From a virus: DNA of 57,804 nucleotides. Numbering within the stretch: position 1 is the first letter of the stretch; the number at the start of each line of letters is the position of its first letter. The DNA lies in IMG/VR virus record IMGVR_UViG_3300020467_000005, positions 1-57,804 of that record; one strand, 5' to 3'. Shown in pieces: positions 1 to 57,804 of this stretch. Below the pieces are notes generated by a model. It was not told the origin of the DNA and made no database searches. It worked only from the letters and a program-made list of their open reading frames with translations. The translations under genes and the position numbers were made by a program.

Positions 1-3000
1 GATCTGCCCTGTTACACCAAGTGTGCCACCTATGGTGGTGTTGTTTGTTACGTCAAGAGTACCAAGAGTTGAGGTACCAGTAATCTCTGCATTACCAGAT
101 GTGGAATGCAATGTAATCTTGTCAGTGCTAGATCCATTCTGTAACTTAAGTGTCTTAGATCCACCACGCAATACAACACTGTCTTTTAATAGTGAAGTAG
201 AGTTAACAGTAAGTGTGCCATCTAGTTGCTGATTACCATCTACATTAAGATCAGAATCGAAGTCTACATTCTGTGTGACATTAAGAGTGTCATCAATGAC
301 AGTAGTGCCAGCGACATCTAAGGTGCCATCTATTGTGGTATTACCAGTAGCACCAGCAACAATAAACTTGCTAGTGTTAACGATAATAGATCCAGTGATA
401 TTAGCATTAGACGTAAGGTTAAGTGTGTTAACATCAGCAGTCGTTAGAGTTGTTGTACCTGTTACTCCCAGTGTTCCTCCAATGAGAGTGTTACCAGATG
501 ATCCAACGATAGAAATCGTAGGAGCATTATTTGGTCCCATATAGAAGTCTTCACCGAAGAAGACATCCTTAGCAATTATTGCACCACCTGTTACGTTAAA
601 CGCAGCAGTGTCAATTAGGTTAGCAGGATTAGTAGCATTAGTAACGGAGGTAACACCAGTGATACCAACAGTGTTAGTAACATTAGTAGCTCCATTAACA
701 TCCAGTGTTCCTTGAATATCCGTGTTACCATTGTCTGAGTCTATTACAAACTTATCTACTCCAGCATTAGTCTGGACTTTAAATTCTTCGTTATCTGCCT
801 GTAAATTAAATGATGCTCTAGTGGTAAGGTTACCATCTACATTAAGTGTAGAATCAAAGTCAGCTGCTTGAGTAACATTAAGAGTATCATCAACAGTTGT
901 AGCACCCTCTATGTTTACAGTGCCTTGTATATCTGTGTTACCGTTATCAGTATCAACTTCAAACTTAGTTAGACCAGCAGCATTCTGAATAACAACTAAC
1001 TTGTTATCTGCCTTAACTGTTAAACCATCTGTAATAGTAGTTAAGTTATCTACGTCAAGAGTACCATTAATAGTGGTGTTGTCATCTATAACTGTCTCAC
1101 CAGTAGAAGAGTCAAGAGTTAAGTTACCAGAAGAGGTGTCAATTTCAGAAGCACCTGATACACCAATCTGAATGTTATCAGCAGTGATGTCAGTAGATGT
1201 AACTGCCTGATTAAACTGGACTGTACCTACAAATGCATGAGCATCAGTATTAGCATTACCAATAGTGGTGTTACCATTTACATCTAAAGTACCAGTGACT
1301 GTGAGATTATCATCGACTTGAGTCTCTCCAGTTGCGGAGTCGAGGATAAGGTTATTTCCAGTAGTTGTGCTAATTTCAGAATCAGAGTCCACACCGATAG
1401 TAACAGCATCAGCTGTGATATCAGTGGAAGTGATTGCTTGATTGAATTGTATTGTACCTGTAACACTGTGACTGTCGCCAGAAGCATTACCGATAGTAGT
1501 ATTACCATCAACGGTAAGGGTACCATCAACCTTGGTATTCCCATCGACATTAAGATTATTATCAACATCTAAATCATCTGTAACGTTTACTGTGCCACCT
1601 GCTGAATCTAAGACTAGATTTCCAGAGGTTGTATCAATTTCTGTTGCACCAGATACACCGATCTGAATATTATCAGCAGTAATATCTGTGGAAGTAATCG
1701 CTTGGTTAAACTGGACAACACCAGTTACAGAGTGAGAGTCACCAGCTGCGTTACCAATAGTTGTGTTGCCATCAACTGTAAGAGTACCAGCGACTTCTGT
1801 ATTACCTGTGTTAGCAGTAACAACAAACTTATTACTATTAATTCTAAAGTCATCGGTTATGTCTACATCACCTACGATGTCTACATTACCATCTACAACA
1901 GCATTACCAGATACGTCTAAATTCTCTCCGACAAATAGACTTAATCCAATACCAGCACCACCACCAACTGTTAAGGTACCTGTACCTGAGTTAGAAGCAT
2001 TGGTAGTATCAAACAGTGCTAAACTACCAGCATCTAAACCTGATCTTGTGCCAGAGAATGCTTCAGAGTTATTAGTTGCAGCATGATATAAAGCATATCT
2101 TGAAGCAGAAGTATCCCAACCAAAGAATCCAATCTTAGCAGAGTTATCATAGTATCTAAATTCAATACCACGATCTTTAGCATCTGACTGACCAGGTGCA
2201 GTGTCCCCGCCAAGAGTAAATACAGTGTCATCTATAGTAACTACAGTGCTGTTAACTGTGGTTGTAGTACCATTAACTGTGAGGTTACCTTCGATTAATG
2301 CGTTGGTGTTGACTGTTAAACTTCCGTCAACTGTGACATCATCAGTAAATTGTGATACTGCATTGACTGTTAATACATCAGTATTAGCATCACCAATAGT
2401 TGTTAGTGCCCCAGTAATATTAACTTCACGATTGAATGTTGCATTACCGTGGACTATGATAGCACCATCAGTAGCATTACCTTGTCCTGCACGTCCTATA
2501 GTTGTGAATCCTGATTCACCTAAGACAGAGAATTCTACGTTATCGTTAGTGCCAACCTTACCAATATAGAAGTCATCTCCTACATGTAAATCTTGGACAA
2601 TACCTACACCACCTGCAACTCTTAACTGAGCATCAGCATCGTTAGCGAAGTCTGCATTATGTGCTGCACCACCACCTAAGTAGGTGCGATACAATACATC
2701 TAAGTTATTAAGTAGAGAAGGACGTGTGCGAGCAGTGCCAGCATCCTTAACTACAATACGATCAGAAACATATAAATCTCCACCAACACGTGCGTCTACA
2801 TCTACGTTAAGACCACCGTCTATATCTACTGCACCTTCTCCAGTCTTGGTGATAGCATCATCAGCAGTAGTATCAACTGCTATGTTAGTAGTAGTCTCAA
2901 ATGTTGCTAGACCAAGGTTATTTAATGTGCCTTCAATATCTGTATTACCAGATGCACTTGTAACTTTAAATGTCTGTGTTGATCCATTGGTAATAGTAAA

Positions 3001-3800
3001 GAATTTACCATTGGTATCAAGAGTTATATCATCATGGAATACTGCATCTAAATCAACATCCAACTCATCATTAAGAGTTGTCTTACCATCAACATCTAAT
3101 GTGCTATTAAATGTTACTCCAGCATCTACGTCAAGAGTACCATCTGTATGTGTATTACCGTTGTCAGAATCTACATCAAATACACTGACACCAGCAGCAG
3201 TTTGAATATCAAATTTCTTATTGTCTGCTTTAATAATAAGGTTATCTGTGATCTCAGTTTCTAACTGAATATCAAGTGTACCTTCTATAACTGTGTTACC
3301 TGTGTCAGTATCTACAGTAAACTTATCTACACCAGCAGCAGTCTGAATCTTAAAGTCTTCGTTATCAGACTTAATTAATACAGTATCATTTATTTCTGTC
3401 TGACCTGCAATGGTGACTTCACCACCTATATGTGCATTCTCACTAAGTCCAAAACCACCCGTAACTACCAGAGTCCCCGTAGTGGTCGAGGTAGATCCTG
3501 TGTTTGTTGTGAGAGCGAGGTTACCAGCAATGACAGGAGCATCAGTTCCAGAGAAGATTTCAGCCGAGTTTGTGGCATCGACGAGAAAGCGATAGCCGCC
3601 AGTGCCTGTCCATATATTAGAGTTTGCATAACTTGAGTCCCAACCAAAGAATCCTACCTTTGCAGATCCTTGGTAATATCTGAATTCTACACCACGATCA
3701 AGTGAATCAGCTGCTTGTGGTGCAGTATCTCCACCTAATGTAATAATTGGATCATCTACAGTCAATGTGGTACTGTTAACTGTAGTAGTTGTACCTTGTA
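1..3800 (-). repeat. Degenerate beta-strand repeats in the tail-fibre gene
   Basis: The coding sequence consists of variants of one short theme. In protein terms this is GN(T)TI(D)GTLDV followed by DDTLNVTQNVDFDSDLNVDG, repeated roughly every 60-100 residues. At the DNA level the plus strand shows recurring strings such as 'gtgttaccatctac', 'catcaactgt' and 'cagcagtaatatctgt'. Copies are diverged, so this is an old expansion rather than a recent tandem array. Boundaries are approximate. Confidence 0.7.
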
Positions 3801-5502
3801 CTAAAAGGTCACCCCAAATTTCAACAACACCTGAAGATGAATCATTAGTATCATTAGGGTCAAGTATGAAGTTACCTACAGGGTCACATGCTAATACGTT
3901 TTGCTTACTATGGAAGTTTTCAAAACATACACGACCATGCTGATAACCACCTGTGGCATCAGTAGCATGAAGTGTAATACCGTCATCAGCAGAAATCGCA
4001 ATCCTTGCTTCACCAGTACCAGCATTGGTCATCTGGATGTTAAGGTTTTGATTAGAATCTGAGTCTTGTGTATTCTTTATCCAGAAACTACCTTCACCAG
4101 TCTTCTCAATATCCTGAGTTACATCACCATCAAGTATGAAATCTGGATCACTGAATAATGTTTTTACATTAATATCAACTTCACCAGCACCACCATCACC
4201 AGTGTTATTAGCACCGAAGAGAAGATTGCCTGAAGTATCGTTGACTTTAACATAGTTTAAATAATTGAAACCTCTATAACCAGTAGTAGCAGTCAACTCC
4301 TGGTCTAATTCAAAGTCTTCTTTTGTGTTACCATCTGCAAAAGAGACACGGTTGTTTTGTAGTTGAAGATTATCTACACCTCTCTGTGCGATACTAACAA
4401 AACCACCTTCTATAGCATTACCATTATCCCATAGAGTTACATCAAAGTCTTCTTGGTCAAAAGATGCAACACCCTTTTGAGGTGCTAATGCAGTACCAAG
4501 ATATCTCCACCCATTAGTGTCAGATGTATCTGTATGAGAAGGCTCCCCGCCACCAGCCGATACGTCGGCAATTGCTTCATAAAGTTTATCCGTTGAGTTT
4601 TTAACTTTGTCGTATCTGCTATAAGTAGCAGCATTATCAAATACTGGATCAAGACTACCTTGCTTTGCAGTAGCAATAGCAGAGGTCTGAGCATATGTCA
4701 GACGACCATATCTATCTACTGTAAAGTTTGTAGTGTTGACTGTCTCATCACCTGTCGTTGCAGATAAAAGAGGTGTGTCTGCGTTACCTACAGGGTTGTA
4801 AGTACCGACAACAACTGTTGTATCAGCGAGGTCAATGAATGGATTGTTAGTCTGACCAGTACCATTTTGTACAATAATACGGTTAGATCCACCAGTAATA
4901 CTTCTACTAACAATGGTACCTTCTGACTGTCTAGACAGAATACCAAAGGTAGTCATGTTTGCCAACGCAGTTAGATCACTGTCTAATGGTTGTGCGTCAG
5001 CAATTCCATATGCAGCCAAGGTTGTTGGATTATCAGCATCAACAATACGACCACGAGAGTCAATTGTTACCTGACTGTATGAACCTGTTGCACCTAGGTC
5101 ATTGGAATCATAATGAGGAAGAGTTGGAACATAGTTCAACTCAGCAGTGATAGTTAGGTTCGAGGATCCATCGAACGTACCACTACCCGACATATCACCA
5201 CCAAGAGCAATATTTCGAGCGTTTGCTAATCTAGTTGCAGTAGCAGAGTTACCAACAAGTGATGCAGTAATGGCACCTGCTTCAAAGTTACCGTCGGCAT
5301 CTCTCTTAACTAGGGTGTTTGCAGTATTAGATTCAGTTTCGATTGGTCTCTCATATTTAAGAGAGTTCCAAGCGGTCACACCATCTCCTACTTTCAGTCG
5401 GGAGGTATCTATTTCGATACCCAACTCACCTTGAGCTAAGATTGGATTGACGTTAGCCCACTGCTGTGCACCATCACGTCTTAGTTGTAGTCTATTTGCC
5501 AT
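1..5502 (-). CDS. Long tail-fibre-like protein (3' end outside window)
   Basis: An open frame of 1834 codons starts at ATG 5502 and is still open at the left edge, so the C-terminus is missing. The N-terminus (MANRLQLRRDGAQQW, then ELGIEIDTSRLKVGDG) matches the short domain that begins many phage tail fibres (Mtd-N/hyaluronidase-like), where it anchors the fibre. The rest is Thr/Asn/Asp/Gly-rich with repeated beta-strand units such as GNTTIDGTLDV and DDTLNVT, as expected for a long trimeric beta fibre. A module containing RGVEFRYY and KVGFFGWD occurs twice (near 2110-2215 and 3630-3735). An AAGGA Shine-Dalgarno lies 13 nt upstream, behind a late-promoter octamer. It probably encodes a host-contacting fibre; the receptor and exact fibre type cannot be told from sequence. 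It is the last gene seen of the structural block. Confidence 0.88.
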   Translation of the reverse strand, partial: MANRLQLRRDGAQQWANVNPILAQGELGIEIDTSRLKVGDGVTAWNSLKYERPIETESNTANTLVKRDADGNFEAGAITASLVGNSATATRLANARNIALGGDMSGSGTFDGSSNLTITAELNYVPTLPHYDSNDLGATGSYSQVTIDSRGRIVDADNPTTLAAYGIADAQPLDSDLTALANMTTFGILSRQSEGTIVSRSITGGSNRIIVQNGTGQTNNPFIDLADTTVVVGTYNPVGNADTPLLSATTGDETVNTTNFTVDRYGRLTYAQTSAIATAKQGSLDPVFDNAATYSRYDKVKNSTDKLYEAIADVSAGGGEPSHTDTSDTNGWRYLGTALAPQKGVASFDQEDFDVTLWDNGNAIEGGFVSIAQRGVDNLQLQNNRVSFADGNTKEDFELDQELTATTGYRGFNYLNYVKVNDTSGNLLFGANNTGDGGAGEVDINVKTLFSDPDFILDGDVTQDIEKTGEGSFWIKNTQDSDSNQNLNIQMTNAGTGEARIAISADDGITLHATDATGGYQHGRVCFENFHSKQNVLACDPVGNFILDPNDTNDSSSGVVEIWGDLLVQGTTTTVNSTTLTVDDPIITLGGDTAPQAADSLDRGVEFRYYQGSAKVGFFGWDSSYANSNIWTGTGGYRFLVDATNSAEIFSGTDAPVIAGNLALTTNTGSTSTTTGTLVVTGGFGLSENAHIGGEVTIAGQTEINDTVLIKSDNEDFKIQTAAGVDKFTVDTDTGNTVIEGTLDIQLETEITDNLIIKADNKKFDIQTAAGVSVFDVDSDNGNTHTDGTLDVDAGVTFNSTLDVDGKTTLNDELDVDLDAVFHDDITLDTNGKFFTITNGSTQTFKVTSASGNTDIEGTLNNLGLATFETTTNIAVDTTADDAITKTGEGAVDIDGGLNVDVDARVGGDLYVSDRIVVKDAGTARTRPSLLNNLDVLYRTYLGGGAAHNADFANDADAQLRVAGGVGIVQDLHVGDDFYIGKVGTNDNVEFSVLGESGFTTIGRAGQGNATDGAIIVHGNATFNREVNITGALTTIGDANTDVLTVNAVSQFTDDVTVDGSLTVNTNALIEGNLTVNGTTTTVNSTVVTIDDTVFTLGGDTAPGQSDAKDRGIEFRYYDNSAKIGFFGWDTSASRYALYHAATNNSEAFSGTRSGLDAGSLALFDTTNASNSGTGTLTVGGGAGIGLSLFVGENLDVSGNAVVDGNVDIVGDVDITDDFRINSNKFVVTANTGNTEVAGTLTVDGNTTIGNAAGDSHSVTGVVQFNQAITSTDITADNIQIGVSGATEIDTTSGNLVLDSAGGTVNVTDDLDVDNNLNVDGNTKVDGTLTVDGNTTIGNASGDSHSVTGTIQFNQAITSTDITADAVTIGVDSDSEISTTTGNNLILDSATGETQVDDNLTVTGTLDVNGNTTIGNANTDAHAFVGTVQFNQAVTSTDITADNIQIGVSGASEIDTSSGNLTLDSSTGETVIDDNTTINGTLDVDNLTTITDGLTVKADNKLVVIQNAAGLTKFEVDTDNGNTDIQGTVNIEGATTVDDTLNVTQAADFDSTLNVDGNLTTRASFNLQADNEEFKVQTNAGVDKFVIDSDNGNTDIQGTLDVNGATNVTNTVGITGVTSVTNATNPANLIDTAAFNVTGGAIIAKDVFFGEDFYMGPNNAPTISIVGSSGNTLIGGTLGVTGTTTLTTADVNTLNLTSNANITGSIIVNTSKFIVAGATGNTTIDGTLDVAGTTVIDDTLNVTQNVDFDSDLNVDGNQQLDGTLTVNSTSLLKDSVVLRGGSKTLKLQNGSSTDKITLHSTSGNAEITGTSTLGTLDVTNNTTIGGTLGVTGQI

Positions 5503-5541
5503 TTACTTAAAGGGATCCTTCAGAGCACAGTCTTACTGGTT

Positions 5542-5549
5542 TATTTATG
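5542..5549 (-). promoter_or_regulatory. T4-type late promoter octamer, CATAAATA
   Basis: The minus strand reads CATAAATA, 7 of 8 matches to the T4 late consensus TATAAATA. It lies 40 nt upstream of the tail-fibre ATG (5502), so a start about 10 nt downstream would leave the AAGGA ribosome site in the leader. It overlaps the end of the preceding 72-aa gene. It probably drives late expression of the fibre gene. Confidence 0.6.
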
Positions 5550-5763
5550 CGTCCGCAGGTGCCTCTTCAACTTTTTCCTCTTCAACTGGAGGATTAAGAT
5601 ACTCTAGTGTCTCAATGGCACCGAGTAATTTGAGAGCAGTCTGCTCATTATCTTTAATCTTTTTAGCAAGAGACTGATTCTCGTTAATAAGATCTGAATA
5701 ACGTTGTTTAAATTCTGCTGTAAGTTCACCTGGGGTTTTTGTTTCTGTCACATCAACTGGCAT
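5545..5763 (-). CDS. Small acidic coiled-coil protein (72 aa), unknown function
   Basis: ATG at 5763 is preceded by GGAG with 6 nt spacing, a good ribosome site. Residues about 10-55 (TAEFKQRYSDLINENQSLAK and following) show heptad-like spacing of hydrophobic residues and should form a coiled coil. The last 15 residues are Glu/Pro/Ala-rich and acidic. The gene overlaps the 3' end of the 89-aa gene by 11 nt, so the two are probably translated together. The position between the large DUF4815-like gene and the tail-fibre gene suggests a virion or fibre-assembly accessory role, for example a small chaperone or linker. That is inference only; I do not recognise a named family. Confidence 0.75.
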   Translation of the reverse strand: MPVDVTETKTPGELTAEFKQRYSDLINENQSLAKKIKDNEQTALKLLGAIETLEYLNPPVEEEKVEEAPADA

Positions 5764-6022
5764 TGTTTTTCTCCAAAAATTTTAAAAGCATGTTTTTCAT
5801 GTCACTTATATCTGATTTTAATGCATCAACGTCGGTTTGTAAAGAGGTGAATTGCTTCTCCTTTTTTTCACGTTTGTTATATGATGCCATATATTGATCA
5901 TATTGTGATTTGTTACAATTCACAACTGCATTAGATGCAGGATCTCGATACCATCCATCCCTGTTGTCAACTGGGATTAGGTCAGGTTTGAAAACCTGGA
6001 TATGATCTTCGGGTTCTTGCAT
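5753..6022 (-). CDS. Small conserved-type protein with C-terminal coiled coil (89 aa)
   Basis: I take ATG 6022 as the start. The frame could begin at a TTG three codons earlier (6031), but neither has a visible Shine-Dalgarno and ATG is the simpler choice. The first half has a compact segment with aromatic residues (GWYRDPASNAVVNCNKSQYD); the second half (KREKKEKQFTSLQTDVDALK onwards) is a clear coiled coil. I recall similar proteins (a small N-terminal domain, YxxYxxSYNxR, then a coiled coil) next to tail-fibre genes in marine T4-like phages, but cannot confirm this. It overlaps the following 72-aa coiled-coil gene by 11 nt, and the two may pair. Function unknown. Confidence 0.75.
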   Translation of the reverse strand: MQEPEDHIQVFKPDLIPVDNRDGWYRDPASNAVVNCNKSQYDQYMASYNKREKKEKQFTSLQTDVDALKSDISDMKNMLLKFLEKNNAS

Positions 6023-6053
6023 ACTTGACAAAAGAATAATAATTAATTATACT

Positions 6054-6070
6054 CAACCATGTAAGGGTTG
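6054..6070 (-). other. Weak hairpin between the 2454-aa and 89-aa genes
   Basis: On the minus strand CAACC and GGTTG can pair as a 5-bp stem with a 7-nt loop, just after the stop codon of the large DUF4815-like gene, followed by an AT-rich stretch (TATAATTAATTATTATTC) without a clean U-run. It may be a weak terminator or only a chance hairpin. Confidence 0.25.
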
Positions 6071-6081
6071 GGATCAATACT

Positions 6082-9000
6082 CTATGTAGCTAACGCTATA
6101 GCACGTAGATCTGCGATTAAAGGAACTCGTGCCTGATTCTTGGATCGCATAACGATCTTAATCTGGAAAGCATTAAAACTTAACCCACGGACTTCATAAG
6201 GATAGTCCTTCCAAAGATATTCATCTGTTGGAGTGGTATCATAATCAACAGCATTGGCACTTTGTAATGGATCGCCAACATAAGTCCAACCAATAGTAGC
6301 AGGATCTGTGTTGTCTCCAGTCTTAAATGCCTTATAGTATAATCTAATCTCTGTAGAAGGATGTCTAGTAGTCTGGAAATCTATCTTCAGAGATCTAGCC
6401 TCAGAACCGAGGCGAGCGAGACGTGTTATATAAACAGCATCATTCTGATCACCTTGAGGTAATGTAGATACATCTTGTGTCGTATCTATATTATTCTGCT
6501 GACCGTATGGTTCAGGACCACCAGGCCAGTAGTTGACTCTATTTGAGGTAGTAATCAACGAGAGTCTATCTAAGTCAATACATGGAGATAGAGTCTCTTT
6601 TTCTGTAGTTAAGACGAGTGCCATGTTAAAGGACTTATTACCGTCTAATTTGTTTTGCTCATTTATCTTAGAGCAAACCATTTGAGGTTGCTCAAATTGA
6701 TTGAGTTGATTCAATACAACATCAAGATATTGACCACTGTTAATGAATGAGTTCTGGTCAACAACAGTTGATCCATTACCTATTGATGTAGCAGTAGTAG
6801 TATTAACACGAGCAGTAATACTTGTCTCTGGTAATACCATCGTTGAGACAGTAGGTGTTAGAGATTCAAACTGGACGTTCTGAGATGCCCAGACATCTGT
6901 ACCTCCACCACGAATACCATTAGTTGCCACATGATCTATGTGTAACATATAGGTATCTAACCAAGGACATGATATTGAAGTATGGACTTTATTCAACTCA
7001 ATGAGAGGAATACCGTCTAGGTTATAACATTGAACTATAGATCCAGATCCATGCTCAACGTCAGCAGTGCTACTAGCACCACGTCCACTTGTTGCAACTG
7101 TGATAGATTTACCATCAGATGCAATGGCAGAATATTGTATAATTTCATCGTCGATCTTAAGATATCCTGGATTTAAGTTACTAATTGCAGCACCACCAAT
7201 GAGTGAGTGGAATTGACTTGCATCAGATAACTGAATAGTAGTAGCACCAGCAGCAAGAGTAGTTGTTAGTGTTGTATCTGGTACTTCAGATATAATACCT
7301 GATACCTCTACGTTGTTAGTCCTTTGATGCATACCGTGGTTTCTGTGGTATACCAATACTTCTTTATCATCCGCAGGGAATGATGGTGAAGCAGTTGGGT
7401 ATGCTACATATGAGTCACCACTATATGTGGCACTCGTTAGAGTAGCACTTGTGCCTCCAGCTTCTGATATAGTATCACTTAAGTCAAACTGTTTAGAAAC
7501 ATAATTTGCATAGACTGTGATAGCAGATGCTGTACCTCCACCAGGGAGTGTAGCACCGACAGCATAGTATGCTGTAACTGTAGCATTTGCTGATGAAGTT
7601 GATCCACTTAATGCATCACCTTCAGCGAATACACCATTGTATATTGCTGATAATTCAAAGACTACAACTGACTGAGATGATCTTATTCCTTGGAATGGAT
7701 CGTTATTAGCATCTAAAAAACCTGCGGCAAACGTACCATCTATATCAGTGATTGTAATCTTCTCAGGATCTGATACAGCATCAAACTCTTTAATAGTTGC
7801 TGAAGCACCAGATGGTTGCTGAACTATTCTCGCACCGATAGTAAAGTTGTAGTTATTACCACTGGGCAAAGTTAGTTGTTGTGTCGGTTTCAGTGTTAGT
7901 ATTGGATTCTCTATGAGATTTTTGGTACCACCATTACCACGTCCTAACTCAGCGTTATTCATCATTGCAGTACCAGTCATGCTAGTAAAGTTAGCACGAT
8001 AGACAGTAAACTTCATGTCCTCATACTGGTCTGCTGTCCATGTAGATGCGTTTTGTGATTTGAATAACACACCTGCATAGGGTTGCTCAGATATAGTCCT
8101 TGTTCCTGTGACATCTATATCACCCATTCGTGATATCCATACTGTATACTCATTAGAGTCAGACAGTAACACGAAACAGTATTCAATAGATTGCTTAATG
8201 TATACAGGAGATCTGAATGTAAATCTTGATGGGATAGCAGCGTTGTCAGATAATTCAACAGCTGATGGGTTAATAGTTACATCAGAGAATGGAAGAATAT
8301 CCTTAGTAGGATAACCATTTTCCATTGTCCTTATCTGCATAGAGATAGGAATGTTAGCATCCTTAGTCTTGAAGAATATATCAACACCAGTTAGGAATAC
8401 ACCACCTTCCTCATCACATATGAATGATTGAGCAAGAGGGTCATACCAACCAATCTGTCTAGTCTCAGTCCTTGTTGTAGTAACTGTCCTAGTATCAGAA
8501 ACTGTGTCTCTAACTAACTCAGCATTTCTTACAGCAAGAATAGTTTCTCTAACTGTCTTCAACTGACCAGCAGCAGTGTAAGTAGTTTCAGCAGATGAAT
8601 CTACACTACTACCACCCTTAGCATTAGTACTTGATGTAGTAAATCTAAATGTCCTAGTACCAGTTGCCCAACGTGGGTTGGAATCATTACCTGGGTTAGG
8701 AATAAAGAATGTACCTTTTAGACTACCAACGTTATCAGTTAATAGACGACGATCTTTAACAACTGCACGTGCACCAGAAGTCTGGCCTAATAGCACCTCA
8801 CCGACGTTAATATTACCGTAGAAGTTAGGGTTAACACTCTCTGATAGTGAGGCAGTATCAACGTTAATGAATGGAGTTTGAGATGCGTAAGACTCTGCTA
8901 ATGCAGTAGTTCCAGTAGCATATGGGTCGGTTGTATACCCCTCATTAGCAGGAGCAACCTTCAAACGACATCCTGAAATCTGTCCTACAACTGTCTCTCC

Positions 9001-12000
9001 AACAACGAAAGGTGTCTCGTTAGTGTTAGGATCAGCAGTAGATGACTTAACTATCTCAATAACTTTAGGTACGATGTAAGTAGATACATTCACACCATCG
9101 AAGAAAGCATAGACTCTTGTTCTAGGCTTCATTCTCTCAACGTTGAATGCAACGTTACGAGATCTAATCCAAGGAATCGCTGTCTCAGATAAGGTAAAGT
9201 CACCTAAAGACTTTCTATCAATCTTGGGTACAACTTTAGTCCTGATACCTTGTCTTGCTTGGTTGTTAACAACCCTCCAAGTCCTTCTTTCATGGACAAA
9301 CAATGCCTGTCTTCCTTGTCCGTGACCCAATCTACCGAGTCTACGACCACCTGCACTGAATGATCCTGATCTATTTCTAAATTGTGATGTTGATATTAGT
9401 GATTCACCTGTCCAGTTAGTCTTCCATGATCCCCACTGAATAGGAGCAAATCCATCTCCATCAACCTGCATATCTCTTGATACAGCAGAGAAGTCTCCTT
9501 CTACATTCTCCACCCTAGCTGGCATACGCTTTGTGTCTACCCAGTCATCAGATGCAGGAGTTAAGTCAACACGTCCAATGAATGTGAAAACGTTGAATGG
9601 GTTTACATTCTCTGTCCTAGATGCATATGGTTGTGTAATGATTGCATGGTCTTCCCAAGGTAGGAGTGCCATGTTACCAGGAGTCTTAACAATATTAGTA
9701 GAAGCTGATGTGTTTAATATAAGTGGAACGTTAGTTGTGAAGTGTGATGGTCTTAGATGACCCTCCTTGAAATCAAGGGAGCACTTGTAGTCAACGTTAA
9801 GTACGTCACCGACATTATGGTCTGTGAAGTCATCAACAACGTAACCGTTTTTGAGACGGTCAAATCCGTTATCGTCATAGGTCTTGGTGTTTTCTGCTTG
9901 GACTTCAAGTAGAGATAGAGAAGTATAATATTCTACATGCTCTAGTCTTGTCTCAAGATCACCAATATCCTTCATAGTATAACGACGGATAATCTCAGGG
10001 TTAATGATGATATCTCTTTCTACATCATAAACATATGGACGGTACTCGAGTTGTGCTAATAACATAGCATTATCGATCTCGTCAGGTGGTGGAAGATCCT
10101 CAGATGATACACCTTGAGTTATCTTAAGTTGATTATCATGTGTTAGATATAACTTATCTGCACGTGGGAGATAGTATGAATAGTCCATACGAATCTCTGT
10201 ATTAACCTTCGGTATATCGAAGATAGTAGATCCACCTGCACCACCAGATGTGTCAAATGCTCTTGCAGCAAAGTCTAGTGAAGCACATTCTACTAAGAAT
10301 GGATTAGATACTGTACCATCTCTAGATGCTAACTCACCTACACCTGGACGGAAATCAACTTGGTCTCTTAGGAAGTTAATAGATCCATCTAGTTTATAGG
10401 TTGGAATTTCTGAATAGTTAATACCAGTATATGACTGTGATGAGAAGTAATCTCCAGATGATTCATGCACGAAGTAGTCAAATATGATTAACAGTTTACG
10501 AATTGGAGGTGTATACTGTGGGTATCTTGTAATCTTAGATACGTCATAGAAGTGTGCTTTCTGCCCTGCTTCTAATGTATACTGAGTGGTTACAACCTTA
10601 CTACCTCTAGTTACAGATCCTTCTGCATCGTCAATGATAGCACTCAATGGTAACCCATCGTCATCTTGGCCATCAATAGTCTCACCAGCAGCAAATGGGA
10701 TCTCATTCAATTGCACAACATACAATCTCAATGTTGAGTTAATGAATTGAATTACCCTACCACGTGCTCCAGAAGTCTTACCAATAACAACAGATCCGTT
10801 GTCAAAGAAGGTTGATTCTGTTAGTACTAGGTATGGTGGAGTAGCATCACTATCGTTCTCAGACTCATATACAGCATGTATATTGTATACATCATTCAAT
10901 GCAAATGAGATCTCTTCATCCTCAATACGTGTGCCATACAAGTTACCATAGGCAAGACCGTATTTTGGTTGGTCATTATTAATTCTTGTGCGAAGGACAT
11001 TAAGACATCTCATCTTAGCAGCAGTCTTAATCTTCTTCGATACAATATTCTTAGATATCAATGCTGTTAACTTAACTGTGTTAACATTTGCTAGACCATC
11101 AATAGTAACTGACTGTCTGTCAGCACCAAAGGTAACTGTTAATGTACCTAATTCATTGAGTGCATCAATGTTAAGGTTATCACCAACAGACCATGCAGAT
11201 CCTGATTCAGCAATGATAGTTAAGATATAGTTTTCGTCATCTAGTGTTGCAAACTGCTCGGATTCAGGTAGTGAAACAGTAACACCACCAGAAACAACAG
11301 TCTTATTATTAAATGTCCTGTATACAAAGAATGACTCATCAGAGATTGCCTTCATTGATGTGCGAGGACAGTCAATTGATAATTCACCATTCTGATAATC
11401 CTTCTGGAATATGAAAGGACGCATTCTAGCCAGTGTGTTTACCTCACCGTCGGCATTTCCACTACCTTTCTTAAGTCCTGTCTCTACTAGTGCATGCTGT
11501 TGTAAGTAATCAAAGATGTATGATGACTGACCTGATGCAGCATTTTGTGCTGTAGTATTAATAGCACCAGGGTCTACTCTCATAATTCTAAGAGTATTCT
11601 CACCCTCATCAGAGGTGTTGGTTGATGTTATAACTTCACCTGGACGTAGGTCTTCTGCAAACTTAGTTCTAAATCCTTCGATTCTACCATTACCAGCACT
11701 GTCGATAGTAACAGTTGCACCTTCAATAACTCTTACATCATTGAGCATCCAGTTACAACCAAATACTACAGTACCTGATCCAGCAGAGTTTTGTCTACCA
11801 AGACACTTTCTAGTATCAGTTAGGTTATATGTGTGAGCTGCTTCTAGAGTACCAACAACTCGGCCATCACGCTCGATAACCTCGCCATTTATGAAGGCAC
11901 CTGAGACTTGCTCAAGCATACAGTCTGTTGAACCTGGTGCAGATCCTTCGTCACCAACGTATCCTCTTGCCCTAGAAGTCCTTCCTACTAGCACATCACC

Positions 12001-13446
12001 GACTGCTACAGAGTTATTACCAGCTGCAAAGTTGATGGCAGTAAACATAGTGGGATCCATTATCCATAGTTCCCATACTCCTGTTACAGAAGATTCCTGA
12101 AGTTGGACAGTACGTGCTCTACCAATCTTTCTACCAGTAACAGTATTAGTGGTATTTAAAGTCCACTCATCGTACAACTCAAGTGTTTGATATGCTTGTG
12201 ATACACCCTCACCAGTTAGCTCGGGCCATCCATATACATCATAAACTTTTACCATCTGTCCTAAACGGAATGCTAAGATGGCGTTATTTACCGATGCAAA
12301 GTCTCTTGGTTTAGGAGCATCCACATATTGTGGTACTAAAAACTCAGTCCTATAACCCTTAACATATGCTCTACCTGGGCTAATCTCATATGTTAATAGA
12401 TCATCTGATGCTAAATTACCTGACTGTGTTGTTTCTCCTACTCTATAAACACCATTATTAAATCCGTCATCAAGAGTTTCTCTTGCTTTAACAGTAAAGG
12501 TGTCAATTACATAGTCTCCACTTTCTTCAAAGGTTCTTCTTGCGAGAGATCTTTCAAGTTCTGAATATGCTGTGTGAGTAACAAACTGTTCAACCTTTGA
12601 GTTGTTAATACGCAGTAATTCAATGAAGTTTTTATCTGTCTCGTCTGCGATAGGCTTCTTAGTGAGAGAAGTTTTAATTCTAAATCTGTGACCACCTGGA
12701 GCAGAATAGTTCGATGTGCCAGCTGCGTTGTCATTAAGAGACGGATCATCTTCTGGCGTAACAATTGACTCTGATACTTCCAATCCAACTCTATATGAGG
12801 GATTGTTAGAGTATTGGTCAAGGATGAGATATGATGATGGAATATCAACGAAATGTCCTCGGATAAAGTATACACCTGCATTAATATATGCAGTAGAAGC
12901 AACTGCTGTTGCATCTGTTGGAAGTAATTGAGCGAAGGGAGATCCAACCTCAATCAATGTTGTACCGAAGGTGATTTCATTTTCGGCCAATAATTGCTCG
13001 TTGGGTTGAAAAGTCTTGATACCAGTGCCACTTACAGTATCACCTGACTCAACATACTTAACGTACAATGTAATATATCCCTTCGTAGACTCCGTAGAGG
13101 GGATTGAATATAATACTTTTGCTTTAATACCTGTTGTAATACCCTCGATAATTTGTCCATTTATCTGGGTACGATATGTCTCAACATCTACTCCTAAGAA
13201 AGACTGTTGGACTACGACTGCTTGAACCTGTAGGTCATAACCAACCTGACCAGGTATAACCATAGCACCTTCTCTAAAGAAGTGCTGTCCAATCGACTCC
13301 ATCTGATTCTGGAGAATCGACTGCATAGTCGTGAGTTCTCTTGCTTGAATCGGATATCCTGGTCGGAATAGGACTCTGTAAAAGTTTTTATCCTTATCGA
13401 AATCGTCAAAATAAGGACTAATATTTAGATTAGTATTCTGTGGCAT
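6082..13446 (-). CDS. Very large virion protein, DUF4815-like N-terminus (2454 aa)
   Basis: This is a tail or baseplate structural protein, judged by composition and position directly after gp8, where T4 has gp9 and gp10. The N-terminus (MPQNTNLNISPYFDDFDKDK, then FRPGYPIQARELTTMQSIL) is typical of the DUF4815 family of phage tail proteins. The middle has repeated G-x-TSGARG/TSGARA units (near residues 510, 890 and 1545), each a small beta module. A conserved-looking block begins near residue 1640 with WYDPLAQSF. The C-terminal third is Ser/Thr/Gly-rich beta sequence. It is far longer than T4 gp9 or gp10 (about 290 and 600 aa), and I see no clear similarity to either, so calling it gp10 would be a positional guess. 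Its ATG follows the gp8 stop by 4 nt, so it is co-transcribed with gp8. Confidence 0.88.
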   Translation of the reverse strand: MPQNTNLNISPYFDDFDKDKNFYRVLFRPGYPIQARELTTMQSILQNQMESIGQHFFREGAMVIPGQVGYDLQVQAVVVQQSFLGVDVETYRTQINGQIIEGITTGIKAKVLYSIPSTESTKGYITLYVKYVESGDTVSGTGIKTFQPNEQLLAENEITFGTTLIEVGSPFAQLLPTDATAVASTAYINAGVYFIRGHFVDIPSSYLILDQYSNNPSYRVGLEVSESIVTPEDDPSLNDNAAGTSNYSAPGGHRFRIKTSLTKKPIADETDKNFIELLRINNSKVEQFVTHTAYSELERSLARRTFEESGDYVIDTFTVKARETLDDGFNNGVYRVGETTQSGNLASDDLLTYEISPGRAYVKGYRTEFLVPQYVDAPKPRDFASVNNAILAFRLGQMVKVYDVYGWPELTGEGVSQAYQTLELYDEWTLNTTNTVTGRKIGRARTVQLQESSVTGVWELWIMDPTMFTAINFAAGNNSVAVGDVLVGRTSRARGYVGDEGSAPGSTDCMLEQVSGAFINGEVIERDGRVVGTLEAAHTYNLTDTRKCLGRQNSAGSGTVVFGCNWMLNDVRVIEGATVTIDSAGNGRIEGFRTKFAEDLRPGEVITSTNTSDEGENTLRIMRVDPGAINTTAQNAASGQSSYIFDYLQQHALVETGLKKGSGNADGEVNTLARMRPFIFQKDYQNGELSIDCPRTSMKAISDESFFVYRTFNNKTVVSGGVTVSLPESEQFATLDDENYILTIIAESGSAWSVGDNLNIDALNELGTLTVTFGADRQSVTIDGLANVNTVKLTALISKNIVSKKIKTAAKMRCLNVLRTRINNDQPKYGLAYGNLYGTRIEDEEISFALNDVYNIHAVYESENDSDATPPYLVLTESTFFDNGSVVIGKTSGARGRVIQFINSTLRLYVVQLNEIPFAAGETIDGQDDDGLPLSAIIDDAEGSVTRGSKVVTTQYTLEAGQKAHFYDVSKITRYPQYTPPIRKLLIIFDYFVHESSGDYFSSQSYTGINYSEIPTYKLDGSINFLRDQVDFRPGVGELASRDGTVSNPFLVECASLDFAARAFDTSGGAGGSTIFDIPKVNTEIRMDYSYYLPRADKLYLTHDNQLKITQGVSSEDLPPPDEIDNAMLLAQLEYRPYVYDVERDIIINPEIIRRYTMKDIGDLETRLEHVEYYTSLSLLEVQAENTKTYDDNGFDRLKNGYVVDDFTDHNVGDVLNVDYKCSLDFKEGHLRPSHFTTNVPLILNTSASTNIVKTPGNMALLPWEDHAIITQPYASRTENVNPFNVFTFIGRVDLTPASDDWVDTKRMPARVENVEGDFSAVSRDMQVDGDGFAPIQWGSWKTNWTGESLISTSQFRNRSGSFSAGGRRLGRLGHGQGRQALFVHERRTWRVVNNQARQGIRTKVVPKIDRKSLGDFTLSETAIPWIRSRNVAFNVERMKPRTRVYAFFDGVNVSTYIVPKVIEIVKSSTADPNTNETPFVVGETVVGQISGCRLKVAPANEGYTTDPYATGTTALAESYASQTPFINVDTASLSESVNPNFYGNINVGEVLLGQTSGARAVVKDRRLLTDNVGSLKGTFFIPNPGNDSNPRWATGTRTFRFTTSSTNAKGGSSVDSSAETTYTAAGQLKTVRETILAVRNAELVRDTVSDTRTVTTTRTETRQIGWYDPLAQSFICDEEGGVFLTGVDIFFKTKDANIPISMQIRTMENGYPTKDILPFSDVTINPSAVELSDNAAIPSRFTFRSPVYIKQSIEYCFVLLSDSNEYTVWISRMGDIDVTGTRTISEQPYAGVLFKSQNASTWTADQYEDMKFTVYRANFTSMTGTAMMNNAELGRGNGGTKNLIENPILTLKPTQQLTLPSGNNYNFTIGARIVQQPSGASATIKEFDAVSDPEKITITDIDGTFAAGFLDANNDPFQGIRSSQSVVVFELSAIYNGVFAEGDALSGSTSSANATVTAYYAVGATLPGGGTASAITVYANYVSKQFDLSDTISEAGGTSATLTSATYSGDSYVAYPTASPSFPADDKEVLVYHRNHGMHQRTNNVEVSGIISEVPDTTLTTTLAAGATTIQLSDASQFHSLIGGAAISNLNPGYLKIDDEIIQYSAIASDGKSITVATSGRGASSTADVEHGSGSIVQCYNLDGIPLIELNKVHTSISCPWLDTYMLHIDHVATNGIRGGGTDVWASQNVQFESLTPTVSTMVLPETSITARVNTTTATSIGNGSTVVDQNSFINSGQYLDVVLNQLNQFEQPQMVCSKINEQNKLDGNKSFNMALVLTTEKETLSPCIDLDRLSLITTSNRVNYWPGGPEPYGQQNNIDTTQDVSTLPQGDQNDAVYITRLARLGSEARSLKIDFQTTRHPSTEIRLYYKAFKTGDNTDPATIGWTYVGDPLQSANAVDYDTTPTDEYLWKDYPYEVRGLSFNAFQIKIVMRSKNQARVPLIADLRAIALAT

Positions 13447-13450
13447 TGAA

Positions 13451-14986
13451 TTAGAACTCGATTACGATTTTGATATCCTCTATCTGGTCACCAGCACGAG
13501 TGATTGCTCCTCTGTTATCTATGTAGATAACGTCACCTGAGTTAGGATCTACTTCTGCTTTTGCATAACCATTAGTGAACGCCATACCTAGATCATATTC
13601 TGCGTTGTTTATAACCCTCGTGGAGGATCCTGAAACAATTGGGAAGTTAATATCTGGGTCAGCAGATGCACCAGAGGTTGCACCTACTATGGGGTTACCA
13701 CCTTCAAACTCGATTAGGTTACCAGTAAATTCAGGGAAGATACCATCAACTCTATTCTGATAATATTTAAGTACCTTAGTAGTACTATTCCATGATATGA
13801 CACGTCCTCTTGCTGTTACCTGCTGTCCACCTACAGTACGAGATTGTGTGATAATCTCATCTGTTTGGAAGTTACCAGTAAACGTAGGTGCAAAGATAGA
13901 CGCTTTTGTTGCACTCAATGTTAAATCTGAGGTTAACTCTTGAGTACCAAACTTGTTAGGATTAATTACCAAACCAATACGACGGTAGTCGTTATCAGTT
14001 GGGAAGTCACCAGATCCTTCATCGTAGGTGAACTTTGTGTTGATCATCACACGGAAACCACCCAACTCAGTTGCTGGTGATGCACCATGTCCCATCGATG
14101 GAGGTATTACAACTTCAACGCTACCACCAGTACCTGTTCCAGCACCAATACCGTTGACTTCATCAATAATTACTTTACCAAAGGTGTATCCAGATCCACC
14201 AGATGTCACAGTAGCAGAAGCAATTCTACCACCATCTACAACAAGTGAGACTCTACCACCTACACCGTCTCCTTTAATAGGGACGTTTTCATATGTACCA
14301 TTATTATAACCACTACCAGATGATCCAATGATAATAGTATCAATCTCTCCACCAATAGCATCTGCTACAACAGCAGTATCCTCAAGCACAGGCATATACT
14401 CGTTGGAGAAGAATTTTAAGACTTGACCAACAGGGATCGTATACATATACTTCCAACGGTAGCCATCAGCAGTCGTGATGATAGATGTTGATGTCCCAGT
14501 GGGCTCAACAGTAGAAGGTTTACCGTTAGGATCAGAAGGAGATGTCCCGTTGTAAATGCACTTATAGGTTTGATAGGACGAGTTAACAACGTAGAAGTCA
14601 GCGTCGTAAAGTTTAGTCGCACCCGATGATGCAGTTTTAGTCGAGGAGTAATCATGGCGATACATATCATAAACATAACCCAATCCACCAGTTGTTTGCT
14701 CTGGGGGAATCCAGTCGGTACGCCTGATAACCTGAATAGTGTCATTTGCTAACACTCTCTTCAAGGAGATCATGTCCGAATAGTCATCCGCAAATTCTTG
14801 GAATGAATCTACTGGGTCTGGAGGTGCATTCTCATTATCCCAAGGTTGGGGTCTGCCTATGAACACATAAAGACGATCTCTAGCACTACCTGCCAACAGG
14901 TCAGACTGCGTAGGATCTGGTCCTTCAAGTGCTTTCCTAAACCTTTCGGCAGTAAAGATTCTAAATTGGTCGGTAAGTAACGCCAT
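13451..14986 (-). CDS. 8: Baseplate wedge subunit gp8-like (511 aa)
   Basis: T4 gp8 is a dimeric wedge component that joins gp7 and gp10. The start (MALLTDQFRIFTAERFRKAL), the YVFIGRPQPWDNEN block near residue 41 and the GYRWKYMYTI block near residue 173 match gp8 homologues I remember from marine cyanophages. T4 gp8 is about 334 aa; the extra length comes from a glycine-rich insertion at about residues 218-300 (GSSGSGYNNG, TSGGSGYTFGK) of the same type that fills neighbouring genes. An AAGG ribosome site lies 12 nt before ATG 14986, and a perfect late octamer lies just upstream. The gene is followed after 4 nt by the 2454-aa gene. Confidence 0.85.
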   Translation of the reverse strand: MALLTDQFRIFTAERFRKALEGPDPTQSDLLAGSARDRLYVFIGRPQPWDNENAPPDPVDSFQEFADDYSDMISLKRVLANDTIQVIRRTDWIPPEQTTGGLGYVYDMYRHDYSSTKTASSGATKLYDADFYVVNSSYQTYKCIYNGTSPSDPNGKPSTVEPTGTSTSIITTADGYRWKYMYTIPVGQVLKFFSNEYMPVLEDTAVVADAIGGEIDTIIIGSSGSGYNNGTYENVPIKGDGVGGRVSLVVDGGRIASATVTSGGSGYTFGKVIIDEVNGIGAGTGTGGSVEVVIPPSMGHGASPATELGGFRVMINTKFTYDEGSGDFPTDNDYRRIGLVINPNKFGTQELTSDLTLSATKASIFAPTFTGNFQTDEIITQSRTVGGQQVTARGRVISWNSTTKVLKYYQNRVDGIFPEFTGNLIEFEGGNPIVGATSGASADPDINFPIVSGSSTRVINNAEYDLGMAFTNGYAKAEVDPNSGDVIYIDNRGAITRAGDQIEDIKIVIEF

Positions 14987-15007
14987 TGTTAACGATTGCC
15001 TTCTTTA

Positions 15008-15015
15008 TATTTATA
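15008..15015 (-). promoter_or_regulatory. Perfect T4-type late promoter octamer, TATAAATA
   Basis: The minus strand reads CTATAAATATAAAG, an exact TATAAATA, in the 33-bp gap between the 626-aa gene and gp8. It is 21 nt upstream of the gp8 ATG. T4 late promoters are recognised by a phage sigma factor (gp55) with gp33 and the sliding clamp; the same system is conserved in T4-like cyanophages. Confidence 0.8.
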
Positions 15016-15019
15016 GGGG

Positions 15020-16900
15020 TTATTCATCCTCATTTCTGACAGCACCAGTATATTCAACAGAGAATATCTTAGCAGTCGCACCAGAGGTGTTCCCTTGTAA
15101 TGTTTCACCCACAGTCCAAAGGTAAGTTGTACCGTTTGGAGAAACAAGATCTTTTATGGTTAATGTGTGCAAACCTTCATTAGTACCTATCACAGGACCT
15201 GCGGTGATACCAGTAGAATGAGCAGTCATACTTGAAGTTTGACCTTGCACTTGCTCGGATGATGTGAATGTATTACTATTAATATATTCAACGATTAGAG
15301 TAGCAGTAGATGTATGAGTATCTCCATCACCTAAAGCACCAGCAGACTGAATAGTTGCAACTAGAGACTGTGGATTACCATCATATATCTGATCACCTGC
15401 TTGGAATAGAGTAGTATTCTGTCCACCAAGTGTCTCCTCTATACCATATTTAGACGAGGCAATGCCACCATCTAAGTTAATCTGGTTTTCAAACTCAGTA
15501 CCAGTATTAATTAGATCAATAATACCATCACCTACACCGTCTAATTCATCATCATCTTCAAACTTTCTATTAAGAATAAGACTTAAAGGATTAGTGAATG
15601 CAACGATATCATTACCATCAAACTCTATTAATGTGTGAGGAGCAATACCAGTACCTGATGCTCCAGCAGTACCACCAACAAATGCTATAATTTTAGACTT
15701 TTCATTGGATCTACCACCATCAATAAACGCTAGTTCATCAACCTCAAAGGTTAAATATAGTGCTCTTTGCTCAGGATCCCAGTCATATACTATAGCAACT
15801 CGGTTATTAGATGATTCAATAACCCTTCTAACCTTGTCAGTTACTTGGAAACTATATGCAGTTAGTCCTGTATTTGGATCATCCTGTAGGTTATCTAAGA
15901 TAACTTTCTGGTCAAAACGGAAGTTAACACCTCTGTCAACACCAGTAAATGAGTCATAATCATCACCAAGTGATACAGCAGTCTTACCTGTATATCTTAC
16001 AATCTCTCTACCTATCAATAACTTACCTGAACCTGGATAAGGATCAGTAGTCTGCACAGTTATTGTACCAGTACTAGACGTAACATTAGATGTTAGTCCA
16101 GTTATATCATATACAGTAGAGTTTAGAGACTGCCTATTTCTTGCTTCTCTAATCAGGTTAGTATCTCTAGTGAAGATAATCTCTGGAGGAGTGGTATATC
16201 CACCTCCACCTGTCAATAGATCTATACTAGTAATCTTACCAAGATTAATGAATGCTTCAGCAGTAGCACCAGATCCACCACCTTTAATAATTTGTATAAG
16301 AGGAGGTGTCTCAAAGAATTCACCTTCATTAGTTAAAGTAATCTTTGAAACTTCACCAAACTGATTAACATTAGCAACACCAGTAGCACCTTGGCCACCA
16401 CCACCGCTAATGATGATATTTACGTCTTCCTCTGTGTAGTTTCTACCTTGTTCCTGTATAGCAAGAGAAGTTATCAAACCTGTTACTGGAACTAACTCAG
16501 ATCCAGATCCACCACCTCCAAGTATTTGTGCAGTGGCATCAAAATAAGTATCACCAGGTGTGGTCATCTGGATGAAATCTATACCACCATCATCTTTAAG
16601 GAATACCTTACCAGCTGCAGATCCATCAGAACCATCATCTTCTATCTTAAGACGTAATGGATCATATCCTTCACCTGGGTCTAATACTTCTACAGCAGTC
16701 AATTCACCTAAGTCACCTTCAATGACTGCTCTTAATACTGCGTCTCTTATAGGAGTACCACAATTCTCAACTCTTAGTCTTGGTGGATCATTGGGATCAT
16801 ATCCACTTCCTTTTGCTTGTACGTAAACATCCCTCACCCCAAATATACTATTGAATATTGGGATAATCTGAGCACCGCTACCTGGGACTGTTCTTGTCAT
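15020..16900 (-). CDS. Glycine-rich repeat virion protein (626 aa)
   Basis: The first 260 residues are made of about five copies of a short beta module, for example GSGYDPNDPPRLRV, GGGSGATAEAFINLGKI and GGGYTTPPEIIFT. The same module recurs in the giant protein, gp8 and the 1232-aa protein. The remaining part is beta-rich and ends with a TSGATAKI unit. The start is set by an ATGA overlap with the stop of the 493-aa gene (shared bases 16897-16900), a sign of translational coupling. A perfect late promoter follows the stop codon, so this gene ends a transcription segment. It is probably a baseplate or fibre component; I cannot assign it to a named T4 protein. Confidence 0.82.
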   Translation of the reverse strand: MTRTVPGSGAQIIPIFNSIFGVRDVYVQAKGSGYDPNDPPRLRVENCGTPIRDAVLRAVIEGDLGELTAVEVLDPGEGYDPLRLKIEDDGSDGSAAGKVFLKDDGGIDFIQMTTPGDTYFDATAQILGGGGSGSELVPVTGLITSLAIQEQGRNYTEEDVNIIISGGGGQGATGVANVNQFGEVSKITLTNEGEFFETPPLIQIIKGGGSGATAEAFINLGKITSIDLLTGGGGYTTPPEIIFTRDTNLIREARNRQSLNSTVYDITGLTSNVTSSTGTITVQTTDPYPGSGKLLIGREIVRYTGKTAVSLGDDYDSFTGVDRGVNFRFDQKVILDNLQDDPNTGLTAYSFQVTDKVRRVIESSNNRVAIVYDWDPEQRALYLTFEVDELAFIDGGRSNEKSKIIAFVGGTAGASGTGIAPHTLIEFDGNDIVAFTNPLSLILNRKFEDDDELDGVGDGIIDLINTGTEFENQINLDGGIASSKYGIEETLGGQNTTLFQAGDQIYDGNPQSLVATIQSAGALGDGDTHTSTATLIVEYINSNTFTSSEQVQGQTSSMTAHSTGITAGPVIGTNEGLHTLTIKDLVSPNGTTYLWTVGETLQGNTSGATAKIFSVEYTGAVRNEDE

Positions 16901-18378
16901 ACTACTACCAAATCACCTTTCATTGCTGGATGCATTGTGCACTGGTAAACATAAGTTGTACCAGCTGCTAGATCCATTGGGACTGTCCAATACTGGACTG
17001 ATTCTTGGTCTCCTGTTACTCCTTCAGTCACTGCTGTACCACCTGCTGTCTGTCTGAGAGCAAGAGGGTGTGCTGCTGTTGTAGTATTATTCAACCTGTA
17101 TGTAAATCCTCTATAGACATATATTGTTGGGTTATCTGTAGAAGGATCGACACCACCACCTGCTACTCTGTAAACACTATTGTTAGGTCCTGTGAAATTA
17201 AATCCTATAGTAGGTGATACTGTGGCATCCCAAGAAGTACCATTATGAATAAGATTGTTATTTTCTTGTGCAGTGTTAGAAATGTATACATCTGCGTTAA
17301 CCGTTACTGTGTTTGAAGTTACAGCAGTTGTTACACCCTGGCCACCAGCGACACTAAGAGAGGATGTTGCGAGGGCAGCAGTTGTAGTACCACTGTCTCC
17401 AGTTACTGTCCTATACGTTACTTGCTCTACATTAGGAGAGTCATTTGTAATTGTGAGATTATCTCCATTAACAGCAGTACTAATACCAGTCCCACCAATG
17501 AGGTTAATAGTAGCAGTCGTACTGCTTGCGGTTTTGTTTCCTGAGTCACTTCCTATTACTCCGTAGGCATTTTGGTTTGCATCACCCAATGCCCCTGTCA
17601 TGTTTATTGTGAGGGTGTCTCCGACGATTGCAGTCGAGATTTCAGTGCCTCCCGCAACTGTAAGGACATCAGTAGCAGCACTAGCAGTAGTACTGCCAGT
17701 GTCAGCAGTGAATCCTTCAAATAGATTTTGAGTGGTGCCACCACCTCCTCCACCCGAAGAATCATCATTTGCAGGCTCCCATGCACTGTTGCCAGCATTC
17801 CACTTAATAACTTGACCATCACTAGGACCTCCTCCTACTGTCATATCTACGTCGCCAAGATCACCAAGACTGTGATCCTCACCTATAATCTTCTTCCAAC
17901 CACTACTAGTAGCATATCTAGCTGCTCCATCACCAGATACATATGCAAACATACCATGATGAGTAACAGCATCGGGGAGATCACCAGTTGTAGGGAAGTG
18001 ATTACTATATTTTAGTTTACCATCAGCACCATCAATGTATGTTAAAGCAGATCCTGTGCCACCAGCCCAGAGATGAATGTCTCCACTGCCATTTGCTTGG
18101 ATTGCTATATCACCATTGTTTGCTGATATGATTTTATGACCACCAACGTCTACATCTTCTGTAAACTTATTAAATGACCCCTCAGCAAACTGAGCACCAT
18201 TCCACTTAAGTAGTTGATCCTGAGCTGGAGTGCCAACGTTGATTTGTAAATTGGTATCGTTACCGAGATTAGTATACAATTCATCAATGACGCTATTCAA
18301 TTTAATAGCACCATCTCTTAGACTGTCTCCAGTCCCATCGTTTGCCGACGATCCAATTGCTAGGGTTTGCTTTGCCAT
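16897..18378 (-). CDS. Virion protein with C-terminal cupredoxin domain (493 aa)
   Basis: The N-terminal 80 residues (SSANDGTGDSLRDGAIKLN and following) resemble the start of small fibre proteins seen in marine phages. Residues 90-390 are Thr/Gly/Asn-rich beta repeats (TTASAATDVLTVAGG and variants). The last 100 residues look like a cupredoxin: a hydrophobic strand pattern (TIYVYRGFTYRLNN), then AAHPLAL with H437, then YVYQCTMHPAMKG with C480, H483 and M486. C-x2-H-x2-M plus an upstream His is the type-1 copper ligand set of amicyanin. All four candidate ligands are present, so copper binding is plausible, though a purely structural role is possible. The gene overlaps the 626-aa gene by 4 nt and lies 23 bp after the YHYH gene. 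Confidence 0.85.
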   Translation of the reverse strand: MAKQTLAIGSSANDGTGDSLRDGAIKLNSVIDELYTNLGNDTNLQINVGTPAQDQLLKWNGAQFAEGSFNKFTEDVDVGGHKIISANNGDIAIQANGSGDIHLWAGGTGSALTYIDGADGKLKYSNHFPTTGDLPDAVTHHGMFAYVSGDGAARYATSSGWKKIIGEDHSLGDLGDVDMTVGGGPSDGQVIKWNAGNSAWEPANDDSSGGGGGGTTQNLFEGFTADTGSTTASAATDVLTVAGGTEISTAIVGDTLTINMTGALGDANQNAYGVIGSDSGNKTASSTTATINLIGGTGISTAVNGDNLTITNDSPNVEQVTYRTVTGDSGTTTAALATSSLSVAGGQGVTTAVTSNTVTVNADVYISNTAQENNNLIHNGTSWDATVSPTIGFNFTGPNNSVYRVAGGGVDPSTDNPTIYVYRGFTYRLNNTTTAAHPLALRQTAGGTAVTEGVTGDQESVQYWTVPMDLAAGTTYVYQCTMHPAMKGDLVVV

Positions 18379-18398
18379 GATAGTAGTCTTTACAGTGT

Positions 18399-18406
18399 TA
18401 TTTAGG
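18399..18406 (-). promoter_or_regulatory. Possible degenerate late promoter, CCTAAATA
   Basis: The minus strand reads CCTAAATAAC, 6 of 8 matches to TATAAATA, overlapping the stop codon of the YHYH gene and 20 nt upstream of the cupredoxin-protein ATG. Position and spacing fit the better octamers in this window, but the match is weak. Confidence 0.35.
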
Positions 18407-19994
18407 TGCCATCAAATGTTTGTAGTGTAGAGTCCATAGTAGATGAGGTACTATCGAATCTATTATCAGTGCTTCCACCATCTCCAGCACCCGCAACAGT
18501 TAATGTTACTGCATTAGAATCTAGTGGTGAGTTACTTGCAGCTTGTGGTGCACCTACAGGTCCAGCAATCCTACAACGGAATTTGTAACCAGTCATATAT
18601 GAAAGTGCAGTAACTGAATATGTGTCAGTTGTTGCACCAGTTATAGCAGCAAATGCGAATCCACCATCAGTGGATCTATACCATTGATATGCAACAGGTC
18701 CGTCTTCTGGTAATACCTGTTTCTGAATTGTGAATGTAGCAGTCTGACCAGCATTAACCGTTGCATTTTGTGGTTGCAAGGTAAATGTTAGGGTTGGTAC
18801 CACTCCACCACCTCCACCATCTCCACCACCAGCAGCAGCAGCCTCAACGGTGAACGTGGTGTCAATAGTTTCTCTAGTTTTTAGTCCAACAATGAATGGA
18901 AACTTAGTGATATCAGTGTTAGTTTCATCTACTGTTAGGAAATATGCATATGTACCGTCCTGATATTCAGGTGTAATGGTGAATCTACCGTTATGAAGGT
19001 CTAAATCACCAGTCCCTTCGACATATTCATAGTCCTCCATAAGAGTACCAGCTGGAGGATTATCACTTGTATTACCATAATCAGGTCTTCCTGCTATTTC
19101 TGTGTCTCTTACAGCATAACCAGTCCTCATTGTCCTAGTACCACTCAAATTATTGAATGGTGTAGCATAACCATAAGGTCCATAGATGGGAAATCCATCA
19201 AATGCTATGCCAATTATCTTAGAATGACCGTCTGGGTGACGAATATTGTCTCCATTATACTGAGTACCACCATAATAATCATTATATGATGCCATAGATG
19301 ACCCTGCTCTCCAACAATCTAGGAAATGTGGGTCATGATAGTGATATTGACCTGATTGTTCTGGGTGACCACCACAATTATCCTCTCCAGAGTTGACAAA
19401 AGTGAGATCTCCAGCAGCAACCCAACTAAAACCTGATGGAGGATTGAGTCCAGCACCAGCAGAAGGGTTAAAAATAGCAACTCCATTACCAGCAATGCCA
19501 ATTTGACCTAAAGGAGTGTCACCTCTTCCATTTCTTTGGTCAAAATACTCCATTGTACCACTAACAGGAGTAGTTGCTTGGTCTGCTACGATGAAATCTA
19601 GTGTAGTATCGGTAGATAACCAACATTCACCATCAATTGAAGTAAATGTTGTGCTTCTAAAGATGAATTTTTGCTTTAATCCATCACTAAAAACAACCAT
19701 TATCTCATCATTGACATCAATATCAGGGTTTGGACCAGTAAAAAGAGTTAAATCGTTTGTTGAGATTGTTGCTCTTCTAACAAATCCATCATGCGTATAT
19801 CCATTATTATCAAATGTGCGAGTAATTCCAAATGTGCCTCCACGGTATAAGAAATCATGATCCCAATCCTTCTCTTGTATTGTATTAGGGTTATTGTCAT
19901 TAGGGAACGCACCAGGAATCACAGGAGCAGGGAGGGCATCCGATGCTACTGTGATTATCTTGGTTGCGTTATCGTAGGAAGCAGTTGCTGCCAT
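18402..19994 (-). CDS. YHYH-domain protein with Ig-like C-terminus (530 aa)
   Basis: The middle of the protein carries the hallmark motif of the YHYH family (PF14240): SGQYHYHDPHFLDCW with Y217-H220, followed by IGIAFDGFPIYGPYGY and, further on, YVEGTGDLDLHNGRF and DGTYAYFLTVD. Family function is unknown; the clustered His, Cys and Asp suggest a metal site. Residues about 400-500 form an Ig-like domain (QPQNATVNAGQTATFTIQKQ, VAYQWYRSTDGGF), a fold common on phage surfaces. Residues before 100 are beta-rich. The giant protein just upstream carries a related YHYH-like segment and a related Ig-like C-terminus, so the two genes share modules. A late-promoter-like octamer lies 12-19 nt upstream of ATG 19994. 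Probably a virion surface protein. Confidence 0.85.
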   Translation of the reverse strand: MAATASYDNATKIITVASDALPAPVIPGAFPNDNNPNTIQEKDWDHDFLYRGGTFGITRTFDNNGYTHDGFVRRATISTNDLTLFTGPNPDIDVNDEIMVVFSDGLKQKFIFRSTTFTSIDGECWLSTDTTLDFIVADQATTPVSGTMEYFDQRNGRGDTPLGQIGIAGNGVAIFNPSAGAGLNPPSGFSWVAAGDLTFVNSGEDNCGGHPEQSGQYHYHDPHFLDCWRAGSSMASYNDYYGGTQYNGDNIRHPDGHSKIIGIAFDGFPIYGPYGYATPFNNLSGTRTMRTGYAVRDTEIAGRPDYGNTSDNPPAGTLMEDYEYVEGTGDLDLHNGRFTITPEYQDGTYAYFLTVDETNTDITKFPFIVGLKTRETIDTTFTVEAAAAGGGDGGGGGVVPTLTFTLQPQNATVNAGQTATFTIQKQVLPEDGPVAYQWYRSTDGGFAFAAITGATTDTYSVTALSYMTGYKFRCRIAGPVGAPQAASNSPLDSNAVTLTVAGAGDGGSTDNRFDSTSSTMDSTLQTFDGT

Positions 19995-20005
19995 TGTTTT
20001 ACTTT

Positions 20006-20013
20006 TATTTAGA
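20006..20013 (-). promoter_or_regulatory. Late promoter-like octamer, TCTAAATA
   Basis: The minus strand reads CATCTAAATAAAAG, 7 of 8 matches to TATAAATA, overlapping the last codons of the giant gene and 11 nt upstream of the YHYH-gene ATG. A start 10-12 nt downstream would make an almost leaderless message, so it may be a chance match or may serve genes further on. Confidence 0.45.
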
Positions 20014-23000
20014 TGTCGTCAAAGATCAGATTAGGTGTGAAGTTACTGATTACAGTAGCACCTGTCTGGACGCTAAGGATAGCGGATAGTGAGTAAACTG
20101 GAGTTGCACCAGCAGCAGTGATTGCGACTCTGTATTCGTCACCATCGTCTGCCTGTTGAGCTGCATTTGTGTTGTATGTTGCTTGGTTTGCACCAATGAT
20201 GTTGCTCCAAGTCTGTGTACCATACTCCTTCTTCTGCCACTGATAATTCATTGTCTGATCATTAGTTACAGTAGAAACAACTGTGAATGCAGCAGTCTGA
20301 CCTTGGTTAACAGTTACGTTAACTGGATCCTGTGTGATTGCAATTGTGCCAGGAGTAATTCCTCCTCCACCACCAGCTTCGCCACTAGGACCTTCGCCAG
20401 CGAGTACGTCAAATCCACCGTTAATTGGACCACCAACAGGAGGTGTAAAGTCATCTGGGACTACGTTATCGATTGCGACAACAGGAGCAGTATAACCAAC
20501 ACCAGATGTCTTAACGTCAATACGTGTGATACCCATCAATGCTTTTAACTTACCATCAAATCCAGAGGATGAAATAACATCCACGTTAGGACGATCAGTG
20601 TAACCATCACCAGGATTGGTTAGTACTGCGTTAGTGATTTGACCAGAGGTAATCTCTGAGATAGCATCAGCATTTCTACCCTTAACTGATCCAGTATATT
20701 CAAATGTAATCAGTGAGTTAGAAGATTCAATTAGAGCAACTTCTCTTGAGAATTCCTCACCTTCGATGTCTAGTCTGTCACCAGCTTCGATTGGTGGAAC
20801 AACAGTTGCAGCTATAACGTCTGCGTCAGATCCAATATATGAGAAACCAACGAAGGTTGATCCCGCACGTGGGACTTCAGCAAAGATGATACGTGAACCA
20901 ACGATCTCGTATGCGACTCCTGGTTCCTGAATAATACCGTTAAGTGAAACGATAATGTTATTCTCAGGACGTATAGTGTTAGAAGAAACACCTTCAGTTA
21001 GTGTCAAGGAGTAGAATAATCCACCACGCTTAAGGTTGAATGAAGATCTCAATGAGTCAAACTCGAAGGAGATATCATCTAACTGACGTAACTTACCAAC
21101 GTAGTATCCGATAAATTCAGATCCAATGTCAGGTGCCTCAGCAAATTGTATCTTATCAGAGAATGCAACGTAAGAAGCATTACCACCAGGAGGTTGTAGG
21201 ATACCATTAACAAATGCAAGTAAGTGACCCGCAGGATCTGGGAAGTATGCTTCACCGTTAGAAACAGTTAGATCAAATATTGTTTGTGTGCCATCAAATC
21301 CTCTGAAGTATCTGTCAACTCTACCTTCAAGTGTGCGAGCAGAAGAAATACCTGCACCCCATCCGAAGTCAGATTTAAGTGACATATTATCAAGGAATGT
21401 ACCACTAGCAGATTGTACCCAGATAGTAGCAGTAATACCTGCTTGCTCTATAGCAACTACCTGTGCGTAAGATTGATAGTCAGTAGCAGTGTAACTAGCA
21501 ACACCAGCATATATGGTTGGGAAGTTAGATCCCAATTCTATCTTACCGATATTGTTACCAGCTTGTGTTAGATCTGTTAGAGGAGCACCAACACCCACGT
21601 CATTAATATTAGCAAGCCAGAGTTTGTGGATTCCATTATCAGGGTCATTAGTATACTTGGTTACTACAGCAGTGAATCCAGGATTCTTCTGCACAGTACC
21701 TTGTAGGAGTGAAACTTCATCACCAATATTAAATGTGTCAGAGATACCAGTATCAATAATTGCTACACCTAGATTCAACTCTAAGATTTGGACACCATGT
21801 ATCCACTGATTAAGTTGAAGTTGTGTACCACTAATACCCTTAATGTCTAAGATGTAATCAGTAACACTACCGTAAATTACATCTCCAGGTACCCATGGTT
21901 CCTCAATTGTTTCTACATCAATTGCGATTCTACCACCTTCATTGCTTACCAAAGATCCAGACTTACTTGTGTAGTTGTCCATGTATGCTTCGATAGATCC
22001 AACTTTACTGAAGAACCAATCACCTGTAGCAAATGCTCCTTTCTTAACGTTGATTAAGAATCTATCAGATGGAGCACCAACTGTATGAACTGCACCACTA
22101 TCAACACCCTCTAAGATATCACCGTCTGATATAGTACCAGCGATAGTATGGAGTTTGATAAATGATGTGCCATTCTCAGAATCAGGTTTTAACATCTGTA
22201 GCACAGTACCATTATTAGCAGTGCTATTCTGGACTTGTGCTGATTCTCCATTTACAAACTGGTCGTATGTACCAGGAGTTGTCTGAGCAGCAGTTGTTGG
22301 GAAGTGTGTAAAGAGTTTATAAATTAAACCTTCATTTGCATTGATGGTGCCGATCTCAGCATTAGCATTTGAGGTGCTACCAAATACAACATCAGCAGCA
22401 TTAAATCCACCTTGTATTGGACACTCTGAAGTATCAGTACCAAATGTAGCAGCAGTCCTAGGTACTCCATCTCTTCTTGTGACTGCCATTATTTGAGATC
22501 CAGCATTGGACTTATCAACTTGTAGAAGTCTAAATCTACCATCATGAATATAAGAAGCACCAATCTCAAACCAGTCAGCAGTACCAGTCAACACATAGAA
22601 GTATGGTTGCTTAGTAAGACCACTTAATGAATTCTCAGATGCTGGGATATATGTTAATACATCACCACGTCTAAAGTTGTTAGGACGCTCAATTCTAATT
22701 CTATATTCAGCACGATCATAACCTACATCAACTTCTGGAGTTAGACTTACTAGATCAGGATCAGTATTATAGTCAATACCCATCTCATAATTAGTAACTC
22801 TATTTGTGCAGTCTGTAGATGCTACGAATGTTACTCTTGCTTCAGTTGGGAATTGAGACATCTCTAAAGCATACTCAATTGGGTTGAGTGAAGAGTCAAT
22901 CATAAACTCAGCAGCTTCTTTATTCCACTCAAGTTTCTCTGGTGATTCAATTGTATAAACATCATATGGACTCCATCCAGTTTCAGCAAAGTCAAACAAT

Positions 23001-26000
23001 ACACTCTTAGCATATTCACGAACTCTTGCAAGACAGAATATAAGATGAGTCCTTGTTACATTGGTGTATGCAATAAAGTTACCTTCTCCATCAAACCAGT
23101 CTTGTGTCATTCTGAATGCACCAGCATTACCCTCAGTAACTAAATCATATCTTATTGCTTTAACACAATCATTAGCAAAGTCAATTGTTAAGTTAGTAGT
23201 TGGATAGTTAGTCTGAGTCTCAGCAAATGCTCTACCAGCAATTGCTTGCTTATTGAAGAGAATCATATTAGAAATCAACTTACTATTATTAGATCCATTA
23301 CCAAGTGCATCGGTAAACAGATCCATCAATGTGTCAACTGCTGACGTTACGTTATAGCAAGTACCTGACTGGAAGTCAGCATTACTATTGTATGGGAATG
23401 TCTGAGTTATAGTAGACAGATGATTAGTCTGGACATTTGCTGCTTTATCAATTGTCTCGATAAAGATATCAGCTAATGTGTTAATAGCAGATGCAGTTTC
23501 TTGACATGTCTGATTCCATGAACCACTATTACCTTGACCACCATTTACAGTGTCATAAGTAACAGTCTTATCTCTAATTACAACGTCAGGAGTATACTTG
23601 ACGGGCCAAACAATTGGTAGTGAGTAAGATCTACCCGCAACGTTATTAGGATTCTGAATAGCATCTGATACTAGTGCCATTAAGGTACCAATTTCACTCT
23701 CTACACCAGAACCTTCGGTGCCTGTATAATCCTCTGAAACTCTACGTGCACGATAGTATGATAGATCTGTCCTTAATGGATATGCATAAGATCTTATAGA
23801 TTGGACAGGTAATATCTTACCGTCAGCATAATCTGTCACACGAGGATATGTGTGGTTAGTAGCATTACTATCTTGACTACATGTAAATGTGAGTCCATTA
23901 GTGTCAATCGTTATAGCATCATCTGTGCGTAATACATGATTAGCAACAGTCAATGTTAACTGACCTGTAGTAGGCTCATAGTATGCATCAGTAGGTGTAA
24001 GTTGAGTGCCATCATTAACAACATTAATTGCACCTGTTGCAGCACTTACAAAGTTATGCTTATAATTACCACCCTGTATTAAACATCCACTGTTGGCACT
24101 TACAAACGTATGCTGATATGTCTTACCAGCTGGTGATACACCTACGTTGATTCTTATCTTACCATTCTGGACTCTAATACCATTGTCAATACATGACTTG
24201 AATGTATGTGATCCTAAGAAGGTAGATGGGACACCCTTAAGTACTTGGACATCAAATTGATCAGTAGTTATATTAGATACTGCTAACCATTCATTACTTG
24301 CATGATCTGTAGGTCTTGGATATAAATGAGTAGTCCTATCAGCATCAAGATCACATGAGAATCCTAAAGCATAATCTTGGATATAAACGTAATCATTCGC
24401 TTTCCATATACCATTAGTCTTAGCAGATACAAATGCGTGTTGATAGTTACCACCACCAATAACAGCACCAGGTATTGCACTAACGAATGTATGATCGTAT
24501 AGATCAGCAGTAGCTGCGATATTTACGTTAACTGTAATCTTACCACTTTGTCTGTGTAATGTGTTATTCTTGAAGTGCTCAAATGTATGAGTGTGGTTAC
24601 CACCAGCAGTGATAGCATTATTTGTAGCAGAAGCAAATCTATGTGTGTGGTTTCCAGCAACAGTTGATCCTACATTAACAGTAATTGTAGAATTCTTCTT
24701 CTCTAATCCATCAGTAACAGCACTTACGAATGTGTGTGCATAATCACCATTACCTCTGATTGTTCCTCTGATAACTGCACCAGTTTCAACCCTTTCAATT
24801 TGATGAGTTGTAGTGTTAGAAGAAATACCAACATCAACTGTATATGTGTTTGCATCTACAACAGTAAGAGTTAACCAATCACCAGCAGCAGGATCTTGTG
24901 CTCTAGGATAAGCATGCTCAGTTGCAAAACTATCTTCCTGACACTTGAATACAAAACTCTCATTCATCAACTGAATCTTATCACCACTTGTGAATGGATG
25001 AGCATTATGAGTGATTGTTAGTATACCTGTTCCAGGGACATAAGATGCTGTTGATGGAGTGAATGCATTTTCAGATCTTACGAATTGGTGAATTGATGTG
25101 TTACTTGACTTGCTAACGTGTACTGTGATTGTATCAGCAGTAGCAGCAAGAATAGGTACTGAAGTATTATAGAATGGGTCAGTAGATCTTGGATACTTAT
25201 GCTCACTACCGAAGCTGTCAGCATTACACTTGAATACTAATGACTCTTCCTCAATGTAAACTGCTTCATGTGCATACTTAAGACCGTTAGTTGTAGCAGA
25301 CACAAATGTGTGTGGTGAAGTAACAGACTGAGGAGCAGTTTGTAATACCATTACATCAAATGTATCATCAGTAATGTTAGTTACTTCTAACCATCTATCA
25401 CTTGGGTAATCAGTAGCACGTGGATATGTATGATTGTCAGTAGGATTATCAGCATTAGCGATACCAACTTGGACTGTAATTGTTGTAGGAGTTGGGTTGG
25501 TTACTGCAAGTTGTACTCCAGATGCAGGGTCAGTCGCACGTGGATATGCATGGTTAGTTGCATTATTATCAGCATCACAAGTGAAGGTTACACCACCATT
25601 AACAATGCTAACTGTATCAGAAGTTGTCAAACTATGTGACCCAATTTCCAAGACTAAAAGTCCAGTATTAGGATCGTATGTTGTACCAGTTGCAGCTGTG
25701 TATGTTGTAGTACCATCGTTAATAGCATTGTTAGTGCCACTTACGAATACGTGAGTTCCAGTAGATGCAGCACAGTTGAATGTGATGGAGTTATCGTCAA
25801 ACTTAACTCTGTCTCCAATCTTCATTCCATGTCCAACAACAGTAGCTGTTAATATACCAGTTGTAGGATTATAAGCAGCATCAGTAATTGTAGTTTCGCC
25901 ACCACCCTTGTAGTTGTGTGGTCCAATGGTGAGCACCATATCACCTGTAGTAGGTTCAAATGTTGCATCAGAAACTAGGTAGTTAGCACGAGGTGTTGTA

Positions 26001-29000
26001 CCAACATTAACATCAAAATTATTACCAGAAACATTAGAAACTTCTAACCATTTCTCTGAAGCATAATCTGTTGATCTTGGATAAGAATGATTAGTTGCAT
26101 TGTTATCCATTGCACAGGTCATTACTAGAGAATGATCAGCAATTCTTATATGGTCACCATTAGCAAATGGGTTATTAGCAACTGTTAGTTGTAAGTTACC
26201 AGTAGTAGGATTGTATGTAGCACCAGATGCTGAGTACTTAGCATGACCTACTGCTCTAATTTCAATAGCTTGATCATGTGCTCTATCTCTTAACGCTCTA
26301 AGTCCATTAGAAGCAAATGATTGGAAACTATGTGTGAATGATCCACCAGATCTGATTGATCCTCTCTTAACAGCACCAACTTTTGCTCTCTTAAATGTAT
26401 GAGTAGATGTGTTAGTAGAAGGAATATTATCTAATACTTGGACTCTGAATGTGTCGTTAGTTACGTTATCAATAGTTAACCATTTACCACTTGCAGGGTC
26501 ACCTTTTCTTGGATAGTTGTGCTCAGTAGCATGATCATCTTTACCACATGTGAATACTAATGAGTTATCAGCAAACATGATTTGCTCCCCATTAGACATT
26601 CCATGACCAGCAATAGTAACAGTCATAAGACCAGTACCACCACTATATGAAATTGCAGTTGGCGTTACACCGACAGCAGGTTTGAATACGTGAGTTGTAG
26701 TGTTAGAAGATACACCAACATTAACCGTAATGGTACTATCATCAACAGCAGTTACAGCAACAGCATCTTGATATGCTGGGTCGTCACCAGATGCACCACT
26801 TTCTCCATTTGCACGAGGATAGAAGTGATCAGTTTGATAGTTATCTAATCCACAAGTAAAGCAGAATGCTTTATGGTTAATGTATACACTATGATCAGTT
26901 GTAATACCATGATCAGGACCAACAGTGATTACCATTACACCTGTATTAGGATTGTAATCTACATTCTGAGGATCATAACTCTTAAACTCAGATTTACCAA
27001 CGAAGATTTTGTATGTGTTATCATCGATATACTCGATAGGCTTCCACTTACCACTGATAGGATCAGTAGATCTAGGATAAGTCTTGTCACTGGTACTACC
27101 ATCCATTGTGCAACGCAATGTTATTGCATTGTCATCAATCTTAACAAGAGATCCTTCATCTAATCCATGAGCATTAGAAGTAATTGTTAAGTAACCTGTT
27201 ACTCCATCAAATACAGCATTTGTAGGAGTGAAAGTATCTTCAGTAGTCCTTGGATATGCATGAGTAGTCTGATAGTTATCCTGACTACACTCCATTGTTA
27301 TACCACCGTCAGCAATCTGAATACTCTGACCAACCTTAAGTGGGTGAGTACCAATCTCAATCTCTAAGTGACCAGTTGTTGGTTCGTATGAAGCATCTAC
27401 AGGTGTGTATTGGACAGCAGCAGTTGTGCCTACTTCAACATCAAAACCATCTGTAGATACGTTAGAAATTTGTACCCACTTACCACTGATAGGATCTGTG
27501 CCTCTAGGATATGCATGACTGCTAGAATCATCATCCATGTTACATGACATGGAGAATGCATAATCTTCAATCTTAATGTAGTCTCCATTTGAGAATCCAT
27601 GCTTGGATAATGTTAGTGCCAATATACCTGTTGATGGTGTGTAACTAGCAGCAGTTGGAGTATGTCTTGTAACACCGTCATCAACAATTCTTAGAGAATC
27701 ATTGTATGCAGGATCAGTTGTTCTTGGATAAGAATGCTCTGTGGATCCACCATCTTTAGAGCATGTGAATGTTAAAGCATTCTCAGGAAGTTTAATACTA
27801 TCATTACCCTTCATTAGAGTAGCAACAGTTATACTTTGTGGTCTAGCAGATACAAATGCATGAGTAGTAGTGTTGCTAGAAGGAATGTTGAATAGGACTT
27901 GGACATCGAAGGTATCTTTAGTAACGTTTTTAACTGTCATCCATTCATCACTATATGGATCAGATGCCCTTGGATAAGCATGCTTAGTTTGATCACTATC
28001 TTGATCACATGTGAATGTTACAAATCCATCATCCACCATAACTCTGCTACCATTCTTAAGACCGTGATTAGCAACAGTCAATGTCATAATACCTGTAGAA
28101 GGAGTATATGCAGCATTGGTTGGTGTTAGTTTTGCAGGAGCAACAAACTTATGTCTGTAGTCACCACCAGAAGCAACTGTTGCTCTGGTAATAGCACCAG
28201 TCAGAGCACTTACAAATGTATGAAGAGTCTGGTTAGATGATGGGACATTATCAAGGACATGGACATCAAATGTGTCATCAGTTACGTTCTTAATAGGTAT
28301 CCACTTGTTGTTTACTGGATCACCAGATCTAGGATATGCATGGTTAGTTTGGTTAACATCTTGTAAGCATGTGAATACAAGTGAGTTAGTACCAATCTTG
28401 ATACTCTCATCTTCCATGAATCCATGATTAGGAATTGTGATGGTCATCCAACCTGTTGTTGGATTATAATCAATAGCAGTTGGAGTATATGATTCACCAA
28501 GTGCATGGAAGGTGTGGTTATATGCACCACCTGCCTTCAGACTATTAGCAGAAGCAGATACAAAATTATGACCAGTTGGATGAGTGATCTGACCATTACC
28601 AACATCTAATGTGATAGTACCATTCTGTCTATGTAATGAGTTATTTTCACAAGATACAAATGTATGATTGTAAACATCATTAACACCAGATTTACCTACA
28701 TGGACAGTGAAACTTGTATTACTTACATTAGAGATAGGTAACCACTTACCAAATGTAGGATCTGTCTTTCTAGGATATGTGTGGTTAGTTGCATTATTAT
28801 CTTTTGTGCATTGTAATGTAATAGCATTCTCATCAAACATTACAAAGTCATTTGCCTTCCAAACAGCATCAGTTGCCACAGATTGAAGTACATGAGTTGT
28901 AGTGTTAGAGATAGCACCTTCACCCATGAAGTTACCAACGTTAACATCGAATGAATTACTACCAACATTAAATGCTTTCAACCACTTGCCACTAGCAGGG

Positions 29001-32000
29001 TCAGATGATCTTGGATATGCATGATCTGATGCTTGACTATCTTCATCACAACGGAATGTAAATCCACCATCAGCAAGAAGAAGCATATCTCCATTCTTAA
29101 CAGAATGACCATTAAGACTGATTCTCATGGTACCTGTAGCAGGATAGAATATAGCACCACTAGGTGTCATTGTGCTATGGTTACCAAAACTGTTACTCAT
29201 GGTAACTACCATAGTACCAGCAGTAGGATTGTAAGTTACATTTGTAGGACTATGTGATGTCTTACCTACTTCATGAATAGGAATATTTGTATCGAAGAAG
29301 TAATCCTTCTTATGAGTGATGCAGTTTGTAGCAGCACTTACGAAAGCATGAATTGTAGTATTTGTTGAAGGTACTACATCTAATACTTCTACGTTAAATG
29401 TGTTAGCAGTAACATCATGAATCATTATCCACTTACCACTTACAGGGTCTGTTGCTCTTGGATATGTGTGGTTAGTAGAATTACCATCCTTAGCACATGT
29501 GAATGTCAAGGAGTCGTTAGCAATCTTAACGTAAGTGTATGGAAGGAATCCATGATCAGGAAGAGTAAACTTAAGATGTCCTAGATTAGGATCGTAAGAT
29601 ACATCAGTTGGTGTATGAGTTGTGCCAGCTCTAGGATATGAATGATTAGATCCATGACTATCAGCACCACATGTAAATGTAACTGCACCTTCATCTAATC
29701 TCACGCTATCTCCAGCATGACGTAGAGCACCAACAGTAGATGTTGAGTAAGTATGATCGTAAATACCACCACTTACAATCTGTGCTCTAGTAATACAGTT
29801 ACCAACAGCACTAGAGAATAGATGAGTTGTTGTATTACTCTGAGGAATAACTGTGTTGACTGTAACACCGAATGTGTCTTCAGTAACATCATGAATCTTC
29901 AACCATGATCCAGAAGCAGGATCACCAGGACGAGGATAAGCATGAGTAGTCTGATGATCATCCATAGCACATGTTAATACTATGCCATAATCATCGATCT
30001 TAATCATGTCACCATTTTCCATTCCATGACCAGCAATAGTCACTGTCATAACACCTGTAGTAGGATTATGATTAACATTTGTTGGAGTATATCCTGAGTT
30101 AGGGACATAGGTATGGACACTCTGATCTGAGATAGCACCATCACCAACGTTAAGAGTTATAGTTCCATCTCTCTTAGTAATTCCATTTGAAACAGCAGAC
30201 GCAAATACGTGAGTTGTTGTGTTAGTGGAAGGAGCATATGATAATACTTGTACGTCAAATGTATTTGCAGTTAAATTAGATCCTAATACACGTTGCCATC
30301 TATTTGCATATGGGTCTGTTACTCTTGGATATGAGTGATCAGATGATTGACCATCTTCATCACAACGGAATACTAATGAATTAAGGAGGAATTTAACATC
30401 ATCACCTTCTTGTAATCCATGAGGATTAGCAGTAGTGATGGTCATTATACCTGTAGTTGGATTATATGTTGTACCACCAGTAGCAGTTAAAGGAGTACCA
30501 TCATATAGCACTTCTATTGACTTGTTATAGAATGGGTCTTGACCAGTAGGACGTGGATAATAGTGGTAACTATTATTAGCATCTAAGAAACATGTGAAGT
30601 TAATAGATTTTGTTGCTAGTCTTACACTCTGTCCTCTTCTTAGATCATGATCACCAATAGTAGCAACTAAGTGACCGTTAGCAGGAGTAAATGTAGCAGC
30701 AGAAATTGTAAATGGTAATGCAGGTGTTCTTCCAACATATACATCGAATGAATCCTTAGAAACATTTCTAAGATCCATCCACTTACCACTCATCTGATCT
30801 GTTGGTCTTGGATAAGCATGAGTTGTTGCATGGTTATCCATTGAGCAAGTGAATGTTACTCCACCATCAGCAATCTTAACGTAATCTCCTTCAGCAAAGT
30901 TGTGGTCAGCAACTGTTAATCTCATTAAACCAGTTTGACCATTATATTCACCACCAGTAATATTATGAATACTTTCTCTACGGAATCCATGCTTTCTATC
31001 AAGTGTTAGATTTAGATGACCATCAGCAGGATTAAATGAAGCACTATTAATGTTGTATGCTATTTGAGGTGTTGTACCTACATTAACAGTAATAGAATCT
31101 GAAGTAACACCAGTAATTGCTATAGGCTCATTATGTACTGGATCTTTAGGTCTTGGATATGAGTGCTTAGTAGCATGGTCATCCATATCACAAGTAAATG
31201 TCAAGCTTCCTTGTGACAGTTTAATATGTGTTCCGACTGCTAAACTATGTGATCCAATTGTTAATGTAAGAGCACCAGTAGTAGAGTTGAATGTAGCATC
31301 AGTAGGTGTCCAACCTTTAATTGGAGATGGACCTACATTAACAGTAAACCAACCATCTTCTTGATTAGACTCAATAACTTCTAACCATTTACGTGTAGCA
31401 GGATCAGAAGATCTTGGATAAACGTGATTAGAATAATGATCATCCATTGAGCAAGTAAATGTCATGGAGTTTTCCATGATTTGTATCTGCTCTCCTGGGG
31501 CAATCTTATGTCCAGATACAGTTAGTTTTAATACACCAGTATATGCATCATATTCAGCATAAGTTGCTACATGAGTCGAAGCACCAACGAAACGATGCTG
31601 ACCGATATCCATTTCTAACTCACCAGTATTCTGATCGTAAATAGCATCAGAAACATCATACTCAACTTTAGGAGTAGATCCTACATTAACTGTAAATAGA
31701 TCCTTACTCTCAACAGATTCAACTAACAACCACTGATCACCAGCTGGATCTTTTGGTCTTGGATATCCATGCTTAGTAGCATTATTATCTTGAGCACATG
31801 TGAATATTAAAGATCCATTTTCAATTCTTACTTGATCACCAGTCTTAAATCCGTGATCATCAATCTTAATTGTTAATACTCCACTATCAGGATCATATGA
31901 TGAATCTTGTGCAGTATGAACTGAATGGTTTGTCATTCCATGATCAGGAATGGTCAACCTCATAATACCTGTATCAGGAGTATAAACAGCATTAGTTGCT

Positions 32001-35000
32001 TTATGGTCACTACCATATGTTTCTAACACTTCAATAGTAGTATTACCAGCAGGGTCACCAGATCTAGGATAAGAATGTGTTGAAGCATTACCATCCATAT
32101 CACAAGTGAAGTTAATAGAGTTGGTTGTCAATCTAAGGAATGTACCCTCTGTATGATTGTGTGATCCAACATTCATTATTAAATCACCAGTACTGGAATC
32201 ATATGCAGCATGGGTGCAGTCATACTTGATAGTAGGAGCAGGACCAACATTAACAGTAAATGTATTAACAGGTGCAGTCTCACCAGTAAGATTGGAAGAA
32301 TTTCCAACACCATATCCAGCATAATTTGCATCTGCCCATATTCCAGATCCACCAGCTAAACCAGTATATCCACCACCTTGAGTTTCAGCAGATCCAATAG
32401 ATACACCGTCAATCCATAATTCAACTCTACCTTTACCAGAACCTTGGTTACCACCAACATTTATTTGCCATACTAATTCATGGTCACCATCATCAAAGTA
32501 TGATGATAGGTTGCTGATCTGTAGATCAAGCATTGCAAGACCATTCTCAGAATGACTAGCACCACCAGAGTAACTATTAGATCCATCACCAGCTCTAAGT
32601 CTTAAATATGTGCCACTATCTCTAACACCAAACCATACACCAGCTGATGCTCCACCTGCTTCAAATATACATCCATCAATAGGACTGGATGCTAATTTAG
32701 CAACACAACGGAATACAGCATCTTCATTAGGTACTAAACCACTACCACTATCAGTTGTAGAGATCTTATCTTCACCAGCTTTGAATGATCTGGTAATAAT
32801 ATTATTATCTTCACCTTCTATTAATCCATCTTCATCAGAATTGAATAATGCAGTTGTAGGTCTTGGGACAGCATCATAGAATCTCTGATCTACAGTCCAA
32901 CCAGCATCATTACTAATTACCTGACCCTTCATTGCACGAATTGCAAATTCCTGTGCTTTGTTAATAATCCAAAGAGATTCAGTAGGAGCATTAGTAACGT
33001 GATCTAAGTTACCAGAGTAATTGGTATAGAACTCAGATGCATACTGAAGCATATTAGTACCACCATACTTGAGGTTGAATACCATTGCTCTGAGTATATC
33101 AGTAACGTCATGGACACAGTTAACAGGACCACCAGGAATTGCTAAGTTAGGGAATTGGACTAAACCAGCAGCAACTGCTTGCTCTGCAATATATCTGATA
33201 TTGCCATCAATAGCATCACCACAAAGTTTAAATAATTGATCTTTAGGATTCTGATTATAACTTTCAACTGCTGATGATCCATCTGATTGAGTCATGTCAT
33301 AATCATGACCAAATGCATTACGCATTGTGCAAGTTAAGATATCTCTTAGAAGTTTAACTACAGTGATAGATGCTTCCCACTCAGTCTCAATATGCTTAAG
33401 TGAGTTATTTTCTGTCTCAACATATAATGCAGCTGCATCCCATACCTTTTCATTACAATCAAAACGTATATCATGAACCATTGCTTCGATCATGTCTAAG
33501 ACATCATCTTCACAGTTAACATGACCATCAGGAATCATTAGGTTTCCATACTTAGAAAGGTCATTCATTATGCTGACACATTCTTTAGCGATTACTGATC
33601 TGTTATTCCAGATCATATCAGCAGCATCAAGATACCTATCATTGTTTGCTCTGTTCTGGTTGTTAGGATATCCTTCAGTATCCTTAACGATTGCAGAATC
33701 TCTATATGCAGTTTTACTAGTCCACTGAGGAGTATAATATTCTTCATGTGCCCATGCAGCAGCATTAAGAGCAGCACCATCATTATCTAATAATGCACCA
33801 GCAACTTCACCAGGAGACATTAGAAGGTTATTAATTGCCTTCATAGCAAGCATCTTAGTATAGTCAAATGCATCATTCAATGCAGCAAGCTCATGCTCAA
33901 CATGGAGGATATTCTTTTGATCATCAAGATACTTGTCAATAACAGCTTGAGTTTGGAATGTACCACCAGTAACTAAGTCAGCAATTACACCAGGAATAAT
34001 GAAGTCCTTAATATCTCTCTCACAATATGGTTGACCATATCCAGGCATCTCTAAGAAGTCAAAGACAACACCATCAATAGTTTGCTGATACTTGTCTTGA
34101 ATATATCCAGCAGTCTCTTCTGCAATATAATCTCTATTCTTCCAAAGTTGGAATCCACCTTCTCTAAATCTCTGATCGTTAGGTGCAATAACCTTAAGAA
34201 GATCAGTCATCAAAGTATCAACTTCATCTTGGACATTCTGTGATGCAGGAGATGTGAAGTTGTTAGGTATTCTATATCTTGTAGTATATGTGCCTGTTAG
34301 AGTTGCACTAGTTGTAGTAATTATTTCCTTAGTAAGTTTTGCTACTTCATTCCAAACATATAAAGATTGTAGAATCTCTTCTCCAATGAAGTCTAACTTA
34401 CCACCAACTGTTAGATAAGTCCTAGCAGTATAGATTGTATGATAGTTACCACCTTCTCTAAGGTCTTTAATTAGAGCACCAAGAATATAGTCCTTAGTAT
34501 CTCTGATACATGTATCAGTACCACCATAACTGTTTTGAGCAGGGACATCACCACGAATGTTGAAATCACTAAATGCCGCCTTCATTCGACCCACTGCTTC
34601 TTCAGCAATGTAAGCACCGTTAAGGTCAATGATATCAGCACAGTCTCTATATTCCTGACGACCTAGATCAACGTCCTCAGCAATGATTGCTAATCCTTCA
34701 TAATCAATTCTCTTAGAAGTTGTAGAAGATGATCTCTGACCACTATACTTAGCGTATACTTCCTCAGTAGACAATATAAATGGTGCCTCACCATCTAGAC
34801 CAAATACGATATTAGCATTGGTATAATCTACCTGAGTAGGTGCAGTGAATCCAGTTGTATAAGCACCAACACCCTTCCAGACGCAGACGTTATCAACGTG
34901 TCCAGACCAATTAGTAGCACCGTTGAAATCTTGTCCAACATATAGAGCAGCATAGAGGTAATCGTTAGTGTCAGCAGCGTTTCCACCAAGTTGAGCACCA

Positions 35001-38000
35001 TTAATGTATAACTGAGTAACTCCACTGTTTCTACTAATAGCAATGTGATGCCATGTGCCAGTTGTAGTAACTACGTTACCACTGGTTAATAGTTGGGTAG
35101 TGCCATTATAAACCTTAATTGCTTGTGCATCTTGGACAATTCTTAAACCTTGAGTAGCACTTAAACGACGGAAGTCAAATAGTGTTTGTAGGGTTGTATT
35201 TGTAGCAGATCTAAACCAACCTTCAATAGTGAAGTCTCCAGTTCCAAAGGCGTAATCATAAGAAGCAGGACTGCTTAATGCACCATTTGTCGGAATATAG
35301 ATGGATTTAGTACCACTTAATTCTGCTTTCTTAACAATTACACTTTGAGTGCAATTAGTGAAAGTTAGAGTAGAGTTAGTGATATATTCACCTGCTTGGA
35401 ATACTCCAGTTACAGGACCAGCGAATAACCATTTAAGACCAGAATTAACACCGATTGACTGGAATAGTGCTCCAGAAGTCATACCCTTGATCTGGTCACC
35501 CATTACGAATAAACCAGTTGACTTATCCTTATAACCGATCTTAGTTGTCCTAATAGTTTCATTTGCTTCAAATGTACCATCAGTAACAGCAAGAGCATTA
35601 ACATTGGTTAAATTACCTGCTGTCATTGCAGTTGTAGCAATGGTTCTTAAGGTATCGATATATGACTTAACATTGGCACAATTGTTGATATCTTGGTTAT
35701 TACCAGATGCATAGTTAAGATCATAGTTATTAGCAGGAGCAGATCCACCAGAGTAAGTAGTAGGATCATTAAGGTTATATCCTTGTCCAGAGAGATCCTT
35801 CCAATACATTAGGTTATTAATCGCTCTATACATGAATGTACCAGCAGCAGTAAATGCATGAACTGCTTCTGCCTCTTCACCAACAATACCGTTAGTTAAA
35901 GGAGTACCAGCATCATCGAAGAATTTTTTAGTGAATTCAACTGTATTGAAGTTACCACCTTGTCCAACATCATTAGCAATAGCATCAATCATGTATCCAA
36001 GGTCTCTTCTGCACTTTTCTTGGTGTGGTGAGTATGTGCCACTTGCTTCAGCAGGAAGATCATTTAAACTTGCATTATTCAATACTTCATTGATAAACTG
36101 ATGTAAAGTTGTAATTGCAGCTTGAACGTCTGAGCAATTTGCAGAATCAGTATTTGAAGCATTAGATCCAGCAGTACCGTAAGGATCGCCAGGTGATTGG
36201 TCAGCAGTGATTGTAAGGTCTTGATATGCAGTCCAAGAGTCACCAGAGTTAACAGCGTTGATTGTTCCTGAATATCCGTTTGCAATCGCAACATTCATGC
36301 GATCTTTTGCTTTTTCGTAAGCAAATTTGGTTTCTGCAACCTCAGCATTAACATAAGTGAATGTTCCGTTTTCATCGAAGTATTGTTGGACAAACTTACG
36401 AGAATAGCGGTTTCCACCAGCATAGATGTCTATAGAAACTGCATCGATGAAATATTCAAGATCTCGCTTACATTTCGCATCTGAAGGAATTGAAGATGAA
36501 GGATATTGAGTTTTCATGTCATCAAACGCCATTCCAGCAATCATTGCCTTATTCTTCTGAATCATCCTGTAAGCGTCTTTAAATCGACTCCAAGAGTTAG
36601 TAATGATGTCAGATGGGAAATAATAGTCTGGATAGTCAATTGCAATTGCAGCTTCTGCAAAATCGATGATTTCTTGCTTATTATTGGAAATATTACGTCT
36701 TGCATCAAGGAATCTATTTGCAGCGATTCCATGATAAGTAGAAACTGGATTTCCGTAAAACGCCTTCTTATTACGGATAATCATTCCATCAGTTAAAGTA
36801 CCACCAGTTAATTGACTATAAGTGACTTCAGTAGTCCTTACTTGCTCAAAATTCAAGAAGTCAGCATTAATTCTTTGACTAGAATCATAAAGCTCGGTAG
36901 GAGTAATAGAAGACTGTGAAATGTCGTCTAAGATGACATTAGGATTCTCAAGACTAACTAAACGCTCGAATAGTAGTCCGAAGAAAGTTGTTCCTTTGTT
37001 AATGATCAATTCATCAACAACTTCACCATTAATAGGATCTTGATAAGGAGCAATGAATGTAATCTGGCCTGCGATTCCTGATGAGGCAGAATAAATGTAC
37101 TCATTAAGTCTAAAGTCAAATATACCAGTTTCAAACTTAGGAGTACCTGAAGTCTTACTTACAACTAGTCTATCTGTTACATTACCTTGATTATCTACGT
37201 TAGTCTCTTCAACGTATGCAGTGTCACCATCTAAGTTAGTAAGTGATTCACCAAACTCAAATATGGTAGGAGTGTTAAGAGGGGTAACTGTTTCAATCAA
37301 TGCAGCGAATAATTCACCTCTCTTGAGTTGCTCGTTAAGTTGGAAGGTACCAGTTAAATTAATAACGTCTAAATGATTAGTACCTGAATCAATAACAGTA
37401 CCAATGGTATCTGATAGAGCACCTTGGACTTGTTGTCCTAATGTTGGGAAAATACCATAGTTAGATCCACCACCATCATTGTAAAGTGCAATTCTGTAGA
37501 TAGTAGTAGGTGTAACAGATATAGTTCTATAGTTAACCTTAGATGGTGGTTTAGGTGGCTCAGCAAATACTAAACTACCACCAACAATTTGATAAGCAGT
37601 ACCAGGTGACTGAATGATACCATTCAGAGTTATCATCAACTGGTCTTGTTTAACAATAACAGTTTCACCTTCAACAGTGATTGGGAATGACTTCTTAATA
37701 CCATCAAACTGATCTTGGACATTATCCATCTTCTTAACAATAGAAGTTAAGATCTCCTCAGAAGATGTTAAACGCTTCTTACGGAAGAGAACCTCAGTAT
37801 TGTTATAATCAGTATAGATTGGTTGAGCAGCACCAAATGATGTAATCTGGTTTACATTACTATAGTTGTTAATGTTAACCTTCTTAGTAAACTCAGTACC
37901 GATCTTACGTCCAGATACGTCCTTACCACCAGTCAGTTGTAACTGACCAAACATATTGAAACCAGCAGGGTGGTTATTTTCTAATACCTGTGTCTTCCAT

Positions 38001-41000
38001 TCTGTAATAGGAATCTCAGACTGAACAACATATGAGAAGTTCTGGTAGAAGAAACTATCTTGAATCTTCTGGACAATCTCAGATGGTTTACCAACGTCAT
38101 CAATAAATCGGCCTGGTGTCTTCGTTAGGGAGCCAATATTCAGCACACCACGAGCAATAGAGAAGTTATCGATAACACCAGATGCTTTAGATATTTCACC
38201 TGTTACCTTCTCACCAACTGCCCAGTCACCTTCATAGTCAACGATCTTAAGAATCTTAGGACCAATCTGCCAACCAGTGTTAGTAGAAACCTTACCTCTT
38301 GCAGTAGAAGTCTCAGTAGCAGATCCTTGGAATACTTCTTCTCCTTCTAAGAATCTTGAAGTCTCGATAACAGCAACTGCTTTACCACCAAATACCTCAG
38401 TTAGAAGTGTCTGTCTACCAGATCCTTGAGTTAAGAATGTGATATAAGATCCACCTTGTGCAGCAGCTAAAGTAAGACCAAATCTTAATTGATCATTTTC
38501 AAGACCAGCTACCTCACCAGCAATAGCATAATATGTCTGACCAGCAACTAAACTAGTTAAACCTGCGGTAGATGGTTTTGGTAATTCACCTTCTGTGCTA
38601 CCAACATCATCAGATCGGAATTGGACTTCTGCACCAGTGGTAATACCATGTGGGAAGTTAAACTGTAGATAGTTAAGGTCTAAGTTAACAACATAGTTAA
38701 ATTCTGATTTTAGAGTAACAGTTGGTTCTGATGAGTACCCAGCACCACTGTTTTTAATGATAATCTCACTAAGACGATTATTCTTAACAATTGCTTCTGC
38801 ATCAGCACCTGATCCACCACCACCTTCTATTACAACAGCAGGAGTAGAAGTATATCCAGAACCTGGGTCAGTTATCTTAATCTGACTTAGTATTGATGTA
38901 TTGAAGAGTTGTAAGTTAACAGGGAAGGTAATCTCTGGTTTTAAAGTATAGTCATGTGAATAACCGAAACCAAATTCATTATTCTTCAGTCTCTTAATCT
39001 TACCAATATTAGTACCTGTTAAGAATACAGATGCACCAGATCCTTCAGAAGGAATAACAACAGTTACAGATCCACCAGAACCTGCAAGAGTTGCTCCTAA
39101 GATACCAGGAATAGAATCTATATCAATAGATGCAATAGTATAACCTTTACCTGGATCTGCTACAGCAACACCTGTAATAGTACCTGATCCAACTTCAGCA
39201 TCAAATTCAACAGTAACGGTTGCTTTACCACCTTCACCATCTCCAGCTATAGGGACATCATAGTATACACCAACAGCATATTCTGTACCTCCATCATTAA
39301 CAACAACCTTCTCAACTTGTCTGAAGGATGCAATGTCACTAATAATAGGTAACTTCTGATAGAAACCACCAGCAGATACTAGTTTAATAGTATTGATCGG
39401 TCCAACTGCTCTTACAGAAGTAGTTGAATAATATGAGTAAACATTATCGAATGGGTCAGTTCCCACCTCTGCATTCAATCGTTCGGGCTCCTTATCTAAC
39501 TGGAATCTAAATTCAGTATCACTTAGTACTTCAGCAACAGTAAAGGTACCTTGGAATGGAGTTGTGATAACATCTATGAATGAATTAGATCCAACTGGAG
39601 AATCGTCACCAGTCCTTGATGGATCGAAGTAGTAAGAGATATTAGTTACATCACCCAATACAGAGAACTTAACGAATGGATAATTATCACCACCAAGAGG
39701 AATACCTGGTGTGCCAGATCTTGTAATATTGTTGAATGAGTATTCTAGTTTGTACTGGTTATCTTGTGAGAATGACAAGTAGTAACCGAAGTTAGATGTA
39801 TCAGATACATCAAAGACATATTGATGACTTCTAGTAAATTCTAGAGTTGGGTGCTTCGCATAGATGTTAACATTATTAATAGCATTTGAATTAAATGCAG
39901 GGTCACTAACAGCAACTGCTCTAATACCATATGTAAATTCTCTAGATCCAATTACTTGATCTATAAAGAATGATCCATTGAATTGATCACCTTGGAATCC
40001 TTCAGAGAATATAATATTTCCAGCATCAAATCCATGAGCATCATTTGATGTGCAATATACTAGATTTGTCCTTATACTATTACTCCTAATAATATCCTTC
40101 TCAAGACGTGCAGTAACACGAATCTTCTTAACAGAAGCAAATCCAGAAATAACTACACTCTTCTGATCTTCTGCCTCAGTTATATTACCAGCATTAATAG
40201 AAATAACATCTTCTGGAATGTATAGTGAACCAGGTTGGATCTCTACAATCTGTACTGTATAGTTGTTACCTAGGTCATATGGAAGAGACCTAGCATAAGC
40301 ACTGATTGGTTCTGAAGTAGACTCCCATGTCCATGTAACACCACCATCAGATGCGGTAGAAGAAGTATGTGTTGGAGGAGTTGTACCTGATACACCAGCA
40401 CCACCTGCACCTACAACATATACATTCAATTTATGCCATACTTTTTGTCCTACAACATATAGAATACCTGAATCCCACTCTGGCATATCAGAGTCAAGAT
40501 ACTGAGGCATTGGATATGGATGCTGAGTTAGATCAACAGTAAACTTACCTGCATCATCTATAAATGCCCAGTTGATTACGCCATCACTTTGGACACCACC
40601 AGTATGGACTGGAGGAATGGTACCAGTATTACCTGTGCCTTGTGATTGATAAATCTTCTTATCATAATACCTTCTTTCACCAGTCGTTACAGCTGTAGCT
40701 GCAGCCCAAGGTATTTCAGGTTCTTCAACATTAAAGTATGTTCCAGCAATCTGGTTTACATCTCCAACATCAGTTTTAAAGAGATCAGTATCATTAAATG
40801 TACCATATATTTTACCAACCTGATACTTCTTGCCCATTCCAGGGTCGGTTAGAGAATTAGCATTAGGAATATCTACGATAGTACCATATGCACTAACAAC
40901 TTGACCTGAAGCAGTATTAGTATACTGTTGAAGTATAGAATTCTTAGTTAACTTAACATCCTGATTAAATTCAAATTCAAGGACATTATCAATCTTCTGA

Positions 41001-44000
41001 TATAATGCATCACGCATGTAGAACTTACTGATGACATCAGCAGTAATCTCAAGTCTCTTACCTAAAGGTGATGGAATAGTAGAAGTCTTAGTAGCATATT
41101 CTGTAAGAGCATTACTGAATGTATATGTGGCAGGATTCAATGTAGAAATAACCTGAGACATATCCAATATCTGTAGACCACCAGCACCAACTGTCCAGTT
41201 GCTTAATGCAGCACCAGATACGTCAGTCCAAATAGTAGGAGTCTCAATATCAGAGAATTCAATATTAGTATATTCTGTTAGACCACTAAGAGTATATGCT
41301 GCTCTCTTATCATGTAATCTATCAAACTTAATTAAAGCACAATCTGAGATAGATGTTGTAATAGGAATCTCAGCAGTTGGGACAAGATATGTTCCGTTAT
41401 ATGGAGCAACATCATCAATGACTAGATCATCAATCCAACCAATCATTGAATTTGCTACAACAGGTCCACTATACTTACCAGCAACAGTAAGATCTGCAAT
41501 ACTGATATCAGATGTAGATTGGAAATTACATACAAGGTTACCATTCAAGAATACTTCATACTGATATAATCCAAGAGATTCTTCTCTCTTCTGGAATGTT
41601 ACATGCACCCATGCAGCACCAGCAAATGTAGTCCAATGAGTAGCAGTAGCAGAAGTTGCAACCTCTACTGAGTTTACATAAATTACAATTTTCTCATAGT
41701 TACCACTAGTAGTATCTCCATCCAATTCAACTTGAATAGAATCACCTGCAATAGGAGTTACATCAAATAATAGTGGTTTGTTGTTACCTGCATGATGAGC
41801 AGTAGCAATTGACATCCATGCTCTTGCACTCCACTCTTTAGTGGTTAAATTATAAGCAGGGAATTTAACAGGACATACTCCACTTAACTTAAGTGATCCA
41901 TTACCAAACTTCTGTATTGAAGTGTCAATAGAAGCATTAGAAGGAGTATGTAATGCTGGAGTTACTAATTGTTGCTTTGTAGTATCTTCATCAAGATCAG
42001 CATCATTATTGAAACGATATGATGCTAATTGATCAGATTGTCTACGATCTACTGCAATAATACAGTCACCAGAACTATCTACTGAATGTGACTTAGCTTG
42101 GAAACCAATCCTACTGGTATCATCAACCTTAGTCTCTTTAATAACTGTGCCATCATACTTAAGATAATGAATAACAGCGAATCTCTGATTCTCTGATTCT
42201 TGGACATCAGCTACTATTGTATAGTTACCAAATACATCTACAGTAATACCTGCATGCTGAATATTCTCAACAGTACCAGAAATGTTAACTGTCTTACTCC
42301 AAGTCCATTGACTATTAGCAGTTGCTAATGGGAATTTATTAACTTGAATCTTCTCAAACTTCTGAGTAGCACCATTATATACATCCCAGATACAAACTAC
42401 ATCATCATAATTATCAATTATGAATTCTGGGTTTCTTACATATCCACCAACTGTAGGTACTTGTCTAATATACTCAATCTCAAGGTTTGCACCATCAAAC
42501 CAGAATACACCGAAGATACAGTCATCATTTTGGTCATTAACACCAACAAAGAAGAATCTATCATTAGATATCCATTGTATCTGATTGATCATCTCAGAAT
42601 CATTTGCAGATGCAATCTTTCTCTTCTCTACAAGGTCACCATCTAGATCACACTGAATGATCCACATATCGTTAGGATCAATAGAGTTACTATCTGTATA
42701 ACCTGCAATGTAAATTCTCTTCTCTTGATCAAGTGCAATACTTGTTACCCAGTCCCTTCTAGAAAGACCTGAGATACCTGCAATTGCCTTCTGCCACTGT
42801 AGAATACCATCAGGAGCATTAGCATTGTTAAATCCAGACTTATAAACACCTAACCAAACATCAGGGTTATATTGTGAATTATTAGGATCATATGTCTGAC
42901 CAACAACATAAATTAGATCATCCTCTTCAGATTCATCAATATACATCTTGACGAATTCTGCCTTCTTAACACCTCCATTAGTAGGTAGTAAGTTTCTCTC
43001 CCAAACCTTTTGGCCTAGGTCGTCAAACTTGGCAAGAAATGCTGCTTGATCACCATCTGTCTCAAGGACACTACCACAAATATAAGTGTATCTTTCAGAA
43101 GTAGTTAATGTATGATGTATAGTAACTTGACCTGTTGCTTCCTTATACTCAGTGATCCAGTAACGAGTCTTCTTGTATTGCTGAGGATGAGATACCCTAA
43201 TTTGAGGAGGATTGTCAGCATCGTATCCATTACCAGAGTTAATGATATTAACAGTGTTAATCTGACCAGTACCTTCTAGGACTAGAGATAACTCAGCATC
43301 TTTACCAGATGCAGTAATCAATTCAAATGTAGGTGGAATATCGTTGTTATATCCAGTACCACCTTGAGTTACGTTAATTCTTTCAACACCAGCAACAACC
43401 TTAACTCTATAGGTCTTATTAGTGTTATCAATTACAGGACGTGAATTTACAATGATTTCATCTTGTTGACGTAACTCATGTCCTTCTTCAGTTACAATCT
43501 TACCGTATGGACGGTCACCAATAATCTCTTTCTGATAAGCAGTGATCCTTTGACCCTTAACAGAATCAATAATAGCAGATGCACCAAATCCACTAGTACC
43601 TTCATTATCGAAGAATACAGTGTCATTTACCTGATAAGAAACACCTGGGTTTTCAACAACGAATCCATCAATCTGAGCATTCTCAAATTGAGTAGTTGTC
43701 TCAACTTCGATATCAACTCTAGACTCTGCTGATACTCTTGGGAAATAATCATATATCTGTAGAGTTGCCTCTTCGGACATCTCTAGAATCTCTTGTTGCT
43801 CATTAGCATCAATCAAACCATCATTGTTAGAGTCTTGTATTTCAAAGATGATAGGATATCCTTCTTTCTCAGTAGTAAGGACATCTGCCTCTTGGTTTGG
43901 TTGACGATCAACATCAATATCAACATCAGTGTATGGATCTCTATAACGGACAACTCCATTAGGAATATTCTCTTGTGTTGCAGCTTGAGAGAAGTTCCAG

Positions 44001-47000
44001 TTATCTGGTAATGAGTTAAACTGAGGTCCAAGGATGTATGGGAATTCAGCAAGACCTGCATCACTAGCATCGATAGTTACAAAGTAAGCATAGACTCCAT
44101 CTGGGAAATCAGGTGTCTTACAGAAACGACCATTATAGTTGTCTAGGTCACCAGACTGGAAGTCATAGTAATAGTCATCAATAAATGTTCCAGCAGCATA
44201 TGTGGCAATAGGAGGACCATCTATTCTAGAAGGGTTAGGATTAGTAGCAGCATCAAATACAACATTAGACTTCAATTTGAAGGAAGTACGCATCCTTCTA
44301 ATACCACTATTCTGATCAGTAGGATCAATGTATCCATAAGGACCATATATTGGGTTACCATCAAATGCCCAACCAATAATAGGTGAGTGCTCAAAGTTAG
44401 CAGCAACTTCTTGGAATTGCTGAGTAACAGGGTTTAGGAATACGTTATCACCAACAACATATCTTAATTCTTTAGGATCTGATAGGTGAGCATATTCACC
44501 ACCAAACTGGTTGTTATATCCAGTAAATACATAACCTCTTGCAAAGTCATAATTGTCTACTAATTCATACTGAAGGTTTTTATTCCACTGATAAACTGTA
44601 GGTGAGAATGACGCTAATTGACCCACTGCTTCGAGTCTAACGGTTGTTAAACCTTGTGTATACCCAATACCCTTGTTGGTAATAGTTACACCTAAAACAC
44701 GACCTTTATCTTCTCCAATTGTACCGATAGTTGCTTTAGCAATAGCACCAAATCCATCACCATTAATAATGATGTTAGGAGCAGTTGTATAGGATTCACC
44801 AGAGTTAATAATAGCGATAGATACGATTCTACCATTAATAACGATTGGTTGTGCTAAAGCACCTTCACCAGAGTTAACTTTAACAGCAGGAAGTGAAGTA
44901 TATCCACTACCAAAGTTAGTGATGCTTACACTAGAAATAGGACCACGGACGTTTGCAGTAGCAGTAGCACCAGTACCACCGCCACCTGTGATAGAAACTA
45001 AGGGTTGTGTAGTATAATTGATTCCTGGTTGCTCAACTAAGATTCTTGTTACTCTACCACCAGTAATAACTGCTTGTGCAGTAGCACCTGATCCACCACC
45101 TCCAACAATCGATACAAGAGGTGATTCTGTGTAACCAGTACCTTCAGTAACCATATCAAAGGATACTAGACTACCATTAACGATAACTTCAGCAGTAGCA
45201 CCTGATCCACCTCCCCCAGTGATCTCTACGTTGGGTTTAGCACCAGCATCGTATGATTCACCAACATTGGTAACTGCGATGCTAGTAAGAGGTCCAAATT
45301 GGATAAATTCTCTAGATTTGTAAGACCAGATAGAAACACCGTTTACCCAAGCACCAATTGGTGTTCCTGGGTCAATTGTCTTTCTTTCGGAAATAGTTTG
45401 GACTAATCTTGGAAATCTAAGTAATTTTCTTTGGTTTCCTGGAATTAGAGCAGATCCTGTAAATGGACCTATTTTGTAGTTAGGAAGTCCAGATGCAGCG
45501 ACATAAACGTAATTATCGTTGAAAAACGAGTTTTGGATGTTTGTAGTAAACTCAGATACAACAGAATTGATAGAAGCGATATCTGACTTACCTCTATTCA
45601 AATCAACCGATAAAAGGATGTTTCCTTGAGGTAAAATCTCAGTAGGAGTGTTTATCTGATATGAGAAGGTAAATTGGTCAATTCTCGATGTTACAGTGAA
45701 TGTACCGTTGTAAACAACTGGGTTTGCACCATATATCGTAACTTGGTCAGAAACTAGCAAACCATGAGGGTTACCGCAAACTACAGTAGCAGTCTGGTTA
45801 TTAACACCACCAGGAGTGATACTGGTGACCTGAATCAGTTTCTTAACGTTATATAACCAAGATTGGAGTCTTAACTCCTCAGCAGTCGATCCAAGGTTTG
45901 CAACCTTCAGTTTATCTCCACCAAGGTAGTAACTACCAGTATCGTTTAGTACTGTGGTACCTGCTTCAGCAATACCAAGAATCCTTAACTTACATTCCGT
46001 TGCAGTGCCTCTGTTGACATAAACGAAGATATCGGACTGAATTATAGTACCAGGATCCCAATCTTCGACTATTCCATTCTTACTACGTGTACACTCTATG
46101 AACTGGTTAAGGGACTTCTCTTTATACTGGACTTGCTCTACATCATTGATTCTAATAGTACCATTACGCTCGGGCCATCCAATTGTGCTGTCAACCGTGA
46201 TTATCTGCCCAGTAGTGGTTAAAGGCTCAACTAGACGAGTCTTATAAGGAATAATGAAGTTACCTTCTAAGGTTTCTTCAGATATTGCTAATTCATAGAT
46301 TGTGTCAGTACCTTCAATGATAGTAATGACGTTTTCAATCAATGCTGATGCAGCAGTAACACTACCATCAACTTCATCGGCATATTGGTTAACTTCAGAG
46401 TCTATTAGGTTTGCAGCGTCACCTTCTAGTAATTCTGCTCTAAGAATAGTGTCTACAACCCAAGTTGCATGAGATGGACTTATAATCTCATCTTTAGGAT
46501 AGTAAAGATCAACATCTTCTCCAAATAGGATTTTAAAGAGATATTGAGTTGCTAACTTCGTACCTTTTGAGATATAGAAGTCAGTAATGTTTTTGATAAC
46601 CTGAACTGGGTTAACTTTACCAAAATCGATGTCTAAGGTTGGAAGATACTGTCTTCTAAACTTATCAAAGACTTCTTTAATGAATAAAGAGTCAAGGTTA
46701 GTAACAGCAGCACCAGCAGCATGATTTGACTGTCTTAAAGCTGCTTCTCCAGCATATATCTCATTATGGAGGTTATCATACCCTACAGGTCCAGAAACGC
46801 CTCTGGAGCACCCTAGGAAGGCACTAGAAGCATATCCCGATCCATCTTCCAGTATATCAAATCCTGTAACCTGATCAAATCCAACATCTACAGATGACCT
46901 TGCTGCTTTTGGTTCAGCAATGTAAATCTTGGGTGGAAACTCTGTAGAGTAACCAGATCCAAAATTAGTAATATTAATGTCTGTAATTTCACCGTTAAAG

Positions 47001-48688
47001 ATGGTTGCTTCTGCTAAAGCACCAGTACCACCTATTGGTTCTCCATATCCGTCTTTTCTGTCATCTACAATATAAACTGAAGGTGCATCGGTATAACCCA
47101 TACCACCAGTCAACATTTCGATATTTGTTACTGATCCAGATGCTACAGTAACGTCTAATACTTGTGCACCGATAGGGTTAACGATTTGGACTCTAGGAGA
47201 CGCTGTATACCCTCTACCACGGTTGGTAATCTGGATTTCGTATACTTGACCATCCTGGTTGATTTTTGATATAGCAGCAGCATTGATTCCACCTATAGGA
47301 GCAGGATCAATGTAAACTACAGGTGCATTACTATAACCACTACCCATTGTATCAACGGTAATGGTTCCTATGTTGATTCTACCCTCACCATCAATAGTAG
47401 GAGGTGAAATGGTTGCTCCACCTGGATTCTTGAAGGATATAGCAGGAATGAAGTCATATCCACTACCACTGTTAGTAATAGTTAAAGAATCGACCATTCC
47501 AGTCTCATCATTAACTGTTAGACTCAATTGAGCAGGTGTACCGTTAGCATTAGACGGTGCAGCAACTACAGGGATTGGTGGGTTGTATGAAGAGTATCCT
47601 TGACCACCATCAATCAAATTAATGTCTTTAATACCACCAATTAGTGATTTGGCAGTTGCATTTGCTCCTGTTGTACTTGTGATAGTAACTCTAGGTGCAA
47701 AATCAATTCTATACTTAGATCCACCAGTTTTGGGGATCAAACTCTCTATTGTGCCATTATCAGCAACCTTAGCAATTGCTGAGGCTCCTGAACCGTAAGA
47801 AGGAGGAGTATATTCGACAGACCTAATATGAATAGCATCAGCAGCTCCAATTTCATTTTTGAAAACAACTTTATCTTCAAAAACGGTAAAATCGGTGTAA
47901 GGTTCTTGTAAACGTCCATTTTTATTAATTACAAGTCCAATTTCGGAAGTTGGAGTGTAAGATTGTTGATTAATCCTTAATGGATAGAATTTTGTGCCCT
48001 GCCACTCTGTATAAGGAATAGAATCGCAAGTTTTGATCGGTTGATCCGAATATCCGACCAAATAAGTCAATGAAGTGAATTCTGAGTCATCAGATCCAAT
48101 TTGATCTCTTGGAGGCTCTTGAAAACGTATATTAAGACCTTCAACGTAGTAATCTACGTTAGGGATCATCATTGTGTTGTAAGCAGTCACAATTAAGTGC
48201 TCTGCTGAAGGAGGAGCAACAGGAGTACCTAAAAAACTTAATGGAAAGACATTTTGGACTCCATCAAACAGTGTAAAGGGGTTTTCTAGTTGTTGCTTCT
48301 TCTTATTAAACTGTGGATACGAAATACCTGGAGTAATGATAACATCAGGACCACGAGTGACCTTTTCGTAGTAAATTACTTCATTATCAATCATTATGGA
48401 GCCATCTTGCTCCTGGAATCCATCTATTCCTTCAATTTCAATCTTAGAATCGTACAGACCGATATCCTTAAGCAAACTAGTTGCAGAATCTAATTGCTCG
48501 GAAGTATAGTTATCTAAATCTAGATATCTCAATAAGTTATTGAGGATATCGTAAGGTCTACCTGTTTTCTCCTGAGATTTATAATATTCAAACAGGAAGT
48601 TGACTATTTGTCTATCTTCGTGACGAATAAACTCAGGTAACTGATTTTCGACCCTATCAGAGACGTTGATATTCTTTGTAATCGGCAT
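20009..48688 (-). CDS. Giant modular virion protein (9559 aa) following gp6
   Basis: One uninterrupted 28.7-kb frame, in the place of T4 gene 7 after gp6 (ATG 3 nt after the gp6 stop). Residues 1-230 (DRVENQLPEFIRHEDRQIV, FEYYKSQEKTGRPYDILNN) match the start of a large wedge-type protein I know from marine T4-like phages. Then, approximately: glycine-rich beta repeats (290-620 and 1137-1337), YHYH-like domain (1400-1553), EF-hand-like loop (1619-1630), beta-propeller-like region (1860-2230), LamG-like (2254-2440), two carbohydrate-binding-like repeats (2663-2790), helical CxxD repeats (3980-5250) split by a second LamG (4460-4620), a third concanavalin-like domain (5317-5473), 27 HxYPR repeats (5480-8310), one more helical repeat (8317-8600) and an Ig-like domain (9445-9547). 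NGIIQEPGxAY units recur at several points. Likely a baseplate-attached adhesive fibre; the gp7 role is only positional. T4 gp7 has 1032 aa. Confidence 0.9.
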   Translation of the reverse strand: MPITKNINVSDRVENQLPEFIRHEDRQIVNFLFEYYKSQEKTGRPYDILNNLLRYLDLDNYTSEQLDSATSLLKDIGLYDSKIEIEGIDGFQEQDGSIMIDNEVIYYEKVTRGPDVIITPGISYPQFNKKKQQLENPFTLFDGVQNVFPLSFLGTPVAPPSAEHLIVTAYNTMMIPNVDYYVEGLNIRFQEPPRDQIGSDDSEFTSLTYLVGYSDQPIKTCDSIPYTEWQGTKFYPLRINQQSYTPTSEIGLVINKNGRLQEPYTDFTVFEDKVVFKNEIGAADAIHIRSVEYTPPSYGSGASAIAKVADNGTIESLIPKTGGSKYRIDFAPRVTITSTTGANATAKSLIGGIKDINLIDGGQGYSSYNPPIPVVAAPSNANGTPAQLSLTVNDETGMVDSLTITNSGSGYDFIPAISFKNPGGATISPPTIDGEGRINIGTITVDTMGSGYSNAPVVYIDPAPIGGINAAAISKINQDGQVYEIQITNRGRGYTASPRVQIVNPIGAQVLDVTVASGSVTNIEMLTGGMGYTDAPSVYIVDDRKDGYGEPIGGTGALAEATIFNGEITDINITNFGSGYSTEFPPKIYIAEPKAARSSVDVGFDQVTGFDILEDGSGYASSAFLGCSRGVSGPVGYDNLHNEIYAGEAALRQSNHAAGAAVTNLDSLFIKEVFDKFRRQYLPTLDIDFGKVNPVQVIKNITDFYISKGTKLATQYLFKILFGEDVDLYYPKDEIISPSHATWVVDTILRAELLEGDAANLIDSEVNQYADEVDGSVTAASALIENVITIIEGTDTIYELAISEETLEGNFIIPYKTRLVEPLTTTGQIITVDSTIGWPERNGTIRINDVEQVQYKEKSLNQFIECTRSKNGIVEDWDPGTIIQSDIFVYVNRGTATECKLRILGIAEAGTTVLNDTGSYYLGGDKLKVANLGSTAEELRLQSWLYNVKKLIQVTSITPGGVNNQTATVVCGNPHGLLVSDQVTIYGANPVVYNGTFTVTSRIDQFTFSYQINTPTEILPQGNILLSVDLNRGKSDIASINSVVSEFTTNIQNSFFNDNYVYVAASGLPNYKIGPFTGSALIPGNQRKLLRFPRLVQTISERKTIDPGTPIGAWVNGVSIWSYKSREFIQFGPLTSIAVTNVGESYDAGAKPNVEITGGGGSGATAEVIVNGSLVSFDMVTEGTGYTESPLVSIVGGGGSGATAQAVITGGRVTRILVEQPGINYTTQPLVSITGGGGTGATATANVRGPISSVSITNFGSGYTSLPAVKVNSGEGALAQPIVINGRIVSIAIINSGESYTTAPNIIINGDGFGAIAKATIGTIGEDKGRVLGVTITNKGIGYTQGLTTVRLEAVGQLASFSPTVYQWNKNLQYELVDNYDFARGYVFTGYNNQFGGEYAHLSDPKELRYVVGDNVFLNPVTQQFQEVAANFEHSPIIGWAFDGNPIYGPYGYIDPTDQNSGIRRMRTSFKLKSNVVFDAATNPNPSRIDGPPIATYAAGTFIDDYYYDFQSGDLDNYNGRFCKTPDFPDGVYAYFVTIDASDAGLAEFPYILGPQFNSLPDNWNFSQAATQENIPNGVVRYRDPYTDVDIDVDRQPNQEADVLTTEKEGYPIIFEIQDSNNDGLIDANEQQEILEMSEEATLQIYDYFPRVSAESRVDIEVETTTQFENAQIDGFVVENPGVSYQVNDTVFFDNEGTSGFGASAIIDSVKGQRITAYQKEIIGDRPYGKIVTEEGHELRQQDEIIVNSRPVIDNTNKTYRVKVVAGVERINVTQGGTGYNNDIPPTFELITASGKDAELSLVLEGTGQINTVNIINSGNGYDADNPPQIRVSHPQQYKKTRYWITEYKEATGQVTIHHTLTTSERYTYICGSVLETDGDQAAFLAKFDDLGQKVWERNLLPTNGGVKKAEFVKMYIDESEEDDLIYVVGQTYDPNNSQYNPDVWLGVYKSGFNNANAPDGILQWQKAIAGISGLSRRDWVTSIALDQEKRIYIAGYTDSNSIDPNDMWIIQCDLDGDLVEKRKIASANDSEMINQIQWISNDRFFFVGVNDQNDDCIFGVFWFDGANLEIEYIRQVPTVGGYVRNPEFIIDNYDDVVCIWDVYNGATQKFEKIQVNKFPLATANSQWTWSKTVNISGTVENIQHAGITVDVFGNYTIVADVQESENQRFAVIHYLKYDGTVIKETKVDDTSRIGFQAKSHSVDSSGDCIIAVDRRQSDQLASYRFNNDADLDEDTTKQQLVTPALHTPSNASIDTSIQKFGNGSLKLSGVCPVKFPAYNLTTKEWSARAWMSIATAHHAGNNKPLLFDVTPIAGDSIQVELDGDTTSGNYEKIVIYVNSVEVATSATATHWTTFAGAAWVHVTFQKREESLGLYQYEVFLNGNLVCNFQSTSDISIADLTVAGKYSGPVVANSMIGWIDDLVIDDVAPYNGTYLVPTAEIPITTSISDCALIKFDRLHDKRAAYTLSGLTEYTNIEFSDIETPTIWTDVSGAALSNWTVGAGGLQILDMSQVISTLNPATYTFSNALTEYATKTSTIPSPLGKRLEITADVISKFYMRDALYQKIDNVLEFEFNQDVKLTKNSILQQYTNTASGQVVSAYGTIVDIPNANSLTDPGMGKKYQVGKIYGTFNDTDLFKTDVGDVNQIAGTYFNVEEPEIPWAAATAVTTGERRYYDKKIYQSQGTGNTGTIPPVHTGGVQSDGVINWAFIDDAGKFTVDLTQHPYPMPQYLDSDMPEWDSGILYVVGQKVWHKLNVYVVGAGGAGVSGTTPPTHTSSTASDGGVTWTWESTSEPISAYARSLPYDLGNNYTVQIVEIQPGSLYIPEDVISINAGNITEAEDQKSVVISGFASVKKIRVTARLEKDIIRSNSIRTNLVYCTSNDAHGFDAGNIIFSEGFQGDQFNGSFFIDQVIGSREFTYGIRAVAVSDPAFNSNAINNVNIYAKHPTLEFTRSHQYVFDVSDTSNFGYYLSFSQDNQYKLEYSFNNITRSGTPGIPLGGDNYPFVKFSVLGDVTNISYYFDPSRTGDDSPVGSNSFIDVITTPFQGTFTVAEVLSDTEFRFQLDKEPERLNAEVGTDPFDNVYSYYSTTSVRAVGPINTIKLVSAGGFYQKLPIISDIASFRQVEKVVVNDGGTEYAVGVYYDVPIAGDGEGGKATVTVEFDAEVGSGTITGVAVADPGKGYTIASIDIDSIPGILGATLAGSGGSVTVVIPSEGSGASVFLTGTNIGKIKRLKNNEFGFGYSHDYTLKPEITFPVNLQLFNTSILSQIKITDPGSGYTSTPAVVIEGGGGSGADAEAIVKNNRLSEIIIKNSGAGYSSEPTVTLKSEFNYVVNLDLNYLQFNFPHGITTGAEVQFRSDDVGSTEGELPKPSTAGLTSLVAGQTYYAIAGEVAGLENDQLRFGLTLAAAQGGSYITFLTQGSGRQTLLTEVFGGKAVAVIETSRFLEGEEVFQGSATETSTARGKVSTNTGWQIGPKILKIVDYEGDWAVGEKVTGEISKASGVIDNFSIARGVLNIGSLTKTPGRFIDDVGKPSEIVQKIQDSFFYQNFSYVVQSEIPITEWKTQVLENNHPAGFNMFGQLQLTGGKDVSGRKIGTEFTKKVNINNYSNVNQITSFGAAQPIYTDYNNTEVLFRKKRLTSSEEILTSIVKKMDNVQDQFDGIKKSFPITVEGETVIVKQDQLMITLNGIIQSPGTAYQIVGGSLVFAEPPKPPSKVNYRTISVTPTTIYRIALYNDGGGSNYGIFPTLGQQVQGALSDTIGTVIDSGTNHLDVINLTGTFQLNEQLKRGELFAALIETVTPLNTPTIFEFGESLTNLDGDTAYVEETNVDNQGNVTDRLVVSKTSGTPKFETGIFDFRLNEYIYSASSGIAGQITFIAPYQDPINGEVVDELIINKGTTFFGLLFERLVSLENPNVILDDISQSSITPTELYDSSQRINADFLNFEQVRTTEVTYSQLTGGTLTDGMIIRNKKAFYGNPVSTYHGIAANRFLDARRNISNNKQEIIDFAEAAIAIDYPDYYFPSDIITNSWSRFKDAYRMIQKNKAMIAGMAFDDMKTQYPSSSIPSDAKCKRDLEYFIDAVSIDIYAGGNRYSRKFVQQYFDENGTFTYVNAEVAETKFAYEKAKDRMNVAIANGYSGTINAVNSGDSWTAYQDLTITADQSPGDPYGTAGSNASNTDSANCSDVQAAITTLHQFINEVLNNASLNDLPAEASGTYSPHQEKCRRDLGYMIDAIANDVGQGGNFNTVEFTKKFFDDAGTPLTNGIVGEEAEAVHAFTAAGTFMYRAINNLMYWKDLSGQGYNLNDPTTYSGGSAPANNYDLNYASGNNQDINNCANVKSYIDTLRTIATTAMTAGNLTNVNALAVTDGTFEANETIRTTKIGYKDKSTGLFVMGDQIKGMTSGALFQSIGVNSGLKWLFAGPVTGVFQAGEYITNSTLTFTNCTQSVIVKKAELSGTKSIYIPTNGALSSPASYDYAFGTGDFTIEGWFRSATNTTLQTLFDFRRLSATQGLRIVQDAQAIKVYNGTTQLLTSGNVVTTTGTWHHIAISRNSGVTQLYINGAQLGGNAADTNDYLYAALYVGQDFNGATNWSGHVDNVCVWKGVGAYTTGFTAPTQVDYTNANIVFGLDGEAPFILSTEEVYAKYSGQRSSSTTSKRIDYEGLAIIAEDVDLGRQEYRDCADIIDLNGAYIAEEAVGRMKAAFSDFNIRGDVPAQNSYGGTDTCIRDTKDYILGALIKDLREGGNYHTIYTARTYLTVGGKLDFIGEEILQSLYVWNEVAKLTKEIITTTSATLTGTYTTRYRIPNNFTSPASQNVQDEVDTLMTDLLKVIAPNDQRFREGGFQLWKNRDYIAEETAGYIQDKYQQTIDGVVFDFLEMPGYGQPYCERDIKDFIIPGVIADLVTGGTFQTQAVIDKYLDDQKNILHVEHELAALNDAFDYTKMLAMKAINNLLMSPGEVAGALLDNDGAALNAAAWAHEEYYTPQWTSKTAYRDSAIVKDTEGYPNNQNRANNDRYLDAADMIWNNRSVIAKECVSIMNDLSKYGNLMIPDGHVNCEDDVLDMIEAMVHDIRFDCNEKVWDAAALYVETENNSLKHIETEWEASITVVKLLRDILTCTMRNAFGHDYDMTQSDGSSAVESYNQNPKDQLFKLCGDAIDGNIRYIAEQAVAAGLVQFPNLAIPGGPVNCVHDVTDILRAMVFNLKYGGTNMLQYASEFYTNYSGNLDHVTNAPTESLWIINKAQEFAIRAMKGQVISNDAGWTVDQRFYDAVPRPTTALFNSDEDGLIEGEDNNIITRSFKAGEDKISTTDSGSGLVPNEDAVFRCVAKLASSPIDGCIFEAGGASAGVWFGVRDSGTYLRLRAGDGSNSYSGGASHSENGLAMLDLQISNLSSYFDDGDHELVWQINVGGNQGSGKGRVELWIDGVSIGSAETQGGGYTGLAGGSGIWADANYAGYGVGNSSNLTGETAPVNTFTVNVGPAPTIKYDCTHAAYDSSTGDLIMNVGSHNHTEGTFLRLTTNSINFTCDMDGNASTHSYPRSGDPAGNTTIEVLETYGSDHKATNAVYTPDTGIMRLTIPDHGMTNHSVHTAQDSSYDPDSGVLTIKIDDHGFKTGDQVRIENGSLIFTCAQDNNATKHGYPRPKDPAGDQWLLVESVESKDLFTVNVGSTPKVEYDVSDAIYDQNTGELEMDIGQHRFVGASTHVATYAEYDAYTGVLKLTVSGHKIAPGEQIQIMENSMTFTCSMDDHYSNHVYPRSSDPATRKWLEVIESNQEDGWFTVNVGPSPIKGWTPTDATFNSTTGALTLTIGSHSLAVGTHIKLSQGSLTFTCDMDDHATKHSYPRPKDPVHNEPIAITGVTSDSITVNVGTTPQIAYNINSASFNPADGHLNLTLDRKHGFRRESIHNITGGEYNGQTGLMRLTVADHNFAEGDYVKIADGGVTFTCSMDNHATTHAYPRPTDQMSGKWMDLRNVSKDSFDVYVGRTPALPFTISAATFTPANGHLVATIGDHDLRRGQSVRLATKSINFTCFLDANNSYHYYPRPTGQDPFYNKSIEVLYDGTPLTATGGTTYNPTTGIMTITTANPHGLQEGDDVKFLLNSLVFRCDEDGQSSDHSYPRVTDPYANRWQRVLGSNLTANTFDVQVLSYAPSTNTTTHVFASAVSNGITKRDGTITLNVGDGAISDQSVHTYVPNSGYTPTNVNHNPTTGVMTVTIAGHGMENGDMIKIDDYGIVLTCAMDDHQTTHAYPRPGDPASGSWLKIHDVTEDTFGVTVNTVIPQSNTTTHLFSSAVGNCITRAQIVSGGIYDHTYSTSTVGALRHAGDSVRLDEGAVTFTCGADSHGSNHSYPRAGTTHTPTDVSYDPNLGHLKFTLPDHGFLPYTYVKIANDSLTFTCAKDGNSTNHTYPRATDPVSGKWIMIHDVTANTFNVEVLDVVPSTNTTIHAFVSAATNCITHKKDYFFDTNIPIHEVGKTSHSPTNVTYNPTAGTMVVTMSNSFGNHSTMTPSGAIFYPATGTMRISLNGHSVKNGDMLLLADGGFTFRCDEDSQASDHAYPRSSDPASGKWLKAFNVGSNSFDVNVGNFMGEGAISNTTTHVLQSVATDAVWKANDFVMFDENAITLQCTKDNNATNHTYPRKTDPTFGKWLPISNVSNTSFTVHVGKSGVNDVYNHTFVSCENNSLHRQNGTITLDVGNGQITHPTGHNFVSASANSLKAGGAYNHTFHALGESYTPTAIDYNPTTGWMTITIPNHGFMEDESIKIGTNSLVFTCLQDVNQTNHAYPRSGDPVNNKWIPIKNVTDDTFDVHVLDNVPSSNQTLHTFVSALTGAITRATVASGGDYRHKFVAPAKLTPTNAAYTPSTGIMTLTVANHGLKNGSRVMVDDGFVTFTCDQDSDQTKHAYPRASDPYSDEWMTVKNVTKDTFDVQVLFNIPSSNTTTHAFVSARPQSITVATLMKGNDSIKLPENALTFTCSKDGGSTEHSYPRTTDPAYNDSLRIVDDGVTRHTPTAASYTPSTGILALTLSKHGFSNGDYIKIEDYAFSMSCNMDDDSSSHAYPRGTDPISGKWVQISNVSTDGFDVEVGTTAAVQYTPVDASYEPTTGHLEIEIGTHPLKVGQSIQIADGGITMECSQDNYQTTHAYPRTTEDTFTPTNAVFDGVTGYLTITSNAHGLDEGSLVKIDDNAITLRCTMDGSTSDKTYPRSTDPISGKWKPIEYIDDNTYKIFVGKSEFKSYDPQNVDYNPNTGVMVITVGPDHGITTDHSVYINHKAFCFTCGLDNYQTDHFYPRANGESGASGDDPAYQDAVAVTAVDDSTITVNVGVSSNTTTHVFKPAVGVTPTAISYSGGTGLMTVTIAGHGMSNGEQIMFADNSLVFTCGKDDHATEHNYPRKGDPASGKWLTIDNVTNDTFRVQVLDNIPSTNTSTHTFKRAKVGAVKRGSIRSGGSFTHSFQSFASNGLRALRDRAHDQAIEIRAVGHAKYSASGATYNPTTGNLQLTVANNPFANGDHIRIADHSLVMTCAMDNNATNHSYPRSTDYASEKWLEVSNVSGNNFDVNVGTTPRANYLVSDATFEPTTGDMVLTIGPHNYKGGGETTITDAAYNPTTGILTATVVGHGMKIGDRVKFDDNSITFNCAASTGTHVFVSGTNNAINDGTTTYTAATGTTYDPNTGLLVLEIGSHSLTTSDTVSIVNGGVTFTCDADNNATNHAYPRATDPASGVQLAVTNPTPTTITVQVGIANADNPTDNHTYPRATDYPSDRWLEVTNITDDTFDVMVLQTAPQSVTSPHTFVSATTNGLKYAHEAVYIEEESLVFKCNADSFGSEHKYPRSTDPFYNTSVPILAATADTITVHVSKSSNTSIHQFVRSENAFTPSTASYVPGTGILTITHNAHPFTSGDKIQLMNESFVFKCQEDSFATEHAYPRAQDPAAGDWLTLTVVDANTYTVDVGISSNTTTHQIERVETGAVIRGTIRGNGDYAHTFVSAVTDGLEKKNSTITVNVGSTVAGNHTHRFASATNNAITAGGNHTHTFEHFKNNTLHRQSGKITVNVNIAATADLYDHTFVSAIPGAVIGGGNYQHAFVSAKTNGIWKANDYVYIQDYALGFSCDLDADRTTHLYPRPTDHASNEWLAVSNITTDQFDVQVLKGVPSTFLGSHTFKSCIDNGIRVQNGKIRINVGVSPAGKTYQHTFVSANSGCLIQGGNYKHNFVSAATGAINVVNDGTQLTPTDAYYEPTTGQLTLTVANHVLRTDDAITIDTNGLTFTCSQDSNATNHTYPRVTDYADGKILPVQSIRSYAYPLRTDLSYYRARRVSEDYTGTEGSGVESEIGTLMALVSDAIQNPNNVAGRSYSLPIVWPVKYTPDVVIRDKTVTYDTVNGGQGNSGSWNQTCQETASAINTLADIFIETIDKAANVQTNHLSTITQTFPYNSNADFQSGTCYNVTSAVDTLMDLFTDALGNGSNNSKLISNMILFNKQAIAGRAFAETQTNYPTTNLTIDFANDCVKAIRYDLVTEGNAGAFRMTQDWFDGEGNFIAYTNVTRTHLIFCLARVREYAKSVLFDFAETGWSPYDVYTIESPEKLEWNKEAAEFMIDSSLNPIEYALEMSQFPTEARVTFVASTDCTNRVTNYEMGIDYNTDPDLVSLTPEVDVGYDRAEYRIRIERPNNFRRGDVLTYIPASENSLSGLTKQPYFYVLTGTADWFEIGASYIHDGRFRLLQVDKSNAGSQIMAVTRRDGVPRTAATFGTDTSECPIQGGFNAADVVFGSTSNANAEIGTINANEGLIYKLFTHFPTTAAQTTPGTYDQFVNGESAQVQNSTANNGTVLQMLKPDSENGTSFIKLHTIAGTISDGDILEGVDSGAVHTVGAPSDRFLINVKKGAFATGDWFFSKVGSIEAYMDNYTSKSGSLVSNEGGRIAIDVETIEEPWVPGDVIYGSVTDYILDIKGISGTQLQLNQWIHGVQILELNLGVAIIDTGISDTFNIGDEVSLLQGTVQKNPGFTAVVTKYTNDPDNGIHKLWLANINDVGVGAPLTDLTQAGNNIGKIELGSNFPTIYAGVASYTATDYQSYAQVVAIEQAGITATIWVQSASGTFLDNMSLKSDFGWGAGISSARTLEGRVDRYFRGFDGTQTIFDLTVSNGEAYFPDPAGHLLAFVNGILQPPGGNASYVAFSDKIQFAEAPDIGSEFIGYYVGKLRQLDDISFEFDSLRSSFNLKRGGLFYSLTLTEGVSSNTIRPENNIIVSLNGIIQEPGVAYEIVGSRIIFAEVPRAGSTFVGFSYIGSDADVIAATVVPPIEAGDRLDIEGEEFSREVALIESSNSLITFEYTGSVKGRNADAISEITSGQITNAVLTNPGDGYTDRPNVDVISSSGFDGKLKALMGITRIDVKTSGVGYTAPVVAIDNVVPDDFTPPVGGPINGGFDVLAGEGPSGEAGGGGGITPGTIAITQDPVNVTVNQGQTAAFTVVSTVTNDQTMNYQWQKKEYGTQTWSNIIGANQATYNTNAAQQADDGDEYRVAITAAGATPVYSLSAILSVQTGATVISNFTPNLIFDDI
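23760..32250 (-). repeat. 27-copy HxYPR protein repeat array inside the giant gene
   Basis: About 8.5 kb codes for diverged tandem repeats of roughly 105 residues. The theme is Y(N/D)PTTGxMTxTIxxHG, then KIxxxSxTFTCxxDxxxTxH, then xYPRxTDPxSGKW, then VTxDTFDVxV. I count 27 YPR motifs; 26 have His two residues before Tyr (HxYPR) and one reads KTYPR. Extra units with HTFVSA are interspersed, mainly in the second half. At the DNA level the plus strand shows repeated ggata-tgcatg-type signatures, but copies are not identical. The conserved Cys in FTC and the His and Asp suggest a compact beta fold, possibly binding metal. I recall similar YPR repeats in other marine phage virion proteins; their function is unknown to me. 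Confidence 0.85.
32930..36750 (-). repeat. Helical CxxD repeat array inside the giant gene
   Basis: Six copies of a helical unit of about 150-200 residues occur here. Each has an N-terminal helix with an Asn and a run like NKxxIAxEAxxxM, then a conserved Cys as in CKRDLEYFIDAV, CRRDLGYMIDAI, CIRDTKDYILGA, CERDIKDFIIPG, CEDDVLDMIEAM and CVHDVTDILRAM, then a Gly-Gly-Asn-like turn. A seventh, more diverged copy (DCVKAIRYDL) lies beyond the YPR array near position 23150. A LamG-like domain (about 34820-35310) interrupts the array. Similar units occur, from memory, in other cyanophage virion proteins. Confidence 0.75.
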
Positions 48689-48693
48689 CTATC

Positions 48694-50790
48694 TTAGAAA
48701 CAGGATTCGCTGACTGGATACTCGAAAGTATCACTTGGATAATCGATAATATTTATCCCACTTGTGTCACCGTAATTATAACCATTAAAGTTATTCGGAT
48801 CGAAGGTAGGGATTGACACATCGTTGATTGTGTAGTCAATTGGATTGACTTGTGGGTTAAAGATTGTAGGATCTACGCCAGGTGGTACTGAAATTGATCC
48901 ACCAGCAGGTAAAACCTGAATAGGTAACCTTGTAGTGCCATCTGGGGTTCCTTGTATCGCTACGGGACCAACACAGACTTGACCAGTGCCATAATTGACA
49001 CTTCCTACTGAAGGATTAAGAGTTAATTCAGTTTCATCCCTTACAGTAACGAGAATTAGGTTCCCACGACCATCATCTCTTATATTTACAGGCACCAAGA
49101 CTTGATTGGTAGTACTTGTGCTAATTCCAGGTGTTGAAACCTGTGCAGACGTAGATCCATCACTTAAAGTAAGATTTACAAGATCTTCTGTATATCCAGT
49201 GGCATAAAATGTCCCAGATTTGACTACAGAGAAGGATGGTTTACATTTTCCACCAGTTCCGTTGTCATCATCGTCTGGAGTGCCAGAATAACCTGATGGA
49301 TCATAAAGTGGGTTACCAAAATCTAAACATTGTGTGAAAACTTGCCCAAAAGCAAATTTATCAAGATTTTGACCCAAAGTCATTTGAGTTACGTTACCAG
49401 AAATGGCATTATCAGCATTATCAATCATTGCACCGAATTTAGATCCGTCTATACGGTTTCCAAACCTGTTTGTGGCACCATTTTTGTTAAATGCGTCAAT
49501 TCCTTGTAAAATCTTAGTTCCAAGTTGTGCACCAGTCAAAGCAGTGTCATTTCCATTGTAATAAACGTAAGATTTCGGTAAAACATAGAAAATAGTTGGG
49601 TCAATGATGACTGGCTCAATAGAAGCGATGGAATACTTCAGTAAATCCTTCTTAATCTTCTGTTTTGTAGTCGCATTGAGCTTAGTTCCTGTTTTTGGTC
49701 TAATTGCAACGTAAACTTTTCCATAAATCGGTGGATTTAACTTCTCACCACCAAATGCAGTCACTGATGCTGCTTGAGGGTAGATTTCAGAGACAATATG
49801 CTCAAAATCATTCTCTGTAACTGCCCTATTTTGGGTTGCATACGCTCTAGGTGCTCTAAACTTGACTGAAAGTGATGTTTCACGATCTTCACCGTCTTGA
49901 GCAGCGTCTTTAGTGGTCAAACTAATGGCATTTGGACTTACAACACGTAAATCACTGTCAACTACGTTACCAATGAAGTTAAAACCCCTCGCACCGTTAG
50001 CTTCAACCCCATCTGTAGAGACATATGAGATAGTAATGTATTCTCCATCGATTAATTTACGTCCAATTGACCCATCTCCGAAAACAAGACGGTATCTCAT
50101 GTCATCAGTCTCTTCCAAATAGTAAATTCTGGAAGTTCCATCAGCATTTGTGACATTTGTAGCAGGACTATAGGTATCTGTCTCTGAAGATTGCTCAGTT
50201 GGAGAAATATCCACTGTCAAAAGACCTGTATCAACCTTTTCATCAGGAATAATGAAGTCCTGACGCTTTGTATAGTCAACTGTGTAGTTATAAGTGAGTA
50301 AATTACCTTGATATACTAGTACATTATCAAAAGTTGCTAATCCTGTGCCACTATCTACAGGCACTTGGATGTCTTGAGTCAATGCAAAGGTATAAGAATC
50401 GAAATCATTGTCTGCAACAAAGACATCACCCTTCCTTAGAGTGGCAAATTCGGGATAACTAGTCCCACTTAGTCCAACACTAGTCTGTGCAAGGAGTTTC
50501 ACACATGCCCTAGGTGCTTTAATTGACCTTGGAGTATAATTTAACTGCTTTGCGAGTCTTACAATGTTATCTCTAACCGTTGCAGTCTCTAAAAATGCTT
50601 CGTTTAACGCCATGTTAGCGTTAAATGCTGTGTAATACGTGTTATAAGCAAGTATGTCGATCAAATAAGATGCAGAACTACCCTCAAAATCGTAATCAGT
50701 AAACTCTTTTCTAGTTCTGAGGTACGATCTGATGGATTCTTTGATCTCAAAGAAGTCTAGCGACGTTAATTGCGATGGAATGGCTGCCAT
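48694..50790 (-). CDS. 6: Baseplate wedge subunit gp6-like (698 aa)
   Basis: T4 gp6 forms the inner ring that connects the wedges of the baseplate and belongs to the baseplate J family. The N-terminus (DFFEIKESIRSYLRTRKEF, DILAYNTYYTAFNANMALNE, then TVRDNIVRLAKQLNYTPRS) is a textbook gp6 pattern, and residues about 295-350 (FRAPRAYATQNRAVTENDFE, VTAFGGEKL) continue the family signature. The length is close to T4 gp6 (660 aa). The C-terminal 200 residues are Pro/Asp/Gly-rich. The ATG follows the gp25 stop codon with a one-base gap (gp25 stop 50792-50794, ATG at 50790), the standard gp25-gp6 arrangement. Confidence 0.95.
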   Translation of the reverse strand: MAAIPSQLTSLDFFEIKESIRSYLRTRKEFTDYDFEGSSASYLIDILAYNTYYTAFNANMALNEAFLETATVRDNIVRLAKQLNYTPRSIKAPRACVKLLAQTSVGLSGTSYPEFATLRKGDVFVADNDFDSYTFALTQDIQVPVDSGTGLATFDNVLVYQGNLLTYNYTVDYTKRQDFIIPDEKVDTGLLTVDISPTEQSSETDTYSPATNVTNADGTSRIYYLEETDDMRYRLVFGDGSIGRKLIDGEYITISYVSTDGVEANGARGFNFIGNVVDSDLRVVSPNAISLTTKDAAQDGEDRETSLSVKFRAPRAYATQNRAVTENDFEHIVSEIYPQAASVTAFGGEKLNPPIYGKVYVAIRPKTGTKLNATTKQKIKKDLLKYSIASIEPVIIDPTIFYVLPKSYVYYNGNDTALTGAQLGTKILQGIDAFNKNGATNRFGNRIDGSKFGAMIDNADNAISGNVTQMTLGQNLDKFAFGQVFTQCLDFGNPLYDPSGYSGTPDDDDNGTGGKCKPSFSVVKSGTFYATGYTEDLVNLTLSDGSTSAQVSTPGISTSTTNQVLVPVNIRDDGRGNLILVTVRDETELTLNPSVGSVNYGTGQVCVGPVAIQGTPDGTTRLPIQVLPAGGSISVPPGVDPTIFNPQVNPIDYTINDVSIPTFDPNNFNGYNYGDTSGINIIDYPSDTFEYPVSESCF
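48750..48757 (-). promoter_or_regulatory. Possible late promoter inside the 3' end of gp6, GATAAATA
   Basis: The minus strand reads GGGATAAATATTATCG, 7 of 8 matches to TATAAATA, 62 nt upstream of the giant-gene ATG. Being inside coding sequence it could be chance, but it would give the giant gene its own late transcript. Confidence 0.35.
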
Positions 50791-50791
50791 T

Positions 50792-51205
50792 TTATGCCTT
50801 TTCTAGTAGAAAATCGATATTTTGTACTTCTTGTTGACCAACAATAGTGTAATCTATCGAAATATGGACTGAATTTATATCAGATTCATCACGAAGTCCG
50901 ACTCCAGTGCATCTAACACGTGGTTCTAGTCGTTTAATGACGTTGAATATCTCACTTTTTATGGTATCAACTGCGAATGGATCCCATGGTTCAAACAAAA
51001 GCATCTTAACTCTTGACCCAATCGAAGGTTGAAAGGGTCTTTCACCGAACATAGTTAAAATGAGGTTACGAACAGATTGCTTTATAGCATTCTCATTCTT
51101 AACCACACCAAAATCTCCAGTAGAAGGGTTAGCATTAAACGAAATTGCTAGGTCTTTAAACCCTCTACTGACATATTTCTCAGATCTGAACCTATAAGCA
51201 GGCAT
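50792..51205 (-). CDS. 25: Baseplate wedge subunit gp25-like (137 aa)
   Basis: gp25 is the small wedge protein at the sheath-baseplate contact, of the GPW/gp25 family shared with contractile injection systems. Visible signatures are DLAISFNANPSTGDFGVVKN, then NLILTMFGERPFQPSIGSRV near residues 47-66, and the FEPWDPFAVDTIKSEI block. The length equals that of T4 gp25 (132 aa) within a few residues. An AAAAGG ribosome site lies 9 nt before ATG 51205, and an exact TATAAATA octamer lies 39 nt upstream, so gp25 opens a late transcript that continues into gp6. Confidence 0.96.
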   Translation of the reverse strand: MPAYRFRSEKYVSRGFKDLAISFNANPSTGDFGVVKNENAIKQSVRNLILTMFGERPFQPSIGSRVKMLLFEPWDPFAVDTIKSEIFNVIKRLEPRVRCTGVGLRDESDINSVHISIDYTIVGQQEVQNIDFLLEKA

Positions 51206-51244
51206 TCTTGTCTACCTTTTCAAGATATTTAGCGTTATATCTTT

Positions 51245-51252
51245 TATTTATA
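51245..51252 (-). promoter_or_regulatory. Perfect T4-type late promoter octamer, TATAAATA
   Basis: The minus strand reads CTATAAATAAAAG in the gap between the 45-aa gene and gp25. A start about 10 nt downstream gives a leader of about 30 nt that contains the gp25 ribosome site. This is the best-placed late promoter in the window and should feed gp25, gp6 and perhaps the giant gene. Confidence 0.85.
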
Positions 51253-51263
51253 GGGTTTCCCGA

Positions 51264-51401
51264 CTATTTTCCTTGACCCCTATACTTCTTCCTTGCTCCG
51301 TTACGTGAAGTAGCACTCAATTTAGTGTTTTTTGAGTTTCCTTGCCTTGATTTCTTTGCTGGAGGAGACTGATAACCACCGTCTGAGGTATATAATGCCA
51401 T
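51264..51401 (-). CDS. Small very basic peptide (45 aa)
   Basis: ATG 51401 to TAG 51264 encodes a 45-residue peptide that begins MALYTSDGGYQSPPAKKSRQ and ends ARKKYRGQGK. It contains many Lys and Arg and only one acidic residue. It fits exactly between the PAAR gene and the gp25 promoter. I recall similar basic peptides (YxSDGxxQxxP ... KKYRGQG) at this place in T4-like cyanophages, but cannot verify it. No Shine-Dalgarno is visible. It may be a small virion or nucleic-acid-binding component; function is unknown. Confidence 0.75.
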   Translation of the reverse strand: MALYTSDGGYQSPPAKKSRQGNSKNTKLSATSRNGARKKYRGQGK

Positions 51402-51418
51402 TTTTATTAGCTAAACTA

Positions 51419-51952
51419 CTATGATGATAGCACAGTTGCATGCCCCCAGGCAACCACAGATGAACAAGGGTAACTAAATCCTGAAAAACCAACACCTAAA
51501 GGGTCTAGGATACGAGCAATTGGTAATTTCAAAGCAAATACTGTTAAAGTTGTTGCCATAAGAATCCTAGTATGTCCTACACCACCTCCATCTTCGATTG
51601 TAAGGGTGCTACAAGGGATAGGAGTAGGGGTTGGACACATTGCTTTACCACAAGGACACATATAAACAACAATATTAGTACATACCGCTATATGTGGAGT
51701 GAAGGTATCCCCATGTAACATGATAGGAATACGATTTACTAGCACAGTTGCCCTATAGGGAGTAACAGGGAATATAGGAATTAGGGGTTGAGGGGGCCAC
51801 CAACACGTATATTCCTTAATGGTTATGCTGTAGGGGATTGGAGGGGTGCCACACGCTTGTACAGAGTGGATAGTGGATGGTATGCACAATCCATGACCAC
51901 TACAAGGTAGTCCGTTTAGAGATGATACTGGTAATAGTGCTCCAAATGCCAT
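51419..51952 (-). CDS. PAAR-like tail spike tip protein (177 aa)
   Basis: PAAR proteins cap the central spike of contractile tails with a metal-bound cone (T4 gp5.4 is one). Here LPCSGHGLCIPST near residues 15-27, the block ATVLVNRIPIMLHGDTFTPH near residues 68-87, and GGGVGHTRI near residues 123-131 fit the PAAR pattern of VxVNGxPxxRxGD and Cys/His metal ligands. Cys is abundant, as in CPCGKAMC. The length is greater than a minimal PAAR domain (about 95 aa), so extra segments are present. The start codon overlaps the stop of the 1232-aa gene by one base (TAATG) and is preceded by AGAGG, a good ribosome site, so translation is probably coupled. Confidence 0.75.
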   Translation of the reverse strand: MAFGALLPVSSLNGLPCSGHGLCIPSTIHSVQACGTPPIPYSITIKEYTCWWPPQPLIPIFPVTPYRATVLVNRIPIMLHGDTFTPHIAVCTNIVVYMCPCGKAMCPTPTPIPCSTLTIEDGGGVGHTRILMATTLTVFALKLPIARILDPLGVGFSGFSYPCSSVVAWGHATVLSS

Positions 51953-54900
51953 TATAACCTCTTAGGGAAAATTATATCATTAAGTGTTTCACCGTCAGTC
52001 CATGCATTATCTTCACTACATTCATCAAAGTATGGGTTACCATAATTCCTCAATGCTCTTCCTAGTGCTATCACACCACCAGACAGATAATTCCTAACTG
52101 CCATAATACCATTATAAGATCCCATATTCATTCTGGCATTTGCACCAGAACCAGTTATTCTCTGTGGGTTAATAGCAATAGAAGCATCCATACATTTATC
52201 TAATGCAGCACAGGAATCATACAATTCACTAGTACCACAGAATGTTGATCCTGATTGTCCATTACCATTAGCATCATAACCACTATACACAGTGAGAGGT
52301 CCATCTGATGCATTAACATTCCGCACGTATGTATCCCAACACTCATTGGGTGGTACACCATTGGTACAACTTGCCACGGTTATAGCAGTATAATCTACAG
52401 AGTGCGGTGTACCAGCTGGGTCACCAGCAGTAGGATGACCTAACCATGTCTGCACTGCTGCATTACTACTGATATTACTACCTGCCCACATCTGCAATTG
52501 TTCCAGCTCTGTATAGTTAGATCTATTGTAGTCGTAAGTGTTTTCATCTAACCCCACAGGAACAAAGACCATGTTACCAGGATCTTGAGGATCTCTGTAA
52601 CATCTACCATCTATACTACTTCTCTTACACTTCCATGTTTTCTCTCCAGCATTAGTAGTTATGGGTCTCTTCGCTTGTAAGAAAGGCACTGGCATATTCT
52701 TAAGGAAGTCCATAAATGCTGGTCCCTGACTACCACCAACATATCCCTCTATCTCCATAGACACACGGAATGTTGCTTCCTTTTCCTTAGAAGCACAATA
52801 CTTATAGGGTAACCATCCGAATGCTTTACGCTCCCCATCCTCATTAGTATCCAAGTATGCACAAGGCATATCAAACCATCTAGTAATATTATACAGTTTT
52901 GGTTGTGCAACCTCTATACACTGCTTCTGTCCAAAAGGACCATATAAGTGAGACATGTTGGCACCAAAGGTATCTGCCTGATCCACACCCTGTAATGCGT
53001 ACCCTAGTGCACCATCTTGGAATTCAGTCACACCAGAGTCATTAGCAGTAACGTATTCTAAATTCTTTGCATCTGGCATACCTGCCTTCATATTGGCAGT
53101 ACCATTAACCTCAACACACTCTGCTGGTAGATTGAAGCAAAGTTTAGTTATGTCATCATCTATACCATCACCCGCTGCTCTGATGTAACTATCTGGGACT
53201 GTTACAGAAACCTGAGTAGCATTGTTACTTGGCATATCAGATGAGTGACTCATAGACTCCTTAACTATATCCCTAGTCATAGGATCCATATTGGAGGATA
53301 GAGGTTGCATGGAGTAATCATCCATAGTTGCCTCATCCCTCACACCATACACTACATCCCTCTTCTCAAAGGTATGATCCCATGCCTTATCCATATTCTC
53401 TGCGGCTTCCTCCATCTCCTTACCACCAGCTTGGAAGTTACCGTCCTTATCACGCACACCCTCATACTCTATTATCTCAGGATCTACTACATGCACTAAT
53501 ACAGTATTTGCCTGACTGTAACCCGCACCAGGATCTACGACACGCACTGCTCTGATAATACCCTCATCATCTAACTGTGATATCTCCACCTCTGCTCTCT
53601 TCAGTCTGTATACATCCTTATTCTTATCCTCTGCATCTACTGCCTCTGTAGAGGACTGCCACACCCTTGTATGTGACTTCATGTCCTGTGTAGACATAGA
53701 CTGGTCTTCCTTATCAGGGTCTGCTATTGCTTTCTCCGCATCAGGATCCATTCCTAACTTATCTGCCATGAAGTCTGCACTATCATTAGGGGAGAAGTCA
53801 TCCAGTCCTTGCGGATCCATCACCTGTATAGTCGGATTTACGTACCCTCTACCGCCATTGATAATAACAACTGCCTTAATTTCTCCGTCATCACCCACTA
53901 CTGCCTCTAATTTTGCCTCATCCATAGTGCGTCGTGGTATGAGTGCTTTAGGATCTATCTCTACTTTCCAGTAAGATATCTTCTTAGGGAATTCATAAGT
54001 CCCGCAGAATGCGGATTTATTAGGTATTCCATACCCAGCAAGCACTTCTACCTGACCACCGTCGGAAGAAGTGAAGTTTTGTTGATAAGAAAAGGTATTT
54101 GCAGTGCTATTTGCAGGACTATCCCACGTTAATTCCATTATTCCGCACTTAAGCTCATCACCAAAGTAATAAACAGACACTATATCCCAACCATTAATCT
54201 TCTCACCTGGACCATAGTCACCAGTTCGTGTTAAGTAACGGAAGAATATAATAGGAGTATCCGTATCTACAGTCCAGAATGATTCATTTACACCAGCACT
54301 ACTAGCATCATGGATGGATAGTTTAGTCTTAGTAGTATTCCACACATCTGAATTAATCTCATAGAAGTGAGAATGGTACGTCCATACTGGTTGACACTGT
54401 GGACAACCCTCTGGGTCAGTAGTATTAGGACAACACTTCGCATTACTAATGATATACTGTGAGGAGAATATAGGACCATTCCAAGGATAAGTCGTATCAT
54501 ACAGATAGAATACAAACTGAGAGTCATACATGTCCTCGAATCCAAGGAAACGAGGTACAGCACCCTTTACAGCACCACTCAGACCATATGACCACTCGAA
54601 TAGTGCTTCGTTATCTAATATGTCTACATTATCGGGCCATCCCCAACCATTAACATTAGGTGGACCTTCTACACTATTACCAGCAGAGTCACGCATCTGC
54701 CTATACATGAATTCAGACCATCCACCTGACCCAAATCCAGCTTCACCATAGGAGAATTGATCATCATCAGTGTAGTCATACCAACCACTCTTGTTAATAG
54801 ACTGTCCAGTAGGTCCAATCTTACCAATATCAAGGATGGTATCAGTTGGACTATCTAATGCACGTGTCTTAAATGCCCACCCTATAATACCCAAGTAAGA

Positions 54901-55650
54901 GTATTGCTTTCCTAATGCCTCTGCTGGTGGAATAGGACTATTGTCTGCTAAGTTTACTTCTCTAGCAGGGTCTATAGTATAGAAATGATCAGGGTCTGGA
55001 TGCAAATACTCATAGATGGGTGCTGGAACCTCACCAGCAGAGCAGTATGCAGCTGCTTCTGCCTCTGTAGCAAAGACATACCCTAGAGTGTCTACTTCCT
55101 TATATAAGTTTCTACCACAACCTACCCCATTTAATCCAGTAGGGACGTTTGTACCAGCACACAACTGTGTATCATCGGGCCAATGAGAATAATATGCTTT
55201 AAGGGGTATACTATTAGTTACCTGTGCAATCATAATATAGAAGACAGGTTTACCACTCCTAGGTTCAGGGTTATACCCAGAAGCAGCACGTTTCCAACTC
55301 TCGTTTTCGCAACCGAAGTCTCTCTTCATTAACTGAGGATCACGACTATACTTGTGATCATCCTTTGCTGCCCTATAAAACCTGTATATACCTACTCTTT
55401 CGTTTCCACTAGCATTTACATTAGTTGGCTCTTCATCACCAATGTAATGCACTACGTCCTTTCCCATAGGGAGACTACCAGGACCACCATCCTCAAAGGT
55501 AATAGCGTACGCCATACTAGTACCTACACCTGGATAGTCAGATGAAGTCCTGTAATTACCACTACTAGGTCTTTTAAAATTCTGATTGAAACCGCCACCC
55601 TTAATAGGATTGGGGTAGCTCCTACCAGTTTCCTGAATATAGGCTGGCAT
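51952..55650 (-). CDS. Large Cys-containing virion protein with DUF5648-like repeats (1232 aa)
   Basis: Residues about 86-105 (VGIYRFYRAAKDDHKYSRDP) and 209-227 (IYEYLHPDPDHFYTIDP), the latter followed by YSYLGIIGWAFKT, resemble the DUF5648 repeat, a short lectin-like unit with an aromatic-rich His-Phe-Tyr-Thr motif. A Cys cluster CCPNTTDPEGCPQC sits near residue 405. Glycine-rich beta modules (NGGRGYVNPTIQV, PGAGYSQANTVLV) recur in the middle, and a Cys-rich segment with WKCKRSSIDGRCYRDP lies near residue 1000. Its position directly upstream of the PAAR tip suggests a hub, spike or fibre component, but no T4 homologue is recognisable. Both ends overlap neighbours by one base (TAATG), indicating an operon. 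Confidence 0.82.
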   Translation of the reverse strand: MPAYIQETGRSYPNPIKGGGFNQNFKRPSSGNYRTSSDYPGVGTSMAYAITFEDGGPGSLPMGKDVVHYIGDEEPTNVNASGNERVGIYRFYRAAKDDHKYSRDPQLMKRDFGCENESWKRAASGYNPEPRSGKPVFYIMIAQVTNSIPLKAYYSHWPDDTQLCAGTNVPTGLNGVGCGRNLYKEVDTLGYVFATEAEAAAYCSAGEVPAPIYEYLHPDPDHFYTIDPAREVNLADNSPIPPAEALGKQYSYLGIIGWAFKTRALDSPTDTILDIGKIGPTGQSINKSGWYDYTDDDQFSYGEAGFGSGGWSEFMYRQMRDSAGNSVEGPPNVNGWGWPDNVDILDNEALFEWSYGLSGAVKGAVPRFLGFEDMYDSQFVFYLYDTTYPWNGPIFSSQYIISNAKCCPNTTDPEGCPQCQPVWTYHSHFYEINSDVWNTTKTKLSIHDASSAGVNESFWTVDTDTPIIFFRYLTRTGDYGPGEKINGWDIVSVYYFGDELKCGIMELTWDSPANSTANTFSYQQNFTSSDGGQVEVLAGYGIPNKSAFCGTYEFPKKISYWKVEIDPKALIPRRTMDEAKLEAVVGDDGEIKAVVIINGGRGYVNPTIQVMDPQGLDDFSPNDSADFMADKLGMDPDAEKAIADPDKEDQSMSTQDMKSHTRVWQSSTEAVDAEDKNKDVYRLKRAEVEISQLDDEGIIRAVRVVDPGAGYSQANTVLVHVVDPEIIEYEGVRDKDGNFQAGGKEMEEAAENMDKAWDHTFEKRDVVYGVRDEATMDDYSMQPLSSNMDPMTRDIVKESMSHSSDMPSNNATQVSVTVPDSYIRAAGDGIDDDITKLCFNLPAECVEVNGTANMKAGMPDAKNLEYVTANDSGVTEFQDGALGYALQGVDQADTFGANMSHLYGPFGQKQCIEVAQPKLYNITRWFDMPCAYLDTNEDGERKAFGWLPYKYCASKEKEATFRVSMEIEGYVGGSQGPAFMDFLKNMPVPFLQAKRPITTNAGEKTWKCKRSSIDGRCYRDPQDPGNMVFVPVGLDENTYDYNRSNYTELEQLQMWAGSNISSNAAVQTWLGHPTAGDPAGTPHSVDYTAITVASCTNGVPPNECWDTYVRNVNASDGPLTVYSGYDANGNGQSGSTFCGTSELYDSCAALDKCMDASIAINPQRITGSGANARMNMGSYNGIMAVRNYLSGGVIALGRALRNYGNPYFDECSEDNAWTDGETLNDIIFPKRL

Positions 55651-55919
55651 TAGTCACTTAATTTTTCCTCTATCTTATTTAGTCTGTTCTCTAGATGATT
55701 TAGCGTAGCAAACATAGTATCCAACAACTCCTTCATATTCAAGTAGGTTGGACTACCAGGAGGTTTATACTTTATCATATCAGCACCAGGAGGAGGTATT
55801 TTCATTAGTCCCCCTTCTACTTGCTCTAATCTTTTGGTAAGGTTTGTGATTGCCTCGCTAATTTTTTCAAATGTCCAAGCAAAGAATTCCTCATCACTAT
55901 TAAACTTTGGAGTTTCCAC
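55650..55919 (-). CDS. Small coiled-coil protein (89 aa), unknown function
   Basis: The frame runs from GTG 55919, the best candidate because the nearest upstream codons are ATC, GTC and a CTG, with a stop 9 codons before. No Shine-Dalgarno is visible. Residues 10-37 (FFAWTFEKISEAITNLTKRL and on) and 65-88 (TMFATLNHLENRLNKIEEKL) are amphipathic helices with coiled-coil spacing, separated by a proline-rich linker (IPPPGADMIKYKPPGSP). The stop overlaps the ATG of the 1232-aa gene (TAATG). A small adaptor of the adjacent virion protein is plausible but is only inferred from position. Confidence 0.75.
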   Translation of the reverse strand: METPKFNSDEEFFAWTFEKISEAITNLTKRLEQVEGGLMKIPPPGADMIKYKPPGSPTYLNMKELLDTMFATLNHLENRLNKIEEKLSD

Positions 55920-56011
55920 GACGATTTTTTCGATTTTTTTCAGACGCTAATTTTTTATCAAATTGATTAAGTTAATAATAACAAGTAGCGTTAAACATAT
56001 TTGATTATACC

Positions 56012-56209
56012 TCATTCTTCCACCTTATGCAATATGACTGATCCGTCAGTCTCTTCCTCATATTCTAGCATAGTACCTATATCCCAACCACACTCTCTCA
56101 TAACATCATCAGGTATGTGTATATAATTTTCACCATAATCATCTTCTTCTATTCTTAGTGTGAAACGTTTCATTTCATATTTAACTTGTATATCTGCTTT
56201 ATGTAGCAT
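56012..56209 (-). CDS. AbrB/MazE-like small protein (65 aa)
   Basis: ATG 56209 is preceded by GTGAGGGAAA, a Shine-Dalgarno with 5 nt spacing, so I prefer it over the internal ATG at residue 13. It overlaps the end of the peptidase gene by 11 nt. Residues 13-63 have a SpoVT/AbrB-like shape: a strand (KRFTLRIEEDDYGENYIHIP), a helix turn (DDVMRECGWDIGTMLEYE) and a final strand (GSVILHKVEE). Short proteins of this kind (IPDEVxxxLGWxxGDxLxW) are common in T4-like cyanophages; their role is not known. DNA binding is possible, and the strong acidity argues against a simple operator binder. Confidence 0.7.
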   Translation of the reverse strand: MLHKADIQVKYEMKRFTLRIEEDDYGENYIHIPDDVMRECGWDIGTMLEYEEETDGSVILHKVEE

Positions 56210-56675
56210 TTTCCCTCACTATACCTACACAACATTTGCGATAATGTACATCAAGCCTCACAATACATGAGTCTTCTTGCCATAACTGATGGAGCATGAA
56301 TCCATCACCTAGGTAAACTGCTCCATGATTGGGTGCTCTCTTGTTAAATTTCTCTACGTCTCCCATCTCTGTGTCATATACCTTAAACAGTAGAAGGTCT
56401 GACTTCTGTAAGATAGACATATCCCAGTCTACTCCCCATGTAGGTCTGTCTATCCAAACCCCATCCTCTTCACTCACAGCATCATCCATGAAGGATGTAT
56501 ATAATCCTGAGAAGTCCTTCAGTGACCTTCCTAGACGTGTCTGGGCATATTTCTGGACTATCTTATAGCAACCTGGATATCTCCTACCAGACCAAGGGAT
56601 CCCAATGAGGTCTGCGAATTCTTCCTCTAATTTCTCTAGGGCGATCTCTACTGGATTTTGATTAAACTCTGACAC
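56199..56675 (-). CDS. NlpC/P60-type cysteine peptidase (158 aa)
   Basis: Probably a peptidoglycan endopeptidase that cuts peptide stems. The catalytic signatures are visible: Cys36 in SGRRYPGCYKIVQKYA, at the usual start of the helix; KSDLLLFKV near residues 91-99 (the GDLLLF motif); His117 in NHGAVYLGDG; and His129 in MLHQLW, the third polar residue. The layout is that of the lambda K-like tail-tip family, and the length fits a single domain. The frame starts at GTG 56675 with no clear ribosome site; the first internal ATG (residue 63) would remove the catalytic Cys. It precedes virion genes, so a tail-associated cell-wall enzyme for DNA entry is plausible, but lysis or an assembly role cannot be excluded. 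Confidence 0.85.
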   Translation of the reverse strand: MSEFNQNPVEIALEKLEEEFADLIGIPWSGRRYPGCYKIVQKYAQTRLGRSLKDFSGLYTSFMDDAVSEEDGVWIDRPTWGVDWDMSILQKSDLLLFKVYDTEMGDVEKFNKRAPNHGAVYLGDGFMLHQLWQEDSCIVRLDVHYRKCCVGIVRENAT

Positions 56676-56900
56676 TGAAAAAACCTATGGGGGAATTTTT
56701 TATATGGGAAAATTTTTATATATTGCTCTCGATCCTATACTTTTGTAGGTTACACAAACTCGAAAACTTATTTACTGCTTATATAACATTTAGTGAATAT
56801 ACAGTTCTTGTTAATTAGTGCATGTACATGTATACACTAAATGTTAATTAGTGAGGTGATTATCCCCACTAATTGTTAATAACTGTGTGTCCCCTATGTG
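56676..56900. other. Non-coding stretch with inverted and direct repeats
   Basis: No convincing gene in this 225-bp gap. It is AT-rich. The sequence TTAATTAGTG occurs twice in direct orientation (56811-56820 and 56844-56853) and its core in inverted orientation (CACTAATT at 56867-56874), so AATTAGTG and CACTAATT can pair as an 8-bp stem. CATTTAGTG (56787-56795) and CACTAAATG (56835-56843) form another inverted pair, with the perfect palindrome CATGTACATG (56821-56830) between them. A transcription terminator, mRNA processing site or operator is possible; there is no U-run to prove termination. Confidence 0.5.
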
Positions 56901-57074
56901 TTAAGAATCGCTGCTAAATTGCGTTGCATCAAGTAATGCTAACTTCTCAGATTTGAATGGTCCGTTCTTACTATTACCTGGATAATCGTATGCCCAATAG
57001 TACTTTTTGCGTGTTTCCCATGTTTTAACATTAACAGGGGGATTAGTGCTAATTGTTGTTACTTTAGTAGACAT
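56901..57074 (-). CDS. Small hypothetical protein (57 aa)
   Basis: ATG 57074 to TAA 56901 encodes a 57-residue protein that contains TWETRKKYYWAYDYPGNSKN and GPFKSEKLALLDATQF. The aromatic-rich core and mixed charge look like a real small protein rather than a random frame. It starts 9 nt after the stop of the preceding 59-aa gene, consistent with one short operon from the promoter at 57286-57314. No Shine-Dalgarno is visible. Function unknown. Confidence 0.65.
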   Translation of the reverse strand: MSTKVTTISTNPPVNVKTWETRKKYYWAYDYPGNSKNGPFKSEKLALLDATQFSSDS

Positions 57075-57083
57075 GATTAGGGG

Positions 57084-57263
57084 TTAATTGTTGTTAGCGG
57101 GGGGATGGTAATCAGTGCGGGATTGTTTATACTTTTCCACATAATCTGTGGAATTGTTTACATTTTCCCTCCTATACTTAGTCTTTGATTGTTTTCTCTT
57201 TTCATGCAAACTTTTCGCTCTATTTGTGTTATAAAGGTCATTTTGTTTGTATGTCCTACCCAT
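57084..57263 (-). CDS. Small basic protein (59 aa)
   Basis: ATG 57263 to TAA 57084 encodes MGRTYKQNDLYNTNRAKSLH, then a Lys/Arg-rich stretch (EKRKQSKTKYRRE) and a polar tail. The frame sits 22 nt downstream of the -10 box of a consensus sigma70 promoter, which makes it the first gene of that transcript. Its basic charge suggests nucleic-acid contact; I recall similar MGRTYKRND-type proteins in cyanophages but cannot verify it. No Shine-Dalgarno is visible before the ATG. Confidence 0.7.
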   Translation of the reverse strand: MGRTYKQNDLYNTNRAKSLHEKRKQSKTKYRRENVNNSTDYVEKYKQSRTDYHPPANNN

Positions 57264-57285
57264 TGGTAATTGTGCTTACATTGTT

Positions 57286-57314
57286 ATTATATAGCAAGAC
57301 GATTGTCATGTCAA
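57286..57314 (-). promoter_or_regulatory. Consensus sigma70-type promoter
   Basis: On the minus strand TTGACA (57309-57314) and TATAAT (57286-57291) are both exact consensus hexamers with 17-bp spacing. The predicted start is near 57278, just before the 59-aa gene ATG (57263). Host-type promoters of this strength are typical of early phage genes, so the small genes here are probably expressed early, before the late block. Confidence 0.85.
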
Positions 57315-57523
57315 GGGTTATAAGCAAATTGTGGCAATTCTTGACAGTTGTTGACAAAAAAACCTCGCTATGTTACGCTCTAAGATAACACTTTGTGGTG
57401 CTATTTATGGGGGTATTAATAACACTAACCTATATTTAATTAACCATTTAAAATATACACTACTTATCCACAATCCTTCCGCTAATTGTGGAAAACTCTT
57501 CGTTAATCCTTGTTTAGTTGTTA
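57315..57523. other. Intergenic stretch upstream of the early-type promoter
   Basis: No credible coding frame. It holds a direct TTGACA repeat on the plus strand (near 57341-57356) that is not paired with a -10 box at proper spacing, and one late-like octamer (57402-57409). Otherwise AT-rich and unremarkable. Confidence 0.4.
57402..57409 (-). promoter_or_regulatory. Possible late promoter octamer, CATAAATA
   Basis: The minus strand reads CCCATAAATAGC, the same 7-of-8 octamer as that before the tail-fibre gene. It lies 139 nt upstream of the 59-aa gene, so it could add late transcription on top of the sigma70 promoter. Confidence 0.35.
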
Positions 57524-57804
57524 TCATCTAATATACAAATAACTCCCATGACAATCACATTTATTGAAGCAATCTTGGGCATTAATTAACAAATTAAACC
57601 TAGGAATAGGGGCAGGTTTAGACCAACTAGCAGGTTTAAATACGTCTCCTGTTATTCTATCAACAAAGCAATGTACACTGTTGTCAGTAATAACTTTCCA
57701 ATACTTATTACCCTTCTTATATGATACATTGTAATCACGATTGTCCCATCTACGTTTATAATCATCAAATAGATATTGCGTTAGTTTATTAACATTTTTC
57801 TCTA
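57524..57804 (-). CDS. Conserved-type hypothetical protein (5' end outside window)
   Basis: A frame open at the right edge runs 92 codons to TGA 57524. It contains YKRRWDNRDYNVSYKKGNKY, WKVITDNSVHCFVDRITGDV and FKPASWSKPAPIPRFNLL. The VHCFVDxxTGDVxKPASWxxPA motif is one I know from small conserved hypothetical proteins of T4-like cyanophages and other large phages. Function unknown. It lies upstream of the sigma70 promoter and belongs to a different transcript from the structural genes. Confidence 0.75.
   Translation of the reverse strand, partial: EKNVNKLTQYLFDDYKRRWDNRDYNVSYKKGNKYWKVITDNSVHCFVDRITGDVFKPASWSKPAPIPRFNLLINAQDCFNKCDCHGSYLYIR

Follow-up and report, generated by a model that had tools for sequence, protein, structure and literature searches.

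A predicted type 1 cupredoxin domain at the C-terminus of a gp9-type baseplate protein of marine phages

The known families of blue-copper proteins differ from one another in loop length while the ligands remain constant. The residue following the first histidine ligand is usually Asn or Ser in the characterised proteins, and an exchange of the axial Met for Gln is known from stellacyanin. Amicyanin (TIGR02657; PDB 1aac) carries the ligands in a C-x2-H-x2-M loop with a Thr after the Cys, whereas plastocyanin, including the product of phage petE (TIGR02656), has a C-x2-H-x4-M loop and a signal peptide. A third described system is the three-domain nitrite reductase of Hyphomicrobium (2dv6, 6tfo), in which an N-terminal type 1 domain is fused to a larger oligomeric protein. 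On the side of the virion, the long tail fibre of phage T4 is attached to the baseplate through gp9, which is present as six trimers per particle and has no cupredoxin at its C-terminus. Iron has been described in phage tails, where it is held by HxH sites of T4 gp37-type fibres, and the proposal extends to marine phages (PMC11705849).

The locus described here combines features of these systems. It lies in the window, a 57.8-kb viral contig (IMG/VR record IMGVR_UViG_3300020467_000005), and encodes a gp9-type protein with a C-terminal domain that shares ligand order, ligand loop and fold with amicyanin and shares superfamily and ligand types with plastocyanin. As in the gp37-type fibres, the metal would sit in a phage tail protein, but those fibres hold iron in a fibre trimer, while the gp9 domain is a cupredoxin with Cys, His and Met ligands.

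The carrier protein and its surroundings

The carrier protein of 493 aa is encoded by an open reading frame on the minus strand (18378..16897) and is, judged by its sequence matches, a gp9-type baseplate wedge and tail-fibre connector. It matches PF07880 (T4_gp9_10_N) with E 4.6e-9 and 37 bits, above the Pfam cut-off of 25, and the entire protein matches PHROG 677 'baseplate wedge tail fiber protein connector' with E 6.6e-132. A phmmer search additionally matched its N-terminal part to the structures of T4 gp9 (1pdp) and gp10 (5hx2). According to PF07880 and phmmer, the T4 gp9/gp10-like and putatively virion-anchoring segment comprises residues 3-73 (18160..18372, minus strand). The likeness to T4 gp9 (1qex/1pdp; PF07880) thus concerns this N-terminal segment and the baseplate role; the phmmer alignment ends near T4 residue 107 of 288, and the C-terminus is a cupredoxin in the window protein but not in T4. 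Because T4 gp9 itself is without the domain, a part in the fibre joint is assigned to the window protein by analogy. The original prediction had spoken of a fibre-like virion protein, of which the virion part holds (PF07880, PHROG 677), while the protein is a gp9-type connector rather than a generic fibre.

Downstream of the anchoring segment, our reading of the sequence suggests three fibre-like repeats of ~45 residues each (residues about 220-365; 17284..17721, minus strand) with the pattern GDSGxTTAS...TLTIAGGTxIST...GDTLTIN. These repeats received low to middling pLDDT in an AF2 monomer of whole gp9, a model of low quality (mean pLDDT 71.6, pTM 0.33) except in the C-terminal domain. On one side of the gp9 reading frame is a YHYH protein (530 aa); on the other come a wedge protein of the PHROG 708 type (626 aa) and then gp8. 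Reading frames of similar size occur in P-TIM40 and P-RSM6 in the order seen around the window gp9.

Fold and predicted copper ligands of the C-terminal domain

The C-terminal domain was modelled as residues 376-493 (16900..17253, minus strand) with a core of ~389-493, and is supported by AF2, Foldseek, VIA and hmmsearch. Its start can be placed at residue ~389 (17214), or at residue 376 (17253) as modelled, and its end lies at 16900. The interval given in the original prediction, 16897-17100, includes all four ligand codons, although its start falls ~40-50 residues within the domain.

We consider it almost certain that this domain has a cupredoxin fold with the type 1 ligand set. The AF2 model of residues 376-493, computed with 64 relatives, has a mean pLDDT of 93.3, a pTM of 0.83 and nine strands, and residues 391-493 are at pLDDT 93-96 in the whole-protein model. 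In model numbering, C105 closes strand 100-105 and H108 is in the next loop, M111 stands directly before the last strand 112-117, and H62 directly before strand 64-67. As modelled, this layout of strands and ligands is that of a canonical type 1 site. The best Foldseek matches were rusticyanin (E 1.8e-6), Hyphomicrobium nitrite reductase, amicyanin and plastocyanin, with moderate TM-scores of 0.4-0.56 by query length, as fits a superposition on distantly related structures. By VIA-align, the N-terminal cupredoxin of the Hyphomicrobium enzyme was closest (2dv6_A 24-131; Z 10.5, 2.3 Å over 93 residues, 24% identity). Both proteins are fusions of a cupredoxin to a larger oligomeric protein, but the Hyphomicrobium protein is an enzyme with partner copper sites and gp9 gives no sign of being one. 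The cupredoxin fold implied by the original prediction is thus borne out by the model confidence and by the structural matches to blue-copper proteins.

At the level of sequence, the link to copper proteins needed a family profile. The window sequence alone matched amicyanin weakly (phmmer E 0.037), and a Pfam search with the window protein alone gave no copper-family match. TIGR02657 (amicyanin) was the only named NCBIfam match of the domain, with E 2.9e-5 and 24.4 bits, below the curated cut-off of 110.2, and TIGR02656 (plastocyanin) did not match at E<=1. With the family profile, an hmmsearch against the PDB returned 95 matches at E<=1, and nearly all of the 60 listed were copper proteins, with amicyanin (E 5.2e-6) among the top matches and nitrite reductase, plastocyanin and rusticyanin also matched. 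PF00127 (Copper-bind) was matched by 35 of the 65 family members at E<=0.1 (best E 2.7e-5), and PF13473 by 8 of 65 at the same threshold.

The predicted ligands are all encoded on the minus strand. His437, the first copper ligand (17068..17070), is found in TTTAAHPLALR, and the thiolate ligand Cys480 (16939..16941), the second histidine His483 (16930..16932) and the axial Met486 (16921..16923) are found in YQCTMHPAMKG. Reading of the frame places them exactly as originally described, in the amicyanin order, and the phmmer and family-profile alignments pair all four with the ligands of amicyanin. The ligand loop CTMHPAM has the amicyanin spacing C-x2-H-x2-M, which occurs only once in the window (all stop-to-stop frames >100 aa), and C480 is the sole cysteine of the 493-aa protein. 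Unlike amicyanin, the gp9 domain is fused to a virion protein, is without an apparent signal peptide and shows HP at the first ligand where amicyanin has HN; a methylamine dehydrogenase partner is not expected. Pro438, which directly follows the first His, is invariant in place of the usual Asn or Ser, and the site may therefore be atypical. We regard it as a second-sphere difference that could alter the metal site.

Conservation and distribution of the domain

In order to leave the C-terminus unselected, gp9 homologues were chosen on the N-terminal domain alone, with the patterns [AP]ND[GN]TGD[TS] and LR[AD]G[AG]xK[ILV]N[DSA]. This gave 80 gp9 loci, 75 of them with a complete gp9. The C-terminal domain is present in all 75 and ends one or two residues from the stop. 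While domain identity to the window ranges from 37 to 99% (median 44%), H437, C480, H483 and M486 are each 100% conserved in the alignment of 76 sequences (the window and 75 homologues). Only 15 domain positions are invariant across these 76 gp9, and most other positions vary; four random positions would all fall among the 15 with a chance of ~2e-4, a figure that ignores relatedness. A diverse set of 65 sequences retains just seven invariant columns (G49, H62, P63, Y103, C105, H108 and M111), four of which are the ligands. The ligand loop follows C-x2-H-x2-M/Q in 71 of the 75 homologues, and in the remaining four the loop is extended but C, H and M are all present (CGIPSHTSM, CGIPSHVNM, CGIPSHTAM and CTIHETNM). 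Free loss of the ligands among homologues, which had been named beforehand as speaking against a copper site, was not seen.

The domain also belongs to a wider family. An iterated profile over the collected loci and the window aligned 521 domains, and among the 480 with letters in all four ligand columns, 453 read HCHM and 23 read HCHQ, proportions that are biased because some of these loci were fetched with patterns containing the C..H motif, whereas the gp9 set is unbiased. The HCHQ domains are of the YYWCHYHTGQG type, with an exchange of Met for Gln like that of stellacyanin. Degenerate copies are found in other proteins (HSSV in L312, YSAM in L311, HCQE in L231 and HCHL in L261), as are related segments without the first His, and the fold can therefore persist without a metal site.

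A tblastn search with the window domain found 304 phage records, nearly all of cyanophages and with one place per record, in keeping with the earlier suspicion that the domain is widespread in marine phages. This number, together with the invariant ligand columns in 76 of 76 gp9, shows that the domain is not a chance occurrence. With the Mosig domain as tblastn query, matches fell in fibre or structural proteins of phages of SAR11, among them the 39-kb phage Baldr, as well as of four Methylophilales phages and of additional cyanophages. Four copies are distributed over three P-HM1 proteins, two of which are gp7 and a subtilase-containing protein of 1832 aa; P-HM2 also carries copies, and in Sf-CH5 the domain is located near the N-terminus of a tail fibre of 1197 aa. 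Its occurrence in SAR11 and Methylophilales phages and on several carrier proteins suggests a reusable virion module of marine phages that is not tied to photosynthetic hosts. We favour, with some reserve, the reading that the last ~105 residues of gp9 are a type 1 cupredoxin of a virion family that serves as a building block in marine phage tail proteins.

The nearest non-phage sequences found are small bacterial cupredoxins that end in YQCTIHxGMxGT (L341-L344). In the Gemmatimonadetes and Actinomycetota contigs L341, L343 and L344, this C-terminal motif is nearly identical to that of the phages, but the proteins are short, lie on cellular contigs and in some cases have an apparent lipoprotein or signal sequence. 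Further candidates for cellular relatives, L334, L335, L336 and L337 (records titled Nonlabens, Euryarchaeota and Gammaproteobacteria), were rejected. Inspection of the high-identity matches showed that they encode phage gp9 or virion-type proteins, so that they appear to be stretches of phage DNA within assemblies of bacteria or archaea.

Copper binding and possible roles

Cyanophages carry petE (PMC3037559), and one relative of the domain, in S-SCSM2R, is annotated PetE. Both observations would fit an auxiliary metabolic plastocyanin that was fused to gp9 by recombination and works in photosynthetic electron transport during infection. The annotated gene (170926-171432) is, however, a virion-type copy and not the petE of S-SCSM2R, which lies at 61-321. 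In 11 phage genomes, petE genes alone scored above the TIGR02656 cut-off (the P-HM1 virion domain reached 19.2 bits vs 87.85), and in seven of the 11 phages tested a true plastocyanin above the cut-off is encoded by a separate gene elsewhere in the genome. The translated phage plastocyanins carry the loop CGPH[KQ]GAGM and what appears to be a signal peptide, the gp9 domain gave no significant pairwise BLAST match to syn9 petE, and the domain occurs in phages of non-phototrophs. We accordingly rejected petE as the origin of the gp9 domain on the grounds of the separate genes, the loop, the signal peptide and the BLAST result, and consider the fused-plastocyanin reading close to refuted. The distinction from metabolic plastocyanin drawn in the original prediction is thereby upheld.

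We posit that the gp9 domain binds copper in the virion, and regard this as likely, because a free thiolate, two His and a Met or Gln in such a layout make up a type 1 site. No other function that would preserve the full set of four is known to us. A role of C480 in a disulphide was rejected, since a second cysteine is usually absent (69 of the 75 homologues have a single Cys, that of the ligand). The particle would be made in the cytoplasm, and as gp9 has no apparent signal peptide, the copper site would probably be loaded at or after lysis. The metal would then tie together two parts of the beta-sandwich, with one His from a sheet edge and Cys, His and Met from the C-terminal loop. By linking the region of the first His to this loop, it would fix the face that contacts the fibre or the host, and the resulting rigid tip may dock the tail fibre or touch the host surface at the fibre-attachment site. 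We take this structural role to be the likeliest one, with about even odds that the domain serves mainly as such a metal-locked docking module and not in electron transfer. By T4 stoichiometry, a particle could carry 18 such sites.

The original prediction had allowed that the domain might only supply a stable beta fold, and a spacer or adhesion domain with historical ligands or without metal would explain why the ligands are lost in some family members of other proteins (L312, L311 and the segments without the first His). In gp9, the four ligands are kept in 75 of 75 homologues while other positions mostly vary, and the changes in loop length leave them intact; we therefore judge this option very unlikely. 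Electron transfer is the function of characterised type 1 sites with such ligands, and Cu(I)/Cu(II) cycling at the host surface might gate fibre deployment or adsorption, for instance in response to day- or light-dependent redox conditions around a photosynthesising cell. Adsorption is reported to be light-dependent in some cyanophages, including P-HM2, which has copies of the domain, and light-independent in the T7-like P-SSP7 (PMC7112961). This contrast is that of a single pair with many other differences, and a redox partner is not known. All gp9 of this type that were sampled have the domain, yet light-dependent adsorption is not universal among cyanophages (PMC7112961), and the presence of the domain in phages of the non-photosynthetic SAR11 and Methylophilales argues against a purely photosynthetic cue. 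We consider such a redox trigger unlikely, and the broader proposition, in which blue-copper centres are general on marine phage tails and the copper state of gp9 is a redox or light switch for fibre deployment or adsorption, rather improbable.

Virions might also take up scarce copper from seawater or lysates, with an outer-membrane metal-uptake receptor then recognising, or receiving, the loaded tip. Such a scenario would extend the iron 'Trojan/Ferrojan horse' idea to copper. The iron proposal for HxH sites in marine phage tails (PMC11705849), the sharing of the domain among phages whose marine Gram-negative hosts are unrelated and its position on the fibre-connecting protein of the baseplate are in line with copper capture. 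However, T4 gp9 is not the fibre tip, and copper buried in a type 1 site is seldom released with ease, so that we see copper capture as a distant prospect.

With the gp9 domain, a well-known metal-binding fold appears in a setting from which it had not been reported, and the conservation of its ligands is close to perfect. A report of a cupredoxin in a phage virion was not found in open-access full texts (subscription journals and preprints were mostly outside this scope), which agrees with the original view of the domain as uncharacterised. If metal is indeed bound, this would to our knowledge be the first description of a cupredoxin in a virion. For annotation, the case of the virion-type copies is a warning that the label petE may be wrongly given to virion cupredoxin domains. 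Should the sites hold metal, cyanophages as well as SAR11 and Methylophilales phages would be copper-carrying particles, possibly with at least 18 sites each, which would matter for the attachment of these phages, for light-dependent adsorption and for the speciation of copper in seawater.

Genes beside gp9

The gene of gp9, a baseplate wedge or tail-fibre connector protein with a C-terminal cupredoxin domain, is directly preceded upstream by the gene of a 530-aa YHYH-family protein (18402..19994, minus strand; PF14240, E 4.6e-35). This protein contains a GQYHYHDPHFLDC motif that could also be metal-binding. ORFs of comparable size occupy the matching position in phages P-TIM40 and P-RSM6, and a YHYH protein does so in a Nonlabens contig. 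This contig (NZ_RMVE01000006.1, Nonlabens xiamenensis assembly) bears a P-TIM40-like gp9 with its neighbours and comprises 188,235 bases, as against 188,632 for P-TIM40, and we therefore posit that it is probably a phage genome within a bacterial assembly.

Half of the viral record is taken up by a single 28.7-kb gene encoding 9559 aa (20009..48688, minus strand). Within residues 5527-8281 of its product, the pattern [FLM]xC-x2-D-x6-H-x-YPR occurs in 26 copies, one of which has K in place of H. Every copy carries a single Cys and almost every copy a single His; together they form a possible second metal-binding array.

Cupredoxin variants in related phages

The protein labelled PetE in Synechococcus phage S-SCSM2R (PQ898602.1, 170926-171432; 5770-6276 of locus L083) is a virion-type cupredoxin protein; the true plastocyanin lies at 61-321 of the record.

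In loci L138 and L139, at residues about 374-602 of the ORF downstream of gp9, an HCHQ-type cupredoxin appears to be inserted inside another, whose first-His half (SSHPMQFS) and C..H..M half (YYYCGNHRYMSG) flank the insert. The syn9 homologue has a C..H..M motif at the matching place, without the C..H..Q motif of the insert.

The proteins of loci L312 and L311 are multi-cupredoxins in which one copy is devoid of its ligands (HSSV and YSAM, respectively), while the other copies are HCHM. These ligand-lacking copies offer a natural control for the cupredoxin fold in its metal-free form.
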